A stretch of 64,000 nucleotides of DNA from Leptasterias polaris (lineage: Eukaryota; Echinodermata; Asteroidea; Forcipulatida; Asteriidae): the NCBI GenBank assembly GCA_037783415.1, contig JAZGTN010000037.1, forward strand, positions 2,480,001 to 2,544,000, read 5' to 3'. Both the position numbers and the translations under genes were made by a program. The stretch's first letter is position 1, and the number at the start of each line of letters is the position of its first letter. The notes beneath the pieces were generated by a model. That model was given only the letters and a program-made list of their open reading frames with translations, searched no databases and was not told the DNA's origin. This document shows, one piece after another, positions 1 through 64,000 of this stretch.

Positions 1-1516
1 TGTTTACTACAGACGAGTTGATAACCAAAGAGTCTTAAAGTGGTTGCTTTAATCAGTGTATACTACAGAGGAGTTGATAACCAAAGAGTCTTAAAGTGGC
101 TGCTTTTATCAGTGTATACTACAGAGGAGTTGATAACCAAAGAGTCTTAAAGTGGTTGCTTTTATCAGTGTATACTACAGAGGAGTTGATAACCAAAGAG
201 TCTTAAAGTGGCTGCTTTTATCAGTGTATACTACAGAGGAGTTGATAACCAAAGAGTCTTAAAGTGACTGCTTTTATCAGTGTATACTACAGAGGAGTTG
301 ATAACCAAAGAGTCTTAGAGTGGCTGCTTTTATCAGTGTATACTACAGAGGAGTTGATAACCAAAGAGTCTTAAAGTGGTTGCTTTTATCAGTGTATACT
401 ACAGAGGAGTTGATAACCAAAGAGTCTTAAAGTGGCTGCTTTTATCAGTGTTTACTACAGAGGAGTTGATAACCAAAGAGTCTTAAAGTGGCTGCTTTTA
501 TCAGTGTTTACTACAGAGGAGTTGATAACCAAAGAGTCTTAAAGTGGCTGCTTTAATCAGTGTATACTACAGAGGAGTTGATAACCAAAGAGTCTTAAAG
601 TGGCTGCTTTTATCAGTGTTACTACAGAGGAGTTGATAACCAAAGAGTCTTAAAGTGGCTGCTTTTATCAGTGTTTACTACAGACGAGTTGATAACCAAA
701 GAGTCTTAAAGTGGTTGCTTTAATCAGTGTATACTACAGAGGAGTTGATAACCAAAGAGTCTTAAAGTGGCTGCTTTTATCAGTGTATACTACAGAGGAG
801 TTGATAACCAAAGAGTCTTAAAGTGGTTGCTTTTATCAGTGTATACTACAGAGGAGTTGATAACCAAAGAGTCTTAAAGTGGCTGCTTTTATCAGTGTAT
901 ACTACAGAGGAGTTGATAACCAAAGAGTCTTAAAGTGACTGCTTTTATCAGTGTATACTACAGAGGAGTTGATAACCAAAGAGTCTTAGAGTGGCTGCTT
1001 TTATCAGTGTATACTACAGAGGAGTTGATAACCAAAGAGTCTTAAAGTGGTTGCTTTTATCAGTGTATACTACAGAGGAGTTGATAACCAAAGAGTCTTA
1101 AAGTGGCTGCTTTTATCAGTGTTTACTACAGAGGAGTTGATAACCAAAGAGTCTTAAAGTGGCTGCTTTTATCAGTGTTTACTACAGAGGAGTTGATAAC
1201 CAAAGAGTCTTAAAGTGGCTGCTTTTATCAGTGTTTACTACAGACGAGTTGATAACCAAAGAGTCTTAAAGTGGTTGCTTTAATCAGTGTATACTACAGA
1301 GGAGTTTATAACCAAAGAGTCTTAAAGTGGCTACTTTTATCAGTGTATACTACAGAGGAGTTGATAACCAAAGAGTCTTAAAGTGGCTGCTTTTATCAGT
1401 GTATACTACAGAGGAGTTTATAACCAAAGAGTCTTAAAGTGGCTGCTTTTATCAGTATATACTACAGAGGAGTTGATAACCAAAGAGTCTGATTTAAGGG
1501 ACTGCTTTTATCAGCA
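1..1516. repeat. 56-bp minisatellite with higher-order structure
   Basis: About 27 head-to-tail copies of a 56-bp unit with core GAGTTGATAACCAAAGAGTC. Unit variants (a TTTACTACAGACG type, a GACTG type, a CTTAGAG type) recur in the same order. The TTTACTACAGACG variant starts at 1, 672 and 1232, so the array is built from a 12-unit block (671 bp, one unit short by a base) and a 10-unit block (560 bp). The unit is not a multiple of 3, and the short ORF across its end is not a gene. The same unit occurs at 23838-24812, next to the second NLR copy. Confidence 0.95.
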
Positions 1517-1736
1517 TACTATTGACACGGACAGAGGAATAAATGCACGGGGGAACTATAACACATGGCTATACACTAAAGTCAACTTGGATGTGACATG
1601 TGAACTCTAAACCTCTCCTTAGCAAAGTTTGAAATACTTCGTCTTTAGATCTTTTCCTTATATTTTGATTGTCATCCAATTTAATCTCTGAGTTTTAATC
1701 ATCACTTGAGGTCTTTTATTACTGTACATCTCTACA

Positions 1737-3830
1737 TCACAGAGTGGTATTATCCATCCGGGCCTCATTGATGAGTCTTTTATCTTCCTCTGTCAATTTG
1801 CACATTCTCAATTCCACGCGCTTAATGTGTTTTAATCTCTTTGAATGAGTAGCCCACAATGATGCAGAACCACCCAAAGTTTCATTCTCAGACAGATACA
1901 GATAAACTAGGTTTGGCATGTCAACCAGTGACTCACAAATAGGGGCCATGTCTTTCTATCAGCATGCATCTTCTCAATAACAGACTCTTGAGCGGTTTTA
2001 ATTTCTTCAAAAGAGTAGCCCACAATGATGCACAACCACCCAAGGGGTAAATAACAGACAGATCCAGATAAAATAGGTTTTGCATGTCACTCAGTGACTC
2101 ACAAATAGGGGCCATGTATTCCCATGTCAGCATGAAGTTTTGCAATGTCAGCTCATTGAGATGTTTTAATCTCGCCGTAGGACGGGGCCGCAATGGTGCA
2201 CAACCACCCAAGGTTTTATTCCAAGACAGATCCAGATCAGAAATATTAGTCATTTTAGTACGACAATCTGCTAAATCACCACCAAACCTCTTACAATGTG
2301 TAATTGAAAAATGATTTACACAGCAAAGGTAAGCAATATTCTTCAGTAAGTAAAAAAAGGAATTTATACAATCACAATTCCACGCGATCATTTCTATGTT
2401 TGTACTCACAACTGCATTGATGAAATTCTCTGGTGGTAAACTCTTGGACTGACTCTCAAAGTAACAAATAAGACCCAACCTTGGATTCCACTTATTCTGA
2501 ATTGCCTGTAAGACTTGATGTGTACATCCCTCATTGTCACCACAACAAAACCTCAACAGATACTCATATGGAGAAGGATACGCTCTTGCTGCACAACAAA
2601 CCCGAACAAGGGTGCTATTAAATTCAGCTGTGTTTATAACACTCTTCCAATACATTGCAGCACAGAATTCCAAGAACGTTTTGTGTATAAAATACACATT
2701 GTTATGAATGTCTAATCCCTTGAAGACCCTCTCGCTTGTGAGAACACCTGCACTTAGTGCTGCATCGAATGCTTTCTTGTCAAAATCAAAATCTTTTTCT
2801 GTAAAGGAAAGAGACTGTTTGGTAGAAATCAGACCATATAGAGCAACCTTTCCAATTGAAATCAATATTTGTGATATTGCATCTTGTGACAAGTCTTTTG
2901 CTTTTCGTCTGAATATGTATCTCAATGCCTCAGTGTATAGTCGAGTCATTGTTTCTGGGAGTTTTCCAGACACTCTCCAGAGCAAGCACATCAAAAGCAA
3001 CAACATTGGACTCTTTGCCAAATCAGACAAGACTTCTGAAGATCCTATCTCCTCTATCAGCTTACTTACTTTGTCGTGGTCTTCAGGGAAAAATTTAGCT
3101 ATATACTCCTCAATATCAGAACCTGAAAACCCCTCAATTTTCACATGAGTGAAAGGCTTTTCAACCAATGATGAGTTGATAAGTTTGTTAAGGGGAGGAC
3201 GAGATGTAATAACTACCCAACATTCTGTGCACCTCTTTCGATTAAGAGCCTTGAGAATTGAACCAAATGAGGAATTTTTTAGCGTAGTGGTTTGAAATTC
3301 ATCAAATCCATCCAAGAGAATCAACACCTTTTCTTGGTTCTTGTCAATAAACCTTTTTAAATCAAACTTATTTACAGTGTCTTGGTCTAAGAGCTGCTCA
3401 AAGACAGCATCAATAAGGTCTGAAGTTTCTGTCAGTGCACGCATTTTCAAAACAAAAACAAGTTCAAACCTTTTGAGTATCTCACTCTTACCTGTTGCCC
3501 AATCATAAGCAATTTTGTCAATAAGGGTCGTCTTTCCAAGACCTGCCGATCCACCAATAACAATACGCTTGATTGAATTGCCCTCTCTTGTTTTAAATTG
3601 GAAAATATTTTCATAAGATTCAATTTTTTCTCTCTCTATTGCAATCTTCCCTACCTTGTCAACAAGTTCAACTAAAACAAGCTTAGTGTAGATGTCCATT
3701 ATGTGTAACTTATCATGATCAATCCATGGGATCATCTGTACAAAGCTACCTGTAGTCTTGTACACTTGCTTCAATGCCTCTTTAGCTTCATCAGCAACAG
3801 CTTGAGCTGGATGATTAGGGTCCGGTGTTC
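1737..3830 (-). pseudogene. NACHT-LRR exon of NLR copy 1 (frameshifted)
   Basis: This is the large 3' exon of the copy-1 NLR gene. It begins after a CCCATTAG acceptor and shows a P-loop GSAGLGKTT (about 3526-3552), Walker B ILLDGFDEF and helical NACHT-associated sequence, then ribonuclease-inhibitor-type leucine-rich repeats with the GEDMAPICES signature. Such proteins are cytosolic nucleotide-binding immune receptors. The ORF ends early near 1950: where copy 2 and other repeats read GTCTTCCCCTATCAG on the plus strand, this copy reads GTCTTTCTATCAG, a 2-nt loss. The last LRR and the normal C-terminus continue in another frame to a stop at 1737. One LRR near 2190 is also irregular and several repeats are missing relative to copy 2. 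Upstream exons are listed at 6699, 7774, 15227, 17135 and 17842. The damage suggests a pseudogene or a truncated receptor. Confidence 0.85.
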
Positions 3831-3959
3831 CTAATGGGCGATAGGAGAAGGAAAACAAATCACAACATATCAACAAGTTTTTTTTATAATGTAGATTGGT
3901 GATTATCTGACATTTCATGAGAAGCCTTTTCAATTTTTTTAATAATATAGTTCAATAGA

Positions 3960-5868
3960 CCCTTCCCACGAAATATGTAAATTGCACATCACGCATGTTC
4001 ACTCACTTTGTTTGGCAAAATGATGGAATATAGTGCCTTTTTTATGGGGATGATGGTGGCCTGGCGCGGACACGGTGGTGAGTCTGCTTAGTGCACATCT
4101 CTATGGTGTTTGCCAACCAATAGTGTATGTATGGGTGAATGTAATTAGCATATTTCATGGGAAGTGTCTATTAATTGGTAGTTTATTTGATTGTGTCTTG
4201 CCCTCGATGCATGATGTATCACCAATCAGTTATCATGTATGGATAGGAATGATACAGCTGTGAAAACTGGTTCTGAAATTATAACTATATTTTGTATGTA
4301 AGTCATAAGTTTTATATGTAGTAACAAGTGAGATTTTAAACTTAACAGACAATTCTAACATAACTTTATTTGTTTCTTTTCAAATCAGTGATTTCTGCTA
4401 AGGTTGACATGTTGGCAAGTGTATTATTTGGATTCATAGCCAATGTGACACCTAGTGTGGCATTCAGTGTGGCATTCAGTGTGGCAGCCGGTGTGGCAGC
4501 CGGTGTGGCAGCCGGTGTGGCAGCCGGTGTGGCAGCCGGTGTGGCAGCCGGTGTGGCAGCCGGTGTGGCAGCCGGTGTGGCAGCCGGTGTGTCTCCATTT
4601 AAACAGTTACTTGCTAAATGGGAATACTACCAAAACTTGTTTATAATATGTTTGTTTGTCATTTAAATGTATTTTGATGTTTCTACACTTCAGGTATGGT
4701 GCAGGTGTATGCTTGTGAGTTAGATTTGAGTGATCAAATAGGTCACCGTTGTTTGTGGATGGGGACTCGATAGTTTTTCGAAAGAAACTTTTAAATTAAA
4801 TTGTTTTTACAAAGTTTCTTGGGTGCTGGAGTAATATGCCATTATTCTGTGACGTTTGTGGATGTTCGGCGATTAAATCAGAATTTAAAGCAAGTCCGTT
4901 TTGACAACACTGTCGACAGTAAAGCCTAAGATTGCGACCAGTGTGTTTCTGGCATCTCTTACCTGTTGAAAGGTATATCACTCATTAACATCAATCAACT
5001 GTTCATATAATTTATGTCATCAATACAAATTTATTAAAAAGGTCTTTCCACTGATATGCGTTACTATTTATTATGAATGCTTTAAATTTCATACGGTGTG
5101 TCTTGTGAGTATTTCAGTATTAGATGCAAAGAAATTGGGAGCTTACTACATCTGAAGAGCTGTATTAATATTTGTTAGCCAGTCGATCTAGGTTTTGCTC
5201 CTGTTGTTATCAGCTTCATTGTCGGGTACTACTGCTTCCACAAGCAAGTAGCTCAAACCACGAGTCATCACTCCCCTTCCTTTCTCTCCTCGAAAGAACT
5301 TTCCTCTTTCTTCATTACAATCAGTGCTTGAAAACTTACCTCTTTTTTATAAATATAAATCCCTCTCGAAACGCCCTGCTATCTAGGAGGCTTTTCTTTT
5401 CGACATAGCCTAAGAACAGTGTTCTTTCCATTGCGAAGTGTAAACAAGTGTAAATGTTTATCCTTGAAGGATGACAATACAGGGCTTTTCGCGAAACTCA
5501 ATGAAAAGCAACGATGGGTTGTGGTCAATTCTTTATTTTTGGGGGTATTTACAATAAATGTTTATGGGATTTGAAATATAATCTGTATTCATTGAGCACT
5601 TATGAATGTATTTCGGCAAATATCACTTCCTCTTTGTTCGCGTTCAATTACTTCTTTGACTTTAAACTGCAGGCTTATTTCGTTTTTGTTATTTATTTAT
5701 GTATTTTTGAGAATATTTTTAAACTTAAGAGACTCATGATTCAGCCATTGGCCCTACCTTTGTGACTCAAAACTTGGACCAGGACTCAGACTCGACACCG
5801 AGTACTTGGACTTGAAGATTGAGAACTCGAATACATTTTGTCAACAAGGTCTGTCTACTGACGAGCTA
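3960..5868. other. Intron of NLR copy 1, paired with 29800-33020
   Basis: Non-coding by my reading, but aligning with the same intron of copy 2. It holds the 12-bp minisatellite at 4479-4592 and a stretch at 4680-5160 that is a decayed version of 32060-32950. Around 5765-5830 there is a short run of GACTCG/ACTTGGAC words resembling the core of the CAGTGTTGT element family listed elsewhere. I see no convincing exon. Confidence 0.6.
4479..4592. repeat. 12-bp minisatellite (GTGTGGCAGCCG)
   Basis: About nine near-perfect copies of a 12-bp unit. The matching stretch of copy 2 (30275-30425) has the same words in a diverged, non-homogenised state. Two frames stay open through the array and give Gly-Val-Ala-Ala or Trp-Gln-Pro-Val repeats; this follows from the unit being a multiple of 3 and is not evidence for a protein. 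Confidence 0.9.
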
Positions 5869-5869
5869 A

Positions 5870-6117
5870 TAACAATACGTTGGATTGGATTGCCCTCTCT
5901 AATTTTCAAGTTGAAAATGTTTCTAATTTAGTGTAATTCTCGTTAATACATTCACTGAGTTTTGAGCATGTTCAAGTAAAACAAGCTTATTATAAATGTC
6001 CATTTTGTGTATCTAGAGAGAATCTAAATTCATAGCTACCTGTAGTCATGTTTTTTTGCTTCAATGCATCTGCAATAGCTTGAGCTTGAGCTTGGGGCGT
6101 TCCTGTCAGGAGGTAAT
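5870..6117 (-). pseudogene. Fossil 5' part of a NACHT exon inside the NLR intron
   Basis: On the minus strand this stretch resembles the first ~250 bases of the NACHT exon: the GTTCC acceptor area, the AGCTCAAGCTATTGC run, the GTAGCTATG block, the GACATTT..AAGCTTG block, and the segment just before the P-loop (AATTGCCCTCTC on plus). It is full of small indels and is not translatable. The same fossil sits at 33030-33236 in copy 2, so it predates the segmental duplication. Confidence 0.7.
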
Positions 6118-6698
6118 AAACAAAAGTTAGCACACAAAAAAATAGTCTTCAATTTATTCCTTAACTGCATACAACATAATATTTCATTTCTTAACCTCAA
6201 AGTTGCTATTCTTTTCTGTTAAGTAAAAGTTTCTATACATCCGCTCGAGTGGCTTGAATTTTTTCCTGAGTTTTCAGTTAAAATATCATTGGATAATACA
6301 AAATAAATTGTATATTTGTTATTTGTTTTTTGTTTGTATTTCTTTTTATTTAAAATGTATAACAAAAATGGGGAGGGGTGTTTTTTTTCTTAAATTTAAA
6401 TGAGGGTAATTTTGGCAAATATGTAAAACTGCCTTAACTATCACACTAATTTGCTGAATTGTGTCATGCCAAGACACTATGAATGTTTGCAACTGTAAGG
6501 GGAGTTTGGGTAAGAGCCCCTGCAATGGGTAAGAGCCCCTGCAATGGCTAAGGCTGTTTTTCCGATATTATTTGAAATTATTCAACATTTGTTTCTGTTC
6601 TTAAGCCTCAAGTCAAGTAATTTATTACATGGTCAATTAAGGCAAACTAGTTGCTTGAATGTTTTACTTTTGTACTAATAAGTAATTGTATAACACAC

Positions 6699-6839
6699 CT
6701 GGTGGTAGATTTACATTTACATGAGTGATGGTTGTTCCAGAAGAAGGACCTGTAATGACAACATTACGATCCCCTTTCACTGCTGCCTGTGGTTGTTGAT
6801 GACATAACGTAGGCACATTTAATGATTGTGAACTCATGG
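6699..6839 (-). CDS. Short conserved NLR exon (copy 1), altered acceptor
   Basis: Counterpart of the copy-2 exon at 33807-33980. It encodes a segment with AVKGDRNVVITG and GTTITHVNVN, a pattern seen in linkers ahead of NACHT domains in invertebrate NLRs, and it ends at a CCACCAG|GTGTG donor in phase 1. The copy-2 acceptor (TTTTACTAG) has been removed by a small deletion. A new ACTAG directly before CCATGAG could serve instead and would keep frame, shortening the exon by 33 nt. Confidence 0.6.
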
Positions 6840-7773
6840 CTAGTTTGGTGAAATGCAGGAACAATAAAAGAGAAGGGTGAAAAGCAAAATACGTTTTTTT
6901 AACATTTAGATACACGTTTCAAAACTTGATGATCACACCAAAGTAATTTTTTGATTAATTGTACCACGTCCACATTGCATCTCATCTGTTTCAATAAGAA
7001 AATAAACGAGTAGACAAAAAGGTCTCAGGTTTGTGTGCCACAAAGGGCTGAGCCGAAGGCGAGGTTCTTTATTCAACAGCCACAACCCTGCAAGGTTTTA
7101 AACAGCTATTTAAGACTGAGTCACTACTGTTTTATTCCCATTCATAAATGGCCATTTTGTTGAAAGCGTAATACTGTTTCTGTAAAACCTTTCTGTAAAT
7201 TTTCAGTTCCTGTCACAACCTATCATGGCTCCTCTTCAAAAAGGGTCAAATTGCATGCGACATTGAATGGTTGGGCGTATGAGCGCGTAACAGCTTTTAC
7301 ATTGAGTACCAGTATTAATTGCCGACGCTACGTGTAAATAGTGCTCCTTATTTATCATGTTTATATCACACATTTGAACATGACCATGTGATCTCTTCTC
7401 GACCAATCAGATGTGGTTCAACTGAGGTATTTACACACATTCAAACATCAGCAATCAAGTACAATCAAACCTACTGTGTTGGAGTAGTCCAACAATTATG
7501 TAACATGGTTAACTCCACATGGAGGAAAATGCTAATTTTGAACAACTTCTTCCTGGTATTTTACCTTAAAAAGATTTTTATGAACTTGAAAACATTTATT
7601 TTTAGCAGAAAATGTAGGCAAAAAGTAATTGTGATGGTTTTACATTTCAAACTTGAGTAAGGGAGAGTGCACCGTAATGTTTGTAGTACAACGTATTGAA
7701 GTACATGAATTTTGAGGTAGTAAGTTTATGATGATAACTAATAACACATTTATAAGTGCTCATTGATCTGTAC

Positions 7774-8252
7774 CTTTACTGCTACAGTTTGAAGCTAGCT
7801 CATTGATGTTTCCTGCTGCAGAAGACGCACTCTGATGAGGTTTGGGTTCCTCCAGCAAATGAACCGAGGCACTCTGATGAGGTTTTGATTTTTCTTGAGA
7901 TTGAAGCTTCATTTGTTTTTGTGTTCCTCTTGGGTTCTTAGGAATGGCCCCTGTGCCTTTAAGAGTTCTCTGGGATTGAACTAAGCGATCCTGTTTCTCA
8001 GAAGAGGCACTCTGTTCAGTTACAAGTTTTCCTTGCACTTGAAGCTTCATTTGTTCTTTCGTTTCTCTTGGGTTCTTAGGAATGGCCCCTGTGCCAGGAG
8101 GAGTTCTCTGAACCTGGACTGCACTAGTTGAAGTACCCGGGAAGTCAGCAACAGTAGAAGAAGTCTCCATTGTCTCACTGAGATCCTTTTCCTTCGACTC
8201 TGAGGAACTCTCCCGCTCATCTTGTGTCTTGTTTTGTTTTTTGTTTTCCCTC
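7774..8252 (-). pseudogene. Linker exon of NLR copy 1 (out of frame)
   Basis: Encodes a Ser/Glu/Gln-rich, probably disordered linker. It contains an internal duplication: TGAIPKNPRETKEQMKLQ and TGAIPKNPRGTQKQMKLQ. Copy 2 carries this module once. Both borders match copy 2 (TTTACAG acceptor, AAAG|GTACAG donor). The length is 479 nt against 345 nt in copy 2; 479 leaves remainder 2 where the phase requires remainder 0, so splicing from the UBL exon at 15227 enters the wrong frame and meets a stop. Moving the acceptor to the next AG does not repair it. This is one of the lesions that make copy 1 look dead. Confidence 0.65.
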
Positions 8253-8652
8253 CTGTAAATCAAGAAGAATATTTTCCCACTGTGTTAGTGTAATGAAAGC
8301 AGGATAGCTTAAGGACACGTTTTATATTTAGGTGTTCGGTTACAGACCGAACAACTCTTTGTTATTGTTCGTTTTTTTTTTTTTTTTTTTTATTTTTTTT
8401 CTTCTTCTTTGTTTTGCTTATTCCTCTCAGTGGGCTTTGTCCGCAAGCAAACGCATACTTGCGAATCTTTGATCAACTTGAAACTTAATGTGAAGTTAGA
8501 ACATAACTAGGAGAAGCCGAGTAAGTTGTGACGTCATGATTACGTCATCGGGTGTCAAATTACAAGCCATTTTAGGTTCAAAAGTGCTCTCATTCCAATG
8601 CCTGTATGTCTCTGAATATTAAAGCTACAGTATTCATAATTGGGCATATGAT

Positions 8653-9966
8653 CAGTGTTGTTGACTCGAGTCGGTGACTTGGACTCGAGTCAGACTCGAG
8701 TCGCCAATTTCATTGACTTGCGACTTGACTTGACTTGAGCAAAAATGACTCGTGACTTGACTTGACTTGAGCAAATATGACTTGCGACTTGACTTGACTT
8801 GAGAACAAATGACTTGGTTACAACACAGGAATATTAAATGTGAAGTTATACGTTTACATTTTTAGGGTTCGGATAAATTAATGTCGAAACAACTTATTCA
8901 CTCGGAAGTTCCGCAAAACACGGACCACATTGCGATCACAGTTTACACAACGCACGCGGTCACGTCTTTTCCAATTTAGAGGCTGCTAGTCTTTGTTATG
9001 TCGTTCCTTTATGCGCAACAATAAAGATAGGAAACATTGAACGCTAGAGGGCGTTTCAAAACAATGCGATACCATTGGAGTAAAAGCCCTCTATTGGTGA
9101 AATATCCCACAACACCTATTTGAAACGCCTTGACAAAAGACTTTACGTGTCTGCGCATGCTCGGGGAAAGGGTTTTTCCCTCGAATTGCAATAATCACCA
9201 TCGCTGGTGTGCGAAAAAAAACGTGTACAGAGCAATAAGCCACTGGTATTCACGCAAAAGCCGTCGACAGTTTATGGTCTTCAAAGCACATTTCCTCGGA
9301 AATGTTAGCTTGTTTACGGAAAACTGCACAACTTATAGGCTTTATTTTACAAAAATGACACCATTTTGGACATTTTGGATCAACAGAAAGATTATTTAAA
9401 TGTAAAACGTAAGATTTGTTTCTTTTTAAATATGTTTTGTTTTGTACTGTTGTTTTGGGGAATTTTTTGCGGGGTGTTTGTGCATAGGATAGTCAAAATG
9501 CTGTGGTGGTGAAGACGCATTGCTTTAGATCACATCCGTGGTTGTGTTCAACCTTAGTTTTTTCACCTGACACCTGTCGTGTTAAATTTTGTAAAATTAA
9601 GTTTTTGCCATGATACCCCCACATTCGACAAAAATGCCGTGGTGCCCTTCTTACGAAATTGCTGCGATGCCCTTCAAATTCTAAAAAGCACGTCAATTAT
9701 TGCCGTGCATAAGGTTCAATGGTTCAATGGTTGTATTTAGTCTCTGTCACAACATCATCATGGGAGTGGGCTTATCGGGACATTATGTGACTTGTGACTT
9801 GACTTGACTTGCGAAAATTTGACTTGTGACTTGACTTGACTTGTGAAAATTTGACTTGCGACTTGACTTGACTTGAACAAAAATGACTTGTGACTTGACT
9901 TGACTTGACCAAAGATGACTTGCGACTTGACTTGACTTGACAAAAAATGACTTGGTTACAACACTG
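8653..9966. mobile_element. Non-autonomous hAT-type element, CAGTGTTGT ends
   Basis: Begins CAGTGTTGTTG and ends TTACAACACTG, flanked by the exact 8-bp direct repeat CATATGAT (8645-8652 and 9967-9974). Both the CAGTG-type end and the 8-bp duplication are hallmarks of the hAT superfamily. Tandem GACTTGACTTGACTTG runs lie just inside each end (8670-8815 and 9784-9955); between them is about 950 bp without a recognisable gene. An internal GGTTACAACACAG at 8818-8830 resembles the terminal repeat, so a short element may be nested or duplicated here. Confidence 0.75.
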
Positions 9967-10503
9967 CATATGATAGATCAAGACACGGGCAACATTTGAA
10001 AAGTTAACGCCAAAATCACACGACCTTTACTTCCGGTCGTACCGGAAGGTCAAAGTTTGCCTTTGTGAAATTCTTTAAATTTTGTCTTGGTACAATTTTC
10101 TGGCGAAATGATTAACTTCAGTATATCTGATCAACTTCAAATTTATACCATGTAAGGACCCTTGATAAAACCTCCATCAAGCAGTTGTGACGTCATGATG
10201 ACGTCATCAGGTGTCAAATTACAAGGTTTTAAAGATTAACATTTTTAATCTTTGAAAATCTAAATATCAAATCAAGACGAAGGGACCGTCGATTGCCTAA
10301 CGCAGCATGGCATACCTCCTCGCGACTGATTCCATTGCGCAACGGTGGGTAGTCTTGCTAGTCAAGACGCTTGTTGGGGACACTATAAATAATCAACACG
10401 TACAGCTACCTTTTATTGTTGACATCATCGTGTGTACGTCTTTACTGAAGGCTAGGTGTTGTGTACTTCAACGTAGTGCAAATCAATGGCGTACTAACGT
10501 TAT

Positions 10504-11117
10504 ACATGTAGACCTGATCTGCTCAGATTCGGTGTCTAATTGTTCCCCTATTCGCCCTTCTCATGGCTTAATTATCAATATGGAATTGAAGACGAAGTAT
10601 CACTGAGATGACCACCTGCTTCAGTGATTCGTATGACTTGTAATTATGTGAGAAAATGCAAGCAGAAAAAGACCAACATTGGCGTTATGTTTTTTTCACA
10701 CACCGAGAAGCACGGACTTGACACCGGCTCGCGAAGGGCGAGTAGGACCGGTGTGTTTATCGATCGCTGCAGTGCAACACGGGAATTTAAACGGTAAGCT
10801 TCGTACACATGTAGACCTGATCTGCTCAGATTCGGTGTCTAATTGTTCCCCTATTCGCCCTTCTCATGGCTTAATTATCAATATGGAATTGAAGATGAAG
10901 TTTCACTGAGATGACCTCCTGCTTCAGTGATTCGTATGACTTGTAATTATGTGAGAAAATGCAAGCAGAAAAGACCAACATTGGCGTTATGTTTTGTTCG
11001 CATAATACCGAGAAGCACGGACTTGACACCGGCTCGCGAAGGGCGAGTAGGACCGGGACTTGTGTTTATCGATCGCTGCAGTGCAACACGGGAAATTAAA
11101 CGGTAAGCTTCGTACGA
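10504..11117. repeat. Tandem duplication, 303-bp unit x2
   Basis: Two near-identical copies starting with ACATGTAGACCTGATCTGC at 10504 and 10807, each ending in GGTAAGCTTCGTAC. Differences are few small substitutions and indels. Short ORFs inside are duplicated with it. No known family recognised. Confidence 0.85.
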
Positions 11118-11455
11118 TGAACATCATTGATTTTCAAAATTATTCTTTTATTTAATGCACAGTTTTGTTATAAAGTTTACCCTTAATCATCAAGTGGCAA
11201 CTTTGGTGACGTTTTTAAACTAAGTATTAAGGAACGTTTTAGTATGATTGTCGAACGAAGAGGTAAAATTGGGCAATTGGAAACGGGCATGATTTTTGGC
11301 TGTGTGAAAACATTCATCAATCTGACAAGTGTCAGATTGATGAATGTTTTCCGTCAACTCTTGTATTATGACATGAATATTTAAAAACCCTGCGATCAAG
11401 GTTTTTCTACGAAAGCCCATTAGCGCCACAAAGAAAAAACAAATCAAATACGGAT

Positions 11456-11630
11456 TCGAATCCGTTATTATGGATTCGCAATCCGTTATTACGGATTCGC
11501 AATCCGTTATTACAGATTCGCAATCCGTTATTACGGATTCGCAATCCGTTATTACGGATTCGCAATCCGTTATTACGGATTCGCAATCCGTTATTACGGA
11601 TTCGCAATCCGTTATTACGGATTCACTCGA
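11456..11630 (+). repeat. 21-bp palindromic array A
   Basis: Eight copies of a 21-bp unit carrying two dyads: AATCCGTTATTACGGATT (7-bp arms) and GGATTCGCAATCC (5-bp arms). It is preceded by AGCCCATTAGCGCCAC and followed by CTCGATGATCCCTCGAAGGCGCT. Not CRISPR: there are no unique spacers. Confidence 0.9.
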
Positions 11631-11977
11631 TGATCCCTCGAAGGCGCTATTTGCGTTGGACAGTAATGGTTTATTATATTGATTATATTTTTAAACATCT
11701 TTCCAACCATATTCATTTCAATTCACTTCATAACAAATGCTTTTTATATGATAGAGGGATATAGGTCCGGCCTTTCAGTTTCTTAAACCACGTTTTTTTC
11801 CCGTAAAGACCCACAAAGTTATTACAATTTCAACGGTTAGAACTGTGTATTTGTAAACATGCACTTCAACTTAGTTAAATATTTTGCTGTACATAGTAGT
11901 GGTTCATTAAGTGTACAATGGTTGCGGTGACTCGATTTGTACGAAAGCCCATTAGCGCCACAAAAAACCCATCAAAT

Positions 11978-12160
11978 CCGTTATTACGGATTCGAATCCG
12001 TTATTACGGCTTCGCAATCCGTTATTACGGCTTCGCAATCCGTTATTACGGATTCGCAATCCCTTATTACGGATTCGCAATCCCTTATTACGGATTCGCA
12101 ATCTGTTATTACGGATTCGCAATTCGTTATTACGGATTCGCAATCTGTTATTACGGATTC
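11978..12160 (+). repeat. 21-bp palindromic array B
   Basis: Same unit and flanks as array A, about nine copies, with point variants such as AATCCCTTATTACGG and AATCTGTTATTACGG spread across neighbouring units. Confidence 0.9.
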
Positions 12161-12611
12161 ACTCGAGGATCCCTCGATGGCGTTTGCGTTGGACAGTAAT
12201 GGTTTATTCTGCCTAACTTTTATTAAGCCCAAAGGACGACGTGTTCATAATTTTATGTTTCATTATTTTTGTTTAAGTACATGAAGTAACTGCAAATCGA
12301 GTCACCGCAACCAGACTGACCGCAACCATTGTACACGAACCACTACTACAGCAAAATATATTGAACTAAGTTGAAGTGCATGTTTACAAATACACAGTTC
12401 TAACCGTTGAAATTTGACTTTGTGTCTTTACGGAAAAAACACGTGGTTTAAGAAAGGCCGGACCTATCCCACTATCCTATAAAAAAAAAACGTTTGTTAT
12501 GAAGTGAATTGAAATGAATAGGATGGTTGGAAAGATGTTTAAAAGTAGAATATAATAAATATAATAAACCATTACTGTCCATCGCAAATAGCGCCATCGA
12601 GGGATCCTCCA

Positions 12612-12815
12612 GTGAATCCGTAATAACGGATTGCGAATCCGTAATAACGGATTGCGAATCCGTAATGACGGATTGCAAATCCGTAATGACGGATTGCGAA
12701 TCCGTAATGACGGATTGCGAATCCGTAATGACGGATTGCGAATCCGTAATGACAGATTGCGAATCCGTAATAACTGATTGCGAATCCGTAATAACGGATT
12801 CGAATTCGTAATAAC
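12612..12815 (-). repeat. 21-bp palindromic array C (inverted)
   Basis: About ten units in the opposite orientation to A and B. A GTAATGACGG variant occupies five consecutive units, which indicates local spread by unequal exchange. It is flanked by the same unique words in inverted order (GCGCCATCGAGGGATCC, GTGGCGCTAATAGGC). Confidence 0.9.
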
Positions 12816-12954
12816 AGATTAGATTTTTCTTTTTTTGTGGCGCTAATAGGCTTTCGTAGATTTGCAGTTACTTAAACAAAACTAATGAAACATAAAATTA
12901 TGAACACGTCGTCCTTGGGCTTAATAAAAGTTCGGCAGAATAAACCATCTGTCC

Positions 12955-13260
12955 AACGCAAATAGCGCCATCGAGGGATCCTCGAGTGAATCCATAATAA
13001 CGTATTATGAATCTGTAATAACGGATTGCGAGTCGTCCTTTGGGCTTAATAAAAGTTAGGCAGAATAAACCATCTGTCCAACGCAAATAGCGCCATCGAG
13101 AGATCCTCGAGTGAATCCGTAATTAACGTATTATGAATCTGTAATAACGGATTGCGAATCCGTATTGCGAATCCGTTATAACGGATTGCGAATCCGTAAT
13201 AACGGATTGCGAATCCGTAATAACGGATTTTAAATTTTTTGTTGTGGCGCTAATGGGCTT
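12955..13260 (-). repeat. Two shorter inverted copies of the array unit
   Basis: Two further partial copies, each starting AATAGCGCCATCGAG, with one to six AATCCGTAATAACGG units. The second ends in GTGGCGCTAATGGGC. The short AGCGCCA..TGGCGCT ends delimit every copy and may be the true element termini. Confidence 0.7.
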
Positions 13261-13511
13261 TCGTATTTTTCTAAGAATCTTTTGTTTATAAGTCAACTTT
13301 AAAAACAGTATGTGCACCTTCCACTAACAAATTACTCTAATAATATTATTGGTCCTGGATAGAGTGGAATATAAATTCAATAAATTATTAGTAGTATTAT
13401 ACAATGACAAAATATTTTTGTTAGGTCTTAAATTGTATTTATTTGAACAGTTTCCGCTTGACTTAATTTTCCGAAAGTCTTACTTTGTTTATAATTGTTT
13501 TTTTCTTCTTC

Positions 13512-14150
13512 AGAATACAGCACATCCAGTACCCAAATGGTCTCTCCAAGTGAAAGATTTCCTACTCGTTGTTGTGTTGCATTCCTAATTTCCTCGCTGA
13601 GTATGCACCATATACAGGTAGAAATAGTACTCAACTAATTAGGTTATTAGTCAAAATTCACGAGAGGCTTAGACTTGCCGTCTTCATGACTTGCCTTTTC
13701 TTTCAATATCCTAAATTTAACAAACCGTTCTGTATAAAGATCATAGCTAAAAATCAAGCAATCTATTTTTAAAAATGCAACCAATAGCTCATACTTGACT
13801 TATTTTTTAGACATCATCAGTGCATCCAGTGCCTGAAAGGTGTACAGTGAAAGTTTCACACCCGTTGTTGTAGTGTATGATGCCCCATAGAGGTAGATCA
13901 ACCTCTATGGTGCATCAGTTAATAACTCATTATGTTATTAGAATAAATTCAAGAGGCTTAGACTTGCCGTCCTCATGCTTTGTCTTTGCCTTGCATAATT
14001 ATCATAAACAAGTCTTTTCTTTTAATATTCTAAATTTAACAAACCGTTCTGTATGACAATCAATGTCTAAAAATCAAACAAGCTATTTTAAAACATGCAA
14101 CCGTAGCTCATACTTGACTTGTTTTAATGACATCATCGTCAGTGCATATG
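13512..14150. repeat. Diverged tandem duplication of about 310 bp
   Basis: The order CATCCAGTxCC, GTTGTTGT, AGAGGCTTAGACTTGCCGTC, AAATTTAACAAACCGTTCTG, CAACC..TAGCTCATACTTGACTT occurs twice (about 13512-13815 and 13816-14150) with scattered differences. Non-coding. Confidence 0.75.
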
Positions 14151-15226
14151 TTTAGAACAATCAATGATTCATGCACTGATACTTATTGAGTATATCCAAC
14201 TCACTGTTTTTTAAACCCTGTTAAAAACTTTTCAGAAATGTTACTTAATAATGTCAACATGAATAGCATAAAATAGTGTTTTTTTTATTAATCAATAAAG
14301 ATTCGAAAAACCATTGAAAAATAAATAAACTACATTGAATGGAATACATAATACTTAAAAGTTGTACTTGTGTGTCATTCAAAGGCTCGTTTCAAGATCT
14401 GTGGCCAAGATGAAGGGGAAGTGGGAAAAATGTTCCTCTGTATGACTATGAACTGACAATGGACCCTTTGCCCTTTCAAAATAATCTAAATAATGTACTC
14501 TTTTGCTTATATTTTTTGTAATGTACTCTTTTGCTTATATTTTTTGTAAGTTCATCTTTGTTTTCCACTTGGCACATATTTAAATGCCTATGTCTCGCTA
14601 AAAACTTTCTAACTTCATAATGATGTCATAGGTTTTCAAATTTGGCTAAACAAAAGGTTGTTATTTATAAAATTAATAAAAATTTTAGCAGCCCTTTATT
14701 TCTTTACTTTCTTTACTTTCTCTAATATTTCAAAAGCTATCAGGATTGTTTTCAGCGATTCAATGATACAGCTTACGCATTAAAACAGCAGTGAGCCCAC
14801 CAGCGATACCCGAACACCTAGTGTTTGTTGTCACAAACACGTTAAGTCTAGTTTCTGTATTACTTCTTTACACATAACTAACTACTTAAACAGTATGGTA
14901 TTAAAATGTTAAAGCAGTAGATGAATGATGCTTGCTGGGCCGCCAAATCCTGGGTGAAACATTGCGATACAACCAACTTCCCTCACAATGAATTACTATT
15001 AACTTATGACTATTTCTGCTTCCTTGTACCACACGTCTATTGGATGAACCTCAAGCTTTCTATTTCATTACCTCTTTGGTTACCTTTATTAGCAATCCGA
15101 CTTTCCATAATTGTGTTTTGTTGAACCACCTGTCAACCCAATGACTTGGGATAAATCTGAATTGCTGAGTTCCAAGAATCAAGAGGGATAGAACAATATC
15201 AATGTTTCGAGAGAGCTCACACTTAC

Positions 15227-15332
15227 TAGATTTCCGCTTTCTTCCACCGCCCATCAACCCAGCAACTTGACGTATCTCTAGATTGGTGTCTTGCTGAATG
15301 CCAAGGACCATCAGGGACTGTGTGTCACAAAG
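15227..15332 (-). CDS. UBL domain, second half (NLR copy 1)
   Basis: A 106-nt exon with a TTTAACACAG acceptor and a CTA|GTAAGT donor. It encodes LCDTQSLMVLGIQQDTNLE then QVAGLMGGG and a basic RKRKS tail. This matches the last third of the ubiquitin fold (the LSDYNIQKESTLHLV..LRGG region of ubiquitin), including a Gly-Gly. It joins in frame to the exon at 17135-17303 and is the same length as its copy-2 counterpart. Confidence 0.75.
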
Positions 15333-15570
15333 CTGTGTTAAACAAAAAAGTATTCCTAAATTTTAGGGTGATACATAGTGTGGCTACCAACTATTATTTG
15401 ATTAGGAACTACAAGTGGGTCAGTCAAATTCCTTTCCTGTTTGGGAGTTTCAAAAATCACCTCTTAAGATGCAGAAAAAAATATCTACGGGTGTAGGTAG
15501 CAGGTGTGTTGTTTCAACATACATTTGTTGTGTGCATGTATCATTTTTGGTGGGATCTAACAATTGAGGG

Positions 15571-15607
<37 letters not shown>

Positions 15608-15900
15608 GCCATTTTTGTATAGCACAATTGTCTAACTAGTAAACAGATATGTTTTCACACGGTTTTGAATTGTTCTGATGTCTTGGCCTGTTTAACAACC
15701 TCTGGAAGACTGTTCCGTAACTGAACTGCTGCATATTGGAAAGAGCCGGAACCATACAACTTGGTTTTGATAACTGGGGGAGTCAGAAGGGACTTATGTG
15801 AAGATCGCAGATTTCTAGCTGGTTTATACTCCAGAACTAAACTTGGAAGATAAACAGGAGCAATGCAATGGATACACTGATAAGGGATGCATTTGGTGTA
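15571..15900 (-). mobile_element. 5'-truncated LINE (CR1/L2/jockey-like) 3' end
   Basis: The minus-strand ORF contains LRSSHKSLLTPP, YGSGSFQYAAVQLRNSLPE and a FKT-type end, the conserved C-terminal signature of CR1/L2/jockey-type reverse transcriptase ORFs. A (TTA)n tract of about 36 nt follows at 15571-15606, acting as the 3' tail. The aligned stretch of copy 2 (about 36010-36090) lacks it, so insertion followed the segmental duplication. The N-terminal ~25 residues of the open frame are flanking DNA, not LINE. Confidence 0.75.
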
Positions 15901-17134
15901 GTCATCAGAAGATTTTGCTTGTATTGATTGTATCTCAAAATGTATGGGGGTAAAATATATCAAACTTTTTGGTTCAATAATCAGTGACAACACATGGACT
16001 AAAACTGCAGTCTGTCAGTCAGTACAGAACTTGAAGTTATGAAAGTAGAATTTGTCTTTTTCCCCTACGAAAAGTATAAAATCACAAGTCATCAAAACTT
16101 ACTTCTTCATGTTAACTCTTTCAGTGCCTGCTATTTTATATGTTTTAAACCTAAAATTCCCCGCTTGTTGAGCTTTTTTGAAATTCTGCTTTAGAAAAAA
16201 GCGGTAATTCTCACCGAACAGAATGTATCTTGCTGATTTGCGTTGCTTTGGTACATGTATCTCAAAGCCATAGTATTTCTTGAATCTTGAGTGGTACTAC
16301 CCTTTCGTGATAACATTATTGGTCATGTTGATTTACAATTTTTGAGTACAAAATTACCGTGGGTCACTCTTTTTGTAAATGTAGGGAACCCAATTGTGTG
16401 CCCTCAGTGTTCAAGTGTCTAATCCAACTTTGTGATTTAATAGCATACTAATACAACAACAACTTAAGTCTGGGGGCACCACCTACATGTGTAGGCTCAA
16501 TCGCTTTTCCATTTTAGCTTTGATGTAGGTATCACTCTCTATTATCTGCAAGGGATAACATCCTCGAGCTGTATGAGTGTTTGTTCTGTATTCAAATCAT
16601 CATTATTCCAGAAACATTGTAATTTAAGGGTTATTTGAACTGGGTAATTGTAAACTTGTGAAGTCTTGTGTATGTATAGCCAGCCTCGTGCTGACCTTTT
16701 GCCATTTGTAATATTGAAGTTGTTAAAACAGAAAAAGAACTGAATCAAAGACAGGATCGTGCAAGTGTGGTTCACTAACATGTTGTCAACAATACGCACA
16801 TGCCGGAGCACACAACAGTTTATGTAATAGTAGCGACTGTGTTAATGCTATTTTGTGTTGTGTGCTGTTGACTGGAGGATTAAAATCAGTTCAAGTGAAG
16901 GAGATCACTTAGTTATATTTATTTTACCATCATATGGATTTTGAAATTTTTGTTTTGGTTGAATGCTCGTCCTTTTAGACAGATGACAAGCCTCCTTCTC
17001 GTGTCTCTACAACAAAATAAACAAGGAGTTCTAACAGCCTCGTTATCTGTGGTAAAAACTTCCCAAAAGAGATGTCCCATCAAATTCAAAGCAAAATGAG
17101 TTGATTGTCTGCACCAAATGACACAAACTCATAC

Positions 17135-17303
17135 CTCAATGCCCTTCCTAGTGACAAGATGCTGATTCTTTGCTTGGATATTTAGTTGTCCCTGGAGTAA
17201 TTCTTTCAAATCAGAGATGGTGGTGGATGGATGAAGTTGCAAACAGAGAGTCTCCTTTACTGGATTAGAAACAAATATCTGGATATGACGCTCTTCACTC
17301 TCT
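17135..17303 (-). CDS. UBL domain, first half (NLR copy 1)
   Basis: A 169-nt exon with a GGTTTCAG acceptor and a GAG|GTATGA donor. It encodes EERHIQIFVSNPVKE followed by a THxxISDLKELL-type helix and QNIQAKNQHLVT-like text. It is collinear with ubiquitin's MQIFVKT strand, alpha-1 helix and QRLIFAGK strand. It enters in phase 2 from the exon at 17842 and leaves in phase 0 into 15332-15227. Copy 2 has the same exon with a few substitutions. Confidence 0.75.
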
Positions 17304-17841
17304 CTGAAACCAAAAGAAATAAACCCACACATTTTGATTCAATAGAAAATTCCATTATTAAGTCCCAGCCATCAAGCAAAAGCACAATGGTAACAACATG
17401 ATTCGTATGCTCATCTCTGCTGTAATGACCGACTCAAGAGAGTGACCATGCATGCATTTTGGGTCTGTTGGGCTTTGTTTGACAATTGGGAATTTTAAAA
17501 AGTAAACAAAACAACAATTCCTGATGAAGTAATTTAATCCAATAGTATAAAGTTAGAAAAAAAGTGTAAAGTTATTTCAGACATGAATTGTACGCCGGGG
17601 AAGTAATTCTAGTCAGGGGCACAAAAGAAGTCCTGCATATGACACCAATATATAAAGAAGTAGTGAACAAAAATAAAATAAGTAAATACAAACAAAATCA
17701 AGAGATGCTATACATTAGCTTTAAAATGCTGGAACAATTTATGCTCACAAATCTGACCTTGACATTTTTGACCCAGTCCCATGACCCAAAATCTGCTCTT
17801 GTGTTATTACTGCTTCATTATTGTGAGATGCTGAACTTTAC

Positions 17842-18101
17842 CTGCCACTAGATGCTGCCACAGCTTGACCAATTTCAGACTGCTTCTTGGTGTCTGCTGT
17901 TTCAGATCTTCCTGAAGGTGTTTCAGATCTTCCTGGATTATTGGACTTTGTTACAAACGAGGATCTGAATGCCATTTTCTTTGAATTTCTGATGTTTTTC
18001 TTGTTGGTCACCGCCTTGACTGATGAGTGATTGTAGTTGGTTCTTGCTGCATGCAAAGCATCCTGGAAGTCAGCCAGGGTTTGCAAAGGCCTCAGAGATT
18101 C
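17842..18101 (-). CDS. N-terminal Ser-rich exon (NLR copy 1)
   Basis: A 260-nt exon, open throughout, with a CTTAG acceptor (so at least one more exon lies upstream, not found) and a GGCAG|GTAAAG donor. It encodes LADFQDALHAARTNYNHSS, a basic stretch, then a duplicated GRSET. No domain recognised; the first part may be helical. It is nearly identical to copy 2. Confidence 0.65.
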
Positions 18102-18260
18102 CTAAGCATCGGGGAAAAGTCAACCCTTGGGTCAAATGCTTTTCACTTGTTTTTCATTGACTTTTGAAGCACTACTTTAGGAAAAAATTATGATGTACAG
18201 AATCTGGTAACTTTTTTAATTAGCCTATATGCCTACTGTGTAGGTGCCATTTTCCATAAT

Positions 18261-19122
18261 AATTCATTTTATCATCTTGTCATAGCTTTTGGTTGAGAAA
18301 CACTTTCAGCCCTCCGCCTCCCCAGGTCTCCACTCCTGTGTGTGAGGATGGCATGTTTTGCAGAAAAATTACAGTAACTTGGTCTATTTCTAACAAAATT
18401 GTAGCTGTTAGTTATAACTTTAAGATCAATCGATTTGGGAAAATTATTTAACACTAGTGCCCTTCGGTTTCGATGGGGCTAGTTTACCTGTCCCCTCGTT
18501 CTTTCCAACTTGCGGGAAATTCCTATGTGGTTAACTTTAGTGCATTTGGTATTTTTGTTACAGCTTCATGAATTTTAATTTATAGTGCCCTTCGGTACCG
18601 TTGGGGCTATTTTAATGTCCCCTCGTACGTTCCAACTTGGGGAATAATAATTATAGGCTTTCTAAAATTGTGATGTTGTAGGATTACAACTAAAGTTGTT
18701 TACAATTGTTTATTTGTAAGGCAAGGTGTGTTACATGTTGTTCATCTGTGGAGGTCAGGTAGGGGACCTGTAACCGGGTCAGGTGACCCATTTTGTTCTT
18801 GTGTGTTGTGAGACATGGTTATGGACGAGGTGTCCATTGTGTTTTATGTGGTAGGACGAGGTGTCCTTAAATGTGGTTTTATGAGCATGGTTGTTCATAA
18901 TTAATGTTATATGTGTAAGGAGTTGTGTACCGTAATGTCTTGTCTGTCTGTTTAGCCGGTTTGCCCTGTGTTTGGTATCCGGCTCCTTGCCAGGGCTAAT
19001 TTTCTCTATAATTGCAATTTATTAATGTGGTGTTACATCGTTGAATAAATGCAGTGTCAAGCTGTGGCGGAAAAGTCATTCAGTTGGTGTATTTTCCCCC
19101 TTTTATTATTTGTCTGAGTATA
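18261..19122. mobile_element. Insertion of ~860 bp present only in copy 1
   Basis: Copy 2 reads CCATAATAAAGAACGCC where copy 1 has about 860 extra bases. Inside are two tandem-like blocks with GTGCCCTTCGGT and TCCCCTCGT..TTCCAACTTG (about 18460 and 18580) and an AATAAA-bearing end. No ORF of note. It could be a solo LTR or another non-autonomous element; no clear terminal repeats seen. Confidence 0.5.
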
Positions 19123-19439
19123 AAGAACGCCATATTTACCATGGTTGACTCTACTGTATGTACTAAAATGTGTACAGTAAAAATTCACAGTTTTAAAACA
19201 CTTCAATCACAGGCTGTGCTCCCTGGTCATAACTGAGTGTGGCCGGCTGCTAAAGGTGCCATTGCACGCCTGTGGCTCAAACTGCTGTTTTCAAGTGAAT
19301 TCAGCTTCTCAGCTGCTTGTAAGGGTGATTTTTAAATAAAATAGCCTCCCAAATGATTTAGGCCTTTAGTATTATATATTTATTTTCGTCTGCTTTTATT
19401 CTAGAATGTTGTTCATACATCTTTATAATTATAGGCGCA

Positions 19440-20640
19440 TAGTGCGATCCACTATGACTATCGTCTCAACTCAAGGAGGAGACGATAGAACCCTTAATTA
19501 GCGGATCGAACCTCATTAGGCTTTATTAGTCATATAGTTCTACAAGTAGGAGTAGGTCAAAATACCCTCACCTTTCTTTCCTCTGTGCCCATTTAAGAAT
19601 ATGATTTTGTTTCTTTGTTTAGTTAGTACACTATTTAGCAAACTTACCATCTCTGTAGCCCTGGTGTAGAACGCAAGTCTCCGTGGTAGCCCTGCAAGTG
19701 CTACACACACAGTCACTACCTCAGTGTTTTAGCGGTAGTATAGCGCTAAATAAAAGTGCAGTTGGCGCTGCTGTGATGCTATGTAGTTGTACTACTACAT
19801 ATTATACGTACGATGGATACACTGTCTGAATATACTGAGGAGCCCAACCCGGGATACATCTCTCTCTCTAAAGATGAATGCATTTGCGGTGGACATTTGG
19901 ATACAGAGTGAGAAAAATATCTGCCGTATGCCGTTTACAAGGCACGGGCAACAGAAAAGCTGGCCACTGACACCTCAAACTCAAGTCAAAGTTCAATATT
20001 ATCGCAATCTACCATAAAAATAAGGGAATTCCCCCTTTTGTTAACAGGCCAACGCACATGACGTCAATGTGGAGGTGCGCCCTCAAGTAGAAGCACGGCG
20101 GCAGATTGCTAATTCACAAATCTGAAATGCCAGTGGGGTGATCATACCATTATCAGTACACCTGCCTCTCAATTGGCCTTGCTTTCGCTCCAAGTTTATT
20201 CACAAAATTAATTAAACCTATTTACTCAGCTCTCGAAAGCCAAGGGTTTCAATCAGTTGCATAAATTGATGATTCCTTATTTTTGGGGAAAACTTAACGA
20301 GGTGTTATAATAATATAGTTGCGGCAAAACAAATTATGGCCCAACCTAGACCCAGTAACTGGGGCGCTGTACTCATTTTTTGAAATTGTGTCTCTTTATC
20401 GCTAGTACGAAAGATAAAAGACAAAATTTCAAAAAATGAGTACAGCGCCCCAGTTACTGGGTCTAGGCCCAACCATCATTATAATTCACGACACAAAGTT
20501 GGTTTCTATTCCAGTACAGGAAAAATACCTGCCATTGGCTTTGTGTTTAATTTGAATGATATATCATTTTCCCCAACATCACAGAAAGCTAAAAACCTAA
20601 AAGAAAAACGTCACTTGATTTAAAAAAGAATCTGTGCCAG
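19440..20640. other. Upstream flank of NLR copy 1
   Basis: Aligns with 38400-40375. It holds the disrupted version of the plus-strand reading frame seen intact at 38807-39042: here an inserted TGACA-type change moves the frame and a stop follows. A hairpin with arms around CTATCGTCTC/GAGACGATAG (19455-19495) also occurs at 38413-38447 with different spacing. Confidence 0.5.
20346..20466. mobile_element. Hairpin MITE, 121 bp
   Basis: Almost the whole element is one dyad: the left arm begins CTAGACCCAGTAACTGGGG and the right arm is its near-perfect reverse complement (about 40-bp arms). It is flanked by GCCCAAC on both sides (20339-20345, 20467-20473), giving a 7- or 8-bp target duplication. 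Copy 2 lacks it. Confidence 0.85.
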
Positions 20641-21127
20641 TTCGAGAAGTATATATTGGGGCCCTTCAACCACATCAACATACAAAATGCACAATGCAGC
20701 CTAACTAATGGTGCTTAGTAAAAATGACTGCTATAAGCAAAAACTAGCAGGGAACCAGTTTCAGACAATATAGGCTGGTACCCTTTATCTGCTAAGCAAA
20801 GATTTGTTTGTGCTAAGCTATTTTTTGTGTGCTAAAAAGTGACATGAAATTGAGCCCAAGCTGTTTCAAATTCGTTTTTTATTTTGGGAATTATCGCCTA
20901 ACATCATAAGGCCACCGACAGCCACTTTAAGGTTAGGGCTGATTTAGGCTATTGACCCAAATCAACTGTCACCAGGGGCACATTGCTACCTACTCCTGAG
21001 GTTGAAACAGGGTTACCCACTTCACAGTCCATAATGATGTAGTCATGGGTTATCATCCATTCTGTAATGTGAACTTAAAGGGGGGACTGTCATCATGATC
21101 ACAGCACTGTGTCTGTGTACATGTGTA

Positions 21128-21233
21128 CATGAATTATGAACTCTAACCCAGTTCTGCATGCTCACTGGCCGACACATCACAAAGGGACGGCCAGCCTGCG
21201 CAGGCGTACAGTGTTAGAGTTCATTATTCCATG
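21128..21233. repeat. Inverted-repeat element (MITE-like)
   Basis: CATGAATTATGAACTCTAAC at the left and its reverse complement, with one inserted base and one or two mismatches, at the right, 106 bp overall. No clear target duplication. Confidence 0.5.
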
Positions 21234-21756
21234 TGCAGCCACAGGCCTGCTACTTGGATGAATGCTCAACAGATCCCCATTTTAACAAGTCATATTTGTT
21301 GGTAAAACTTTAAGATGCACAGTGGCTGTTATAATTATGACCAATCAAAACACTATACCAGGGCAGGTTTTATTTCCACAGCCAAGAAAATAATACTACT
21401 AAAACAAAAAAAGCATGATGCGAAAGTTGTCTTAAGTAAATAGTATTAAATTGTCAACATTTCAAAGAAATCTCTCTTAAGACAAATTGTGAGTGTTTTA
21501 TAAAACTGGGTTATCATGTATTGACAAAAGACTGCAACTAACAGCGACAACTTTTCAAACATATGCTTATTCAGTCTAGACAAGAACATTTATAAACAAT
21601 TCATATAATTTGATATTAAAGAAATGAAGTATTTCAGAGAAAAAACAGTTCTTTGACTATATTATTTATAATCTTAACACCAAAAACTATTTGCAAAATC
21701 TCTTTCATAATATGCCTTTTTTGAAAGGAAATTTTCTTTAAAATAATTTGAGTGTT

Positions 21757-21880
21757 GTGGCCACATAGTTTAGTGCACTGGGTACAAGTTCTGCTGTTAT
21801 CACAGTGTGGGATGGTTCCAAGTCATGGAACTTGTGTCCGTGAGCAAGACGCTTAACCGATTGCTGTGTCTTTCAGATGA
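21757..21880 (+). mobile_element. Decayed SINE copy
   Basis: Contains GAACTTGTGTCCGTGAGCAAGACGCTTAACC and nearby words that match the better-preserved SINE at 57740-57935 (CACTTGTGCCCTTGTGCAA..CACTTAACC). The tRNA-like head is poorly preserved. Confidence 0.5.
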
Positions 21881-22035
21881 GATAACAATATTTGTTTTTA
21901 AAGAAAAGAAAAGTTCTACACCTGCTCATTTTGAAAAAAGTACTAATGAATTTCGACGCACAAATGCGTTAATGCATAACTGTACTATAATACAGAATTA
22001 AACATTCAAAACATGACAATTACAATTGTAGATAC

Positions 22036-22160
22036 CAGTGTTGTAAGTCTCGAGAACTGGTCTCGGTCTCGAGACCGTCTCGAGACCCTTTTTTGGTGTC
22101 TCGGGTCTCGTCTCGGTCTTGGTGTCGGTCTCGGACTTCCAGGTCTCGACTACAACACTA
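22036..22160. mobile_element. hAT-type MITE with GTCTCGAGACC core
   Basis: Begins CAGTGTTGTAAG and ends CTACAACACTA, flanked by the exact 8-bp repeat GTAGATAC (22028-22035, 22161-22168). The core is a run of GTCTCGAGAC/GGTCTCGGTCTC words. The copy at 55441-55605 is the same element in the other orientation. Confidence 0.85.
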
Positions 22161-22169
22161 GTAGATACC

Positions 22170-23837
22170 CAAGAAAAGATAAGATTCTCAAACTCAATTT
22201 TCTTTAATGGCAAAGTATACCTTTAATTTTTGAAACTGGTCAATTGTTTTAATCACACATACATGTAGATATATACACACACAAAAAACTGTGACATTTC
22301 TATTTCAAAATGTGGTCGTTTTTTTGAGATATCGCCGAAAATCCGGAGCAGATATGTCTGCGAAGGAAGAATAATCCCTTGTCACACAATCTTAGAGGCG
22401 TTTCTGACAGAAACGTTGTTTTAGCATAAAAACTGTTATCTTTAAACATAACCACAGTGTAACCACAGTGTGTGACATTATACTATATCGTACCTGGGTG
22501 CACCATGGTCTTATTGAAAATGGAAACAAATCAAGTCTGGAACTCTAGGTTAAAATGATGTAAAATGCCACTATGTTTGATACCATTTCAGTGCAACTTC
22601 AGTCAAATTGATGGTCTGTACATAATTCAAAAGAATTTTAAAAACATTTCGTTCCTTATTTTCAATGATATTCAATCAAAACGGCGATGAGTTTGACCTT
22701 TTGACTGATGCTAAAATTCCTCTTTGAATGTAAAGACCCATTAAATTTGTTTGTGCTGTCCAATGTCGTCATGATTCAAATGTCTCTCTGGAAGAGTTTC
22801 AGATAAATTACACTTGACAACTTTTTTACACGAGGTTAGATCCTTGAAATTTTGTCTACACTATATGTTGGAAAATTAGTGGATCACAGAACTGAATTTG
22901 TTCTTGGAGCCCCTCTTTACCAATACATCTGCATTAAGGTGATATGACATACTACACAATACCGTTCATTAACACATGCCAATGATGCAATTAACAAAAT
23001 CTGTAGAAGAAAAATAAATAATGAAATCTTATTTCTTTCCCAAACGGATAACCTGCTTGCCTAAAATGTATTAACATTTACAACTGGTACATACCATTTT
23101 TTACAAAATGTATGAACATTGTACACTTTTTATAAATGAAGATAACTATTCTTGCAAAATCAGCAAAACGACTTTTGATTTGTGATATGCAAGGGCAAGA
23201 TGGAAGGTTGGAAGTATACGAGTTTGTAAGCCCTGGTGATGTCACCTGACATAGAACAAGTTACCTGTGATATCCACATGTTTATACTTGAAAGTCTGGA
23301 TCAGGTACAGAGCCCTGCAGGCACACTAATACACAGCTTAAACAACAAGAAAACTTAAAATCTATACAGTTTGTGGACATTACAGAATACAAATGTTACC
23401 AACTTATGAACAATAGGAAGCACATCTCAAAATGTGTTCATCTGTTGTTTTTACAAAACTTGATTTCAAAAGGAAAAGCAAAAGGTCACACTATAGACCT
23501 GATCATGTGGCCATCTTAATTTTCTTCCATTCAATTCAAAGTAACCAATCAAGGCTGAATAGAAAAATAGTTTGGTTTCTTTTTGTACCATAAAAATTAG
23601 CATCCACTACTGTTACTGGATACTGGATACAAGGCAACATGTTCAGTTGGCCATCAACTACAAGTGATAATCAACGACCTGAGTTTTTTTTTCTCAGGGC
23701 CTCCTACAAATCTACCCAGAAAATTAATATCAGATTAAAAGTTGCAGGTTAATTCTTTACAATAAAATGTACAAACTTCATACCAAAATACAATTAGCCT
23801 ATATACAAAACAAATTTCAGTTAGATGGAGGCCAAGA
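22170..23837. other. AT-rich stretch between the duplicated units
   Basis: No exon, ORF or repeat family recognised on either strand. Confidence 0.5.
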
Positions 23838-24812
23838 TAAAGAGTCTTAAAGTGGCTGCTTTTATCAGTGTATACTACAGAGGAGTTGATAACCAAAGAG
23901 TCTTAAAGTGGCTGCTTTTATCAGTGTTTACTACAGAGGAGTTGATAACCAAAGAGTCTTAAAGTGGCTGCTTTAATCAGTGTATACTACAGAGGAGTTG
24001 ATAACCAAAGAGTCTTAAAGTGGCTGCTTTTATCAATTGTATACAACAGAGGAGCTGATAACCAAAGAGTCTTAAAGTGGCTGCTTTTATCAATTGCATA
24101 CAACAAAGGAGTTGATAACCAAAGAGTCTTAAAGTGGCTGCTTTTATCAGTGTATACTACAGAGGAATTGACAACCAAAGAGTCTTTCAGTGGCTGCTTT
24201 TATCAGTATATACTACAGAGGAGTTGATAACCAAAGAGTCTTAAAGTGGCTGCTTTTATCAATTGTGGCTGTTTTTATCAGTATATACTACAGAGGAGTT
24301 GATAACCAAAGAGTCTTAAAGTGGCTGCTTTAATCAGTGTATACTACAGAGGAGTTGAAAATCATCTTTTTAGGTGACATGGTTACCATCATTAAATAAA
24401 GCTTTTATTATTATTATTATTATTATTATATAACCACAGAGTCTTAAAGAGGCTGCTTTTATCAGTGCATACTACAGAGGAGTTGATAACCAAAGAGTTT
24501 TAAAGTGGCTGCTTTTATCAGTGTATACTACAGAGGAGTTGATAACCAAAGAGTCTTAAAGTGGCTGCTTTTATCAGTGTTTACTACAGAGGAGTTGATA
24601 ACCAAAGAGTCTTAAAGAGGCTGCTTTTATCAGTGCATACTACAGAGGAGTTGATAACCAAAGAGTTTTAAAGTGGCTGCTTTTATCAGTGTATACTACA
24701 GAGGAGTTGATAACCAAAGAGTCATAAAGTGGCTGCTTTAATCAGTGTTCAGTGTTTTTACTACAGAGGAGTTGATAACCAAAGAGTCCTTAAGGGACTG
24801 TTTTTATCAGCA
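23838..24812. repeat. Second 56-bp minisatellite array
   Basis: About 16 copies of the same unit as at 1-1516, more diverged. The array is interrupted near 24360-24440 by unrelated sequence and a (TTA)n microsatellite. A two-unit block (GAGGCTGC..GCATAC..GAGTTTTAAAG) is itself repeated at 24440 and 24615. Confidence 0.9.
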
Positions 24813-25722
24813 TTTACATTAGAGGATCATGTTTTTGACAAAATAACAACAAATTGTGTATGTTTGAGAAATTTTAGGCATGTTCATAATAGGCTTATTT
24901 CGAACGTGATGTCTTTTTATATGAAATAACAAAAATAAATAAACTATTTAGCTATCTTTATCTAATTTCGACAATCAAAATTCAACTGTTATTTATTGTG
25001 AGTCTTCAAATGATTTTCCTAGAAATAATTTCTAGAAGGATTGGTGCTGGTATGAACCCTATAGTGATTGTATTACCATAATAATAATCAACTTTTTGTC
25101 CAAGTATTTTTCAGTTATTTCTTAGGCACAACATATTTTTGTGCAGCAAAATACTGGCAATATAACTTAGCAATACCGTTGGTTTGAAAAATATAAATGA
25201 AGACACACAGTGAAGATCAGAGGTGACAGTGATTTTCTATTGTAAACCTTGACTGATTCTTCAAGCAGGCAAAGTTGGCATACCAAGTTGGTACTATGTT
25301 TCAACATAGGCATATTTTTCAGCACACACAGCCACTTGTTTTGTTTTTTCTTCTCCTTGTTTTATACAATGTGGTTCTATAATTTAATAGACTTTTAATA
25401 TGCATTTGGATGGAGATTGTTGTTTGCTTTTACCGTTTTGAAAAAAAGTTGTAGTATACCTGTGTGTTATTATGACTACTGTATTTTTTTTTTTTTTTTA
25501 CGGAGCCCCACTGACGGCCACAGTATGGTTGTCCATTATCTCATTGCTCCTTATATCGCCAGCACGATGTTTGTAATTGATTCAATTTCCTGTTTGGTTT
25601 TGAAGGTTTATATAATCCCAGACGGATTCTTTTATTAAGTTGGAAAGTTATTATTTTATATTTCAACGGTGACATCCACACACAGCCATTACTGCAAATC
25701 AAATAAACACCGAAAATCTTAC
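24813..25722. other. Spacer downstream of NLR copy 2
   Basis: AT-rich with a poly-T run near 25485. No gene recognised. Confidence 0.5.
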
Positions 25723-25905
25723 TACATGTGTTGGGTTCAATGGCTCAGAAATCTCTGTCAAAGCAACATTAAGGATAAACTGTTGCCCTTCCAGACAGTC
25801 AATCTTGGATTTACTGATGACCACTGCCTGTAGGCATTTCATGCAGAAAACAAACCCGTAATCCGTACATAGGTTGACAAGGACTGGATACAAATGTTGT
25901 AAGGT
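25723..25905 (-). CDS. Candidate 3' exon, copy A (unknown)
   Basis: A 183-nt open segment with a TGTGCTAG acceptor and a GTA|GTAAGA donor, in phase 0 at both ends, encoding text with LYPVLVNLCTDYGF and KCLQAVVISKSKIDCLEG. It is almost identical to 26948-27130. Together with the LRR block at 26096-26818 it forms a tandem duplication of the NLR 3' end. No domain recognised; it may be a tail exon spliced after the LRRs, or a fragment of another gene. Confidence 0.4.
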
Positions 25906-26095
25906 CTAGCACACATTGACCATTACTAGAAGATGTAAACCATCATCCAAGGATGAAAACAAAACACTGACAGAGGAATAAATACACTGGGGAATTATAA
26001 CACATGGCCAACACTAAAGTCAACTTGGATGTGACATGTGAACTCTAAACCTCTCCTTAGCAAAGTTTGAAATACTTCGTCTTTGGATCTTTTCC

Positions 26096-26818
26096 TTATT
26101 TTTGGATTTTCATCCAATTAAATTTCAGAGTTTTAATCATCGCTTGAGGTCTTTTTCGACTGCCCACCTCTGCATGTACAGTTAGAGTGGTATTATCCAT
26201 CCGGGCCTCATTGATGAGTCTTTTATCTTCCTCTGTCAATTTGCACATTCTCAAATCCACGCTCTTAATGTGTTTTAATCTCTTAAAATGAGTAGCCCAC
26301 AATGATGCAGAACCACCCAATGTTTCATTATCAGACAGATCCAGATAAACTAGGTTTGGCATGTCACTCAGTGACTCACAAATAGGGGCCATGTCTTCCC
26401 CTATCAGCTTGAAGAAACTCACTGTCAGACTCTCGAGCTGTTTCAATCTCTTCAAATGAGTAGCCCACAATGATGCAGAACCACCCAAAGTTTCATTCCA
26501 AGACACATCCAGATAAACTAGGTTTGACATGTCACTCAGTGACTCACAAATAGGGACCATGTCTTCCCCTATCAGACCGCAGTTGCTCAATGTCAGACCC
26601 TCGAGCTGTTTCAATCTCTTCAAATGAGTAGCCCACAATGATGCAGAGCCACTCAAGGTGTCATTCCCAGACAGATCCAGATAAACTAGGTTTGGCATGT
26701 CACTCAGTGACTCACAAATAGGGGCCATGTCTTCCCCTATCCGCATGAATGAAAATGTCAGATTCTTGAGTTGTTTTAATCTCTTCAAATGAGTTGCCCA
26801 CAATGATGCACCATCCAA
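26096..26818 (-). pseudogene. Detached LRR block of an NLR gene
   Basis: An open stretch with about four repeats of the NLR LRR module (GEDMAPICES, NLVYLDLS, SASLWATHLKRLKQL) and a C-terminal end like that of copy 1 (KLTEEDKRLINEAR). It lacks NACHT and starts abruptly inside a repeat. It lies downstream of the complete NLR of copy 2, so it is either a duplicated 3' end or an alternative LRR exon. Confidence 0.7.
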
Positions 26819-26947
26819 GGTTTTAATCCAGAACAGATAATCCCAGACTGATTCTTTTATTAAGTTGGAAAGTTATTATTTTATATTTCAACGGTGACAT
26901 CCACACACAGCCATTACTGCAAATCAAATAAACACTGAAAAACTTAC

Positions 26948-27130
26948 TACATGTGTTGGGTTCAATGGCTCAGAAATCTCTGTCAAAGCAACATTAAGGA
27001 TAAACTGTTGCCCTTCCAGACAGTCAATCTTGGATTTACTGATGACCACTGCCTGTAGGCATTTCATGCAGAAAACAAACACGTAATCCGTACATAGGTT
27101 GACAAGGACTGGATACAAATGTTGTAAGGT
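26948..27130 (-). CDS. Candidate 3' exon, copy B (unknown)
   Basis: Same 183-nt segment and splice borders as 25723-25905, with one or two residue changes. It lies about 250 nt downstream of the stop codon of the main NACHT-LRR exon. The reading frame and splice sites are preserved in both copies, which hints at use, but no upstream donor that would bypass the stop was identified. Confidence 0.4.
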
Positions 27131-27382
27131 CTAGCACACATTGACCATTACTAGAAGATGTAAACAATCATCCAAGGATGAAAACAAAACACTGACAGAG
27201 GAATAAATACACTGGGGAATTATAACACATGGCCATACACTAAAGTCAACTTGGATGTGACATGTGAACTCTAAACCTCTCCTTAGCAAAGTTTGAAATA
27301 CTTCGTCTTTGGATCTTTTCTTATAACTATTTCGATTGTCATCCAATTCAATCTCTGAGTTTGAATCATCACCTGAGGTCTT

Positions 27383-29694
27383 TTATTGGATATCTACAAA
27401 TAGAGTGGTAATATCCATCCGCGCCTCCTTGATGAGTCTTATATCTTCCTCTGTAAAAGCGCACACTTTCAAATCCAGTATCTTGAGCTGTTTTAATCTC
27501 TTCAAATGAGTAGCCCACAATGATGCAGAGCCCCTCAAGGACACATTATCAGACAGACTCAGATAAACTAGGTTTGGCATGTCACTCAGTAACTCACAAA
27601 TAGGGGCCATGTCTTCCCCTATCAGCTTGCAGAAACCCAATGTCAGACTCTCGAGCTGTTTCAATCTCTTCAAATGAGTAGCCCACAATGATGCAGAGCC
27701 ACTCAAGGTGTTATTCCCAAACAGATCCAGAAAACCTAGGTTTGGCATGTCACTCAGTGACTCACAAATAGGGGCCATGTCTTCCCCTACCAGCATGCAG
27801 CTGCTCAATATCAGACTCTTGAGCTGTTTTAATCTCTTCAAATGAGTAGCCCACAATAATGCAGAGCCACTCAAGGTGTCATTCGCAGACAGATCCAGAT
27901 AAACTAAGTTTGACATGTCACTCAGTGACTCACAAATAGGGGCCATGTCTTCCCCTATCAGCTTGCAGAAACACAATGTCAGATTCTTGAGTTGTTTTAA
28001 TCTCTTCAAATGAGTAGCCCACAATAATGCAGAGCCACTCAAGGTGTCATTCCAAGACAGATCCAGATTAGAAATATTAGTCATTTTAGTAAGACAATCT
28101 GCTAAATCACCACCAAACCTCTGCATGTCACAACTTTTAATGGAAAGATGATTTACACAGGAAAGGTAGGTCCTATCCTTGGTCTTTTCCTGATCCGCAA
28201 TAATATTCTTCAGTAAGTAAAAAAAGGAGTTCAAACAATCACAATTCCAGTTGGCTATTATTATTTCTGTGCTCACAACTGCATTGATGAAAATCTCTGG
28301 TGGTAAACTCTTGGACTGACTCTCAAAGTAACAAATAAGACCCAACCTTGGATCCTGATTATTCTGAATTGCCCGTAAGACTTGATTTGTACATCCCTCA
28401 TTGTCACCACAACAAAACCTCAACAGATACTCATATGGAGAAGGATACTGTCTTGTTGCACAACAAACCTGAACAAGGGTGCTATTAAATTCAGCTGTGT
28501 TTATAACACTTTGCCAAAACATTGCAGCACAGAATTCCAAGAACGTTTTGTGTATAAAATACACATTGTTATGAATGTCTAACCCCTTGAAGATCCCCTC
28601 GCTAGTGAGAACACCTGCACTTAGTGCTGCATCGAATGCTTCCATGTCAAAATCAAAATCTTTTTCTGTAAAGGAAAGAGACTGATTGGTAGAAATCAGA
28701 CCATGTAGAGCAACCTTTCCAATTGAAATCAATATTTGTGATATTGCATCTCGTGACAAGTCTTTTGCTTTTCGTCTGAATATGTATCTCAATGCCTTAG
28801 TGTATAGTCGAGTCATTGTGTCTGGGAGTTTTCCAGACCCTCTCCAGAGCAAGCACATCAAAAGCAGCAACATTGGACTCTTTGCCAAATCAGACAAGAC
28901 TTCTGAAGATCGTATCTCCTCTATCAGCTTACTTACTTTGTCGGGGTCTTCAGGGAAAAATTTAGCTATATACTCCTCAATATCAGAATCTGAAAACCCC
29001 TCAATTTCCACATTAGTGAAAGGCTTTTCAACCAATGATGAGCTGACTAGTTTGTCAAGGGAAGGACGAGATGTAATAACTACCCACCATTCTTTGCCCT
29101 GCTTTCGATTAAGAGCCATCAGAATTGATCCAAATGAGGACTTGTTTCGCGTAGTGGTTTGAAATTCATCAAATCCATCCAAGAGAATCAAAACTTTGTC
29201 TTGGTTCTTGTCAATAAACCTTGTTAAATCAGACCTATTTACAGTTTTGTCTAAGAGCTGCTCAAAGATAGCATCAATAAGGTCTGAAGTTTCTGTCAGT
29301 GCACGCATTTTTAAAACAAAAACTAGTTCAAACCTTTTGAGTATCTCACTCTTACCAGTTGCCCAATCATAAGCAATTTTGTCAATAAGGGTCGTCTTTC
29401 CAAGACCTGCCGATCCACTAATAACAATACGTTTGATTGATCTGCCCTCTCTTGTTTTTAAATGGAATACATCTTCATATGATTCCATTTGTTTTTTCTC
29501 TTTCACAATTTTTCCTCTCACGTCAACTTGTTCAGCTAAAACAAGCTTAGTGTAGATGTCCATTATGTGTATCTGATCATCATCAACCCATGGGAGCATC
29601 TGAACATAGCTACCTGTGTTCTCGTACCTTTCCTTCAATGCCTCTTTAGCTTCATCTGCAACAGTTTGAGCTGGATGATTAGGGTCCGGTGTTC
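27383..29694 (-). CDS. NACHT-LRR exon of UBL-NLR gene (copy 2, intact)
   Basis: This is the terminal visible exon of the intact NLR gene: 769 codons plus stop, entered in phase 1 through a CCCATTAG acceptor (G+GA = Gly, then TPDPNHPAQ). Order: a helical lead-in; P-loop GSAGLGKTT (about 29390-29416); Walker B ILLDGFDEF (about 29165-29195); NACHT helical and winged-helix regions with LSDLAKSPMLLLLMCLLW and YFIHKTFLEFCAA; then about five double LRR modules of ~56 residues with GEDMAPICES and SASLWATHLKRLKQLK. It is presumably a cytosolic sensor that oligomerises through NACHT on ligand perception. The LRR modules are strikingly alike at the DNA level, suggesting recent duplication or conversion. 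Upstream exons 33807, 34894, 35692, 36959 and 37680 join it without frame conflict. Confidence 0.9.
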
Positions 29695-30274
29695 CTAATG
29701 GGCGATAGGAGAAGGAAAACAAATCAGCACGTATCAACAATGTAGATTGGTGATTTTCTGATATTTCATTAGTTTTAATTTCAAGTTTTAATAATATAGT
29801 TCAATAGACCCTTCCAATGAAATATGTAAATTGCACATCACAGGAGTGCACTAACACTTTGGTTGGCAAAATGATGGAACATCGTGCCTTTTTGTTTGGG
29901 GCTGATGGTGGCGTGACGCAGACGCATTTGAGCGTCTGCTTAGTGCACCTCTCTGGCGTTTGCCAACCTATAGTGTCTGTACGCATGGGTGAATGTAATT
30001 AGCATATTTCATGGGAAGGGTCTATTAATTGGTACTTTATTTGTTTGTGTCTTGCCCTCGATGCATGATGTATCACCAATCAGTTATCATACATGAAATT
30101 ATAACTACATTTTGTATGTAAGTCATAAGTTTAGTATGTAGTAACAAAAAAGTGAAAATTCAAACTTAACAGACAACAAACATAACTTTCTTTGTTTCTT
30201 TTCAAATCAGTGATTTCTGGTAAGGTTGACATGTTGGCAAGTGTATTATTTGGATTCATAGCCAATGTGACACC

Positions 30275-30425
30275 TAGTGTGGCATTCAGTGTGGCAGCCA
30301 CTGATGTAGCATCCAGTGTAGCAGCCTGCAGAGTTGCAGCAAGTGTGGCAGCCAGTGTGGGCAGCCTACAGAGTGGCAGCAAGTATGGAAGCCTGTGTGG
30401 CAGCCTGTGTGGCAGCCAGTGTGAA
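30275..30425. repeat. Diverged GTGTGGCAGCC-type repeats
   Basis: Copy-2 counterpart of the 12-bp minisatellite at 4479. The words GTGTGGCAGCC recur irregularly with insertions, i.e. the non-homogenised state. Confidence 0.7.
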
Positions 30426-30999
30426 ACCATGTTCAGTGTGATCTCTGGTGGCAGAATATTGCATTCAAATTGCCATCCTGTGTGAACAAGAACCCCCTTC
30501 CCGTATGCATGCAAAGCTCATCCTGAACAAAGTGATTTCACTGCTCAGAATAAATACTATATCACACCCTGCCATCAAGGAAAACCTGAATGTAACATTC
30601 CAGCACCATTTCACCTGGAGCCACATATCTTAAAATGACAATTTATTGATTAATACAGAGGGGCCTATACCACAATACTTGCATTTTGCATTTTTACAAA
30701 GAGCCACACCCCCCCCCCCCAAATACATGTCATACGTTGCAAGAGAACAGTGTAAATGTAGGGAAAATCTTTGTTCTTGTTTCACAAAGAGCCACTAAAG
30801 CCAGTGTGCACGTGATCACATGACAGAAGCGCCCCTTTCCTAATGTAAACACACATTTTTCACTTGAGGGTATATTAGACATATTTCTAATAAATATGGT
30901 AATAGCCAATATAATTTAAAGAAATTAAAGTTACTCCATTGAGAAGTCAAACTTAGAGATTTAGAACAATAAGGTTTCCCCTCTGTCTCTCCTTCCCCT

Positions 31000-31085
31000 T
31001 AAGGTTTTGGTTTCAGTCTTGGTCACGGGAGATGAGGTCTCGGTGTCAGTCCAGGTCTGGGACTTCAAGGTCTTGACTACAATAC
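31000..31085. mobile_element. Decayed CAGTGTTGT-family element
   Basis: Runs of GTCTTGG, GGTCTCGGTGTCAG, CCAGGTCTGGGACTTC and a TTGACTACAATACTG end recall the MITE at 22036, but no left end or target duplication remains. Confidence 0.45.
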
Positions 31086-31464
31086 TGTCACATCTTAAGT
31101 TTTTGAATGGTGTTTTGCCAAAATCTGTGGTTGTTTGTAATTGTGATGGAAGTTTGGGTGAAAGTCTTGCAGCAGCTGAAGTTCAAAGATTACATTAAAA
31201 AATACTGTTCAAAATTTGTTTTCTGTTGTTCAACCTTTTACAGTAATGTAAAAGGCCTACTTTTAGATGCTATTAATCATAAAATGGTAATCTTTCAAGC
31301 CATGAGGTTAGTTGGTTTAAGGTTTCACGTTTGTACTTGTAATGAGTTGTGTAACAACTGTTACACTCTGAACGACATTTTGACTTTAGGTAAAATGAGG
31401 TTCCCCAACTGACAAGTATGACGTTGGTTTGAGTGAACTTCATGTTTTGTTTCGATACATGCAT

Positions 31465-31508
31465 TTCAATACAAAAACAAGTTCAAACCTTCTTAGTATC
31501 TCACTATC
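31465..31508 (-). pseudogene. Fragment of a NACHT exon
   Basis: AAAAACAAGTTCAAACC followed by AGTATCTCACT closely matches the segment of the NACHT exon just after the P-loop (compare 29318-29352). It is cut by the GACTCG-rich insert that follows. Probably part of the same fossil exon as 33030-33236. Confidence 0.55.
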
Positions 31509-31855
31509 GTTGACTCGTGATTTGGACAATCCGGTCAGACTAATTTTTATGACTCAGACTTGACTTGGTGAATGACTCAGACTCACACATCTTGACTCAG
31601 ACTTTGGACTCAGACTCGATATTTGTGACTCAGTGTGACTCGATGTTTGTGACTTGATGTTTGAGACTCGTTATTTGTGACTCAATATTTGTGGCTCGTT
31701 ATTCGTGACTCGATGTTTGTGACTCGATGCTTGTGACTCGATGCTTGTGACTCGATAATTGTAACTCGATATTTGTGACTCATTATTGTGACTTGATGTT
31801 TGTGACTCAATGTTTGTGACTTGATGTTTGTGACACGTTAATTGTCACTCAGGAC
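31509..31855. repeat. Degenerate GTGACTCGATGTTT array
   Basis: About twenty copies of a 14-18 nt word (TTTGTGACTCGATG and variants). It belongs in style to the GACTTG/GACTCG cores of the CAGTGTTGT elements; clear ends are not visible. Confidence 0.65.
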
Positions 31856-32104
31856 TTTCCAACCTGCCTCCTACTCTATATAGTACATCATAAGTTTTGG
31901 GACTTAAAAAAACACATTTTGTTGTTGTGTATATAATGCGGTTTTTGAAAGGGGTTTTTATTTCAAGAACAAAACATTCGATCTCAATTTACACAGTTAC
32001 TTAAACGATTTTTGTTTTAATGGGAATGCTATTCAAACTTGTTTATGTGTTTGTTTATCATTTAAATGTATTTTTTATGTTTTAACTCTTCTGTTTTTTT
32101 CGTA

Positions 32105-32251
32105 GTAATCGCTAAAAAAACAAGGCCCCAACCTCAAGGTTTTGAAAAACTAAAAAAACGTCTACCATTGATGGTGCGCGACTGTGGTCTGAGTCCATCA
32201 GTTTATGTGTGGGAGTTAGATTTGCGTGAACAAATCAAACACCGGGATTGA
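32105..32251 (+). other. Possible plus-strand exon, unknown product
   Basis: After a TTTTTTTCGTAG acceptor-like site there is an open, codon-like stretch (VIAKKTRPQPQGFEKLKKR, then VYVWELDLREQIKH) ending in TGA at 32251. The aligned copy-1 region (about 4690-4760) keeps only part of it. No family recognised. Confidence 0.3.
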
Positions 32252-33029
32252 TAGTTTTCAAAAGAAATTTGTTAAATAAATTGCTTTTACAAAGTTTCTT
32301 GGGTGCTGGAATAATACGCCATCATTCTCTGGCATTGGTGGATTTTCGGCGACTAAATCGAAATCCGCAGAGGCACAGTTCCCTTGATTTTGTATGCGGG
32401 TGGGGGGGGGGGGGGGGGGGAGTGGTCGTTTTGACCGTTGACAACACTTGATAATAACAATTTGCAGCACTCATTTCACAGATGACTAGGAATGATTTGT
32501 CCCAGCCAAGCTTGCTGCAATAATTTGGGTATCAGTGTGTCATTTGCCCACCTGTCCATCTGTTTCAGGGCAGGTACAACTCAGCTGTCTATCCTGTAAA
32601 AATTAACTGTATTCACTAAAGCCTGTTTTTGTTATTTTATAGTTTACTTGAAGCCAAACTTTTACTTGAATGAAAGTCCTTTTTGATAATACTGTCGACA
32701 GTAAAGCCCAAGACAGCGACCAGTGTGTTTCTGGCATCTCTTGCTTGTTGGATATGCTTCGAAAAGTATACCACTTATTCATTTGTTTATATAATTTTGT
32801 TTATCAATACAAATTTATTGAAAAGGTCTTTCCACTGATATGCGTTACTATTTGTTATGAATGCATTACACTTCATACTGTTTATCCTGTGAATATTCCA
32901 GTATTAGATGCAAAGAAAATGGGAGCTTACTACATCTGTATTACTATTTATTAGCCAGTCGATCTTGGTTTCGCTCTCGTTAACATCAGCTTCATTGTCG
33001 GGTGCTAATGTTTCCACATGCAAGTGGCT

Positions 33030-33236
33030 CTAATTTAGTGTAATTCTCGTTAATACATTCACTGCGTTTTCAACATGTTCAAGTAAAACAAGCTTATCAT
33101 AATAGATGTCCATTTTGTAAGTCTTGAGATAATCTAAATTATTAGCTACCTGTAGTCATGTCTGTTTGCTTCAATGCATCTGCAATAGCTTGAGCTTGAG
33201 CTTGAGGATTGGGGTGGGGCGTTCCTGTTAAGAGGT
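33030..33236 (-). pseudogene. Fossil 5' part of a NACHT exon (copy 2)
   Basis: Same relic as at 5870-6117, with the same order of recognisable NACHT-exon words. Not translatable. Confidence 0.65.
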
Positions 33237-33806
33237 AATAAACAAGAGTCAGCACACACACAAAATGTCTTCAACTTATTCCTTAACTGCATAAAACATA
33301 ATATTTCATTTCTTAACCTCAAAGTGGCTATGCTTTTCTGTAAAGTAAAAGTTTCTATACATCCGCACGAGTTGCTTGAATTTTTCCTGAGTTTTCAGTT
33401 AATTGGATAATACAAAATAAATTATATATTTGTTATTAATTGTTTTTTGTTTGTATTTCTTTTTATTTAAAATGTATAACAAAAATGGGGAGGGGAATGG
33501 GTGCTTGTTTTCTTAAATTTAAATGAGGGTCATTTTGGCAAATATGTAAAACTACCTCAACTATCATATTATGTTGCTGAATTGTGTCATGCCAAGACAC
33601 TATGAAAGTTTGCACCTGTTAGGGGAGTTTGGGTGAGAGCCCCTGCAATTGGCTAAGGCTGTTTTTTCCGAGATTATTTGAAATTATTCAACATTTGTTT
33701 CTGTTCTTCAGCCTCAAGTCAAGTAATTTATTACATGGTCAATTAGGGCAAACTAGTTGCTTGAATGTTTTACTTTTGTACTAATAAGTAATATTGTATA
33801 ACACAC

Positions 33807-33980
33807 CTGGTGGTAGAATTACATTTACATGAGTGATGGTTGTTCCAGAAGAAGGACCTGTAATGACAACATTACGATCCCCTTTCACTGCTGCCTGTGA
33901 TTGAAGATGACATGATAATGTCTGCACATCTGATGACTGTGAACTCATGGCTTGGTTTTGGTGAATTGCAGGAACAATAT
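33807..33980 (-). CDS. Short conserved exon of UBL-NLR (copy 2)
   Basis: A 174-nt exon with a CTTTTACTAG acceptor and a CCACCAG|GTGTG donor, entering in phase 1 (G+AT = Asp) and leaving in phase 1. It encodes AIHQNQAMSSQSSDVQ.. then AVKGDRNVVITGPSSGTTI and HVNV, a glycine/beta-strand-rich piece of a type often found between effector and NACHT regions. Frame is continuous with both neighbours. Confidence 0.75.
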
Positions 33981-34893
33981 CTAGTAAAAGAAAAGGAAAA
34001 AAGCAAAATACGTTTTAAAACATTTAGATACACGTTTCAAAACTTGATGATTACACCAAAGTAATTTTCTGATTAATTGTACCTCGTCCACATTGCATCT
34101 CATCTGTTTCAATAAGAAAATAAAAGAATAGACAACAGTTGGTCTTAGGTTTCTGTGCCACAAGGGACCAAGCCGAAGGCAAGGTTCTTTATGGCACAGC
34201 CACAACCCTGCAAGGTTTTAAACGGCCATTTAAGACTGAGTCACTACTGTTTTATTCCCATTCATAAATGGCCATTTTGTTGAAAGCGTAATACTGTTTC
34301 TGTAATACCTTTCTGTAAATGTTCAGTTCCTGTCACAACCTATCATGGCTCCTCTTCAAAAAGGGTCAAATTGCATGCGACATTGAATGGTTGGGCGTAT
34401 GAGCGCGTAACAGCTTTTACATTGAGTACCAGTATTAATTGCCGACGCTACGTGTAAATAGTGCTCCTTATTTATCATGTTTATATCACACATTTGAACA
34501 TGACCATGTGATCTCTTCTCGACCAATCAGATGTGGTTCAACTGAGGTATTTACACACATTCAAACATCAGCAATCAAGTACAATCAAACCTACTGTGTT
34601 GGAGTAGTCCAACAATTATGTAACATGGTTAACTCCACATGGAGGAAAATGCTAATTTTGAACAACTTTTTCCTGGTATTTTACCTTAAATAGATTTTCA
34701 TGAACTTGAAAACATATATTTTTAGCAGAAAATGTTGGCAAAAAGTAATTGTGATGGTTTTACATTTCAAACTTGAGTAAGGTAGAGTGCACCGTAATGT
34801 TTGTAGTACAACGTATTGAAGTACATGAATTATGAGGTAGTAAGTTTATGATGATAACTAATAACACATTTATAAGTGCTCATTGATCTGTAC

Positions 34894-35238
34894 CTTTACT
34901 GCTACAGTTTGAAGTTATCTCATTGATGTTTCCTGCTGCAGAAGACGCACTCTGATGAGGTTTGGGTTCCTCCAGCAAATGAACCGAGGCACTCTGATGA
35001 GGTTTTGATTTTTCTTGAGATTGAAGCTTCATTTGTTTTTTCGTTCCTCTTGGGTTCTTAGGAATGGCCCCTGTGCCAGGAGGAGTTCTCTGAACCTGGA
35101 CAGCACAAGTTGAAGTACCCGGGATGTCATCAACAGTAGAAGAAGTCCCCATCGACTCACTGAGATCCTTTTCCTTCGACTCTGAGGAACTCTCTCGCTC
35201 ATCTTGTGTCTTGACTTTTGTTGTTAATATTCCCTGCT
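34894..35238 (-). CDS. Linker exon of UBL-NLR (copy 2)
   Basis: A 345-nt exon with a TTTACAG acceptor and an AAAG|GTACAG donor. It enters in phase 1 from the UBL exon and stays open. It is rich in Ser, Glu, Gln, Lys and Pro (DERESSSESKEKDLSES, TGAIPKNPRGTKKQMKLQ, two PHQSAS motifs), so it is probably a flexible linker between UBL and NACHT. Confidence 0.75.
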
Positions 35239-35691
35239 CTGTAAATCAAGAAGAATATTTTCCCACCATGTTAGTGTAATGAAAGCAGGATAGCTTAAGG
35301 ACACGTTTTATATTTTCTGTACTTCTTTACACATAACTAACTACTTAAACAGTATGGTATTAAAATGTTAAAGCAGTAGATGAATGATGCTTGGCTTGCT
35401 GGGCTGCCAAATCCTGGGTGAAACATTGCAGTAAAACCAACTTCCCTCACAATGAATTACTATTTAACTTATGACTATTTCTGCTTCCTTGTACCACACG
35501 TCCATTGGATGAACCTCAAGCTTTCTATTTCATTACCTCTTTGGTTACCTTTATTAGCAATCCGACTTTCCATAACTTGGGTTTATTGAACCACCTGTCA
35601 ATCCAATGACTTGGCATAAATCTGAATTGCTGAGTTCCAAGAATCTTAAGGGACAGAACAATATAAATGTTTCGAGAGAGCTCACACTTAC

Positions 35692-35797
35692 CAGATTTCC
35701 GCTTTCTTCCACCGCCCATCAACCCAGCAACTTGACGTATCTCTAGGTTGGTGTCTTGCTGAATGCCAAGGACCATCAGGGACTGTGTGTCACAAAG
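35692..35797 (-). CDS. UBL domain, second half (copy 2)
   Basis: A 106-nt exon with a GGTTAACACAG acceptor and a CTG|GTAAGT donor. It encodes LCDTQSLMVLGIQQDTNLE then QVAGLMGGG and RKRKS. By comparison with ubiquitin it supplies the beta-5 strand and a C-terminus with glycines at the place of ubiquitin's Gly75-Gly76, but the protein continues rather than ending there. Confidence 0.8.
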
Positions 35798-36958
35798 CTG
35801 TGTTAACCGAAAAAGTATTCCCAATAAATTTCAGAGTGATACATAGTGTGGCACCCCACTTTTGTTTGATTAGGAATTCTGTGGTACAGTCAATTTTCTT
35901 TAAAAAGCACCTCTAAAGATGCATGTACAAAATTGTCTATGGGTATAGGTAGTAGATGTGTAGTATTCAACATAAATTTGTTGTGTGCATATATCATTTG
36001 TTGGGATCTAACAATTGAGGGATGTATTTGATGGTGCAGTCATAATAAATTACACTGCTGCAGGAGGTTTTGCTCAGTATTGATTGTATCTCAAAACTTA
36101 TGCGGGTAAACGATATCAAACTTTTGGTTCAACAATCAGTGACAATACATGGTCTCAATAGCAGTCAGACATTACTGAACTTGAAGTTATGGTAAAAAAA
36201 TAAAACAAAATTCCCATAAGAAAACGTATGAAATCAAGAGTCATCAAAAACTTATTTCTTCATGTTAACTCTTTCAGTGTCCATTATTTTTTACGTTTTG
36301 AACCTAAAAATCACAGCTTTTTGAGCTTTTTCGAAATTCTGTATTTAAAAAAAAGTATTTGTCACCAAACAAAATCTTGCTGATTTGTGTTTCCTTTACA
36401 TCCCAAAAAGTCAATAGTATTTCTTGAGTGCCACTGCCCTTTCATGATAACACATACATTATGGGTCATGTTTGATTGATAATACTTTTTGAGTACAGTG
36501 AAATAGATCATACGTGTACGAACTTGGAACTGACAGAGTTAAGTTCAACGAGTTTTTTTATTTGAAATAATTGAATTTGAATTTAATATTACACATTGCA
36601 TATTTACAAAATGGGGCGAGAACAAGAACTCATGGAAATTGCTACAAAGGATTTTTAGAAAGTGTTATCCATTTTTTGGAAACAAAAAAAAAAATCTTAA
36701 AGTTTGTTCAGCTGTTAATTTTGTAATTCCTGATTTTATGCGTGCTAGCAACAATACAAAACAAAAATTCATATAATGACACGTGAAGTATCTTGCCTGC
36801 AAGGAAATGCCAAAGAATGCATACTATGGGTCACTTATTTTGTAAACAAGATGGACAAGGAGTTCTAACATCTGTGGTAAAACTTCCCAAAAGAGATGTC
36901 CAATCAAATTCAAAGCAAAATGAGTTAATTGTCTGCACCAAATGACACAAATTCATAC

Positions 36959-37127
36959 CTCAATGCCCTTCTTAGTGACAATATGCTGATTCTTTGCTTG
37001 GATGTTTAGTTTTCTCTGGAGTAATTCTTTCAAGTCAGAGATGGTGGTGGATGGATGAAGTTGCAAACAGAGAATCTCCTTTACTGGATTAGAAACAAAT
37101 ATCTGGATATGACGCTCTTCACTCTCT
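36959..37127 (-). CDS. UBL domain, first half (copy 2)
   Basis: A 169-nt exon encoding ESEERHIQIFVSNPVKE, LCLQLHPSTTISDLKELL and NIQAKNQHIVTKKGIE. The IQIFV start, a Thr/Ser-capped alpha-1 helix (TTISDLKELL, like TIENVKAKI in ubiquitin) and a QHIVTKKG strand-turn (like QRLIFAGK) support a beta-grasp fold. Phase 2 in, phase 0 out; frame continuous with 37680-37939 and 35692-35797. Confidence 0.8.
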
Positions 37128-37679
37128 CTGAAACCAAAAGAAAAAACCCCACACATTTTGATTCAATAGAACATTCCATTATTAAGTCCCAGCCATCAAA
37201 GTATAAGCCAAGCAAAAGCACAATGGTAACAACATGATTCGTATGCTCATCTCTGCTGTAATGACCGACTCAAGAGAGTGGCCATGCATGTATTTCGGGG
37301 TCTGTTGGGCTTTGTTTGACAATTGGGAGTTTTAAAAAGTAAACAAAACAACAATTCCTGATGAAGTAATTTAATCCAATAGTATAAAGTTAGAAAAGAA
37401 GTGTAAACTTATTTCAGACATGAATTGTACGCCAGGGAAGTAATTCTAGTCAGAGGCACAAAAGAAGTCCTGCATATGACACCAATATATAAAGAAGTAG
37501 TGAACAAAAATAAAATAAGTAAATACAAACAAAATCAAGAGATGCTATACAATATTAGCTTTAAAATGCTGGAACAATTTATGCTCACAAATCTGACCTT
37601 AAAATTGTTGACCCAAGTCCCATGACCCCAAATCTGCCCTTGTGTTACTGCTTCATTATTGTGAGATGCTGAACTTTAC

Positions 37680-37939
37680 CTGCCACTAGATGCTGCCACA
37701 GCTTGACCAATTTCAGACTGCTTCTTGGTGTCTGCTGTTTCAGATCTTCCTGAAGGTGTTTCAGATCTTCCTGGATTATTGGACTTTGTTACAAACGAGG
37801 ATCTGAATGCCATTTTCTTTGAATTTCTGATGTTTTTCTTGTTGGTCACCGCCTTGGCCGATGAGTGATTGTAGTTGGTTCTTGCTGCATGCAAAGCATC
37901 CTGGAAGTCAGCCAGGGTTTGCAAAGGCCTCAGAGATTC
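37680..37939 (-). CDS. N-terminal Ser-rich exon of UBL-NLR (copy 2)
   Basis: A 260-nt open exon preceded by a GATGATTAG acceptor, so the true first exon lies further upstream (above 37939) and was not identified. It encodes ESLRPLQTLADFQDALHAA.., basic KNIRNSKK, and a repeated GRSET. It leaves in phase 2 and completes an Arg codon with the UBL exon. No known domain. Confidence 0.65.
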
Positions 37940-38412
37940 CTAATCATCGGGGAAAAGTCAACCCTTAGGTCAAATGCTTTTCACTTGTTTTTCATTGACT
38001 TTTGAAGCACCACTTTAGGGAAAAATTATGATGTACAGAATCTGGTAACTTGTTTAATTAGCCTATAGGCCAACTGTGTAGGTGCCATTTTCCATAATAA
38101 AGAACGCCATATTTACCATGGTTGACTCTACTGTATGTACTAAAATATGTACAGTAAAAATTCACAGTTTTGAAACACTTCAATCACAGGCTGTGCTCCC
38201 TGGTCATAACTGAGTGTGGCCAGCTGCTAAAGGTGCCCTTGCACGCCTGTGGCTCAAACTGCTGTTTTCAAGTCAATTCAGCTTCTCAGCTGCTTGTAAG
38301 GATGATTTTTAGATAGCCTCCCAAATGATTTAGGCCTATTATTTATTTATTTTCGTCTGCTTTTATTCGAATGTTGTTCATACATCTTTATAATTATAGG
38401 CGCATAAAGTGC

Positions 38413-38447
38413 GATCCACTATCGTCTCAAGGAGACGACGATAGCGG
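38413..38447. repeat. Hairpin CTATCGTCTC/GAC-GATAG
   Basis: A near-perfect dyad (GATCCACTATCGTC / GACGATAGCGGATC). The copy-1 version at 19448-19506 has extra bases in the loop and arm. Confidence 0.5.
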
Positions 38448-38806
38448 ATCGAACCTCATAATAGTTCTACTAGGAGTAGGTCAAAATACCCTCAGATCAC
38501 CTTTCTTTCCTCTGAGTCCATTTAAGAAAATGATTTGGTTTCTTTGTTTAGTTAGTTAGCATTCTCAAACTTACCATCTCTGTATTAGCCCTGGTGTAGG
38601 ACGCCAGTCTCCGTGGTACTGAAATTACAAGTGCCCTGCAAGTGCTACACACACAGTCACTAACTCAGTGTTTTAGCGGTATATAAAGAGTCGACAAGAC
38701 TATATATAGCGCTAATAAAGTGCTGTTGGCACTGTAAATTGTAGTAGTTGTACTAGCCTGACTATACTGAGGAGCCCAACCCGGGATACATCTCTCTCCT
38801 CTAAAG

Positions 38807-39042
38807 ATGAAGTTGATGCATTTGCGGTGGACATTTGGATACAGAGTGAGAACAATATCTGCCGTATGCCGCTTACAATGCACGGGCAACAAAGAGGCTG
38901 GCCGCACCTCAAACTCAAGTCAAAGTTCAATATCGCAATCTACCATAAAAATAAGGGAATTCCCCCTTTGCTCCATGACGTCAATGTGGAGGTGCGCCCT
39001 CAAGTAGAAGCACGGCGGCAGATTGCTAATTCACAAATCTGA
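38807..39042 (+). CDS. Candidate plus-strand terminal exon, unknown
   Basis: After a CTCTCCTCTAAAG acceptor-like site an open frame reads EVDAFAVDIWIQSENNICRM, KLKSKFNIAIYHKNKG, VNVEVRPQVEARRQI and ends at TGA. The composition is protein-like. In copy 1 (about 19873-20015) the same frame is broken by a small insertion and stops. No family recognised; it would be the last exon of a gene divergent from the NLR. Confidence 0.4.
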
Positions 39043-39080
39043 AATGCCAGTGGGGTGATACCATTATCAGTACACCCTGC

Positions 39081-40014
39081 CAAAGGGCGTCGATGGGTGG
39101 GGGACGGGGGAGACATGTCCCCCCCACTTTTTAGACTGGGGGGACAGCATATCAGATGTCCCCCCCCACTTTTTGATTGACTGTTCATTAGAAATATGCA
39201 AAAAAATATAAAAATATACACCATTTTTTTTTTCTTGATTTAATATTTCATTACAATTTTTGTTCAAATAAAAGAATAGCGAACAAACGGTGAAATGTTT
39301 TCTTCATTTTCATCTTTTTTTCTGATGGACTACGCGCAGAATGGTATTTTGGGCCTATTTCCGTTTCTATAATACAGACAATAGACGAAGTTTCGTCCAA
39401 GACATCCCGCTTACATACCTTGTTAGCATTCAATGTGTCGTTTGTGTATGCTATAATCTATTCCTACCTCCATGCTATAATGTACGGTACATACACGATC
39501 CCTCCACAAAGGAAGTCTGTGTGTGCGTGCAAGTGCAATTGTGTTACATTTTGTTACAATAAATTGCACAACACACAAAATATAGTTAAATCCATTAAAA
39601 TAAATAGGAGCAGTTTGTTCAGTGTTATTATTTTTTATTCTAAAAACAAGATATAGGCCTAAATTAAAATAAAAGAAAAACGAAAGAAGAAACAAAAAAC
39701 ATCAAAAACTCTCTCAATTTTACTGAAGAAATTGTCGCAATGTGGTTCCAATTAAAAAGGATTGCGAATAAATTATGATGTTTGTATTTGTTAGAATCTC
39801 GGTTTTACATAAGGGAAACCCAGGCCCAAACCCCATTTCGGATGATGTTATTGTTAAATATCACCCCCTGTAACTTGCCTCCTGGTCAAACAAAAAATAG
39901 GGAATAAGTGTAACACAGAAATTAAATGTACAAGTAATGGTGTGGGGTGCAAATAATGTAAGATGTATTTTTTCAAGACTTGCTCGCCCGTCCCAGTAGC
40001 GATCGACGCCCCTG
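39081..40014. mobile_element. hAT-like non-autonomous insertion, copy 2 only
   Basis: Ends CAAAGGGCGTCGATGG and, inverted, CAGGGGCGTCGATCG. The flanks CACCCTGC and CACCTGCC approximate an 8-bp duplication with a 1-nt indel. Copy 1 reads straight through (GTACACCTGCCTCTC, about 20158). Short ORFs inside are not recognised as transposase. Confidence 0.65.
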
Positions 40015-40559
40015 CACCTGCCTCTCAATTAATGGCCTTGCTTTCGCTCCAAGTTTATTCACAAAATTAATTAAACCTATTTACTCGGCTCTCAAAAGCC
40101 AAGGGTTTCAATCAGTTGCATAAATTGATGATTCCTTATTTTGGGGGAAAACTTAACGAGGTGTAATTATAATAATAGTGGCGGCAAAACAAATTAATTA
40201 CCTTCATTATAATTCACGACATAATAAAGGTGGTTTCTACTATTCCAGTACAGGAAAAATAACTGTCATTGGCTTTGTGTGTAATTTGAATGATATTATA
40301 TCAATTTCCCCGACATCACATTCAGCTAAAATTAAAAAGCTAAAAGAAAAACGTCAAAGTTGATTTAAAAAAGAATGGTGGTGTGCCAGTTCGAGAAGTA
40401 CGTGGCTCGGGCTAGGCAAGATAAAGTAAAATTTTCCCAGGCGTTTGGTAATTGGGCCGACTGTTTTTTACCGACAAGTCGAAAAAGACAAAGTAAGAGC
40501 ACTGCAAGAACGTACATGACGGAGACTTTGATTTTCAAATGAATTTGTCAGAGAGGCGT

Positions 40560-41365
40560 TAAACGACCTTAACTGTGGGTTGAAAATAATAAATCAACTG
40601 AAGCCACTAGACATTTAGTTATAATTAATACACTCAAAGCCAAGTGTTATTATTACTTCAGATGCATCTTGAAGGATGGGGGGCTGTTTGATAATGACTA
40701 CCCGCACAGGGGGTCATTGGACACATCAAGAAGTACGTGCTCACATAAATATTCTTGAAGTTCTTGCCTCTTTCTTTGCATTGAAGCCTTTTGCATAGTG
40801 AACTCACATGTGCAAAGTTGTATGTTATGACAACGGCGATTGCATACATAGTATGGGCGGAGTGACAATCGACAGAGTGTGACAAAGTCACACACCAGGT
40901 ATTTTGGCGTATTTGGCGTAGACAGCTCACATTCCAGTCAAACAAAACGCATATAGTGACAGACATTGAATCAAACCATACTTTGGGACAAATAAGTTCT
41001 GGATTTATAGAGCCGATCGAATATTGATTTATATGCCTCGTACTGCTACTAGGTCAAGCCGTACGTGTCGTGGAAACATGACCCATAGGCTAATTGTGAT
41101 AGATGCATTCTCGTTGTCTTGGGACAACTACAGTTTCTGTGCCTTTCCCCCTTTTAATTTATGAGCAGAGTTCTTCATGAGGATACACAACGACCAGGCG
41201 GAGGGACTTCTGGTTTTTCCCGACTGGCCAACCCAGTTCTGGTATCCGAAATTGATACATCCCAAACGCTGAAAGCAGAGCCAATACTCATCTCAGCATC
41301 TCTGCTAGACTTGATTTCAAGTCTGAGATCGCGGTTATTTCTCTGCATCAGCCACACAAAATAGA
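40560..41365 (+). pseudogene. DIRS-like retroelement remnant (RNase H region)
   Basis: A broken plus-strand frame reads TSDAS..GG then TGGHWTHQEVRAHINILEVL and a DNG..MGG stretch (about 40650-40870), matching the RNase H part of DIRS/Ngaro-type elements. A second piece at about 41165-41275 reads EGLLVFPDWPTQFWYPKL, also typical of that lineage. Stops interrupt both. No intact ORF remains. Confidence 0.6.
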
Positions 41366-41860
41366 CCTTATGCATATGACGTCATTTGAGTAGGGCGCCC
41401 TCGCCTAGAGGTCAAAAGGAAGATGTTCATTGGCCAGTCCTGTGCGCCGCGCGTACAAATCAGCGCGTTTCCATTGTTTCATCATCAGTTTACCTCTAAG
41501 ATGGCGGCTTGGTGACGTCAATGCATAAGGTCAATTCCCCCCGCAGATTGGCTATCACGCTCTAACTCGCAATCTCATAGTGATCGTAGGTTAAAGACGG
41601 AGGTTAATCCACAAGAGGGCGCTATTTCAGGCAATAATGTATTGGCTATCAGCAGGTAGACTAAAAACAACGAGCACAGACTTGGAACCAAGTCTACAGC
41701 TACCGCAGAATTATCAGCGGTGCACCCACTTCGATAGCCTTGACCAAGGCGTTGGAGTTTTACTTTCGTTTATTAATTGTCTTTTTAGATTAGTTGGTTT
41801 CCCTTTGCGCTATTGCGCCATTGCGCCATTGCGATACCCATGCACCATTGCAATACCCAT

Positions 41861-42339
41861 GGGTGCACCACACTAAATAAGCCAGAATTAATGCGCCAAG
41901 CTACTTATCATAATTGGTAAACCCACAACTTATTTTAATTATAACGTTTTGGGGGTCATGCAATTAATAGATTGTGTAAATATAAAAATCTATCACAACC
42001 TGGGGGTTCTGTGCTTCAACTTTTGAGGAGACTTGATAAATTTAGGCGTTAAAGTTGGCCCTATTTGACCGGGGAAGTGGAGAAGTGCTTCACGAAAACT
42101 GGCAGCAAGTCGGTTTTGGAAAAAAAAAAAAAATCGTGTTTTTTTCTTCTGGGGTAGTTAGCAAAAATTCCAAACGGCTGACCTGCCAAAAATTGAAAAG
42201 AATTCTGAAGTTTAGTTGTCCGGAAATATGTCTGATTGGTTTTCAAGAGGCTGAGAGACTTACACGATTTTTTGAGTATTTTTGAATAATTATCATTTAG
42301 CATTGGTTCCTATGGGAGATTATTTAGAGGGGTGCGCCC
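41861..42339. mobile_element. MITE-like element, copy 1 (GGGTGCACC ends)
   Basis: Starts GGGTGCACCACACTAAATAA and ends with the reverse complement of GGGCGCACCCCTCTAAATAA, so about 17 of 20 terminal bases pair. The same sequence, with an 8-bp deletion, is at 51863-52334. The LTR element sits 3 nt beyond the right end. Confidence 0.7.
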
Positions 42340-42342
42340 TAT

Positions 42343-43461
42343 TGTGACGGAACAGGGGGTAGACTTGGTGAAGTTTAGTGCACCAAAAGACGCAGTGCGC
42401 ATTGTGCTTTGCGGGGGGTGCTAGCGGGTTCTTATAAGCGAGCAGCGCTGGGTTTCCCGCTCTCTTTGGTCTTTGGTCTACTTATTGGGTCTAGTGTTTT
42501 TGATGTAGTCTGTTGCTCTAGTACTGTGTGTTCTAGTTCTGTGACCGTGAACTGTGCGTTGGCACTGTGCTGAGACCAAATTGCGTGTTCCCACTGCTAC
42601 TGTGTGCGTTATCTTTAGCTGGTGGTTGAGCTGTGTGACCCGTTGTGTTTCTACGTTCAGCGAGAGAGATATAGCGAGGTGGGTTTTACTGTATAAGTAA
42701 ACTTTATGTTAATGTAAGGCTCGGAGTTGTAGAGCGTGAATTGTGTAACCTTTATCGGGGGAAGGCTGAAGCATTGGAAGGTTGTGTGAGTTGTATGCCG
42801 TTGAATACACGTTGGTGTAGAACGGCTGAGGTACGATTCAGTTGCGACCACTGTGCGGGCTACCCGGAGGGTTATTAGAGACGTAGCGCTGACGAGTTCT
42901 TTAGAGAGGGTTATTGTAATCCGCATGAAGTTTCAATTGTGCAGACTTGCCAGTCTGTGAGGGTTATTAGCATAATACAGTGTGAGGTATACCTGTGTTT
43001 GGCAAGGCTGATTCTTAGCGCTGGGTCGACGGAGGTTGTACTGAGGTTTATGCTGCTTACTACACTTGTTTGTATTACTGAGGTTTATTACATTTAGGTG
43101 AGGTTTATTATCTTTACCTGGTTGTGTAATTACTATTATTGTTGAGTGATTCATTGAACGTTTATGAGAAATAAAACCATTGTTACTGTTATTGGAGACC
43201 TGGTATCCTTGTGAGGTTTATTGAGGTTTCGGGTGATTGCTCTGATTCTAGCTATTAGGAATATCATTCTCAATCGGTGGTAAACTTCCACCAAACGAAC
43301 TGCCCCTAGGCATAGCCGCCGTTCGTTATTATCCCCCCTTTTGTCTGGGTAGCCGCTCACCCTTGCATAAGGTTAATAAATATTATTGGGGTAGGATAAT
43401 CACCCTGGGTTGTGTCTGGTCTTCATCGACCTAGTCGCTGACTCGAGGGTGTCCCGCCACA
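42343..43461 (+). repeat. 5' LTR
   Basis: 1119 bp, TG...CA ends. A TATA-like CTTATAAG is at 42431-42438; AATAAA occurs at 43170 and 43375. The 3' third is studded with TGAGGTTTAT. Confidence 0.9.
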
Positions 43462-43463
43462 AA

Positions 43464-43481
43464 TGGTGTCAGAAGTGGGAT
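43464..43481 (+). promoter_or_regulatory. Primer-binding site, tRNA-Leu type
   Basis: TGGTGTCAGAAGTGGGAT, two bases after the LTR, is the exact complement of a leucine tRNA 3' end (..ATCCCACTTCTGACA plus CCA, as in animal tRNA-Leu-CAG). Confidence 0.85.
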
Positions 43482-43596
43482 TTTGAGTTTGATTTCCTTG
43501 GTGATTTAAGAGCAATTGTACTTTGTAATTTTGGTGTAAAAGGTTTATTTCTGTGAAACGTGAGTTTGAGGTTACTGGGGAAGAGTAACCCTCAGT

Positions 43597-46341
43597 ATGA
43601 GTAGAAAGGAGTTAGATGGTGTCACCTCAGGGGCAGAGGTTGACCAGGCTTCTTTTCGTGTAGAACTGTGTCGCTCCAGAATGGAGAATGAGTGGTTAAA
43701 GTCGGAAAGAGAGCATCTCACCGCTGAGGTTGAGACATGGAAAAAGAAGGCAAAGCCTAGAGACACTGATGAGGTTGATTCTGATGTGTTTTTCAAGTTG
43801 CCTGAGGAAACCTCTGGGTATTCCTCGTTAAAGGCAAGGCAAGTTGCCGATGTTGGCATGTCACCCGAGTTGCTTGGAAGGGGGACAAGGCAGAATGGTA
43901 GAACACCTCATTTGAGGTCTACTCCATTCTCAGAGCCTAGTCCGAGTACAAACCCATTTGTTAGCACTGAGGTTGATGATGCCGGGCAACGAGGTTTGCA
44001 CAGTGAGGTTTTGAGCTTTTTTTCTCGTCCTACTGTGGAGAGAAGTAGTCAGTTGAGAAGTGAGGTTGATACAAACCTCATGGGTCCATGGCCACTTGAG
44101 AGAGAAAAGAGGTTGGTGGGTGATGAGGTTTTGAGTAAACCTCAAGATAAACCTCAAGATAAACCTCAAGATAAACATCATGATGAAAGGGCACGCCGCC
44201 CTACGATAACCCCCGACAGGTACAATGGTAAGGTGTTGTGGAATGATTACCACAGACACTTTGAGGCCTGTAAAAAGGTTAATCAGTGGAGTGAGGAGCA
44301 GGCAGCCGAGTTTTTGGCCGCAAGCCTTCAGGCTGATGCGCTCCGGATCCTTGGTGATGGAGCCAAAAAGAAGTTTACTTATAGTGAACTGGTAAAGCTC
44401 TTGGAGCGGAGATTTGGCCCTGGTCAACAGGCCGAAAATTATTTGGTAGAGCTCCGACACCGGAGACAAAGTGCGAAAGAAACTCTTCAAGAGTTGGGTC
44501 AGGCGGTCCGAGACTTGACCGTGAAGGCTTACCCTGAAATTTCCGAAGAGGCACGAGAGCGCCTCGGAAAGAACCATTTCATTGATGCGGTTGACAGTCA
44601 AGCGGTCAGAGAAGGAATTTATCGGGCTCGACCAAAGTCATTGGACGAAGCAATACAGGCTGCTCTCGAAACCGAAAGCATCGAAAAGGTTGAAAGCCAA
44701 AGAAGGGAAGAAAGAAGGCCTGCAAAGTTTGCAAGGGCCCTTGACTCTGGCACTGAGCATCGTCTCCAAGGATTGGAGGGCAGTGTTGAGGAGCAGGTCA
44801 AGAAAATGGACAGGGTTGTTGAATTATTGTCCGAATTGACCAAGAAAATCCAAGTGTGGAACAGAGGGGCAGATAAACCTCAAGGGTTACCACAGAGGCC
44901 CGAGATGAAGAAAACTCAGGGCGTGAAGTGTTTCAATTGTGGAGAGCTGGGGCATTTCCTGAGGGAGTGCACCAAGCCTCGCAAGAGGTATGGGCGTCAG
45001 GGAAACGCCAAACCAGCCGACCGAGGGGCCCGCGGAAAGGCTGAATGTGACCAAGGGTCCAAGCGAGTAAGAGAAGATGAACTAGATACAGCCAAGAAGA
45101 GGCGAGGGGCAGAGGAAGGAGAGGCAGTGGTTACTCGATCCCTTTCTGTCCTTCGGCCTAGACTTGGGTTGTTTGTTCATGGAGTGGTGAGAGGCACTAA
45201 GTGCCGGTTTTTGGTCGATTCGGGTTCGACCGACACAATCATTAGTTGTTCGGTGTACCATGAAATTGCCAGAGAACAGAGGCCAGTGCTTATCAAAGAG
45301 GGGACAAACATTCGGCAGGTGGATGGCAGTTCGCTTGCTGTAATGGGCGTTTCCTGGGTGGAAGTACAAGTGGGGAAAACTGTCCACCAGGTCAAGGCAA
45401 TTTTTGCTGATATCAAGTGTACTAGTATACTTGGAATGGATTTCTTGTTGCCAACCTGTGGTAACTTAGATTTCCAGAGCCTAGAATTGAGGTTGAATGG
45501 AGAACGAGTGAAGTGCACAAGTAGCTCAGGAGAGCCATATGCTGGCAGAGTAGTTGTTTCAGGAACAACTGAAATACCATCCGGGCATGAGGCCGTGGTG
45601 CCTGGGTCGGTGGTTCATACTGGTGAGGCACGGGTAGTGCAGAAGGGTACAACGGTTGGGACTGTGGAAACCGCTGAGGTTGATTCAGTAGTTCAGTTTA
45701 GTCAGAACGGTGCTGGTAAAGTTGACGCCTACCTGCCTAAGCACTTACATGACTTTGAACGGAGCAGGTTAAACCTCAGTGAGGATTACCATGCTGAGGT
45801 GAGGTCTCGTTTGACAGAGTACAAGGATGTATTTCCCACTGGAATGGGGTTCGAGTGTTACACCTGCCATCGGTCCTTTGGGACTGCGCAGGGCCTCCGG
45901 CGACACAAAAAGATCATTCATGGTCCTCCCGAGATGCTCCTTTGTGGAAGGTGTTCCTACAGAGACAAGAGGCGGGATAACCTCAAGAGGCATTACCGCC
46001 GTTGCCATATGCAACACCTGGAGGAGCATGCCTCAATAAGGCCAACCCTCATGGAGGTGAAGAGCAAGTTGGCGGGACACACTCCGGTCACCATCCGTCT
46101 TCCGGTTCAGATCGCCCGAACGAAGCTGGTGGGACGCCTGGCCCGAAGTTCGGTGGACATGACACCCGCCAGTCCCCCGGCGACAGTGTCAAAGGCACCC
46201 CAGAGCCCCACCCACTCAGTTCGACTAGATGACGCCGAATCCATGCCATCCTTGGAGAGCCGGGATCAACCAAGAAGCCGTCCCCGAAGAGGTTCCAGTG
46301 GACAACGCAGAGGAGGAAACCCCCCCAAGAGCCAGAGATAA
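43597..46341 (+). CDS. Gag-protease-C2H2 zinc finger fusion protein
   Basis: A 914-residue single ORF. The N-terminal half is gag-like with coiled-coil-prone text. A CCHC knuckle CFNCGELGHFLREC is at about residue 445 and a retropepsin motif FLVDSGSTDTIIS at about 538, with the partner strand ILGMDFLL. The short sequence LTEYKDVF, the usual start of reverse transcriptase, follows, and then the RT is absent. Instead there are two C2H2 fingers, CYTC-x12-H-x4-H (about 754) and CGRC-x12-H-x4-H, and a Pro/Ser/Arg-rich basic tail to the stop. The fingers are not a standard part of gypsy gag-pol and look acquired. KPQD is repeated three times. The dipeptide Glu-Val is almost always encoded GAGGTT. 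Confidence 0.9.
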   Translation: MSRKELDGVTSGAEVDQASFRVELCRSRMENEWLKSEREHLTAEVETWKKKAKPRDTDEVDSDVFFKLPEETSGYSSLKARQVADVGMSPELLGRGTRQNGRTPHLRSTPFSEPSPSTNPFVSTEVDDAGQRGLHSEVLSFFSRPTVERSSQLRSEVDTNLMGPWPLEREKRLVGDEVLSKPQDKPQDKPQDKHHDERARRPTITPDRYNGKVLWNDYHRHFEACKKVNQWSEEQAAEFLAASLQADALRILGDGAKKKFTYSELVKLLERRFGPGQQAENYLVELRHRRQSAKETLQELGQAVRDLTVKAYPEISEEARERLGKNHFIDAVDSQAVREGIYRARPKSLDEAIQAALETESIEKVESQRREERRPAKFARALDSGTEHRLQGLEGSVEEQVKKMDRVVELLSELTKKIQVWNRGADKPQGLPQRPEMKKTQGVKCFNCGELGHFLRECTKPRKRYGRQGNAKPADRGARGKAECDQGSKRVREDELDTAKKRRGAEEGEAVVTRSLSVLRPRLGLFVHGVVRGTKCRFLVDSGSTDTIISCSVYHEIAREQRPVLIKEGTNIRQVDGSSLAVMGVSWVEVQVGKTVHQVKAIFADIKCTSILGMDFLLPTCGNLDFQSLELRLNGERVKCTSSSGEPYAGRVVVSGTTEIPSGHEAVVPGSVVHTGEARVVQKGTTVGTVETAEVDSVVQFSQNGAGKVDAYLPKHLHDFERSRLNLSEDYHAEVRSRLTEYKDVFPTGMGFECYTCHRSFGTAQGLRRHKKIIHGPPEMLLCGRCSYRDKRRDNLKRHYRRCHMQHLEEHASIRPTLMEVKSKLAGHTPVTIRLPVQIARTKLVGRLARSSVDMTPASPPATVSKAPQSPTHSVRLDDAESMPSLESRDQPRSRPRRGSSGQRRGGNPPKSQR

Positions 46342-46644
46342 AGACGGCGCGGGTGGAGGAGCACCTCTATCGAGATAACCTACATTGGAGAGTGAAGCCA
46401 ACTCGACGTGTAAATAATATCACTAAGTTTAACAAGTAATCAAACAATCAGGTCTTTCAATCAGTGTAAAATTCTTAAATTTATAAGTGATTCTTGCCAA
46501 ATTCTATGCCATTTTTCTATCTAAACTGCATGTTATACCTTGCCATTTCTTATATATTTTTGTATTCTGTAAGGGTTTATAACGTGTTTTCATCCACCAA
46601 AGATCCATATGTGTAAAAAGACTGTGTTTTGTATTTATTAAGAA

Positions 46645-46990
46645 GCCAAAGACACCTCATTTTCATTGTATAAATTTAGCATCAGTAAACCTCAATGGGT
46701 ATGAGGGTTACATTCTTTGACTAAAATAAAACTGTGTTTTCTTGTATAAACTGCCATAAACCTCACTGAGGTGAGATTCACATTTTTCATTGTATAAAGC
46801 CATATTCCATGTAAGTACATGAGGTTGTAAATAAACCTCATGAGGGTTACTTTTGTTGTATTTAAAAAACATGTCATGTTAAAGTGCGAGAGGTTGTAAG
46901 TAAACCTCGTGGGAAAACTTTGATTGTTGTATAAAAAGTAGTTGTGAGGTTTATAGTAAACCTCACATGTTTTTCATTGTATAATTGTTT
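46645..46990 (+). repeat. Array of GAGGTT/AACCTC hairpins in the element's 3' region
   Basis: Five or six units of about 55-75 bp, each with a dyad and then a TTGTATAAA-like word. The best stems are CATGAGGTT/AACCTCATG (46818-46842, 7-nt loop) and GTGAGGTTT/AAACCTCAC (46944-46966, 5-nt loop). A weaker one is at 46890-46908 and CCTCACTGAGG at about 46757. Confidence 0.85.
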
Positions 46991-47107
46991 TGAGACGTTA
47001 CCTAGTATGGTAGATTTATTTAAAGGTTTTTATGTTTAAGTACCCCTGTTCCTTGTATTATTGTTAAGCTGATTGGACCGGGGCGGTCCAAGCTTAGCTG
47101 GGTCCTG

Positions 47108-48226
47108 TGTGACGGAACAGGGGGTAGACTTGGTGAAGTTTAGTGCACCAAAAGACGCAGTGCGCATTGTGCTTTGCGGGGGGTGCTAGCGGGTTCTTAT
47201 AAGCGAGCAGCGCTGGGTTTCCCGCTCTCTTTGGTCTTTGGTCTACTTATTGGGTCTAGTGTTTTTGATGTAGTCTGTTGCTCTAGTACTGTGTGTTCTA
47301 GTTCTGTGACCGTGAACTGTGCGTTGGCACTGTGCTGAGACCAAATTGCGTGTTCCCACTGCTACTGTGTGCGTTATCTTTAGCTGGTGGTTGAGCTGTG
47401 TGACCCGTTGTGTTTCTACGTTCAGCGAGAGAGATATAGCGAGGTGGGTTTTACTGTATAAGTAAACTTTATGTTAATGTAAGGCTCGGAGTTGTAGAGC
47501 GTGAATTGTGTAACCTTTATCGGGGGAAGGCTGAAGCATTGGAAGGTTGTGTGAGTTGTATGCCGTTGAATACACGTTGGTGTAGAACGGCTGAGGTACG
47601 ATTCAGTTGCGACCACTGTGCGGGCTACCCGGAGGGTTATTAGAGACGTAGCGCTGACGAGTTCTTTAGAGAGGGTTATTGTAATCCGCATGAAGTTTCA
47701 ATTGTGCAGACTTGCCAGTCTGTGAGGGTTATTAGCATAATACAGTGTGAGGTATACCTGTGTTTGGCAAGGCTGATTCTTAGCGCTGGGTCGACGGAGG
47801 TTGTACTGAGGTTTATGCTGCTTACTACACTTGTTTGTATTACTGAGGTTTATTACATTTAGGTGAGGTTTATTATCTTTACCTGGTTGTGTAATTACTA
47901 TTATTGTTGAGTGATTCATTGAACGTTTATGAGAAATAAAACCATTGTTACTGTTATTGGAGACCTGGTATCCTTGTGAGGTTTATTGAGGTTTCGGGTG
48001 ATTGCTCTGATTCTAGCTATTAGGAATATCATTCTCAATCGGTGGTAAACTTCCACCAAACGAACTGCCCCTAGGCATAGCCGCCGTTCGTTATTATCCC
48101 CCCTTTTGTCTGGGTAGCCGCTCACCCTTGCATAAGGTTAATAAATATTATTGGGGTAGGATAATCACCCTGGGTTGTGTCTGGTCTTCATCGACCTAGT
48201 CGCTGACTCGAGGGTGTCCCGCCACA
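47108..48226 (+). repeat. 3' LTR
   Basis: Apparently identical to the 5' LTR over 1119 bp. It is preceded by GGACCGGGGCGGTCC (a dyad) rather than a polypurine tract. Confidence 0.9.
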
Positions 48227-48813
48227 CTATATATACAACATGGTGGCGCCCTTGCAGCCATTTTTGTTGGGATTTAAACATGTCTGCCGTTTGTTTACAA
48301 TTGCAGGCGTGACAGAAATGAGTTGTTTGAGACTTCTTTCGTCAGTTATCGCCGGTTTTTTTTATTGTTCGTGAAAACATCACTCCTCTGGCTGCAAACA
48401 GTAATTATAATAAAATATAGATAGCAATAACATTGTCACTTGTTAACAGAATAATTCAACGTTTTCAAAGAGTGGCTTGCTTTTTTTTTAGGCATCCTAT
48501 TCCTACACACTTAACAGTCAGTATACAGTGTGTAAGACGGGACAAACTACGATCGACGGTACGACTATCGTGTATGACTATTTGATGAGACTGTGATGGT
48601 AAGTCACTTTCAAGAAAATCATGGGTCAACAGCGGCTGGTTGCTTCCTCAATTAGGAAGAAATAAACATGTTGTAAACATCATCATCATACATTACATGG
48701 CATGGTTGGTATTAACTAATAACTGAACAAGAAGAGTGGGGGAGGTGTAAACATTGCATTATTATGAATGTCAAGTTTCCGGAAAAGTCAAGTGATTCAA
48801 TTAGAGTTACACT
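48227..48813. other. Spacer between LTR element and MULE ORF
   Basis: No gene seen. It would hold the 3' end of the MULE element; I could not identify its terminal inverted repeat. Confidence 0.4.
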
Positions 48814-50955
48814 CTATCGGTTTTTCCATTTTGAGAACATTCTGCTGTAATTGTGCTCCTTGTGAATCTTTGGCCCATCATAGTTATACGATGAGTTAGT
48901 GTCCTGTGACTTTGGATTTAGTTGGCCAGGTTGATACAATTTTTTTTTAGCATAGTAAGTGTGATATCGTTCAGCTCGACACTGTGCTCGTCGCTTTTTG
49001 TAGATCTTTCCCATAACACGTTTTTTGTGATATTGTTGTTTTTTGTCCATTGCATCGAGGGCTTTTGCAGCGGGTGATCCAGCAGTAATGGGGCAATGAG
49101 TTGCCTCACACTTTTTGATAATAGAGTTTGCATGTTGGTTGTTCACCAGATGGATGGCGCTGTGATCTCTTGAAGCTCCGTTCCTTGAAAAGGTTAGTGT
49201 TCCTTTTGGATTTGTCATGGCGTAGGCATGATTCATGGATTCAGACTTCTGGGAACTTGTTCTGTACTTGGTTCTCTCTATCGCTTCGTCTCCTATGCGT
49301 TTTTCCAAAATTGTTTTTAAGATTTCCTCATCTTTAGATGTTAAAATAAATCTGCCGCGGACATAGCGAGAGAGGTATGGGTACTTGTATTTACCGTTGC
49401 AAACATGAGAATTTTGTTTGCATTTCTCATGGTCTCCCATGTAGCAGTTCGGAATTGCATCAATCGCCTTTGCAGCCAGTCTTTTCATGCTTGCTGTGTC
49501 ATTTCCGCATTTAATGGAAATATGGTGTGCCTCAGCCTGTGCTCTGTGACTCACGTCATCAGCAAATCGGTCCTGTACTCTGTTTCGGTCTCTTGCACTG
49601 TTCCCAGGGAACATGTCACTGCTAAAGTTTGCTCGGCTGACTGCCGCACAAAGCGAGCGGTTCAAGTGGGATGGGTCCAGCAGACTTTCCATTTCCTTTC
49701 CCGTTCTTCTTCTCATGATAGAATTCATTCCTTTTGCTAGACAGCCGTCAGCGTCTGTTGTTATTCTATCCACAAGAACTGGTTCCGTGCACTCCAAAAG
49801 TTTAGTCGCACATCGAACACCCCCTTCTCTCTCATCTCCCATATTGAAATGCGCTGGACGAGTAGCTGTGCACTTGTCGCCGTGCTTAGCGGATGTGCAT
49901 TGTTGACCGAATGATGATGGTGACATTTCACCACTTTTACAAAGCTTGTTTTCTTGATGGTACATTATAACAAACTTTGAAGTAGTTGCGTTCTCGCACA
50001 CGGTGTCTCTTGTCTGTGTTGCAGGAACAAATTTTTTTTTTTTCCTACAGTTGCGCAGGGGATTATTATACTGCCTGTCCATTTCAACTGCAATTGGACT
50101 TTCTCGTTCAAAGCCTTGGAGCTCACGGATGTCTTTCACTAGTTTCCTCTTGTCTGCCATGTCTCTGATATTTTCATTTTTGATAATTTCACCACATTTG
50201 TTCGAAATTTTTTGCAGCCCACTAGTGCATGGTACAGCTGTGTCCATTGATGTCAAGAGCCTCCTCGCACCTGCGGTTGCAATGCCAGTGTTCTGCAGGC
50301 CAACTTGGAAAGACATGTTTGGGGTTGCAGTGCGTCGTCCCCGCTTCCTACCCTCGTTAGCTATCTCACTGTAAAGTTTTGTCTTTTGTGTTTTAAAACC
50401 ACACTTTTTGCAGGACATTACCTCTGAGACGGCTAAACCTCTACGCTCTTCTGCCTCAGCCAATAGTTTAGGTTGACCATCACACTTAGGATGTGTTTGT
50501 TGATGATCAAGTACAGCTTGTGCACCCAGCTCTAGAGCTGAGTTGATGTCTACAAAACGATAACCTCCTCCTTGGTGATCAGTTCCTCTCTTGGGCAGTG
50601 GCTGGCCACATTTGTTGGCTATTGGGATCACTCCCTTGAGCTGGATCTTGTCAACTGGAGCCATTTCTACAACTTTTGGGCGAAGGAGCATCACATTTCT
50701 GCGGTTGTCTTGTTCCATCTGTGCTGCAATGTGGCAGAAATCTCCTCGCTCCGTATTTGGGGCGGCTAAACTCAACTGCTGATGGGTTGGCCTGACATAC
50801 CGTGGTGTAGGTATACTTTGAGTTTCACTGCCTTTGTCTTGTAGTGAATTAAATTTATTTTTCGGCTTGAACCAAGTTTTTTGCATCTTGAAAATGCCGC
50901 GTCTAGCTCTACCCATTTTTATGGCAATGGATTTGTTACAAACATTGAATGGCAT
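48814..50955 (-). CDS. Mutator-like (MULE) transposase, intact ORF
   Basis: A 713-residue uninterrupted ORF. The first ~180 residues are basic and low in hydrophobics. A CKKCGF zinc-type motif (about 182) follows, then MSFQVGLQNTGIATAGARRL and the helical lead-in IRDMADKRKLVKDIRELQGF. Candidate catalytic acids are AVEMDRQYNN (Asp ~293), RITTDADGCLAKG (Asp ~401/403) and possibly the Glu in QKSESMNHAY. Other marks are a CGN..CxxN.H.C cluster and the late TNPKGTLTFSRNGASRDHSA block. I recognise this as the Mutator-type transposase domain common in marine invertebrate genomes (PF20700-like, recalled, not searched). The long intact single exon suggests recent or ongoing activity. Terminal repeats were not found. 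Confidence 0.75.
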   Translation of the reverse strand: MPFNVCNKSIAIKMGRARRGIFKMQKTWFKPKNKFNSLQDKGSETQSIPTPRYVRPTHQQLSLAAPNTERGDFCHIAAQMEQDNRRNVMLLRPKVVEMAPVDKIQLKGVIPIANKCGQPLPKRGTDHQGGGYRFVDINSALELGAQAVLDHQQTHPKCDGQPKLLAEAEERRGLAVSEVMSCKKCGFKTQKTKLYSEIANEGRKRGRRTATPNMSFQVGLQNTGIATAGARRLLTSMDTAVPCTSGLQKISNKCGEIIKNENIRDMADKRKLVKDIRELQGFERESPIAVEMDRQYNNPLRNCRKKKKFVPATQTRDTVCENATTSKFVIMYHQENKLCKSGEMSPSSFGQQCTSAKHGDKCTATRPAHFNMGDEREGGVRCATKLLECTEPVLVDRITTDADGCLAKGMNSIMRRRTGKEMESLLDPSHLNRSLCAAVSRANFSSDMFPGNSARDRNRVQDRFADDVSHRAQAEAHHISIKCGNDTASMKRLAAKAIDAIPNCYMGDHEKCKQNSHVCNGKYKYPYLSRYVRGRFILTSKDEEILKTILEKRIGDEAIERTKYRTSSQKSESMNHAYAMTNPKGTLTFSRNGASRDHSAIHLVNNQHANSIIKKCEATHCPITAGSPAAKALDAMDKKQQYHKKRVMGKIYKKRRAQCRAERYHTYYAKKKLYQPGQLNPKSQDTNSSYNYDGPKIHKEHNYSRMFSKWKNR

Positions 50956-51862
50956 CCATCATAAGTGATCTCACATTAATTGTGGTCTAAAGCAAAAATA
51001 CTTTTAGAGTTCTCCCGATGCACAAGCTAGCGTATCAGGGCCGACACTACGCTGAACGCACAAATTTCGGCCGATATGCCAAAATATATATATATATTAT
51101 TATTTTTTTTTTCAATTTCGGATAAATTTCACAAAAATTCATCAAGATAAAACCATTGCCAATGCTCCATATTGGACAGTAGGACCTGTGAAAAGGCCCC
51201 CATCCCAGGGGAATTGTCTAAGATAATAGCCATCTGTTTCTGGATAGAGTTATAACTTGTCCCCATCAACCAGAAACAATCATAATGGTTTGGCCTTTTT
51301 CAACATGCCCCGCCCACGCCCCGCCCACCCTTTCCCCCTTTTACCCCGTTCCAGAGGTAGAATACAATTTGAAAGGGCAGTTAAATGTACAAAAAGTGAC
51401 CTATGTGTTTTCTAGATTTTATAAAGCTCCCCATTTTAGACTAATATGAATGCATGGTTAGAATAATTTAAGGGAAAGCAAAATGTGACCCCCCCCCCCC
51501 CCGGCCAGCCCCCTTCCATGTTTACAGCTTGTTCATGCCAATTAACCCCTTCTTAATGATTAATTAAATAACTTGTAAGGTTTTTATGATCCTGTGATAA
51601 AAAAGAGACATGTTAATAACTTTTTGAGTGAGGACTTGGATATAACTTCTGACTTGTCCTTAGAATGTACACAGTGTGTCGTGCAGGTTTTTCTTCTCGC
51701 ATAGTGCTTAGAGTACATGTAAATGCTCCAACATGTTTGACCTTGTTGTAGACGAACGCAATAACATTTCACATTTTTTTTCCCAGATATCAAGTCAGTG
51801 ACTTATTCTCAACAATTTAAGCATAATTTTTTAACCATAAAGAATAATTAAGTGCCCTTATA
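50956..51862. other. Upstream flank of the MULE ORF
   Basis: Contains an (AT)n run near 51084, a C-rich run near 51490 and no recognisable gene. It probably includes the transposase promoter. Confidence 0.4.
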
Positions 51863-52334
51863 GGGTGCACCACACTAAATAAGCCAGAATTAATGCGCCA
51901 AGCTACTTATCATAATTTGTAAACCCACAACTTATTTTTAATTATAACGTTTTGGGGGTCATGCAATTAATAGATTGTGTAAATATAAAAATCTATCACA
52001 ACCTGGGGGTTCTGTGCTTCAACTTTTGAGGAGACTTGATAAATTTAGGCGTTAAAGTTGGCCCTATTTGACCGGAGAAGTGCTTCACGAAAACTGGCAG
52101 CAAGTCGGTTTTGGAAAAAAAAAAAAAATCGTGTTTTTTTCTTCTGGGGTAGTTAGCAAAAATTCCAAACGGCTGACCTGCCAAAAATTGAAAAGAATTC
52201 TGAAGTTTAGTTGTCCGGAAATATGTCTGATTGGTTTTCAAGAGGCTGAGAGACTTACACGATTTTTTGAGTATTTTTGAATAATTATCATTTATCATTG
52301 GTTCCTATGGGAGATTATTTAGAGGGGTGCGCCC
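51863..52334. mobile_element. MITE-like element, copy 2 (GGGTGCACC ends)
   Basis: Nearly identical to 41861-42339; the main difference is absence of the extra GGAAGTG-type 8 bp near 52075. Terminal inverted repeats as in copy 1. The ORFs on both strands are by-products. Confidence 0.7.
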
Positions 52335-54305
52335 CCATGCACCCGAGCTATAATGTGTGCAGTCTCTGGATGTGTGTGCCAAGCATGTAACGCAGTGCTT
52401 GCGTGGTGTGAGATGTGTACACTACGGCCTCCGCATGCGGATAGTAATACGAGTGCGGATGACCTGCGCACAGTAGCAGTACGGGCGTCGTGCGATGTGG
52501 TACAAACATTACGCACAGTGCTTGTGTATAGGCTAGTGGTGGGAAAGTTGTGTATTATTTCTGCGAGTTACATTAAAACAAGTTGAACCAGACGTGTTGT
52601 ACTGCATTTCTGTGAGTCCTTGCTCTATGATTAACAAGTCAACAATAATGTTCTTGCTTTAAAGATATCACCTGCTGGTCTCTTAGAGTGATGTCAGTGA
52701 GGTAGAAACCTAAGTTTAAACGAGTCAAACCCAAGTAACAAGCCCATATGGGAAATATCTTTGCCATAATTATGGGCCAAGCCAACCCATATAAATCCCA
52801 GGTGCAGGATCAGCAGGGGCCCATATGGGTTACCCCATAATTATGGGGCCCATTATGTCTGCGGTGCCCTGTAGAAGGTTTAAGCAGTAACAAGCAAAGT
52901 TCTGTGTTATTGGGGAAAAAAATGGCAAGTTCAGTTTTTTTTTTCATACGTCAATAGTGGATAAAGGGCACTAATTTTAGTTTTGGGAAGGCAGAGATTG
53001 GTTTGAGAGCTTTTAAGCCAATATATTATAATTACAATTTTTTTTTTATTGTAACAGCTTAATTAGTATTGCAACCATGAAGGATGATCGCAGCTTTCTG
53101 TATCTGTATCTTTAATGTACAAACACCCATATGGGTTGTCGCCGTACATGGTCGGGGATGGGTGTGCGGCAGTTAACTGTATCTGTATCTTTAATGTAAA
53201 TAGAAAATAACAAGGGTGATTTTAGGGTTACTAAAATGCAGGTTCCCCCCCCCCGGGGCCCCCCACAAATAATCGGGGCTACATAAAGGTGTTGAGAATA
53301 GCATATGAAGCACCCCAAACATCATTACTGTTCATTTCTATTTGCTGTACAATGTTTCATTCATGAACATGCACGAAACATAAACCAACTTTGTTCTAAA
53401 ACTCCAGCACTACCGAATTGAACTAATTTGCACAGGTTCTTTGCATTTATGTTGTGTTTATTGAAAACGATGATGTACAAGTATTTTCCATTAAAAAGGT
53501 GTAAGCTTTACATGCTATTCAACAAATGCACAATGGAAATAAAGATATATATGCCGTTTACAAAGCAGTTGCCCATTCTAATATGGGGCATATCCTAATT
53601 CTTTATTTGGCAAGCAAAATTGAGTGAAAGAATCATTGCCAGAGCATTCTGACAAGCTGTGAGTAACTTCTGTGTAGTTAATAAAAGTGTTGCCTTATTT
53701 TGATTAAAGGGTGTGTACAACATTGGTACGATTGAAAAAAAAAATGTACACAGATTTGCACATAACTTACACGGTATAAAGATGGTCATGGTGGAAAACT
53801 TCCCTTGAAATAGTTTTGCTTGAAATGCTTGAGTTTTTAGGAAATGAGTAAAACAGTTAGTCTTCATCACGCATGATAAAATCCAGTGTTTAAAAACAGT
53901 GAAAATATGTAACGGGGGTTTTCACTGCTTTCTCATGACTCCGAAGACAGACTTTCACGGGTTTGTTATTTCACATCAAGTGTGGATACTGGGCTTTGAC
54001 AAATACCAATGTACATGTGCTTTAACATCGAGTATGTCAAATATTATTTATATATATTTTTTAAATTACCCCAAGCGTTATTATTAAGTAATAAGCCACA
54101 AGGAAAACTGACAGGGTAAGTTTTAGGTTGAACAAAGAAAAGTTGAATAGAGTGAGGTTTGAACCTGGAACCTCTGGATTAACTTTTTTCTAAACCTCAT
54201 TCAAATAACAACAACCCCCCCGCCCCCCCCCCCCCACCAAAACAAAATAATAAAAAGTATAAAAAACATACAAATAAATATCCTCCACTCTCCTGGCATT
54301 AAAAC
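52335..54305. other. Spacer before the rabenosyn-like exon
   Basis: Includes CCCATATGGG dyads (52743-52860), a repeated CTGTATCTGTATCTTTAATGT (53098 and 53180) and two C-rich runs. No exon recognised. Confidence 0.5.
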
Positions 54306-54772
54306 CTAGCCTGGCGTCCATACTCCATTTCTAGTTCTCTCAAATTGTCCTGTAGCATTTTCACCTCGTCTGTCCGCTGCATTTCCTTGGCTTGCTTGAT
54401 GTAATTCCTGATAATGTTCATCTGTTGTATCATCGGATTGTCGGACGATGCCATCAGCTCTGCTTCGCTCACGACTGACGGTTTCCACCCCCCTTCGAGT
54501 GTTTTGGCACCGGCTCCTGAGCGTTTGGTTGGCGAGGTCTCCTGATTGCTTTTATTCAAGTTTAAAGGCCATCTGGGTATCCGGGGTGTGTCCCTTTCTC
54601 ATCCTATCCAGGGTCCTTTGTTCCTGTGTTTCATGCTGGATTCGTTCTTGCCGTTGGGCTTCTAGCTCTGCTGCTTTTTCTTCCTGGATTCGACGAGCGA
54701 TCGCAGTCCTACGTTCCCCCTCGAGCTTGTAGTCTTCGCTTGTTGGAAGGACAACCAAAGTTTGCATGTTGG
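54306..54772 (-). pseudogene. Rabenosyn-5-like exon (RBSN), frameshifted and isolated
   Basis: After a TTTTCATACAAG acceptor, the minus strand reads LVVLPTSEDYKLEGERR and a Glu/Arg/Gln-rich coiled-coil stretch. After a one-base frame change near 54555 it reads NKSNQETSPTKRSG.. and IIRNYIKQAKEMQRTDEVK with LQDNLRELEMEYG. The latter closely matches the Rab4-binding helical region in the middle of rabenosyn-5 (IRQAKAAGRTDEV, LQENLRQL), an endosomal Rab4/Rab5 effector. It ends at a CTAG|GTTTT donor. No FYVE exons lie upstream (higher coordinates) and no NPF-rich exons downstream in the window, so this looks like a stranded fragment or part of a gene with very long introns. Confidence 0.6.
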
Positions 54773-55440
54773 CTTGTATGAAAAGGGTACAGTGAGTCCT
54801 GATTTTCTGGTACAGTCTTTGATGAGAAGGACTTGATGTGGACGCACTAAGAGCCAATATTTTTTTACTGTATAGACGGGTAATAGTAATTAAAACATCA
54901 ACAATTACTGCAATAAACCATAACGGGTTGGTATTTGCCAGTGAAGAGACTTTTAAAAATACAAGTGACAGACAATAAAAGAAACATTTCTTCCAAAAGA
55001 AAAAATGAAAGGAACAACAACAACAACAAACAAACAAACAAACAAGGCTATGTACAAGCGAAATATTGCTCACAGAAAAAGAAAAAAGGACGAATATGAA
55101 GTACAGAGGTTGAACTTGAACTGTTTGCCCTTGGGATGGGTAGTTGCGATAATCATAACTTTCTATCAACCCGACGTTCGCAACCGGGCTGCGACCGTCA
55201 ATAGGCTGTTCAAAATGGTGACGATTGTCGCAACTACCAACAGGCACAGTTGGCGATTCTCTGGATCCTGAGGAATACTGGAACACACTGTTTCTAGCCA
55301 AATATTGCTGGAGGCCTATTTTTTATTGGCAATGTTTTATGTAATTAAATGGGGGCTCCATGAGTAGGAACACTGGTGTATAAGGTCTATACATGAAACT
55401 CTGCAATAATCTTGCAAGCGCTACAGCAAGGTGTCCGGGG

Positions 55441-55605
55441 CAGTGTTGTAGTCGAGACCTGGTAGTCGAGACCTGGAAGTCCGAGACCGAGACCAAGACC
55501 GAAACCTTGACATCCGAGGGGGAGGGGGAGACGAGACCCGAGACACAAAAAAAGGTCTCGAGACGGTCTCGAGACCGAGACCAGGTCTCGAGACCTACAA
55601 CACTG
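55441..55605. mobile_element. hAT-type MITE with GTCTCGAGACC core (second copy)
   Basis: CAGTGTTGTAG...CTACAACACTG, flanked by the exact 8-bp repeat GTCCGGGG (55433-55440, 55606-55613). It is the reverse orientation of 22036-22160 with about 40 extra bases in the core. Confidence 0.85.
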
Positions 55606-56108
55606 GTCCGGGGCCATCCTATGAGCCCGGGGAAAACAAATTGACTGAACATGCTCTTTGATGCACTCTGAGGTGATTCCTGAAGACCACTTCCTCCTGA
55701 CTCCTTTGAGCAAATGTTTTAAAGATTGCATTTGAACTCTGAAATGCATGAACTTGAAAAAAAGTGTGGGAAAAAACATTGCAGACGAATTTTAAACCTT
55801 AGCGGTGACTTCTTAATTGTAAGAAAATAGAATTAACTGTTGCAAACTGCTTACCAACCAAAAGGACTTGTGGTATAAAGCAAAAAAATAGAGTCTTAGC
55901 CTTCGAGAAAGACTCTGCTAGGGTCGAAACTTCAGGCCACTTAATAATTCTTGCACTTTTCAATTAGTGCGGGTTTCACTGAAAGTGTTGTGCTCTAAGC
56001 CTTTTTTCCATGTTGGAGAACACTGCCAACGTTAACGGGCACAAACCAACTTCTTGTAGTCTGCGCAAATGTTTAATACCTCCTTTGCCCTTTTTCCCCT
56101 TCATGTAG

Positions 56109-56302
56109 ATGGGAGTACATCACCTCCAGTGTCTCCATCACTAAGGTCTGGAGTCCCTGGTCTTGCCGTCAGACAAAGTTCGGATCCTGAGGAGCCACCC
56201 CCAACATCTCCCATCAGGTTGAGCTCGAGACCATGCCTGACAGAGAAAACGGCAAGCTTGAACAGTTTAAACAGCTCCTGAGCGGCCCAAATACCGAGCT
56301 TG
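56109..56302 (+). CDS. TBC1D22-like exon a (linker, frameshift)
   Basis: After CTTCATGTAG the frame reads GSTSPPVSPSLRSG.. and RPCLTEKT, then must change frame to read KLEQFKQLLSGPNTEL, which matches the family text before the TBC domain (EKTRLEKFRQLLSSQNTDL in human TBC1D22B). Two surplus bases near 56251 explain the switch. Donor CTTG|GTGATT, phase 1. Upstream N-terminal exons are not visible. TBC1D22 proteins are Rab GTPase-activating proteins linked to Golgi/PI4KB-ACBD3 functions. Confidence 0.7.
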
Positions 56303-56654
56303 GTGATTTTTGGTTTGTTTTCATCCCCCGTAGGTCTATTACACAATGTTACTATTGCTGGAAAGCCAGATAGTCTGGTTCTTTGTGATGGGTTTGGTTC
56401 TTTGATCACAGGGACAGTAGTCAAAGTCCATTGACCAGTTTGAGCAATGATGGACACCTGATGGTGCCATTTGGTTTGGGTGATTCTGTCTGTATACACC
56501 CAAACTAAACAGTGCAGTCCTTTACACTAGAGCATTTGCGTTTATTTTCCTAAATGGCTAAATGAACTTGTGACCTCCGTTCAACCGTTAACCATTTCTA
56601 CCAGTTCAATTTGGAACTATTAGCCCATCCGTAAAAGGAGCAGACGTCAACACA

Positions 56655-56860
56655 TGTTCAGGTGTTGGTTGGCGTAGTGGTATCTTTCCTTGCCTTCCAC
56701 CTCTAGAACCTCGGTTCAAATCCCCCGGGGCACATAGGCCTATGTGGATTTGGTTTTCAGGCCCTACCTGATTGCGTGGGTTTTCCTTTGAATATCTCTC
56801 TGAAGTTTCCTTCCGACATCTACAACTGAAACTTGTCTTCTCTTTATTGGGTTCTTTGTT
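56655..56860 (+). mobile_element. tRNA-derived SINE
   Basis: Box A-like TGGCGTAGTGG and box B-like GGTTCAAATCC about 45 bases apart, then a body with GTGGATTTGGTTTTC and TGCGTGGGTTTTCC resembling the conserved central domain of invertebrate SINEs. It lies in the first visible TBC1D22 intron. Confidence 0.65.
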
Positions 56861-57067
56861 AGTATAGTGACTAAGTTTCGCTTTCTGAGAATTCATGGCT
56901 TCATATCCAGAATCAATTAATGACATCGAGCAGCGGGTATCGCAAACAATTTGATGGGTGTAATAATTGCATAGGGGATAAAGAATATGATTATTGTTTG
57001 ACCTTTAAACCGATATGCATTAAGAAAAGTCTCCTACTCAGTGCTTTCCTGCACTGCAGAAAAGACT

Positions 57068-57152
57068 TGCACTTGCTACATGGGTGGAATTCGAACCCAC
57101 AACATCCGCATTCTAGAGTAGACGTCTTAACCATGGTTTCATGGATGCTACC
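57068..57152 (-). mobile_element. tRNA-like sequence (SINE head or tRNA pseudogene)
   Basis: On the minus strand, a box A-like ATGGTTAAGACGTC and a box B GGTTCGAATTCC with a partly pairing GTAGCA..TGTAGC end. The anticodon arm is not convincing, so a functional tRNA is unlikely. Confidence 0.5.
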
Positions 57153-57649
57153 TGGCCCTAAAAAAACAACATCAAAAACCCTTTGGACAATAATTTAAAA
57201 CATAATTATGTAAACGTTGCACAAATTCGGATGTGAAATTGAATTAATAACAGATTGCTATAGGTATTTTTATTTTTAGAGAAATTTGTATAAATACAAT
57301 TTTGAATATAGAAAAATGTAGTCTTCATTCTTGATGTGTTCTTGTTTTCGATACATGGGAGACCTGCAAAGTCTGTTTTATGGTTTGTCAGAGGAAAGCG
57401 TCAAAATCCTTTAAGTTACAAACAAAGCTGTAATTAGTCAAACAGCAAACAATTTTCGTTTGATTTGCAAGTTTAAAGTTAACCATCAGAAAAAACTTAT
57501 AACTTAGGTGTCAGATATTTTTCTCTGTGGGCGTGTGAGTTACAAGGATTTTAAAGTTGTGGTTTAGAAATGCTTTTACATATGCTATATTCAGTGAAAG
57601 CTTGGTTCAAACTATTGTAAATTTTGTTTCCTCTTTTTATATTTTCAAG

Positions 57650-57708
57650 ATGAACTGCAGTCTGGATTCCATAAATTGGTTCGTCCCACGGCTTGGAAAC
57701 TCTTACTG
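57650..57708 (+). CDS. TBC1D22-like exon b (start of TBC domain)
   Basis: A 59-nt exon, ATTTTCAAG acceptor, CTG|GTAAGC donor, entered in phase 1. It reads DELQSGFHKLVRPTAWKLL. Relatives read DELRxxSWxGVPxxVRPxTWxLL, so four residues including the conserved Trp of the first TBC motif are missing while frame is kept. Confidence 0.7.
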
Positions 57709-57739
57709 GTAAGCTTCATCTGACCACATCAGAGAATCA

Positions 57740-57935
57740 TAGTTGTCGGCGTGTTGGGCCAAGTAATCCAGTTCACATGGAACCAAGCTCTGGTGTTGTC
57801 AGCAGCAGAGTGTGGGTACGAATCCCAGTCATGACACTTGTGCCCTTGTGCAATGCACTTAACCGTAATTGCTTCGTAAAATTTGGGAAGGTAGTGCATT
57901 CTGCTCTACCAGCCAGGCTCTGAGTGGATGATACT
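57740..57935 (+). mobile_element. SINE with CACTTGTG..GCAAxxCACTTAACC body
   Basis: tRNA-like box B GGGTACGAATCCC and a conserved CACTTGTGCCCTTGTGCAA..CACTTAACCGTAATTGCTTCG body. A weaker copy is at 21757. Confidence 0.6.
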
Positions 57936-58268
57936 CATGCCTGGACTGTGAAGAGGGTAAACCAAGTTTTAGCCTCAAAAGTGTGCCACGTTTCTCTGCT
58001 GACAGTTCATTTGGGTCGACAGCCGATTAATTGTGATTGTAGTAGTGGCCAGATGTATTGGTTTAAATTTCGATACCCAACTTTATCATCTTTTTCAAGT
58101 AAAAGCAAGTTAGCAAATGAGCAGCATTGAGGTTGTTTTTGCCAATGGACTCAAACACTCTAGTTTCTACATTTTTAACTAAAAACTCTGAAATAAAAGG
58201 ACAAAGTTTGTGAAATAAACCATTCAGACCAAAATAAAATTGAATGTTAAACGCGTTTTCTTGGACAG

Positions 58269-58398
58269 GGTTACCTGCCAGCCAACACAGACAGACGGCA
58301 GCTGATCGTTAGAGCAGAAACGGGAGGAGTATTTTGGCTTTGTTGACCAGTACTATGGCACAATGACAGATTCTCTACACAAAGACATGTTTAGACAG
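58269..58398 (+). CDS. TBC1D22-like exon c (1-nt insertion)
   Basis: A 130-nt exon with a TTGGACAG acceptor and a AGACAG|GTTGGT donor. It reads GYLPANTDRRQLI, then, only after skipping one base near 58308, LEQKREEYFGFVDQYYGTM and KDMFRQ, collinear with TBC1D22B. Without the skip a stop follows within about 12 codons. Confidence 0.8.
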
Positions 58399-59538
58399 GT
58401 TGGTTCTTTATCCATAATCATTTGTATTAGAACTTTCATATTTTCCTTTCTCACTCTAGTTCGGATTTTTTTTGCTGCAATTAAGATATCTCATGTCCCC
58501 TTTTGGGCAATATCAATTTAATCTACGATCTTTTAGGCCTGTAATTTGTCCGTTTTTCCTAAGATCTCTCTCTTCCTTTCTTTTCTTTGGTCACTTGGTT
58601 GCTGGACGCCATTTTCAGTACATGTAGCACAACCCAATGTACAAAGATTCGTCTTGCTCCCTGTGTGTGCACATGCGCCTTGGGGATTGAAAATGGCTTC
58701 CAATCGCAAGTTGTCAAAATTGTCTTTATATACAGCTCTGCCCTCTTCCATGAAAGATGGATTTTCTTAAAAGCTCATCATCAAGTGAAAAGAGACGTCA
58801 TTCTTTCATGTCTAAGTTTCTTGTTTGATATTAGACCTAAAACAAAAATTGTTATGTTGCCGGATCCCAACCAACCCTAAAAAGGCTTACCCTGGATATT
58901 TGTATTTTTGTTGAGGGAAGAATTTTAATAAATGAAGTCTATAGAAATCATTTATAAATACGTTTGAAACCATTACTGACCGTTTTTCTTCATTTGAATG
59001 GTGATAGTGTTCATGGGACTTTAGGGTGCACAATGCTTTGCACAACATGCAGAGTGCCGAAGATCGTCTCTGTCCTTACTTTAGTACATGTTTAGTCTAG
59101 TTAAACCAGTCTGCAACAAGTGTTTAGATGACGGGAAAGATTTCCCCACATTTAGGCCATTTAAACACTGAGAGTTTAATATTGCTGGCATATCCTGTCC
59201 TATACCTAGACTATAAAAAAAACACCCCTAAACCTACATGTACCTACCTACCCTATTTGTTATGGCCCGTTACGCCAACATAATTATTTTGTTTAGGCCT
59301 TAATGGTGATGTAGTGAGTCTATAAATCTTCTTAAGAAAAGAAGAAAGTGACTCATCTAAAACTGCAACATTTCTTCAACTTCAGCACAAACAAAACATT
59401 GATACTCAGAAAAGGGATAAATGAATCTTAATTTTTTTTAGCAACGCCTGCATCTGATAATCCCCTCGATGTCATGAATGAATTTTCAGTTTCTTTTTGT
59501 TTGCACATGATGTCATTTGTTTACGCATTTGTTTACAG

Positions 59539-59604
59539 ATTCACATAGATATCCCAAGGACTAATCCCCTCGTGCCCTTGTTCCAGCAACCCAAAGTTCA
59601 AGAG
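59539..59604 (+). CDS. TBC1D22-like exon d (arginine finger)
   Basis: A 66-nt exon in phase 0. It reads IHIDIPRTNPLVPLFQQPK; IxxDxxR carries the catalytic Arg finger of TBC RabGAPs. Nearly identical to vertebrate TBC1D22B. Confidence 0.9.
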
Positions 59605-60242
59605 GTGAGGCAAGCTAGAGAACGTTCATGATCTGCTTTTATTTACCTTCCGGGGATGACTGGGAAGAAGGGGGAGTGTTCCAAGGCACAAATAAAAGTT
59701 TTTATTGAAGAGGAAGGGAAATGACAAATTCATTTTTGTGATGTACTAATTTTTCAATAGATAGAGTCCATATGTGAGTAAGGAAAACATTACAAGTTTC
59801 TAACCTTACAGTAAAATGGTGTAAATTGCCATTGCATTCGATATCCTTCCAGTTGAACATTTATCAACATCAAGAACATCTGATGGTTACATTTTTATAC
59901 AAGGGTGTTTTGGTTCATAACTGACTTTTTCAGAGCAAAATTTGAAGCATTTCGTCATTGGATTTCCTTCAGCAACTAATGGATGTTTACATTCCAAGGA
60001 GAAATCTTTTTGTGAGTCAAAATGTCACATACACTGTACAATGCTGTTTTGATAACGTGTTATTGAAAGTCAGGAATGAACCAAAACATCCCCATAGACA
60101 TGAGATCCTTTGTTTTCATGCCTTTATCGAGTCAGGGTGTCACTGTGGCAAAGATATTTTCAAATGAAAACAATAACTCAAGAAGCTCCAAAAAGGTTGA
60201 CAAATAATCTCCTCCCCCCCCCCCCCCCTACCTTACTTACAG

Positions 60243-60357
60243 ATTTTTGAGCGGATATTGTACATCTGGGCTATCCGGCATCCGGCAAGCGGCTACGTAC
60301 AAGGCATCAACGATCTTGTCACTCCATTTTTTGTAGTATTCCTTACCGAGCACACAG
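60243..60357 (+). CDS. TBC1D22-like exon e (glutamine finger)
   Basis: A 115-nt exon, phase 0 in, phase 1 out. It reads IFERILYIWAIRHPASGYVQ, then GINDLVTPFFVVFL. YVQG supplies the catalytic Gln finger. Intact. Confidence 0.92.
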
Positions 60358-60936
60358 GTAGGGTATTGTGGTGGTCATGAGTGTGGATGAAGTATCCCAT
60401 GCGACATGACACTTAACATTACATATTGTTAATTGATCTTGGGGTCCGATCTTGCAATGCCGTTTTGCAAAAAGTATCGCTGAAAGAAACGGTTTTCTTA
60501 GCAAAAATTTGCTGAAAACCAACCCTTACCTCACTCACTGACGTGTGTAAATACCGGCAATCGTGGACCCTCCTTTGTTCAACTCTTTGTGATAGCAACC
60601 GTGGACCACAATGCTTTCCTTTGTGATAGCAACCGTGGACCTATTGTCCCTTATAGGTCCACGGTTTGAATGTGGATACCTACTCAGACACAATAGTAGC
60701 AATTTGAGGCACACACATGCTGATGTAGAGAGTAGAGTCATAACCCGAAGTGCTTCAATGAGAGTGGTAAACTGGAGAAGCCATCACTGAGTTGGCTTAA
60801 AGTGAAATATACATAGAGCTACTCTTGAGTGGGGATAAGGTTCTCACACATGTGCAATATTTGCAACCCCTCACAAGACCCAAATAGCATGCTCACTTTC
60901 CATGATGTAAAAGTAGAATACACAAATGTACCTCAA

Positions 60937-61047
60937 AATTGTGTGGTTTTCTTTTTACTTTGTGAACTAACACAGTTTTGCCGAACCAAATCTTTGGCAA
61001 AATGGCGGACCGTGTTAGTTAACAAAGTAAAAGGAAAACCACCCAAT
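60937..61047. mobile_element. Inverted-repeat MITE in a TBC1D22 intron
   Basis: AATTGTGTGGTTTTC..ACTTTGTGAACTAACAC at the left pairs with the reverse complement of GTGTTAGTTAACAAAGT..GAAAACCACCCAATT at the right. The arms are about 37 bp with a few mismatches. Confidence 0.7.
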
Positions 61048-61286
61048 TGGAGGAATATTTGTGTGAATCATTATATTCCATTTTTGAAACGTCTTTCCAA
61101 CCATATTCATTTCATAACAAACACTTCTTTAGCCCAAAGCGCCCAATTTAAAGGCAAGCAGTTGCGGAAGTTGCTCACATTTTGCAATAACTGAGGGCAT
61201 TTTGGTACCTGCAGCTGCAATCCAAAGGGTTAGTACATAATGTTTTAGTTATTGTTTCTGAAGTGTGCTTATGACCTTTCCTGCAG

Positions 61287-61478
61287 CTGCAAATGTAGAC
61301 GTAACTGAAGATCTAGACATCACAGCTCTATCGACGGACAAGCTGAGGGAGGTTGAGTCGGACACGTTCTGGTGCATGAGTAAGCTACTGGACGGAATCC
61401 AAGACAACTATACCTTTGCACAGCCAGGAATACAGGCCAAAATCAACTCACTCAAAGAACTTGTACAAAGAGTTAACG
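61287..61478 (+). CDS. TBC1D22-like exon f
   Basis: A 192-nt exon with a TTTCCTGCAG acceptor and an AACG|GTAAGA donor. It reads NVDVTEDLDITALSTDKL, DTFWCMSKLLDGIQDNYTF and PGIQAKINSLKELVQRVN. Highly conserved TBC core; intact. Confidence 0.92.
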
Positions 61479-61559
61479 GTAAGAGATGTCCCGATCCCTC
61501 TAATACCCCCCTACCCCCAAACAAAAATAAAGATAAATAAATAAATTGTTCTACTGTCA

Positions 61560-62406
61560 TTAATCCTTTGCTTTTTGTTCATTTTAAAATACCACAAGGA
61601 GTATTGTTTATCTCTGTGGTAAAAACTTCTGTACGTATATGTAGTATCTATAAATCTTCATGTACAAACTCAACTATCAAGTGGAACATTTATACTTTTG
61701 TCTGTTTTTAGGAATGATTATACAATGTCTTTTTGTTCTTTTTATGGCATCTCTTCATGTCTATTATTTTACACAACCCCCAGTGGAGTAGTTATACTGT
61801 GTGCTTTTTTAAAAATGTACTATGCCTTTTTTATTTTGTATTATCTCTTTTATGAACATTTCTATGGGCACCAATTGGAATGTTGTATATTTTTCTCTGT
61901 TTTATATGCCTTTTGTTGTATTTGTAGCATTTCTTCATGTACTTTTACAAAGCCACCAAGTGAAGTATTTGTGTTTTATATGCCTTACTTCATTTTGTAG
62001 TATCTCTTCATTAACATTTACACAAACATGGACAGGAATATTTTATATTTGTCTCAGTTGTATATGCCTTTTGTTTTTGTAGCATCTCTTCATGTAAATC
62101 AACACAACCACAAAGTGAAATGTTTATACTGCTCTGTTTTATAATGTACCATGTCTTTTGTTGTTTTTGTAGCATCTCTTCATGTACATTTACAAACCCA
62201 CTTTGAATTAGTGAAGTATTTATGTGTTTTGTAGTATCTCTTCATTAACATTTACACAAACATGAAAAGAAATATTTTATATTTGTCTCTGTTTTATATG
62301 CCTTTTGTTTTTGTAGCGTCTCTTCATTAACATTTACACAAACATGAAAAGGAAAAGTTTATATTTCTCTAATTTATAATTGACTGTGTCTTTTGTTGTT
62401 TTGTAG
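61560..62406 (+). repeat. Tandem array of intron-end/exon-start copies
   Basis: About ten degenerate copies, 75-105 bp each, of the junction between this intron and exon g: a T-rich tract with CTTTTGTTGTTTTTGTAG, then C(A/G)TCTCTTCATGTACATTTACACAACCAC and AAGTGGAGTATTTG-like text. Acceptor-like TAG sites occur at about 61926, 61999, 62082, 62171, 62232 and 62315 before the true one at 62405-62406. Confidence 0.85.
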
Positions 62407-62534
62407 CGTCTCTTCATGTACATTTACACAACCACCAAGTGGAGTATTTGCAGTTTGCCTTCCGGTGGATGAACAATCTACTGATGAGAGAGCTACCATT
62501 AAAGGGAACGATAAGACTCTGGGATACCTACATG
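62407..62534 (+). CDS. TBC1D22-like exon g
   Basis: A 128-nt exon entered in phase 1. It reads SLHVHLHNHQVEYLQFAFRW, MNNLLMRELPLKGTIRLWDT and YM, then GTAAGC. It matches TBC1D22 (EYLQFAFRWMNNLLMREL). The remaining C-terminal exons (SEPxGFSHFH.. onward) are not in the last 1.5 kb, so the gene runs off the window. Confidence 0.92.
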
Positions 62535-62861
62535 GTAAGCATCAAAACTGGCTAAGCACCAAATGGATGCCCTTATCAGATACCAAGAAGAGGCTAAGGG
62601 CCATGAAACCCGAGGCAATTTACAGGCAACCAGTTACAAGCAATCTCCAAGAACAACAGGCATTCTCAAATCAATTTGCAAATAATTTTCTTGGGTATTG
62701 TAAGACATCGTTATGAAAACAACTTCTGTGTGACCAGAGTGTTCCTTCTTGCATGCAGTGCAATTGGTTGCCTCCAAGTTGCCTGTAAAGATTGCCCTGT
62801 GTGACATGGTCCTAATGTTTATAAAAAGGAACCAGACTATTCCAGCCTTGTTTTTGTCAGG

Positions 62862-62983
62862 CTGCGTCTGAATCAAGCGACTTTGGCTACGGCTTGGCCA
62901 TTGTCTGCAGCGACTATGTTGAAGAGTAGGACTTTTGAGCAATCCGGTCATAGCCGCAGCCAAAGCCGTTCATTCAGATGTGG
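62862..62983. mobile_element. Inverted-repeat MITE near the right end
   Basis: GGCTGCGTCTGAAT..CTTTGGCTACGGC at the left pairs with GCCGCAGCCAAAG..ATTCAGATGTGGCC at the right. The arms are about 40 bp with mismatches. Confidence 0.65.
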
Positions 62984-63079
62984 CCATACATTGATGTGAT
63001 TGGAACAAAACCAAATTGTCTTCATCACATTTCAGGTCTATTTTATTTGTATATTATAATGTCCTTTTAGTGTACAGGC

Positions 63080-63420
63080 CAGTGTGGTAGTACTCGTACT
63101 TGCTACATGTACGTGCACTTGAGTACTACTTGAGCATTATTTTTATGATCCTCGTACTGGTACTAGGCTAACAAATTACTCATACTCAAAGTTCATCACC
63201 ATTGTCTCTTTGTTACTATTCTGTATGTTGTGAGCCTTGGCCTATTTGTATATACTTTTTGTTTTGCTACGTCGTTTCTGTTTTGGTTTTATTGTTCCTT
63301 TTAATGCCTTGTATTGTAATTGTTGTTCTTGTATTGTTGAGGTTGAATAAATAATAACAATAATAACAATGATACTCGGCTGAAAAAGTACCTGTACTCG
63401 ACGTCATGTACTCAACACTT
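63080..63420. mobile_element. Possible CAGTG-family element with GTACTCG core
   Basis: Begins CAGTGTGGTAGTACTCG and ends GTACTCAACACTT. The inside is rich in GTACTCG/AGTACTTG words plus an AATAATAAC microsatellite. No target duplication found; offered as a degenerate relative of the CAGTGTTGT elements. Confidence 0.4.
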
Positions 63421-63529
63421 AAATGAAAATGCACCTTTCATTTCCACTTTCCTATACGTGCATTAATACAAGGAATGGAGGAATAAAGCTCTGGAAAAAT
63501 TAAAAGTAAAGTTGAAGTTGTCTTTGATG

Positions 63530-63860
63530 TTTTCATGTTTAAAAGATCATCATCATCGGCGGTCACTCGCCAACAGACTCCTATGGACTCTGGAGTGGTT
63601 GAAAAGTCCATCCTTGAACCGCACCTTCGGTCGCATTCAAAGCCAGAAAGTCCCGGGTTAACTGGTTGTCAATGGGGCTTGGTACTTTCTTCCTCTTTTT
63701 GGAGGGTCCCCTTGCAATTTTCTTCCTCCATGAAGGTCGCTGCACTGCAAGAGTCTGTCAGTTGTTAATATTGATGTTACATTTCTTAAGTGTGGCTTTC
63801 AAGGTATCCTTGAAATGTTTCCTCTGACTTCCTCTTGACTGAACGCCTTCTCGGAGCTTA
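63530..63860 (-). pseudogene. LINE reverse-transcriptase ORF end (RTE/endonuclease-RT type)
   Basis: The minus strand reads GQRKHFKDTLKATLKKCNIN, then after a stop QTLAVQRPSWRKKIARGPSK.. This is the typical last segment of RTE-like and related LINE ORFs (RYKDTLKxxLKxCxI..W..LAxDRxxWR). A stop and further decay show a dead copy. Confidence 0.6.
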
Positions 63861-64000
63861 CCAAAACAAGCACATACATGTATTAACAATTAGAAATTAG
63901 TTTAATAGATGTTAATTTTGCATCGAGGATAATGAATATAATTTGGTTTTTTTTACCCTTACACTGATGTGTGTTAAGCACTGTATACTAAGTACTTGCC

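Follow-up and report, generated by a model that had tools for sequence, protein, structure and literature searches.

Ubiquitin-like domains at the predicted front end of NACHT-LRR receptors in the sea star Leptasterias polaris

In known animal NLRs a death-fold domain is usual at the front, and the receptors are sorted by their N-terminal signalling domain. The window analysed here, a stretch of 64,000 nucleotides (64 kb) of the Leptasterias polaris genome, raises the question whether such a receptor can begin with a ubiquitin-like domain (UBL), as an earlier note on this DNA had proposed from six joined exons. All six were found on the minus strand at the positions claimed, with AG/GT borders throughout, and the phases assigned to them follow from the exon lengths (260, 169, 106, 345, 174 and 2312 nt). 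The joined exons of this gene, here called copy A, form one open frame of 1121 amino acids plus stop, and the other two frames contain 85 and 89 stops; these stops, together with the recurrence of the module, rule out a chance join of exons. The six exons stood, but the gene model was incomplete, with a start exon and an optional exon missing from it. The exon taken as the first (37939-37680) is preceded by AG and has no start codon. The start codon (38575..38577, minus strand, as are all exons given below) was found as the last codon of an upstream exon (ATG^GTAAGT). With this exon the protein has 1122 amino acids plus stop and begins MESLRPLQ (M-ESLRPLQ), which is the annotated start of P0003 (Asterias rubens) and P0107 (A. 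amurensis).

Exon 1 (37680..37939) encodes a basic N-terminal motif (YNHSSAK...NSKKMAF; motif profile E 2.5e-23) and a spacer. The UBL is split between exon 2 (36959..37127), which holds its first two thirds, and exon 3 (35692..35797), which holds the last third and the tail GLMGGGRKRKS. A low-complexity linker follows in exon 4 (34894..35238) and ends in exon 5 (33807..33980), where the motif VKGDRNVVITGPSSGTTITHVNV is found. The optional exon (33150..33224, 75 nt) resembles the start of the NACHT exon; when it is included, the frame is kept and the protein has 1147 amino acids. Because exon 5 and the optional exon are both symmetric (phase 1-1), skipping either one keeps the frame. Counterparts of the optional exon are present in P0002, P0003 and P0004 and absent from P0001, P0005 and P0107. 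Exon 7 (27383..29694) encodes NACHT (Walker A GSAGLGKTT, Walker B LILLDGFDE), leucine-rich repeats (LRRs) and the stop.

The domains proposed by the earlier note were confirmed by HMM search for NACHT (PF05729, E 2e-29, 103 bits, cut-off 26.7) and for the ubiquitin family (PF00240, cut-off 25.4), where the UBL piece by itself gave E 4.5e-7 and 30.0 bits; within the whole copy A protein, PF00240 scored 24.9 bits, just below the cut-off. LRR_4 matched two stretches (E 1.4e-5, 25.6 bits, just below the cut-off of 27), the LRR region contains 168-bp repeat units at 27481-28068, and LRRs lie at the C terminus; an LRR fold was also found in the structure model of the Acanthaster relative P0051. The UBL is ubiquitin-like in its predicted beta-grasp fold: the solved sequences nearest to it are ubiquitins, and it shares 24-32% identity with ubiquitin chains in the structural list. 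Pfam scans of the copy A protein with E up to 1 found no CARD, PYD, DED, DEATH or BIR domain and no 2'-5' oligoadenylate synthetase core. RHIM was also absent from the Pfam scan of this protein, and an amyloid-type role of the linker is an idea only. The order proposed by the earlier note, UBL-linker-NACHT-LRR, runs in one open frame over the splice sites and recurs among the predicted proteins of four further sea-star species and at repeated loci of the L. polaris genome, so the predicted architecture is supported at the level of sequence.

Conservation was compared along the protein with P0001, P0002, P0003 and P0107 as references. The UBL is identical to these Asterias proteins at 70 or 71 of 80 positions, the N-terminal motif at 84-88%, the NACHT part at 75-79% and the LRR part at 57-62%; identity is 63-66% in linker exon 4 and 38-46% in linker exon 5, the least conserved part. 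The front end is conserved above the LRRs, a pattern consistent with an output in common and sensors that vary.

The UBL had been described as ending in Gly-Gly. GLMGGG is indeed present, in a tail that exceeds ubiquitin's by about two residues. Residues were compared among 25 divergent UBLs (less than 85% alike), in which K27, Q41, L43 and L56 of ubiquitin are invariant. L8 is replaced by P in 16 of the 25 UBLs, I44 by Y or F in 17 and V70 by R in 12, while K48 is F and K63 is Q in 14 each. Gly-Gly is aligned in 21 of the 25; the other four are first UBLs in double-UBL proteins from Acanthaster, and one of these has Gly-Gly displaced by a single column. In an alignment of 18 proteins, four of the 13 invariant columns belong to the tail (G, L, G and G). 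The tail is of the GLMGG/GLLGG type, the LRLRGG type is absent, and Gly-Gly is often followed by a small residue and by basic ones. Judged from these residues, the predicted fold and the tail are kept and the usual ubiquitin-receptor patch is not. With mostly P, Y/F and R in place of L8, I44 and V70, recruitment through the Ile44 patch becomes less likely; the kept tail would be compatible with cleavage after Gly-Gly.

Search of the L. polaris genome indicates that the architecture is that of a family, not of a single gene. The contig of the window (C37) carries 18 minus-strand UBL copies in the interval 2.49-3.13 Mb, at least 17 of which have a same-strand NACHT within 30 kb downstream. Genome-wide, such a NACHT was found for at least 31 of 38 UBL places (at least 14 of the 20 outside the array), while it is expected in about 0.2% of random sites. 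The 38 places remained from 83 UBL rows after subtraction of 15 polyubiquitin rows and 30 rows for second UBL exons of places already counted, and some of them are weak (C12, E 0.15; C280, 0.07; C50, 0.06). NACHT matches numbered 98 among the 100 candidates scored out of 128, and 32 of the 98 listed have a UBL upstream, so most NLRs in this genome do without one. Seven UBL places lack a same-strand NACHT among the matches listed; one of these (C17:2447124) has an opposite-strand NACHT, and another (C162) has a SAMD9-like ORF about 7 kb downstream of its UBL on the same strand (55% identity to Patiria P0092; open frame of 1613 amino acids).

The copies in the array cannot be counted as independent of one another; some are identical, which may reflect recent duplication or redundancy in the assembly. 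AG/GT borders are kept at exon 1 in all 18 copies and at exon 2 in 17, and the copy with the lost exon 2 splice site is the one without NACHT among the matches listed. UBL exons 1-2 are undamaged in 14 of the 18 copies and damaged in four (exon 1 frameshift in two, exon 2 stop in one, splice site lost in one). The array copies have only moderate dN/dS values, namely 0.51 for exon 1 (a set including one frameshifted sequence), 0.43 for exon 2 and 0.15 for exon 3 (four sequences). The intron that splits the UBL lies at the same place, with GT/AG borders and phase 0, in all 12 loci read, and in four of these either of two AGs would serve as acceptor.

The window itself holds a second gene copy, copy B (19650 to 1933). 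Its start codon (19648..19650) stands before GTAAGT in the same arrangement as in copy A, and borders are kept in exon 1 (17842..18101, 99.2% to copy A), exon 2 with UBL (17135..17303, 95.9%) and exon 3 with UBL and Gly-Gly tail (15227..15332, 99.0%). Linker exon 4 (7774..8252) has a start that, compared by eye, is four bases shorter than in copy A; with the same acceptor in use, the frame would shift. Exon 5 (6699..6867) is without the AG found before copy A exon 5, and the NACHT exon (1933..3830) is open to its stop (ORF 1933-3951) with fewer LRRs. From its sequence, copy B looks degenerate.

The best protein matches are from Asterias amurensis and A. rubens, followed by Acanthaster and Patiria. 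A UBL was identified in 22 of 111 retrieved proteins, of which 13 carry NACHT, five are named SAMD9-like and four have neither; in these searches of limited reach, the carriers came only from A. amurensis, A. rubens, Acanthaster planci and Patiria miniata. UBL and NACHT occur in one predicted protein in four other sea-star species. All such relatives are predicted gene models, of which P0003 carries a low-quality label and P0004 and P0005 begin within the UBL or linker. Motif and UBL profiles also match further loci in the L. polaris genome, and a group of these (C93, C202, C73, C46, C271, C24, C37:4.5 Mb and C50) resembles A. amurensis P0083, for which Pfam gives a UBL, three DEATH stretches, NACHT and LRR. 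Acanthaster P0070 and P0038 combine UBL, DEATH and NACHT. In searches for the module outside sea stars, the matches to residues 1-185 of P0092 (12 matches, E up to 0.01, 485 candidates) and to a consensus module (16 matches, E up to 1, 1189 candidates) were all sea-star proteins; both searches reach only relatives that share short exact words within a length range, and presence elsewhere is possible. A profile of the exon 5 linker motif, built from seven segments, matched 17 of 108 proteins (domain E up to 0.05, the segments themselves among the matches). Proteins with and without a UBL are among these linker-motif matches.

In an unrooted UBL tree with 11 of 34 inner branches well supported and ubiquitin as a long branch, a DEATH-NLR group (100/98) and an Acanthaster NLR group (99/96) were recovered and paired together (96/98), and the SAMD9 UBLs did not form one group. 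A recent origin of the UBL from ordinary polyubiquitin was also considered and is unlikely: the polyubiquitin locus C134 matched the module only at E 0.07-0.17, and divergent families carry the module with a motif and tail distinct to it.

In the sequence, the motif exon and two UBL exons precede the linker, NACHT and LRRs in frame and on the same strand, and the module is found again on several kinds of sea-star receptor. In our favoured reading, which we hold to be reasonably probable, the locus is a unit of a tandem sea-star NLR array in which an N-terminal UBL replaces the death-fold domain and clustered UBLs are the signal. By extension from known NLRs, the LRRs would sense a ligand and release NACHT to oligomerise, and the oligomer would gather several UBLs at a hub, just as CARD and PYD are brought together at a hub by NLR oligomerisation. 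The UBL cluster would then act as the signal, recruiting a UBL-binding adaptor or E3 complex through a surface other than ubiquitin's Ile44 patch and leading to a defence response. Against this reading count the majority of NLRs in the genome that have no UBL upstream, the damage in four of the 18 array copies, the degenerate look of copy B and the only moderate dN/dS. In a possible further step, the Gly-Gly tail would let a protease free the UBL, or let the UBL be conjugated.

This last step leads to the strongest rival, in which the protein is a receptor plus releasable modifier: proteolytic cleavage after Gly-Gly would set the UBL free, or the UBL would be conjugated to targets, as in ubiquitin precursors, ISG15 and avian OASL. 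The alignment of Gly-Gly in 21 of 25 divergent UBLs despite the position of the tail outside the fold, the invariant G, L, G and G with small and basic residues often next to them, and the avian OASL precedent (available part of PMC8764230) all speak for it. We nevertheless find it rather unlikely, as the tail is GLMGG/GLLGG rather than LRLRGG and about two residues longer, and the first UBL of four Acanthaster double-UBL proteins lacks Gly-Gly at the aligned place. A wider proposal, that the UBLs of NLRs, DEATH-NLRs and SAMD9-like receptors are freed or conjugated through Gly-Gly on activation, which would make the receptor both sensor and modifier precursor and a self-encoded modifier the immune output, is put forward as speculative. 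The UBL could also be a degradation or stability tag that controls how much receptor is present, bringing it to the proteasome or to ubiquitin shuttle proteins, a role which its ubiquitin-like fold would permit and for which Rad23 and ubiquilin are examples of integral UBLs. Such binding is usually made through the L8/I44/V70 patch, however, which is mostly P, Y/F and R in these UBLs, and the high conservation over three kinds of receptor agrees at least equally with a signalling role common to them, so we consider the tag improbable. Finally, that a UBL gene and an NLR gene were duplicated jointly and never spliced into one mRNA would explain the strict alternation in the C37 array, which tandem duplication of neighbours also gives, and the predicted UBL proteins without NACHT (P0072, P0089, P0090 and P0109), but it is very improbable given the in-frame join over six borders, the coding linker exons with 63-66% identity to Asterias proteins, the single predicted proteins with UBL and NACHT in four species and the UBL on different receptor kinds.

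If a UBL front end is common to three receptor kinds and amplified in arrays, one animal lineage would have linked its NLRs directly to ubiquitin-type signalling and not through death-fold adaptors. The family offers a testable setting for whether a clustered UBL is the output of an oligomeric receptor and whether the Gly-Gly tail is processed. Sea stars suffer from a wasting disease of open cause, which draws attention to their immune receptors.

Predicted proteins in which the ubiquitin and NACHT Pfam domains occur together are already contained in databases. No report of a UBL as an NLR front end was found in the literature searched, with subscription papers and preprints outside its scope, nor is it named in the available parts of PMC8195603, PMC13133943, PMC8260672, PMC5445408, PMC8764230 and PMC8913654. 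The nearest published cases in these texts are invertebrate TRADD-N fusions with polyubiquitin (PMC8195603, section 11) and Ig-NACHT receptors in a sea cucumber (PMC13133943, in part). For cnidarians, 35 Pfam domains are listed as accompanying NACHT (PMC8260672, in part).

Compared with animal NLRs of the NOD2, NLRP3 and NLRC4 type, the predicted receptors share NACHT with Walker motifs, a winged-helix region and C-terminal LRRs, and the model of Acanthaster P0051 resembles NOD2, NLRC4 and NLRP3. They differ in having a ubiquitin-like fold and a preceding basic motif in place of CARD, PYD, DED, DEATH or BIR, while related sea-star forms have a UBL plus DEATH. SAMD9-like STAND proteins carry the same module (P0092, P0104, P0105, P0106, P0110 and the locus C162) on another core, which has neither NACHT nor LRR; the text of a 2017 study that dissected SAMD9 architecture does not mention ubiquitin (PMC5445408). 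Invertebrate TRADD-N conflict proteins are described as having fusions with polyubiquitin among other domains (PMC8195603, section 11), and P0110 matches a TRADD-like domain weakly, at E 1.4e-4 and under the cut-off, whereas UBL-NACHT-LRR receptors are not named in the available parts of that source. With ubiquitin fusion precursors such as ubiquitin-eS31, the module shares the ubiquitin fold and Gly-Gly followed by a basic extension; unlike these and ISG15, it has not kept the Ile44 patch, K48 or K63, it lacks LRLRGG, and its extension is a receptor. Avian OASLs have tandem UBLs that end in LRLRGG and are made in immature form, and chicken OASL conjugates are reported (PMC8764230, in part). 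OASL has a nucleotidyltransferase core with C-terminal UBLs, whereas here an N-terminal UBL with a GLMGG-type tail is predicted on a NACHT receptor; by analogy, an immune sensor that carries a Gly-Gly UBL has a precedent in avian OASL (PMC8764230, in part).

In the tandem UBL-NLR array of contig JAZGTN010000037.1, three pairs of copies of the N-terminal ubiquitin-like domain (UBL) were found between 2.50 and 2.81 Mb (2516953/2804143, 2636085/2740655 and 2679410/2784328), in each of which exons 1 and 2, encoding the N-terminal motif and the first two thirds of the UBL, were identical and the scores alike. The paired copies may reflect either recent segmental duplication or assembly redundancy.

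Within the window, a 56-bp minisatellite lies downstream of each of the two NLR copies, at 23839-24810 for copy A and at 1-1514 for the degenerate-looking copy B (a search with a 30-base piece, tolerating at most two mismatches, gave 39 matches where none was expected), and may have been involved in their tandem duplication. The large intron of copy B contains 21-bp repeat arrays of the GAATCCGTAATAACGGATTGC type in both orientations (11449-13229). Coding repeats were also detected: 168-bp tandem units at 27481-28068 and 26271-26810 encode LRRs, and a second open LRR stretch (26096-26872) is situated after the stop codon of copy A. A plus-strand ORF of 923 codons (43570-46341) carries a zinc knuckle and an aspartyl protease of the gag type and also matches C2H2 weakly; no reverse transcriptase match was obtained within it. 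On the minus strand, the ORF at 48814-50958 encodes a Mutator-like transposase domain (E 2.7e-44).

In a SAMD9-like, UBL-bearing predicted protein of A. amurensis (P0110), a weak TRADD-like N-terminal match was observed at residues 321-368 (E 1.4e-4, below the cut-off).

Exon 5 of copy A (33807-33980), preceding the NACHT exon, encodes a linker motif of the NVxGxxNPxFxGPxxGxTFxxNV type. A profile search for it matched 17 of the 108 retrieved sea-star proteins, both UBL-bearing and UBL-less (domain E up to 0.05, the seven segments used to build the profile being among the matches). Conservation of exon 5 against Asterias proteins is poor (38-46%). The motif is possibly a beta-type assembly motif.
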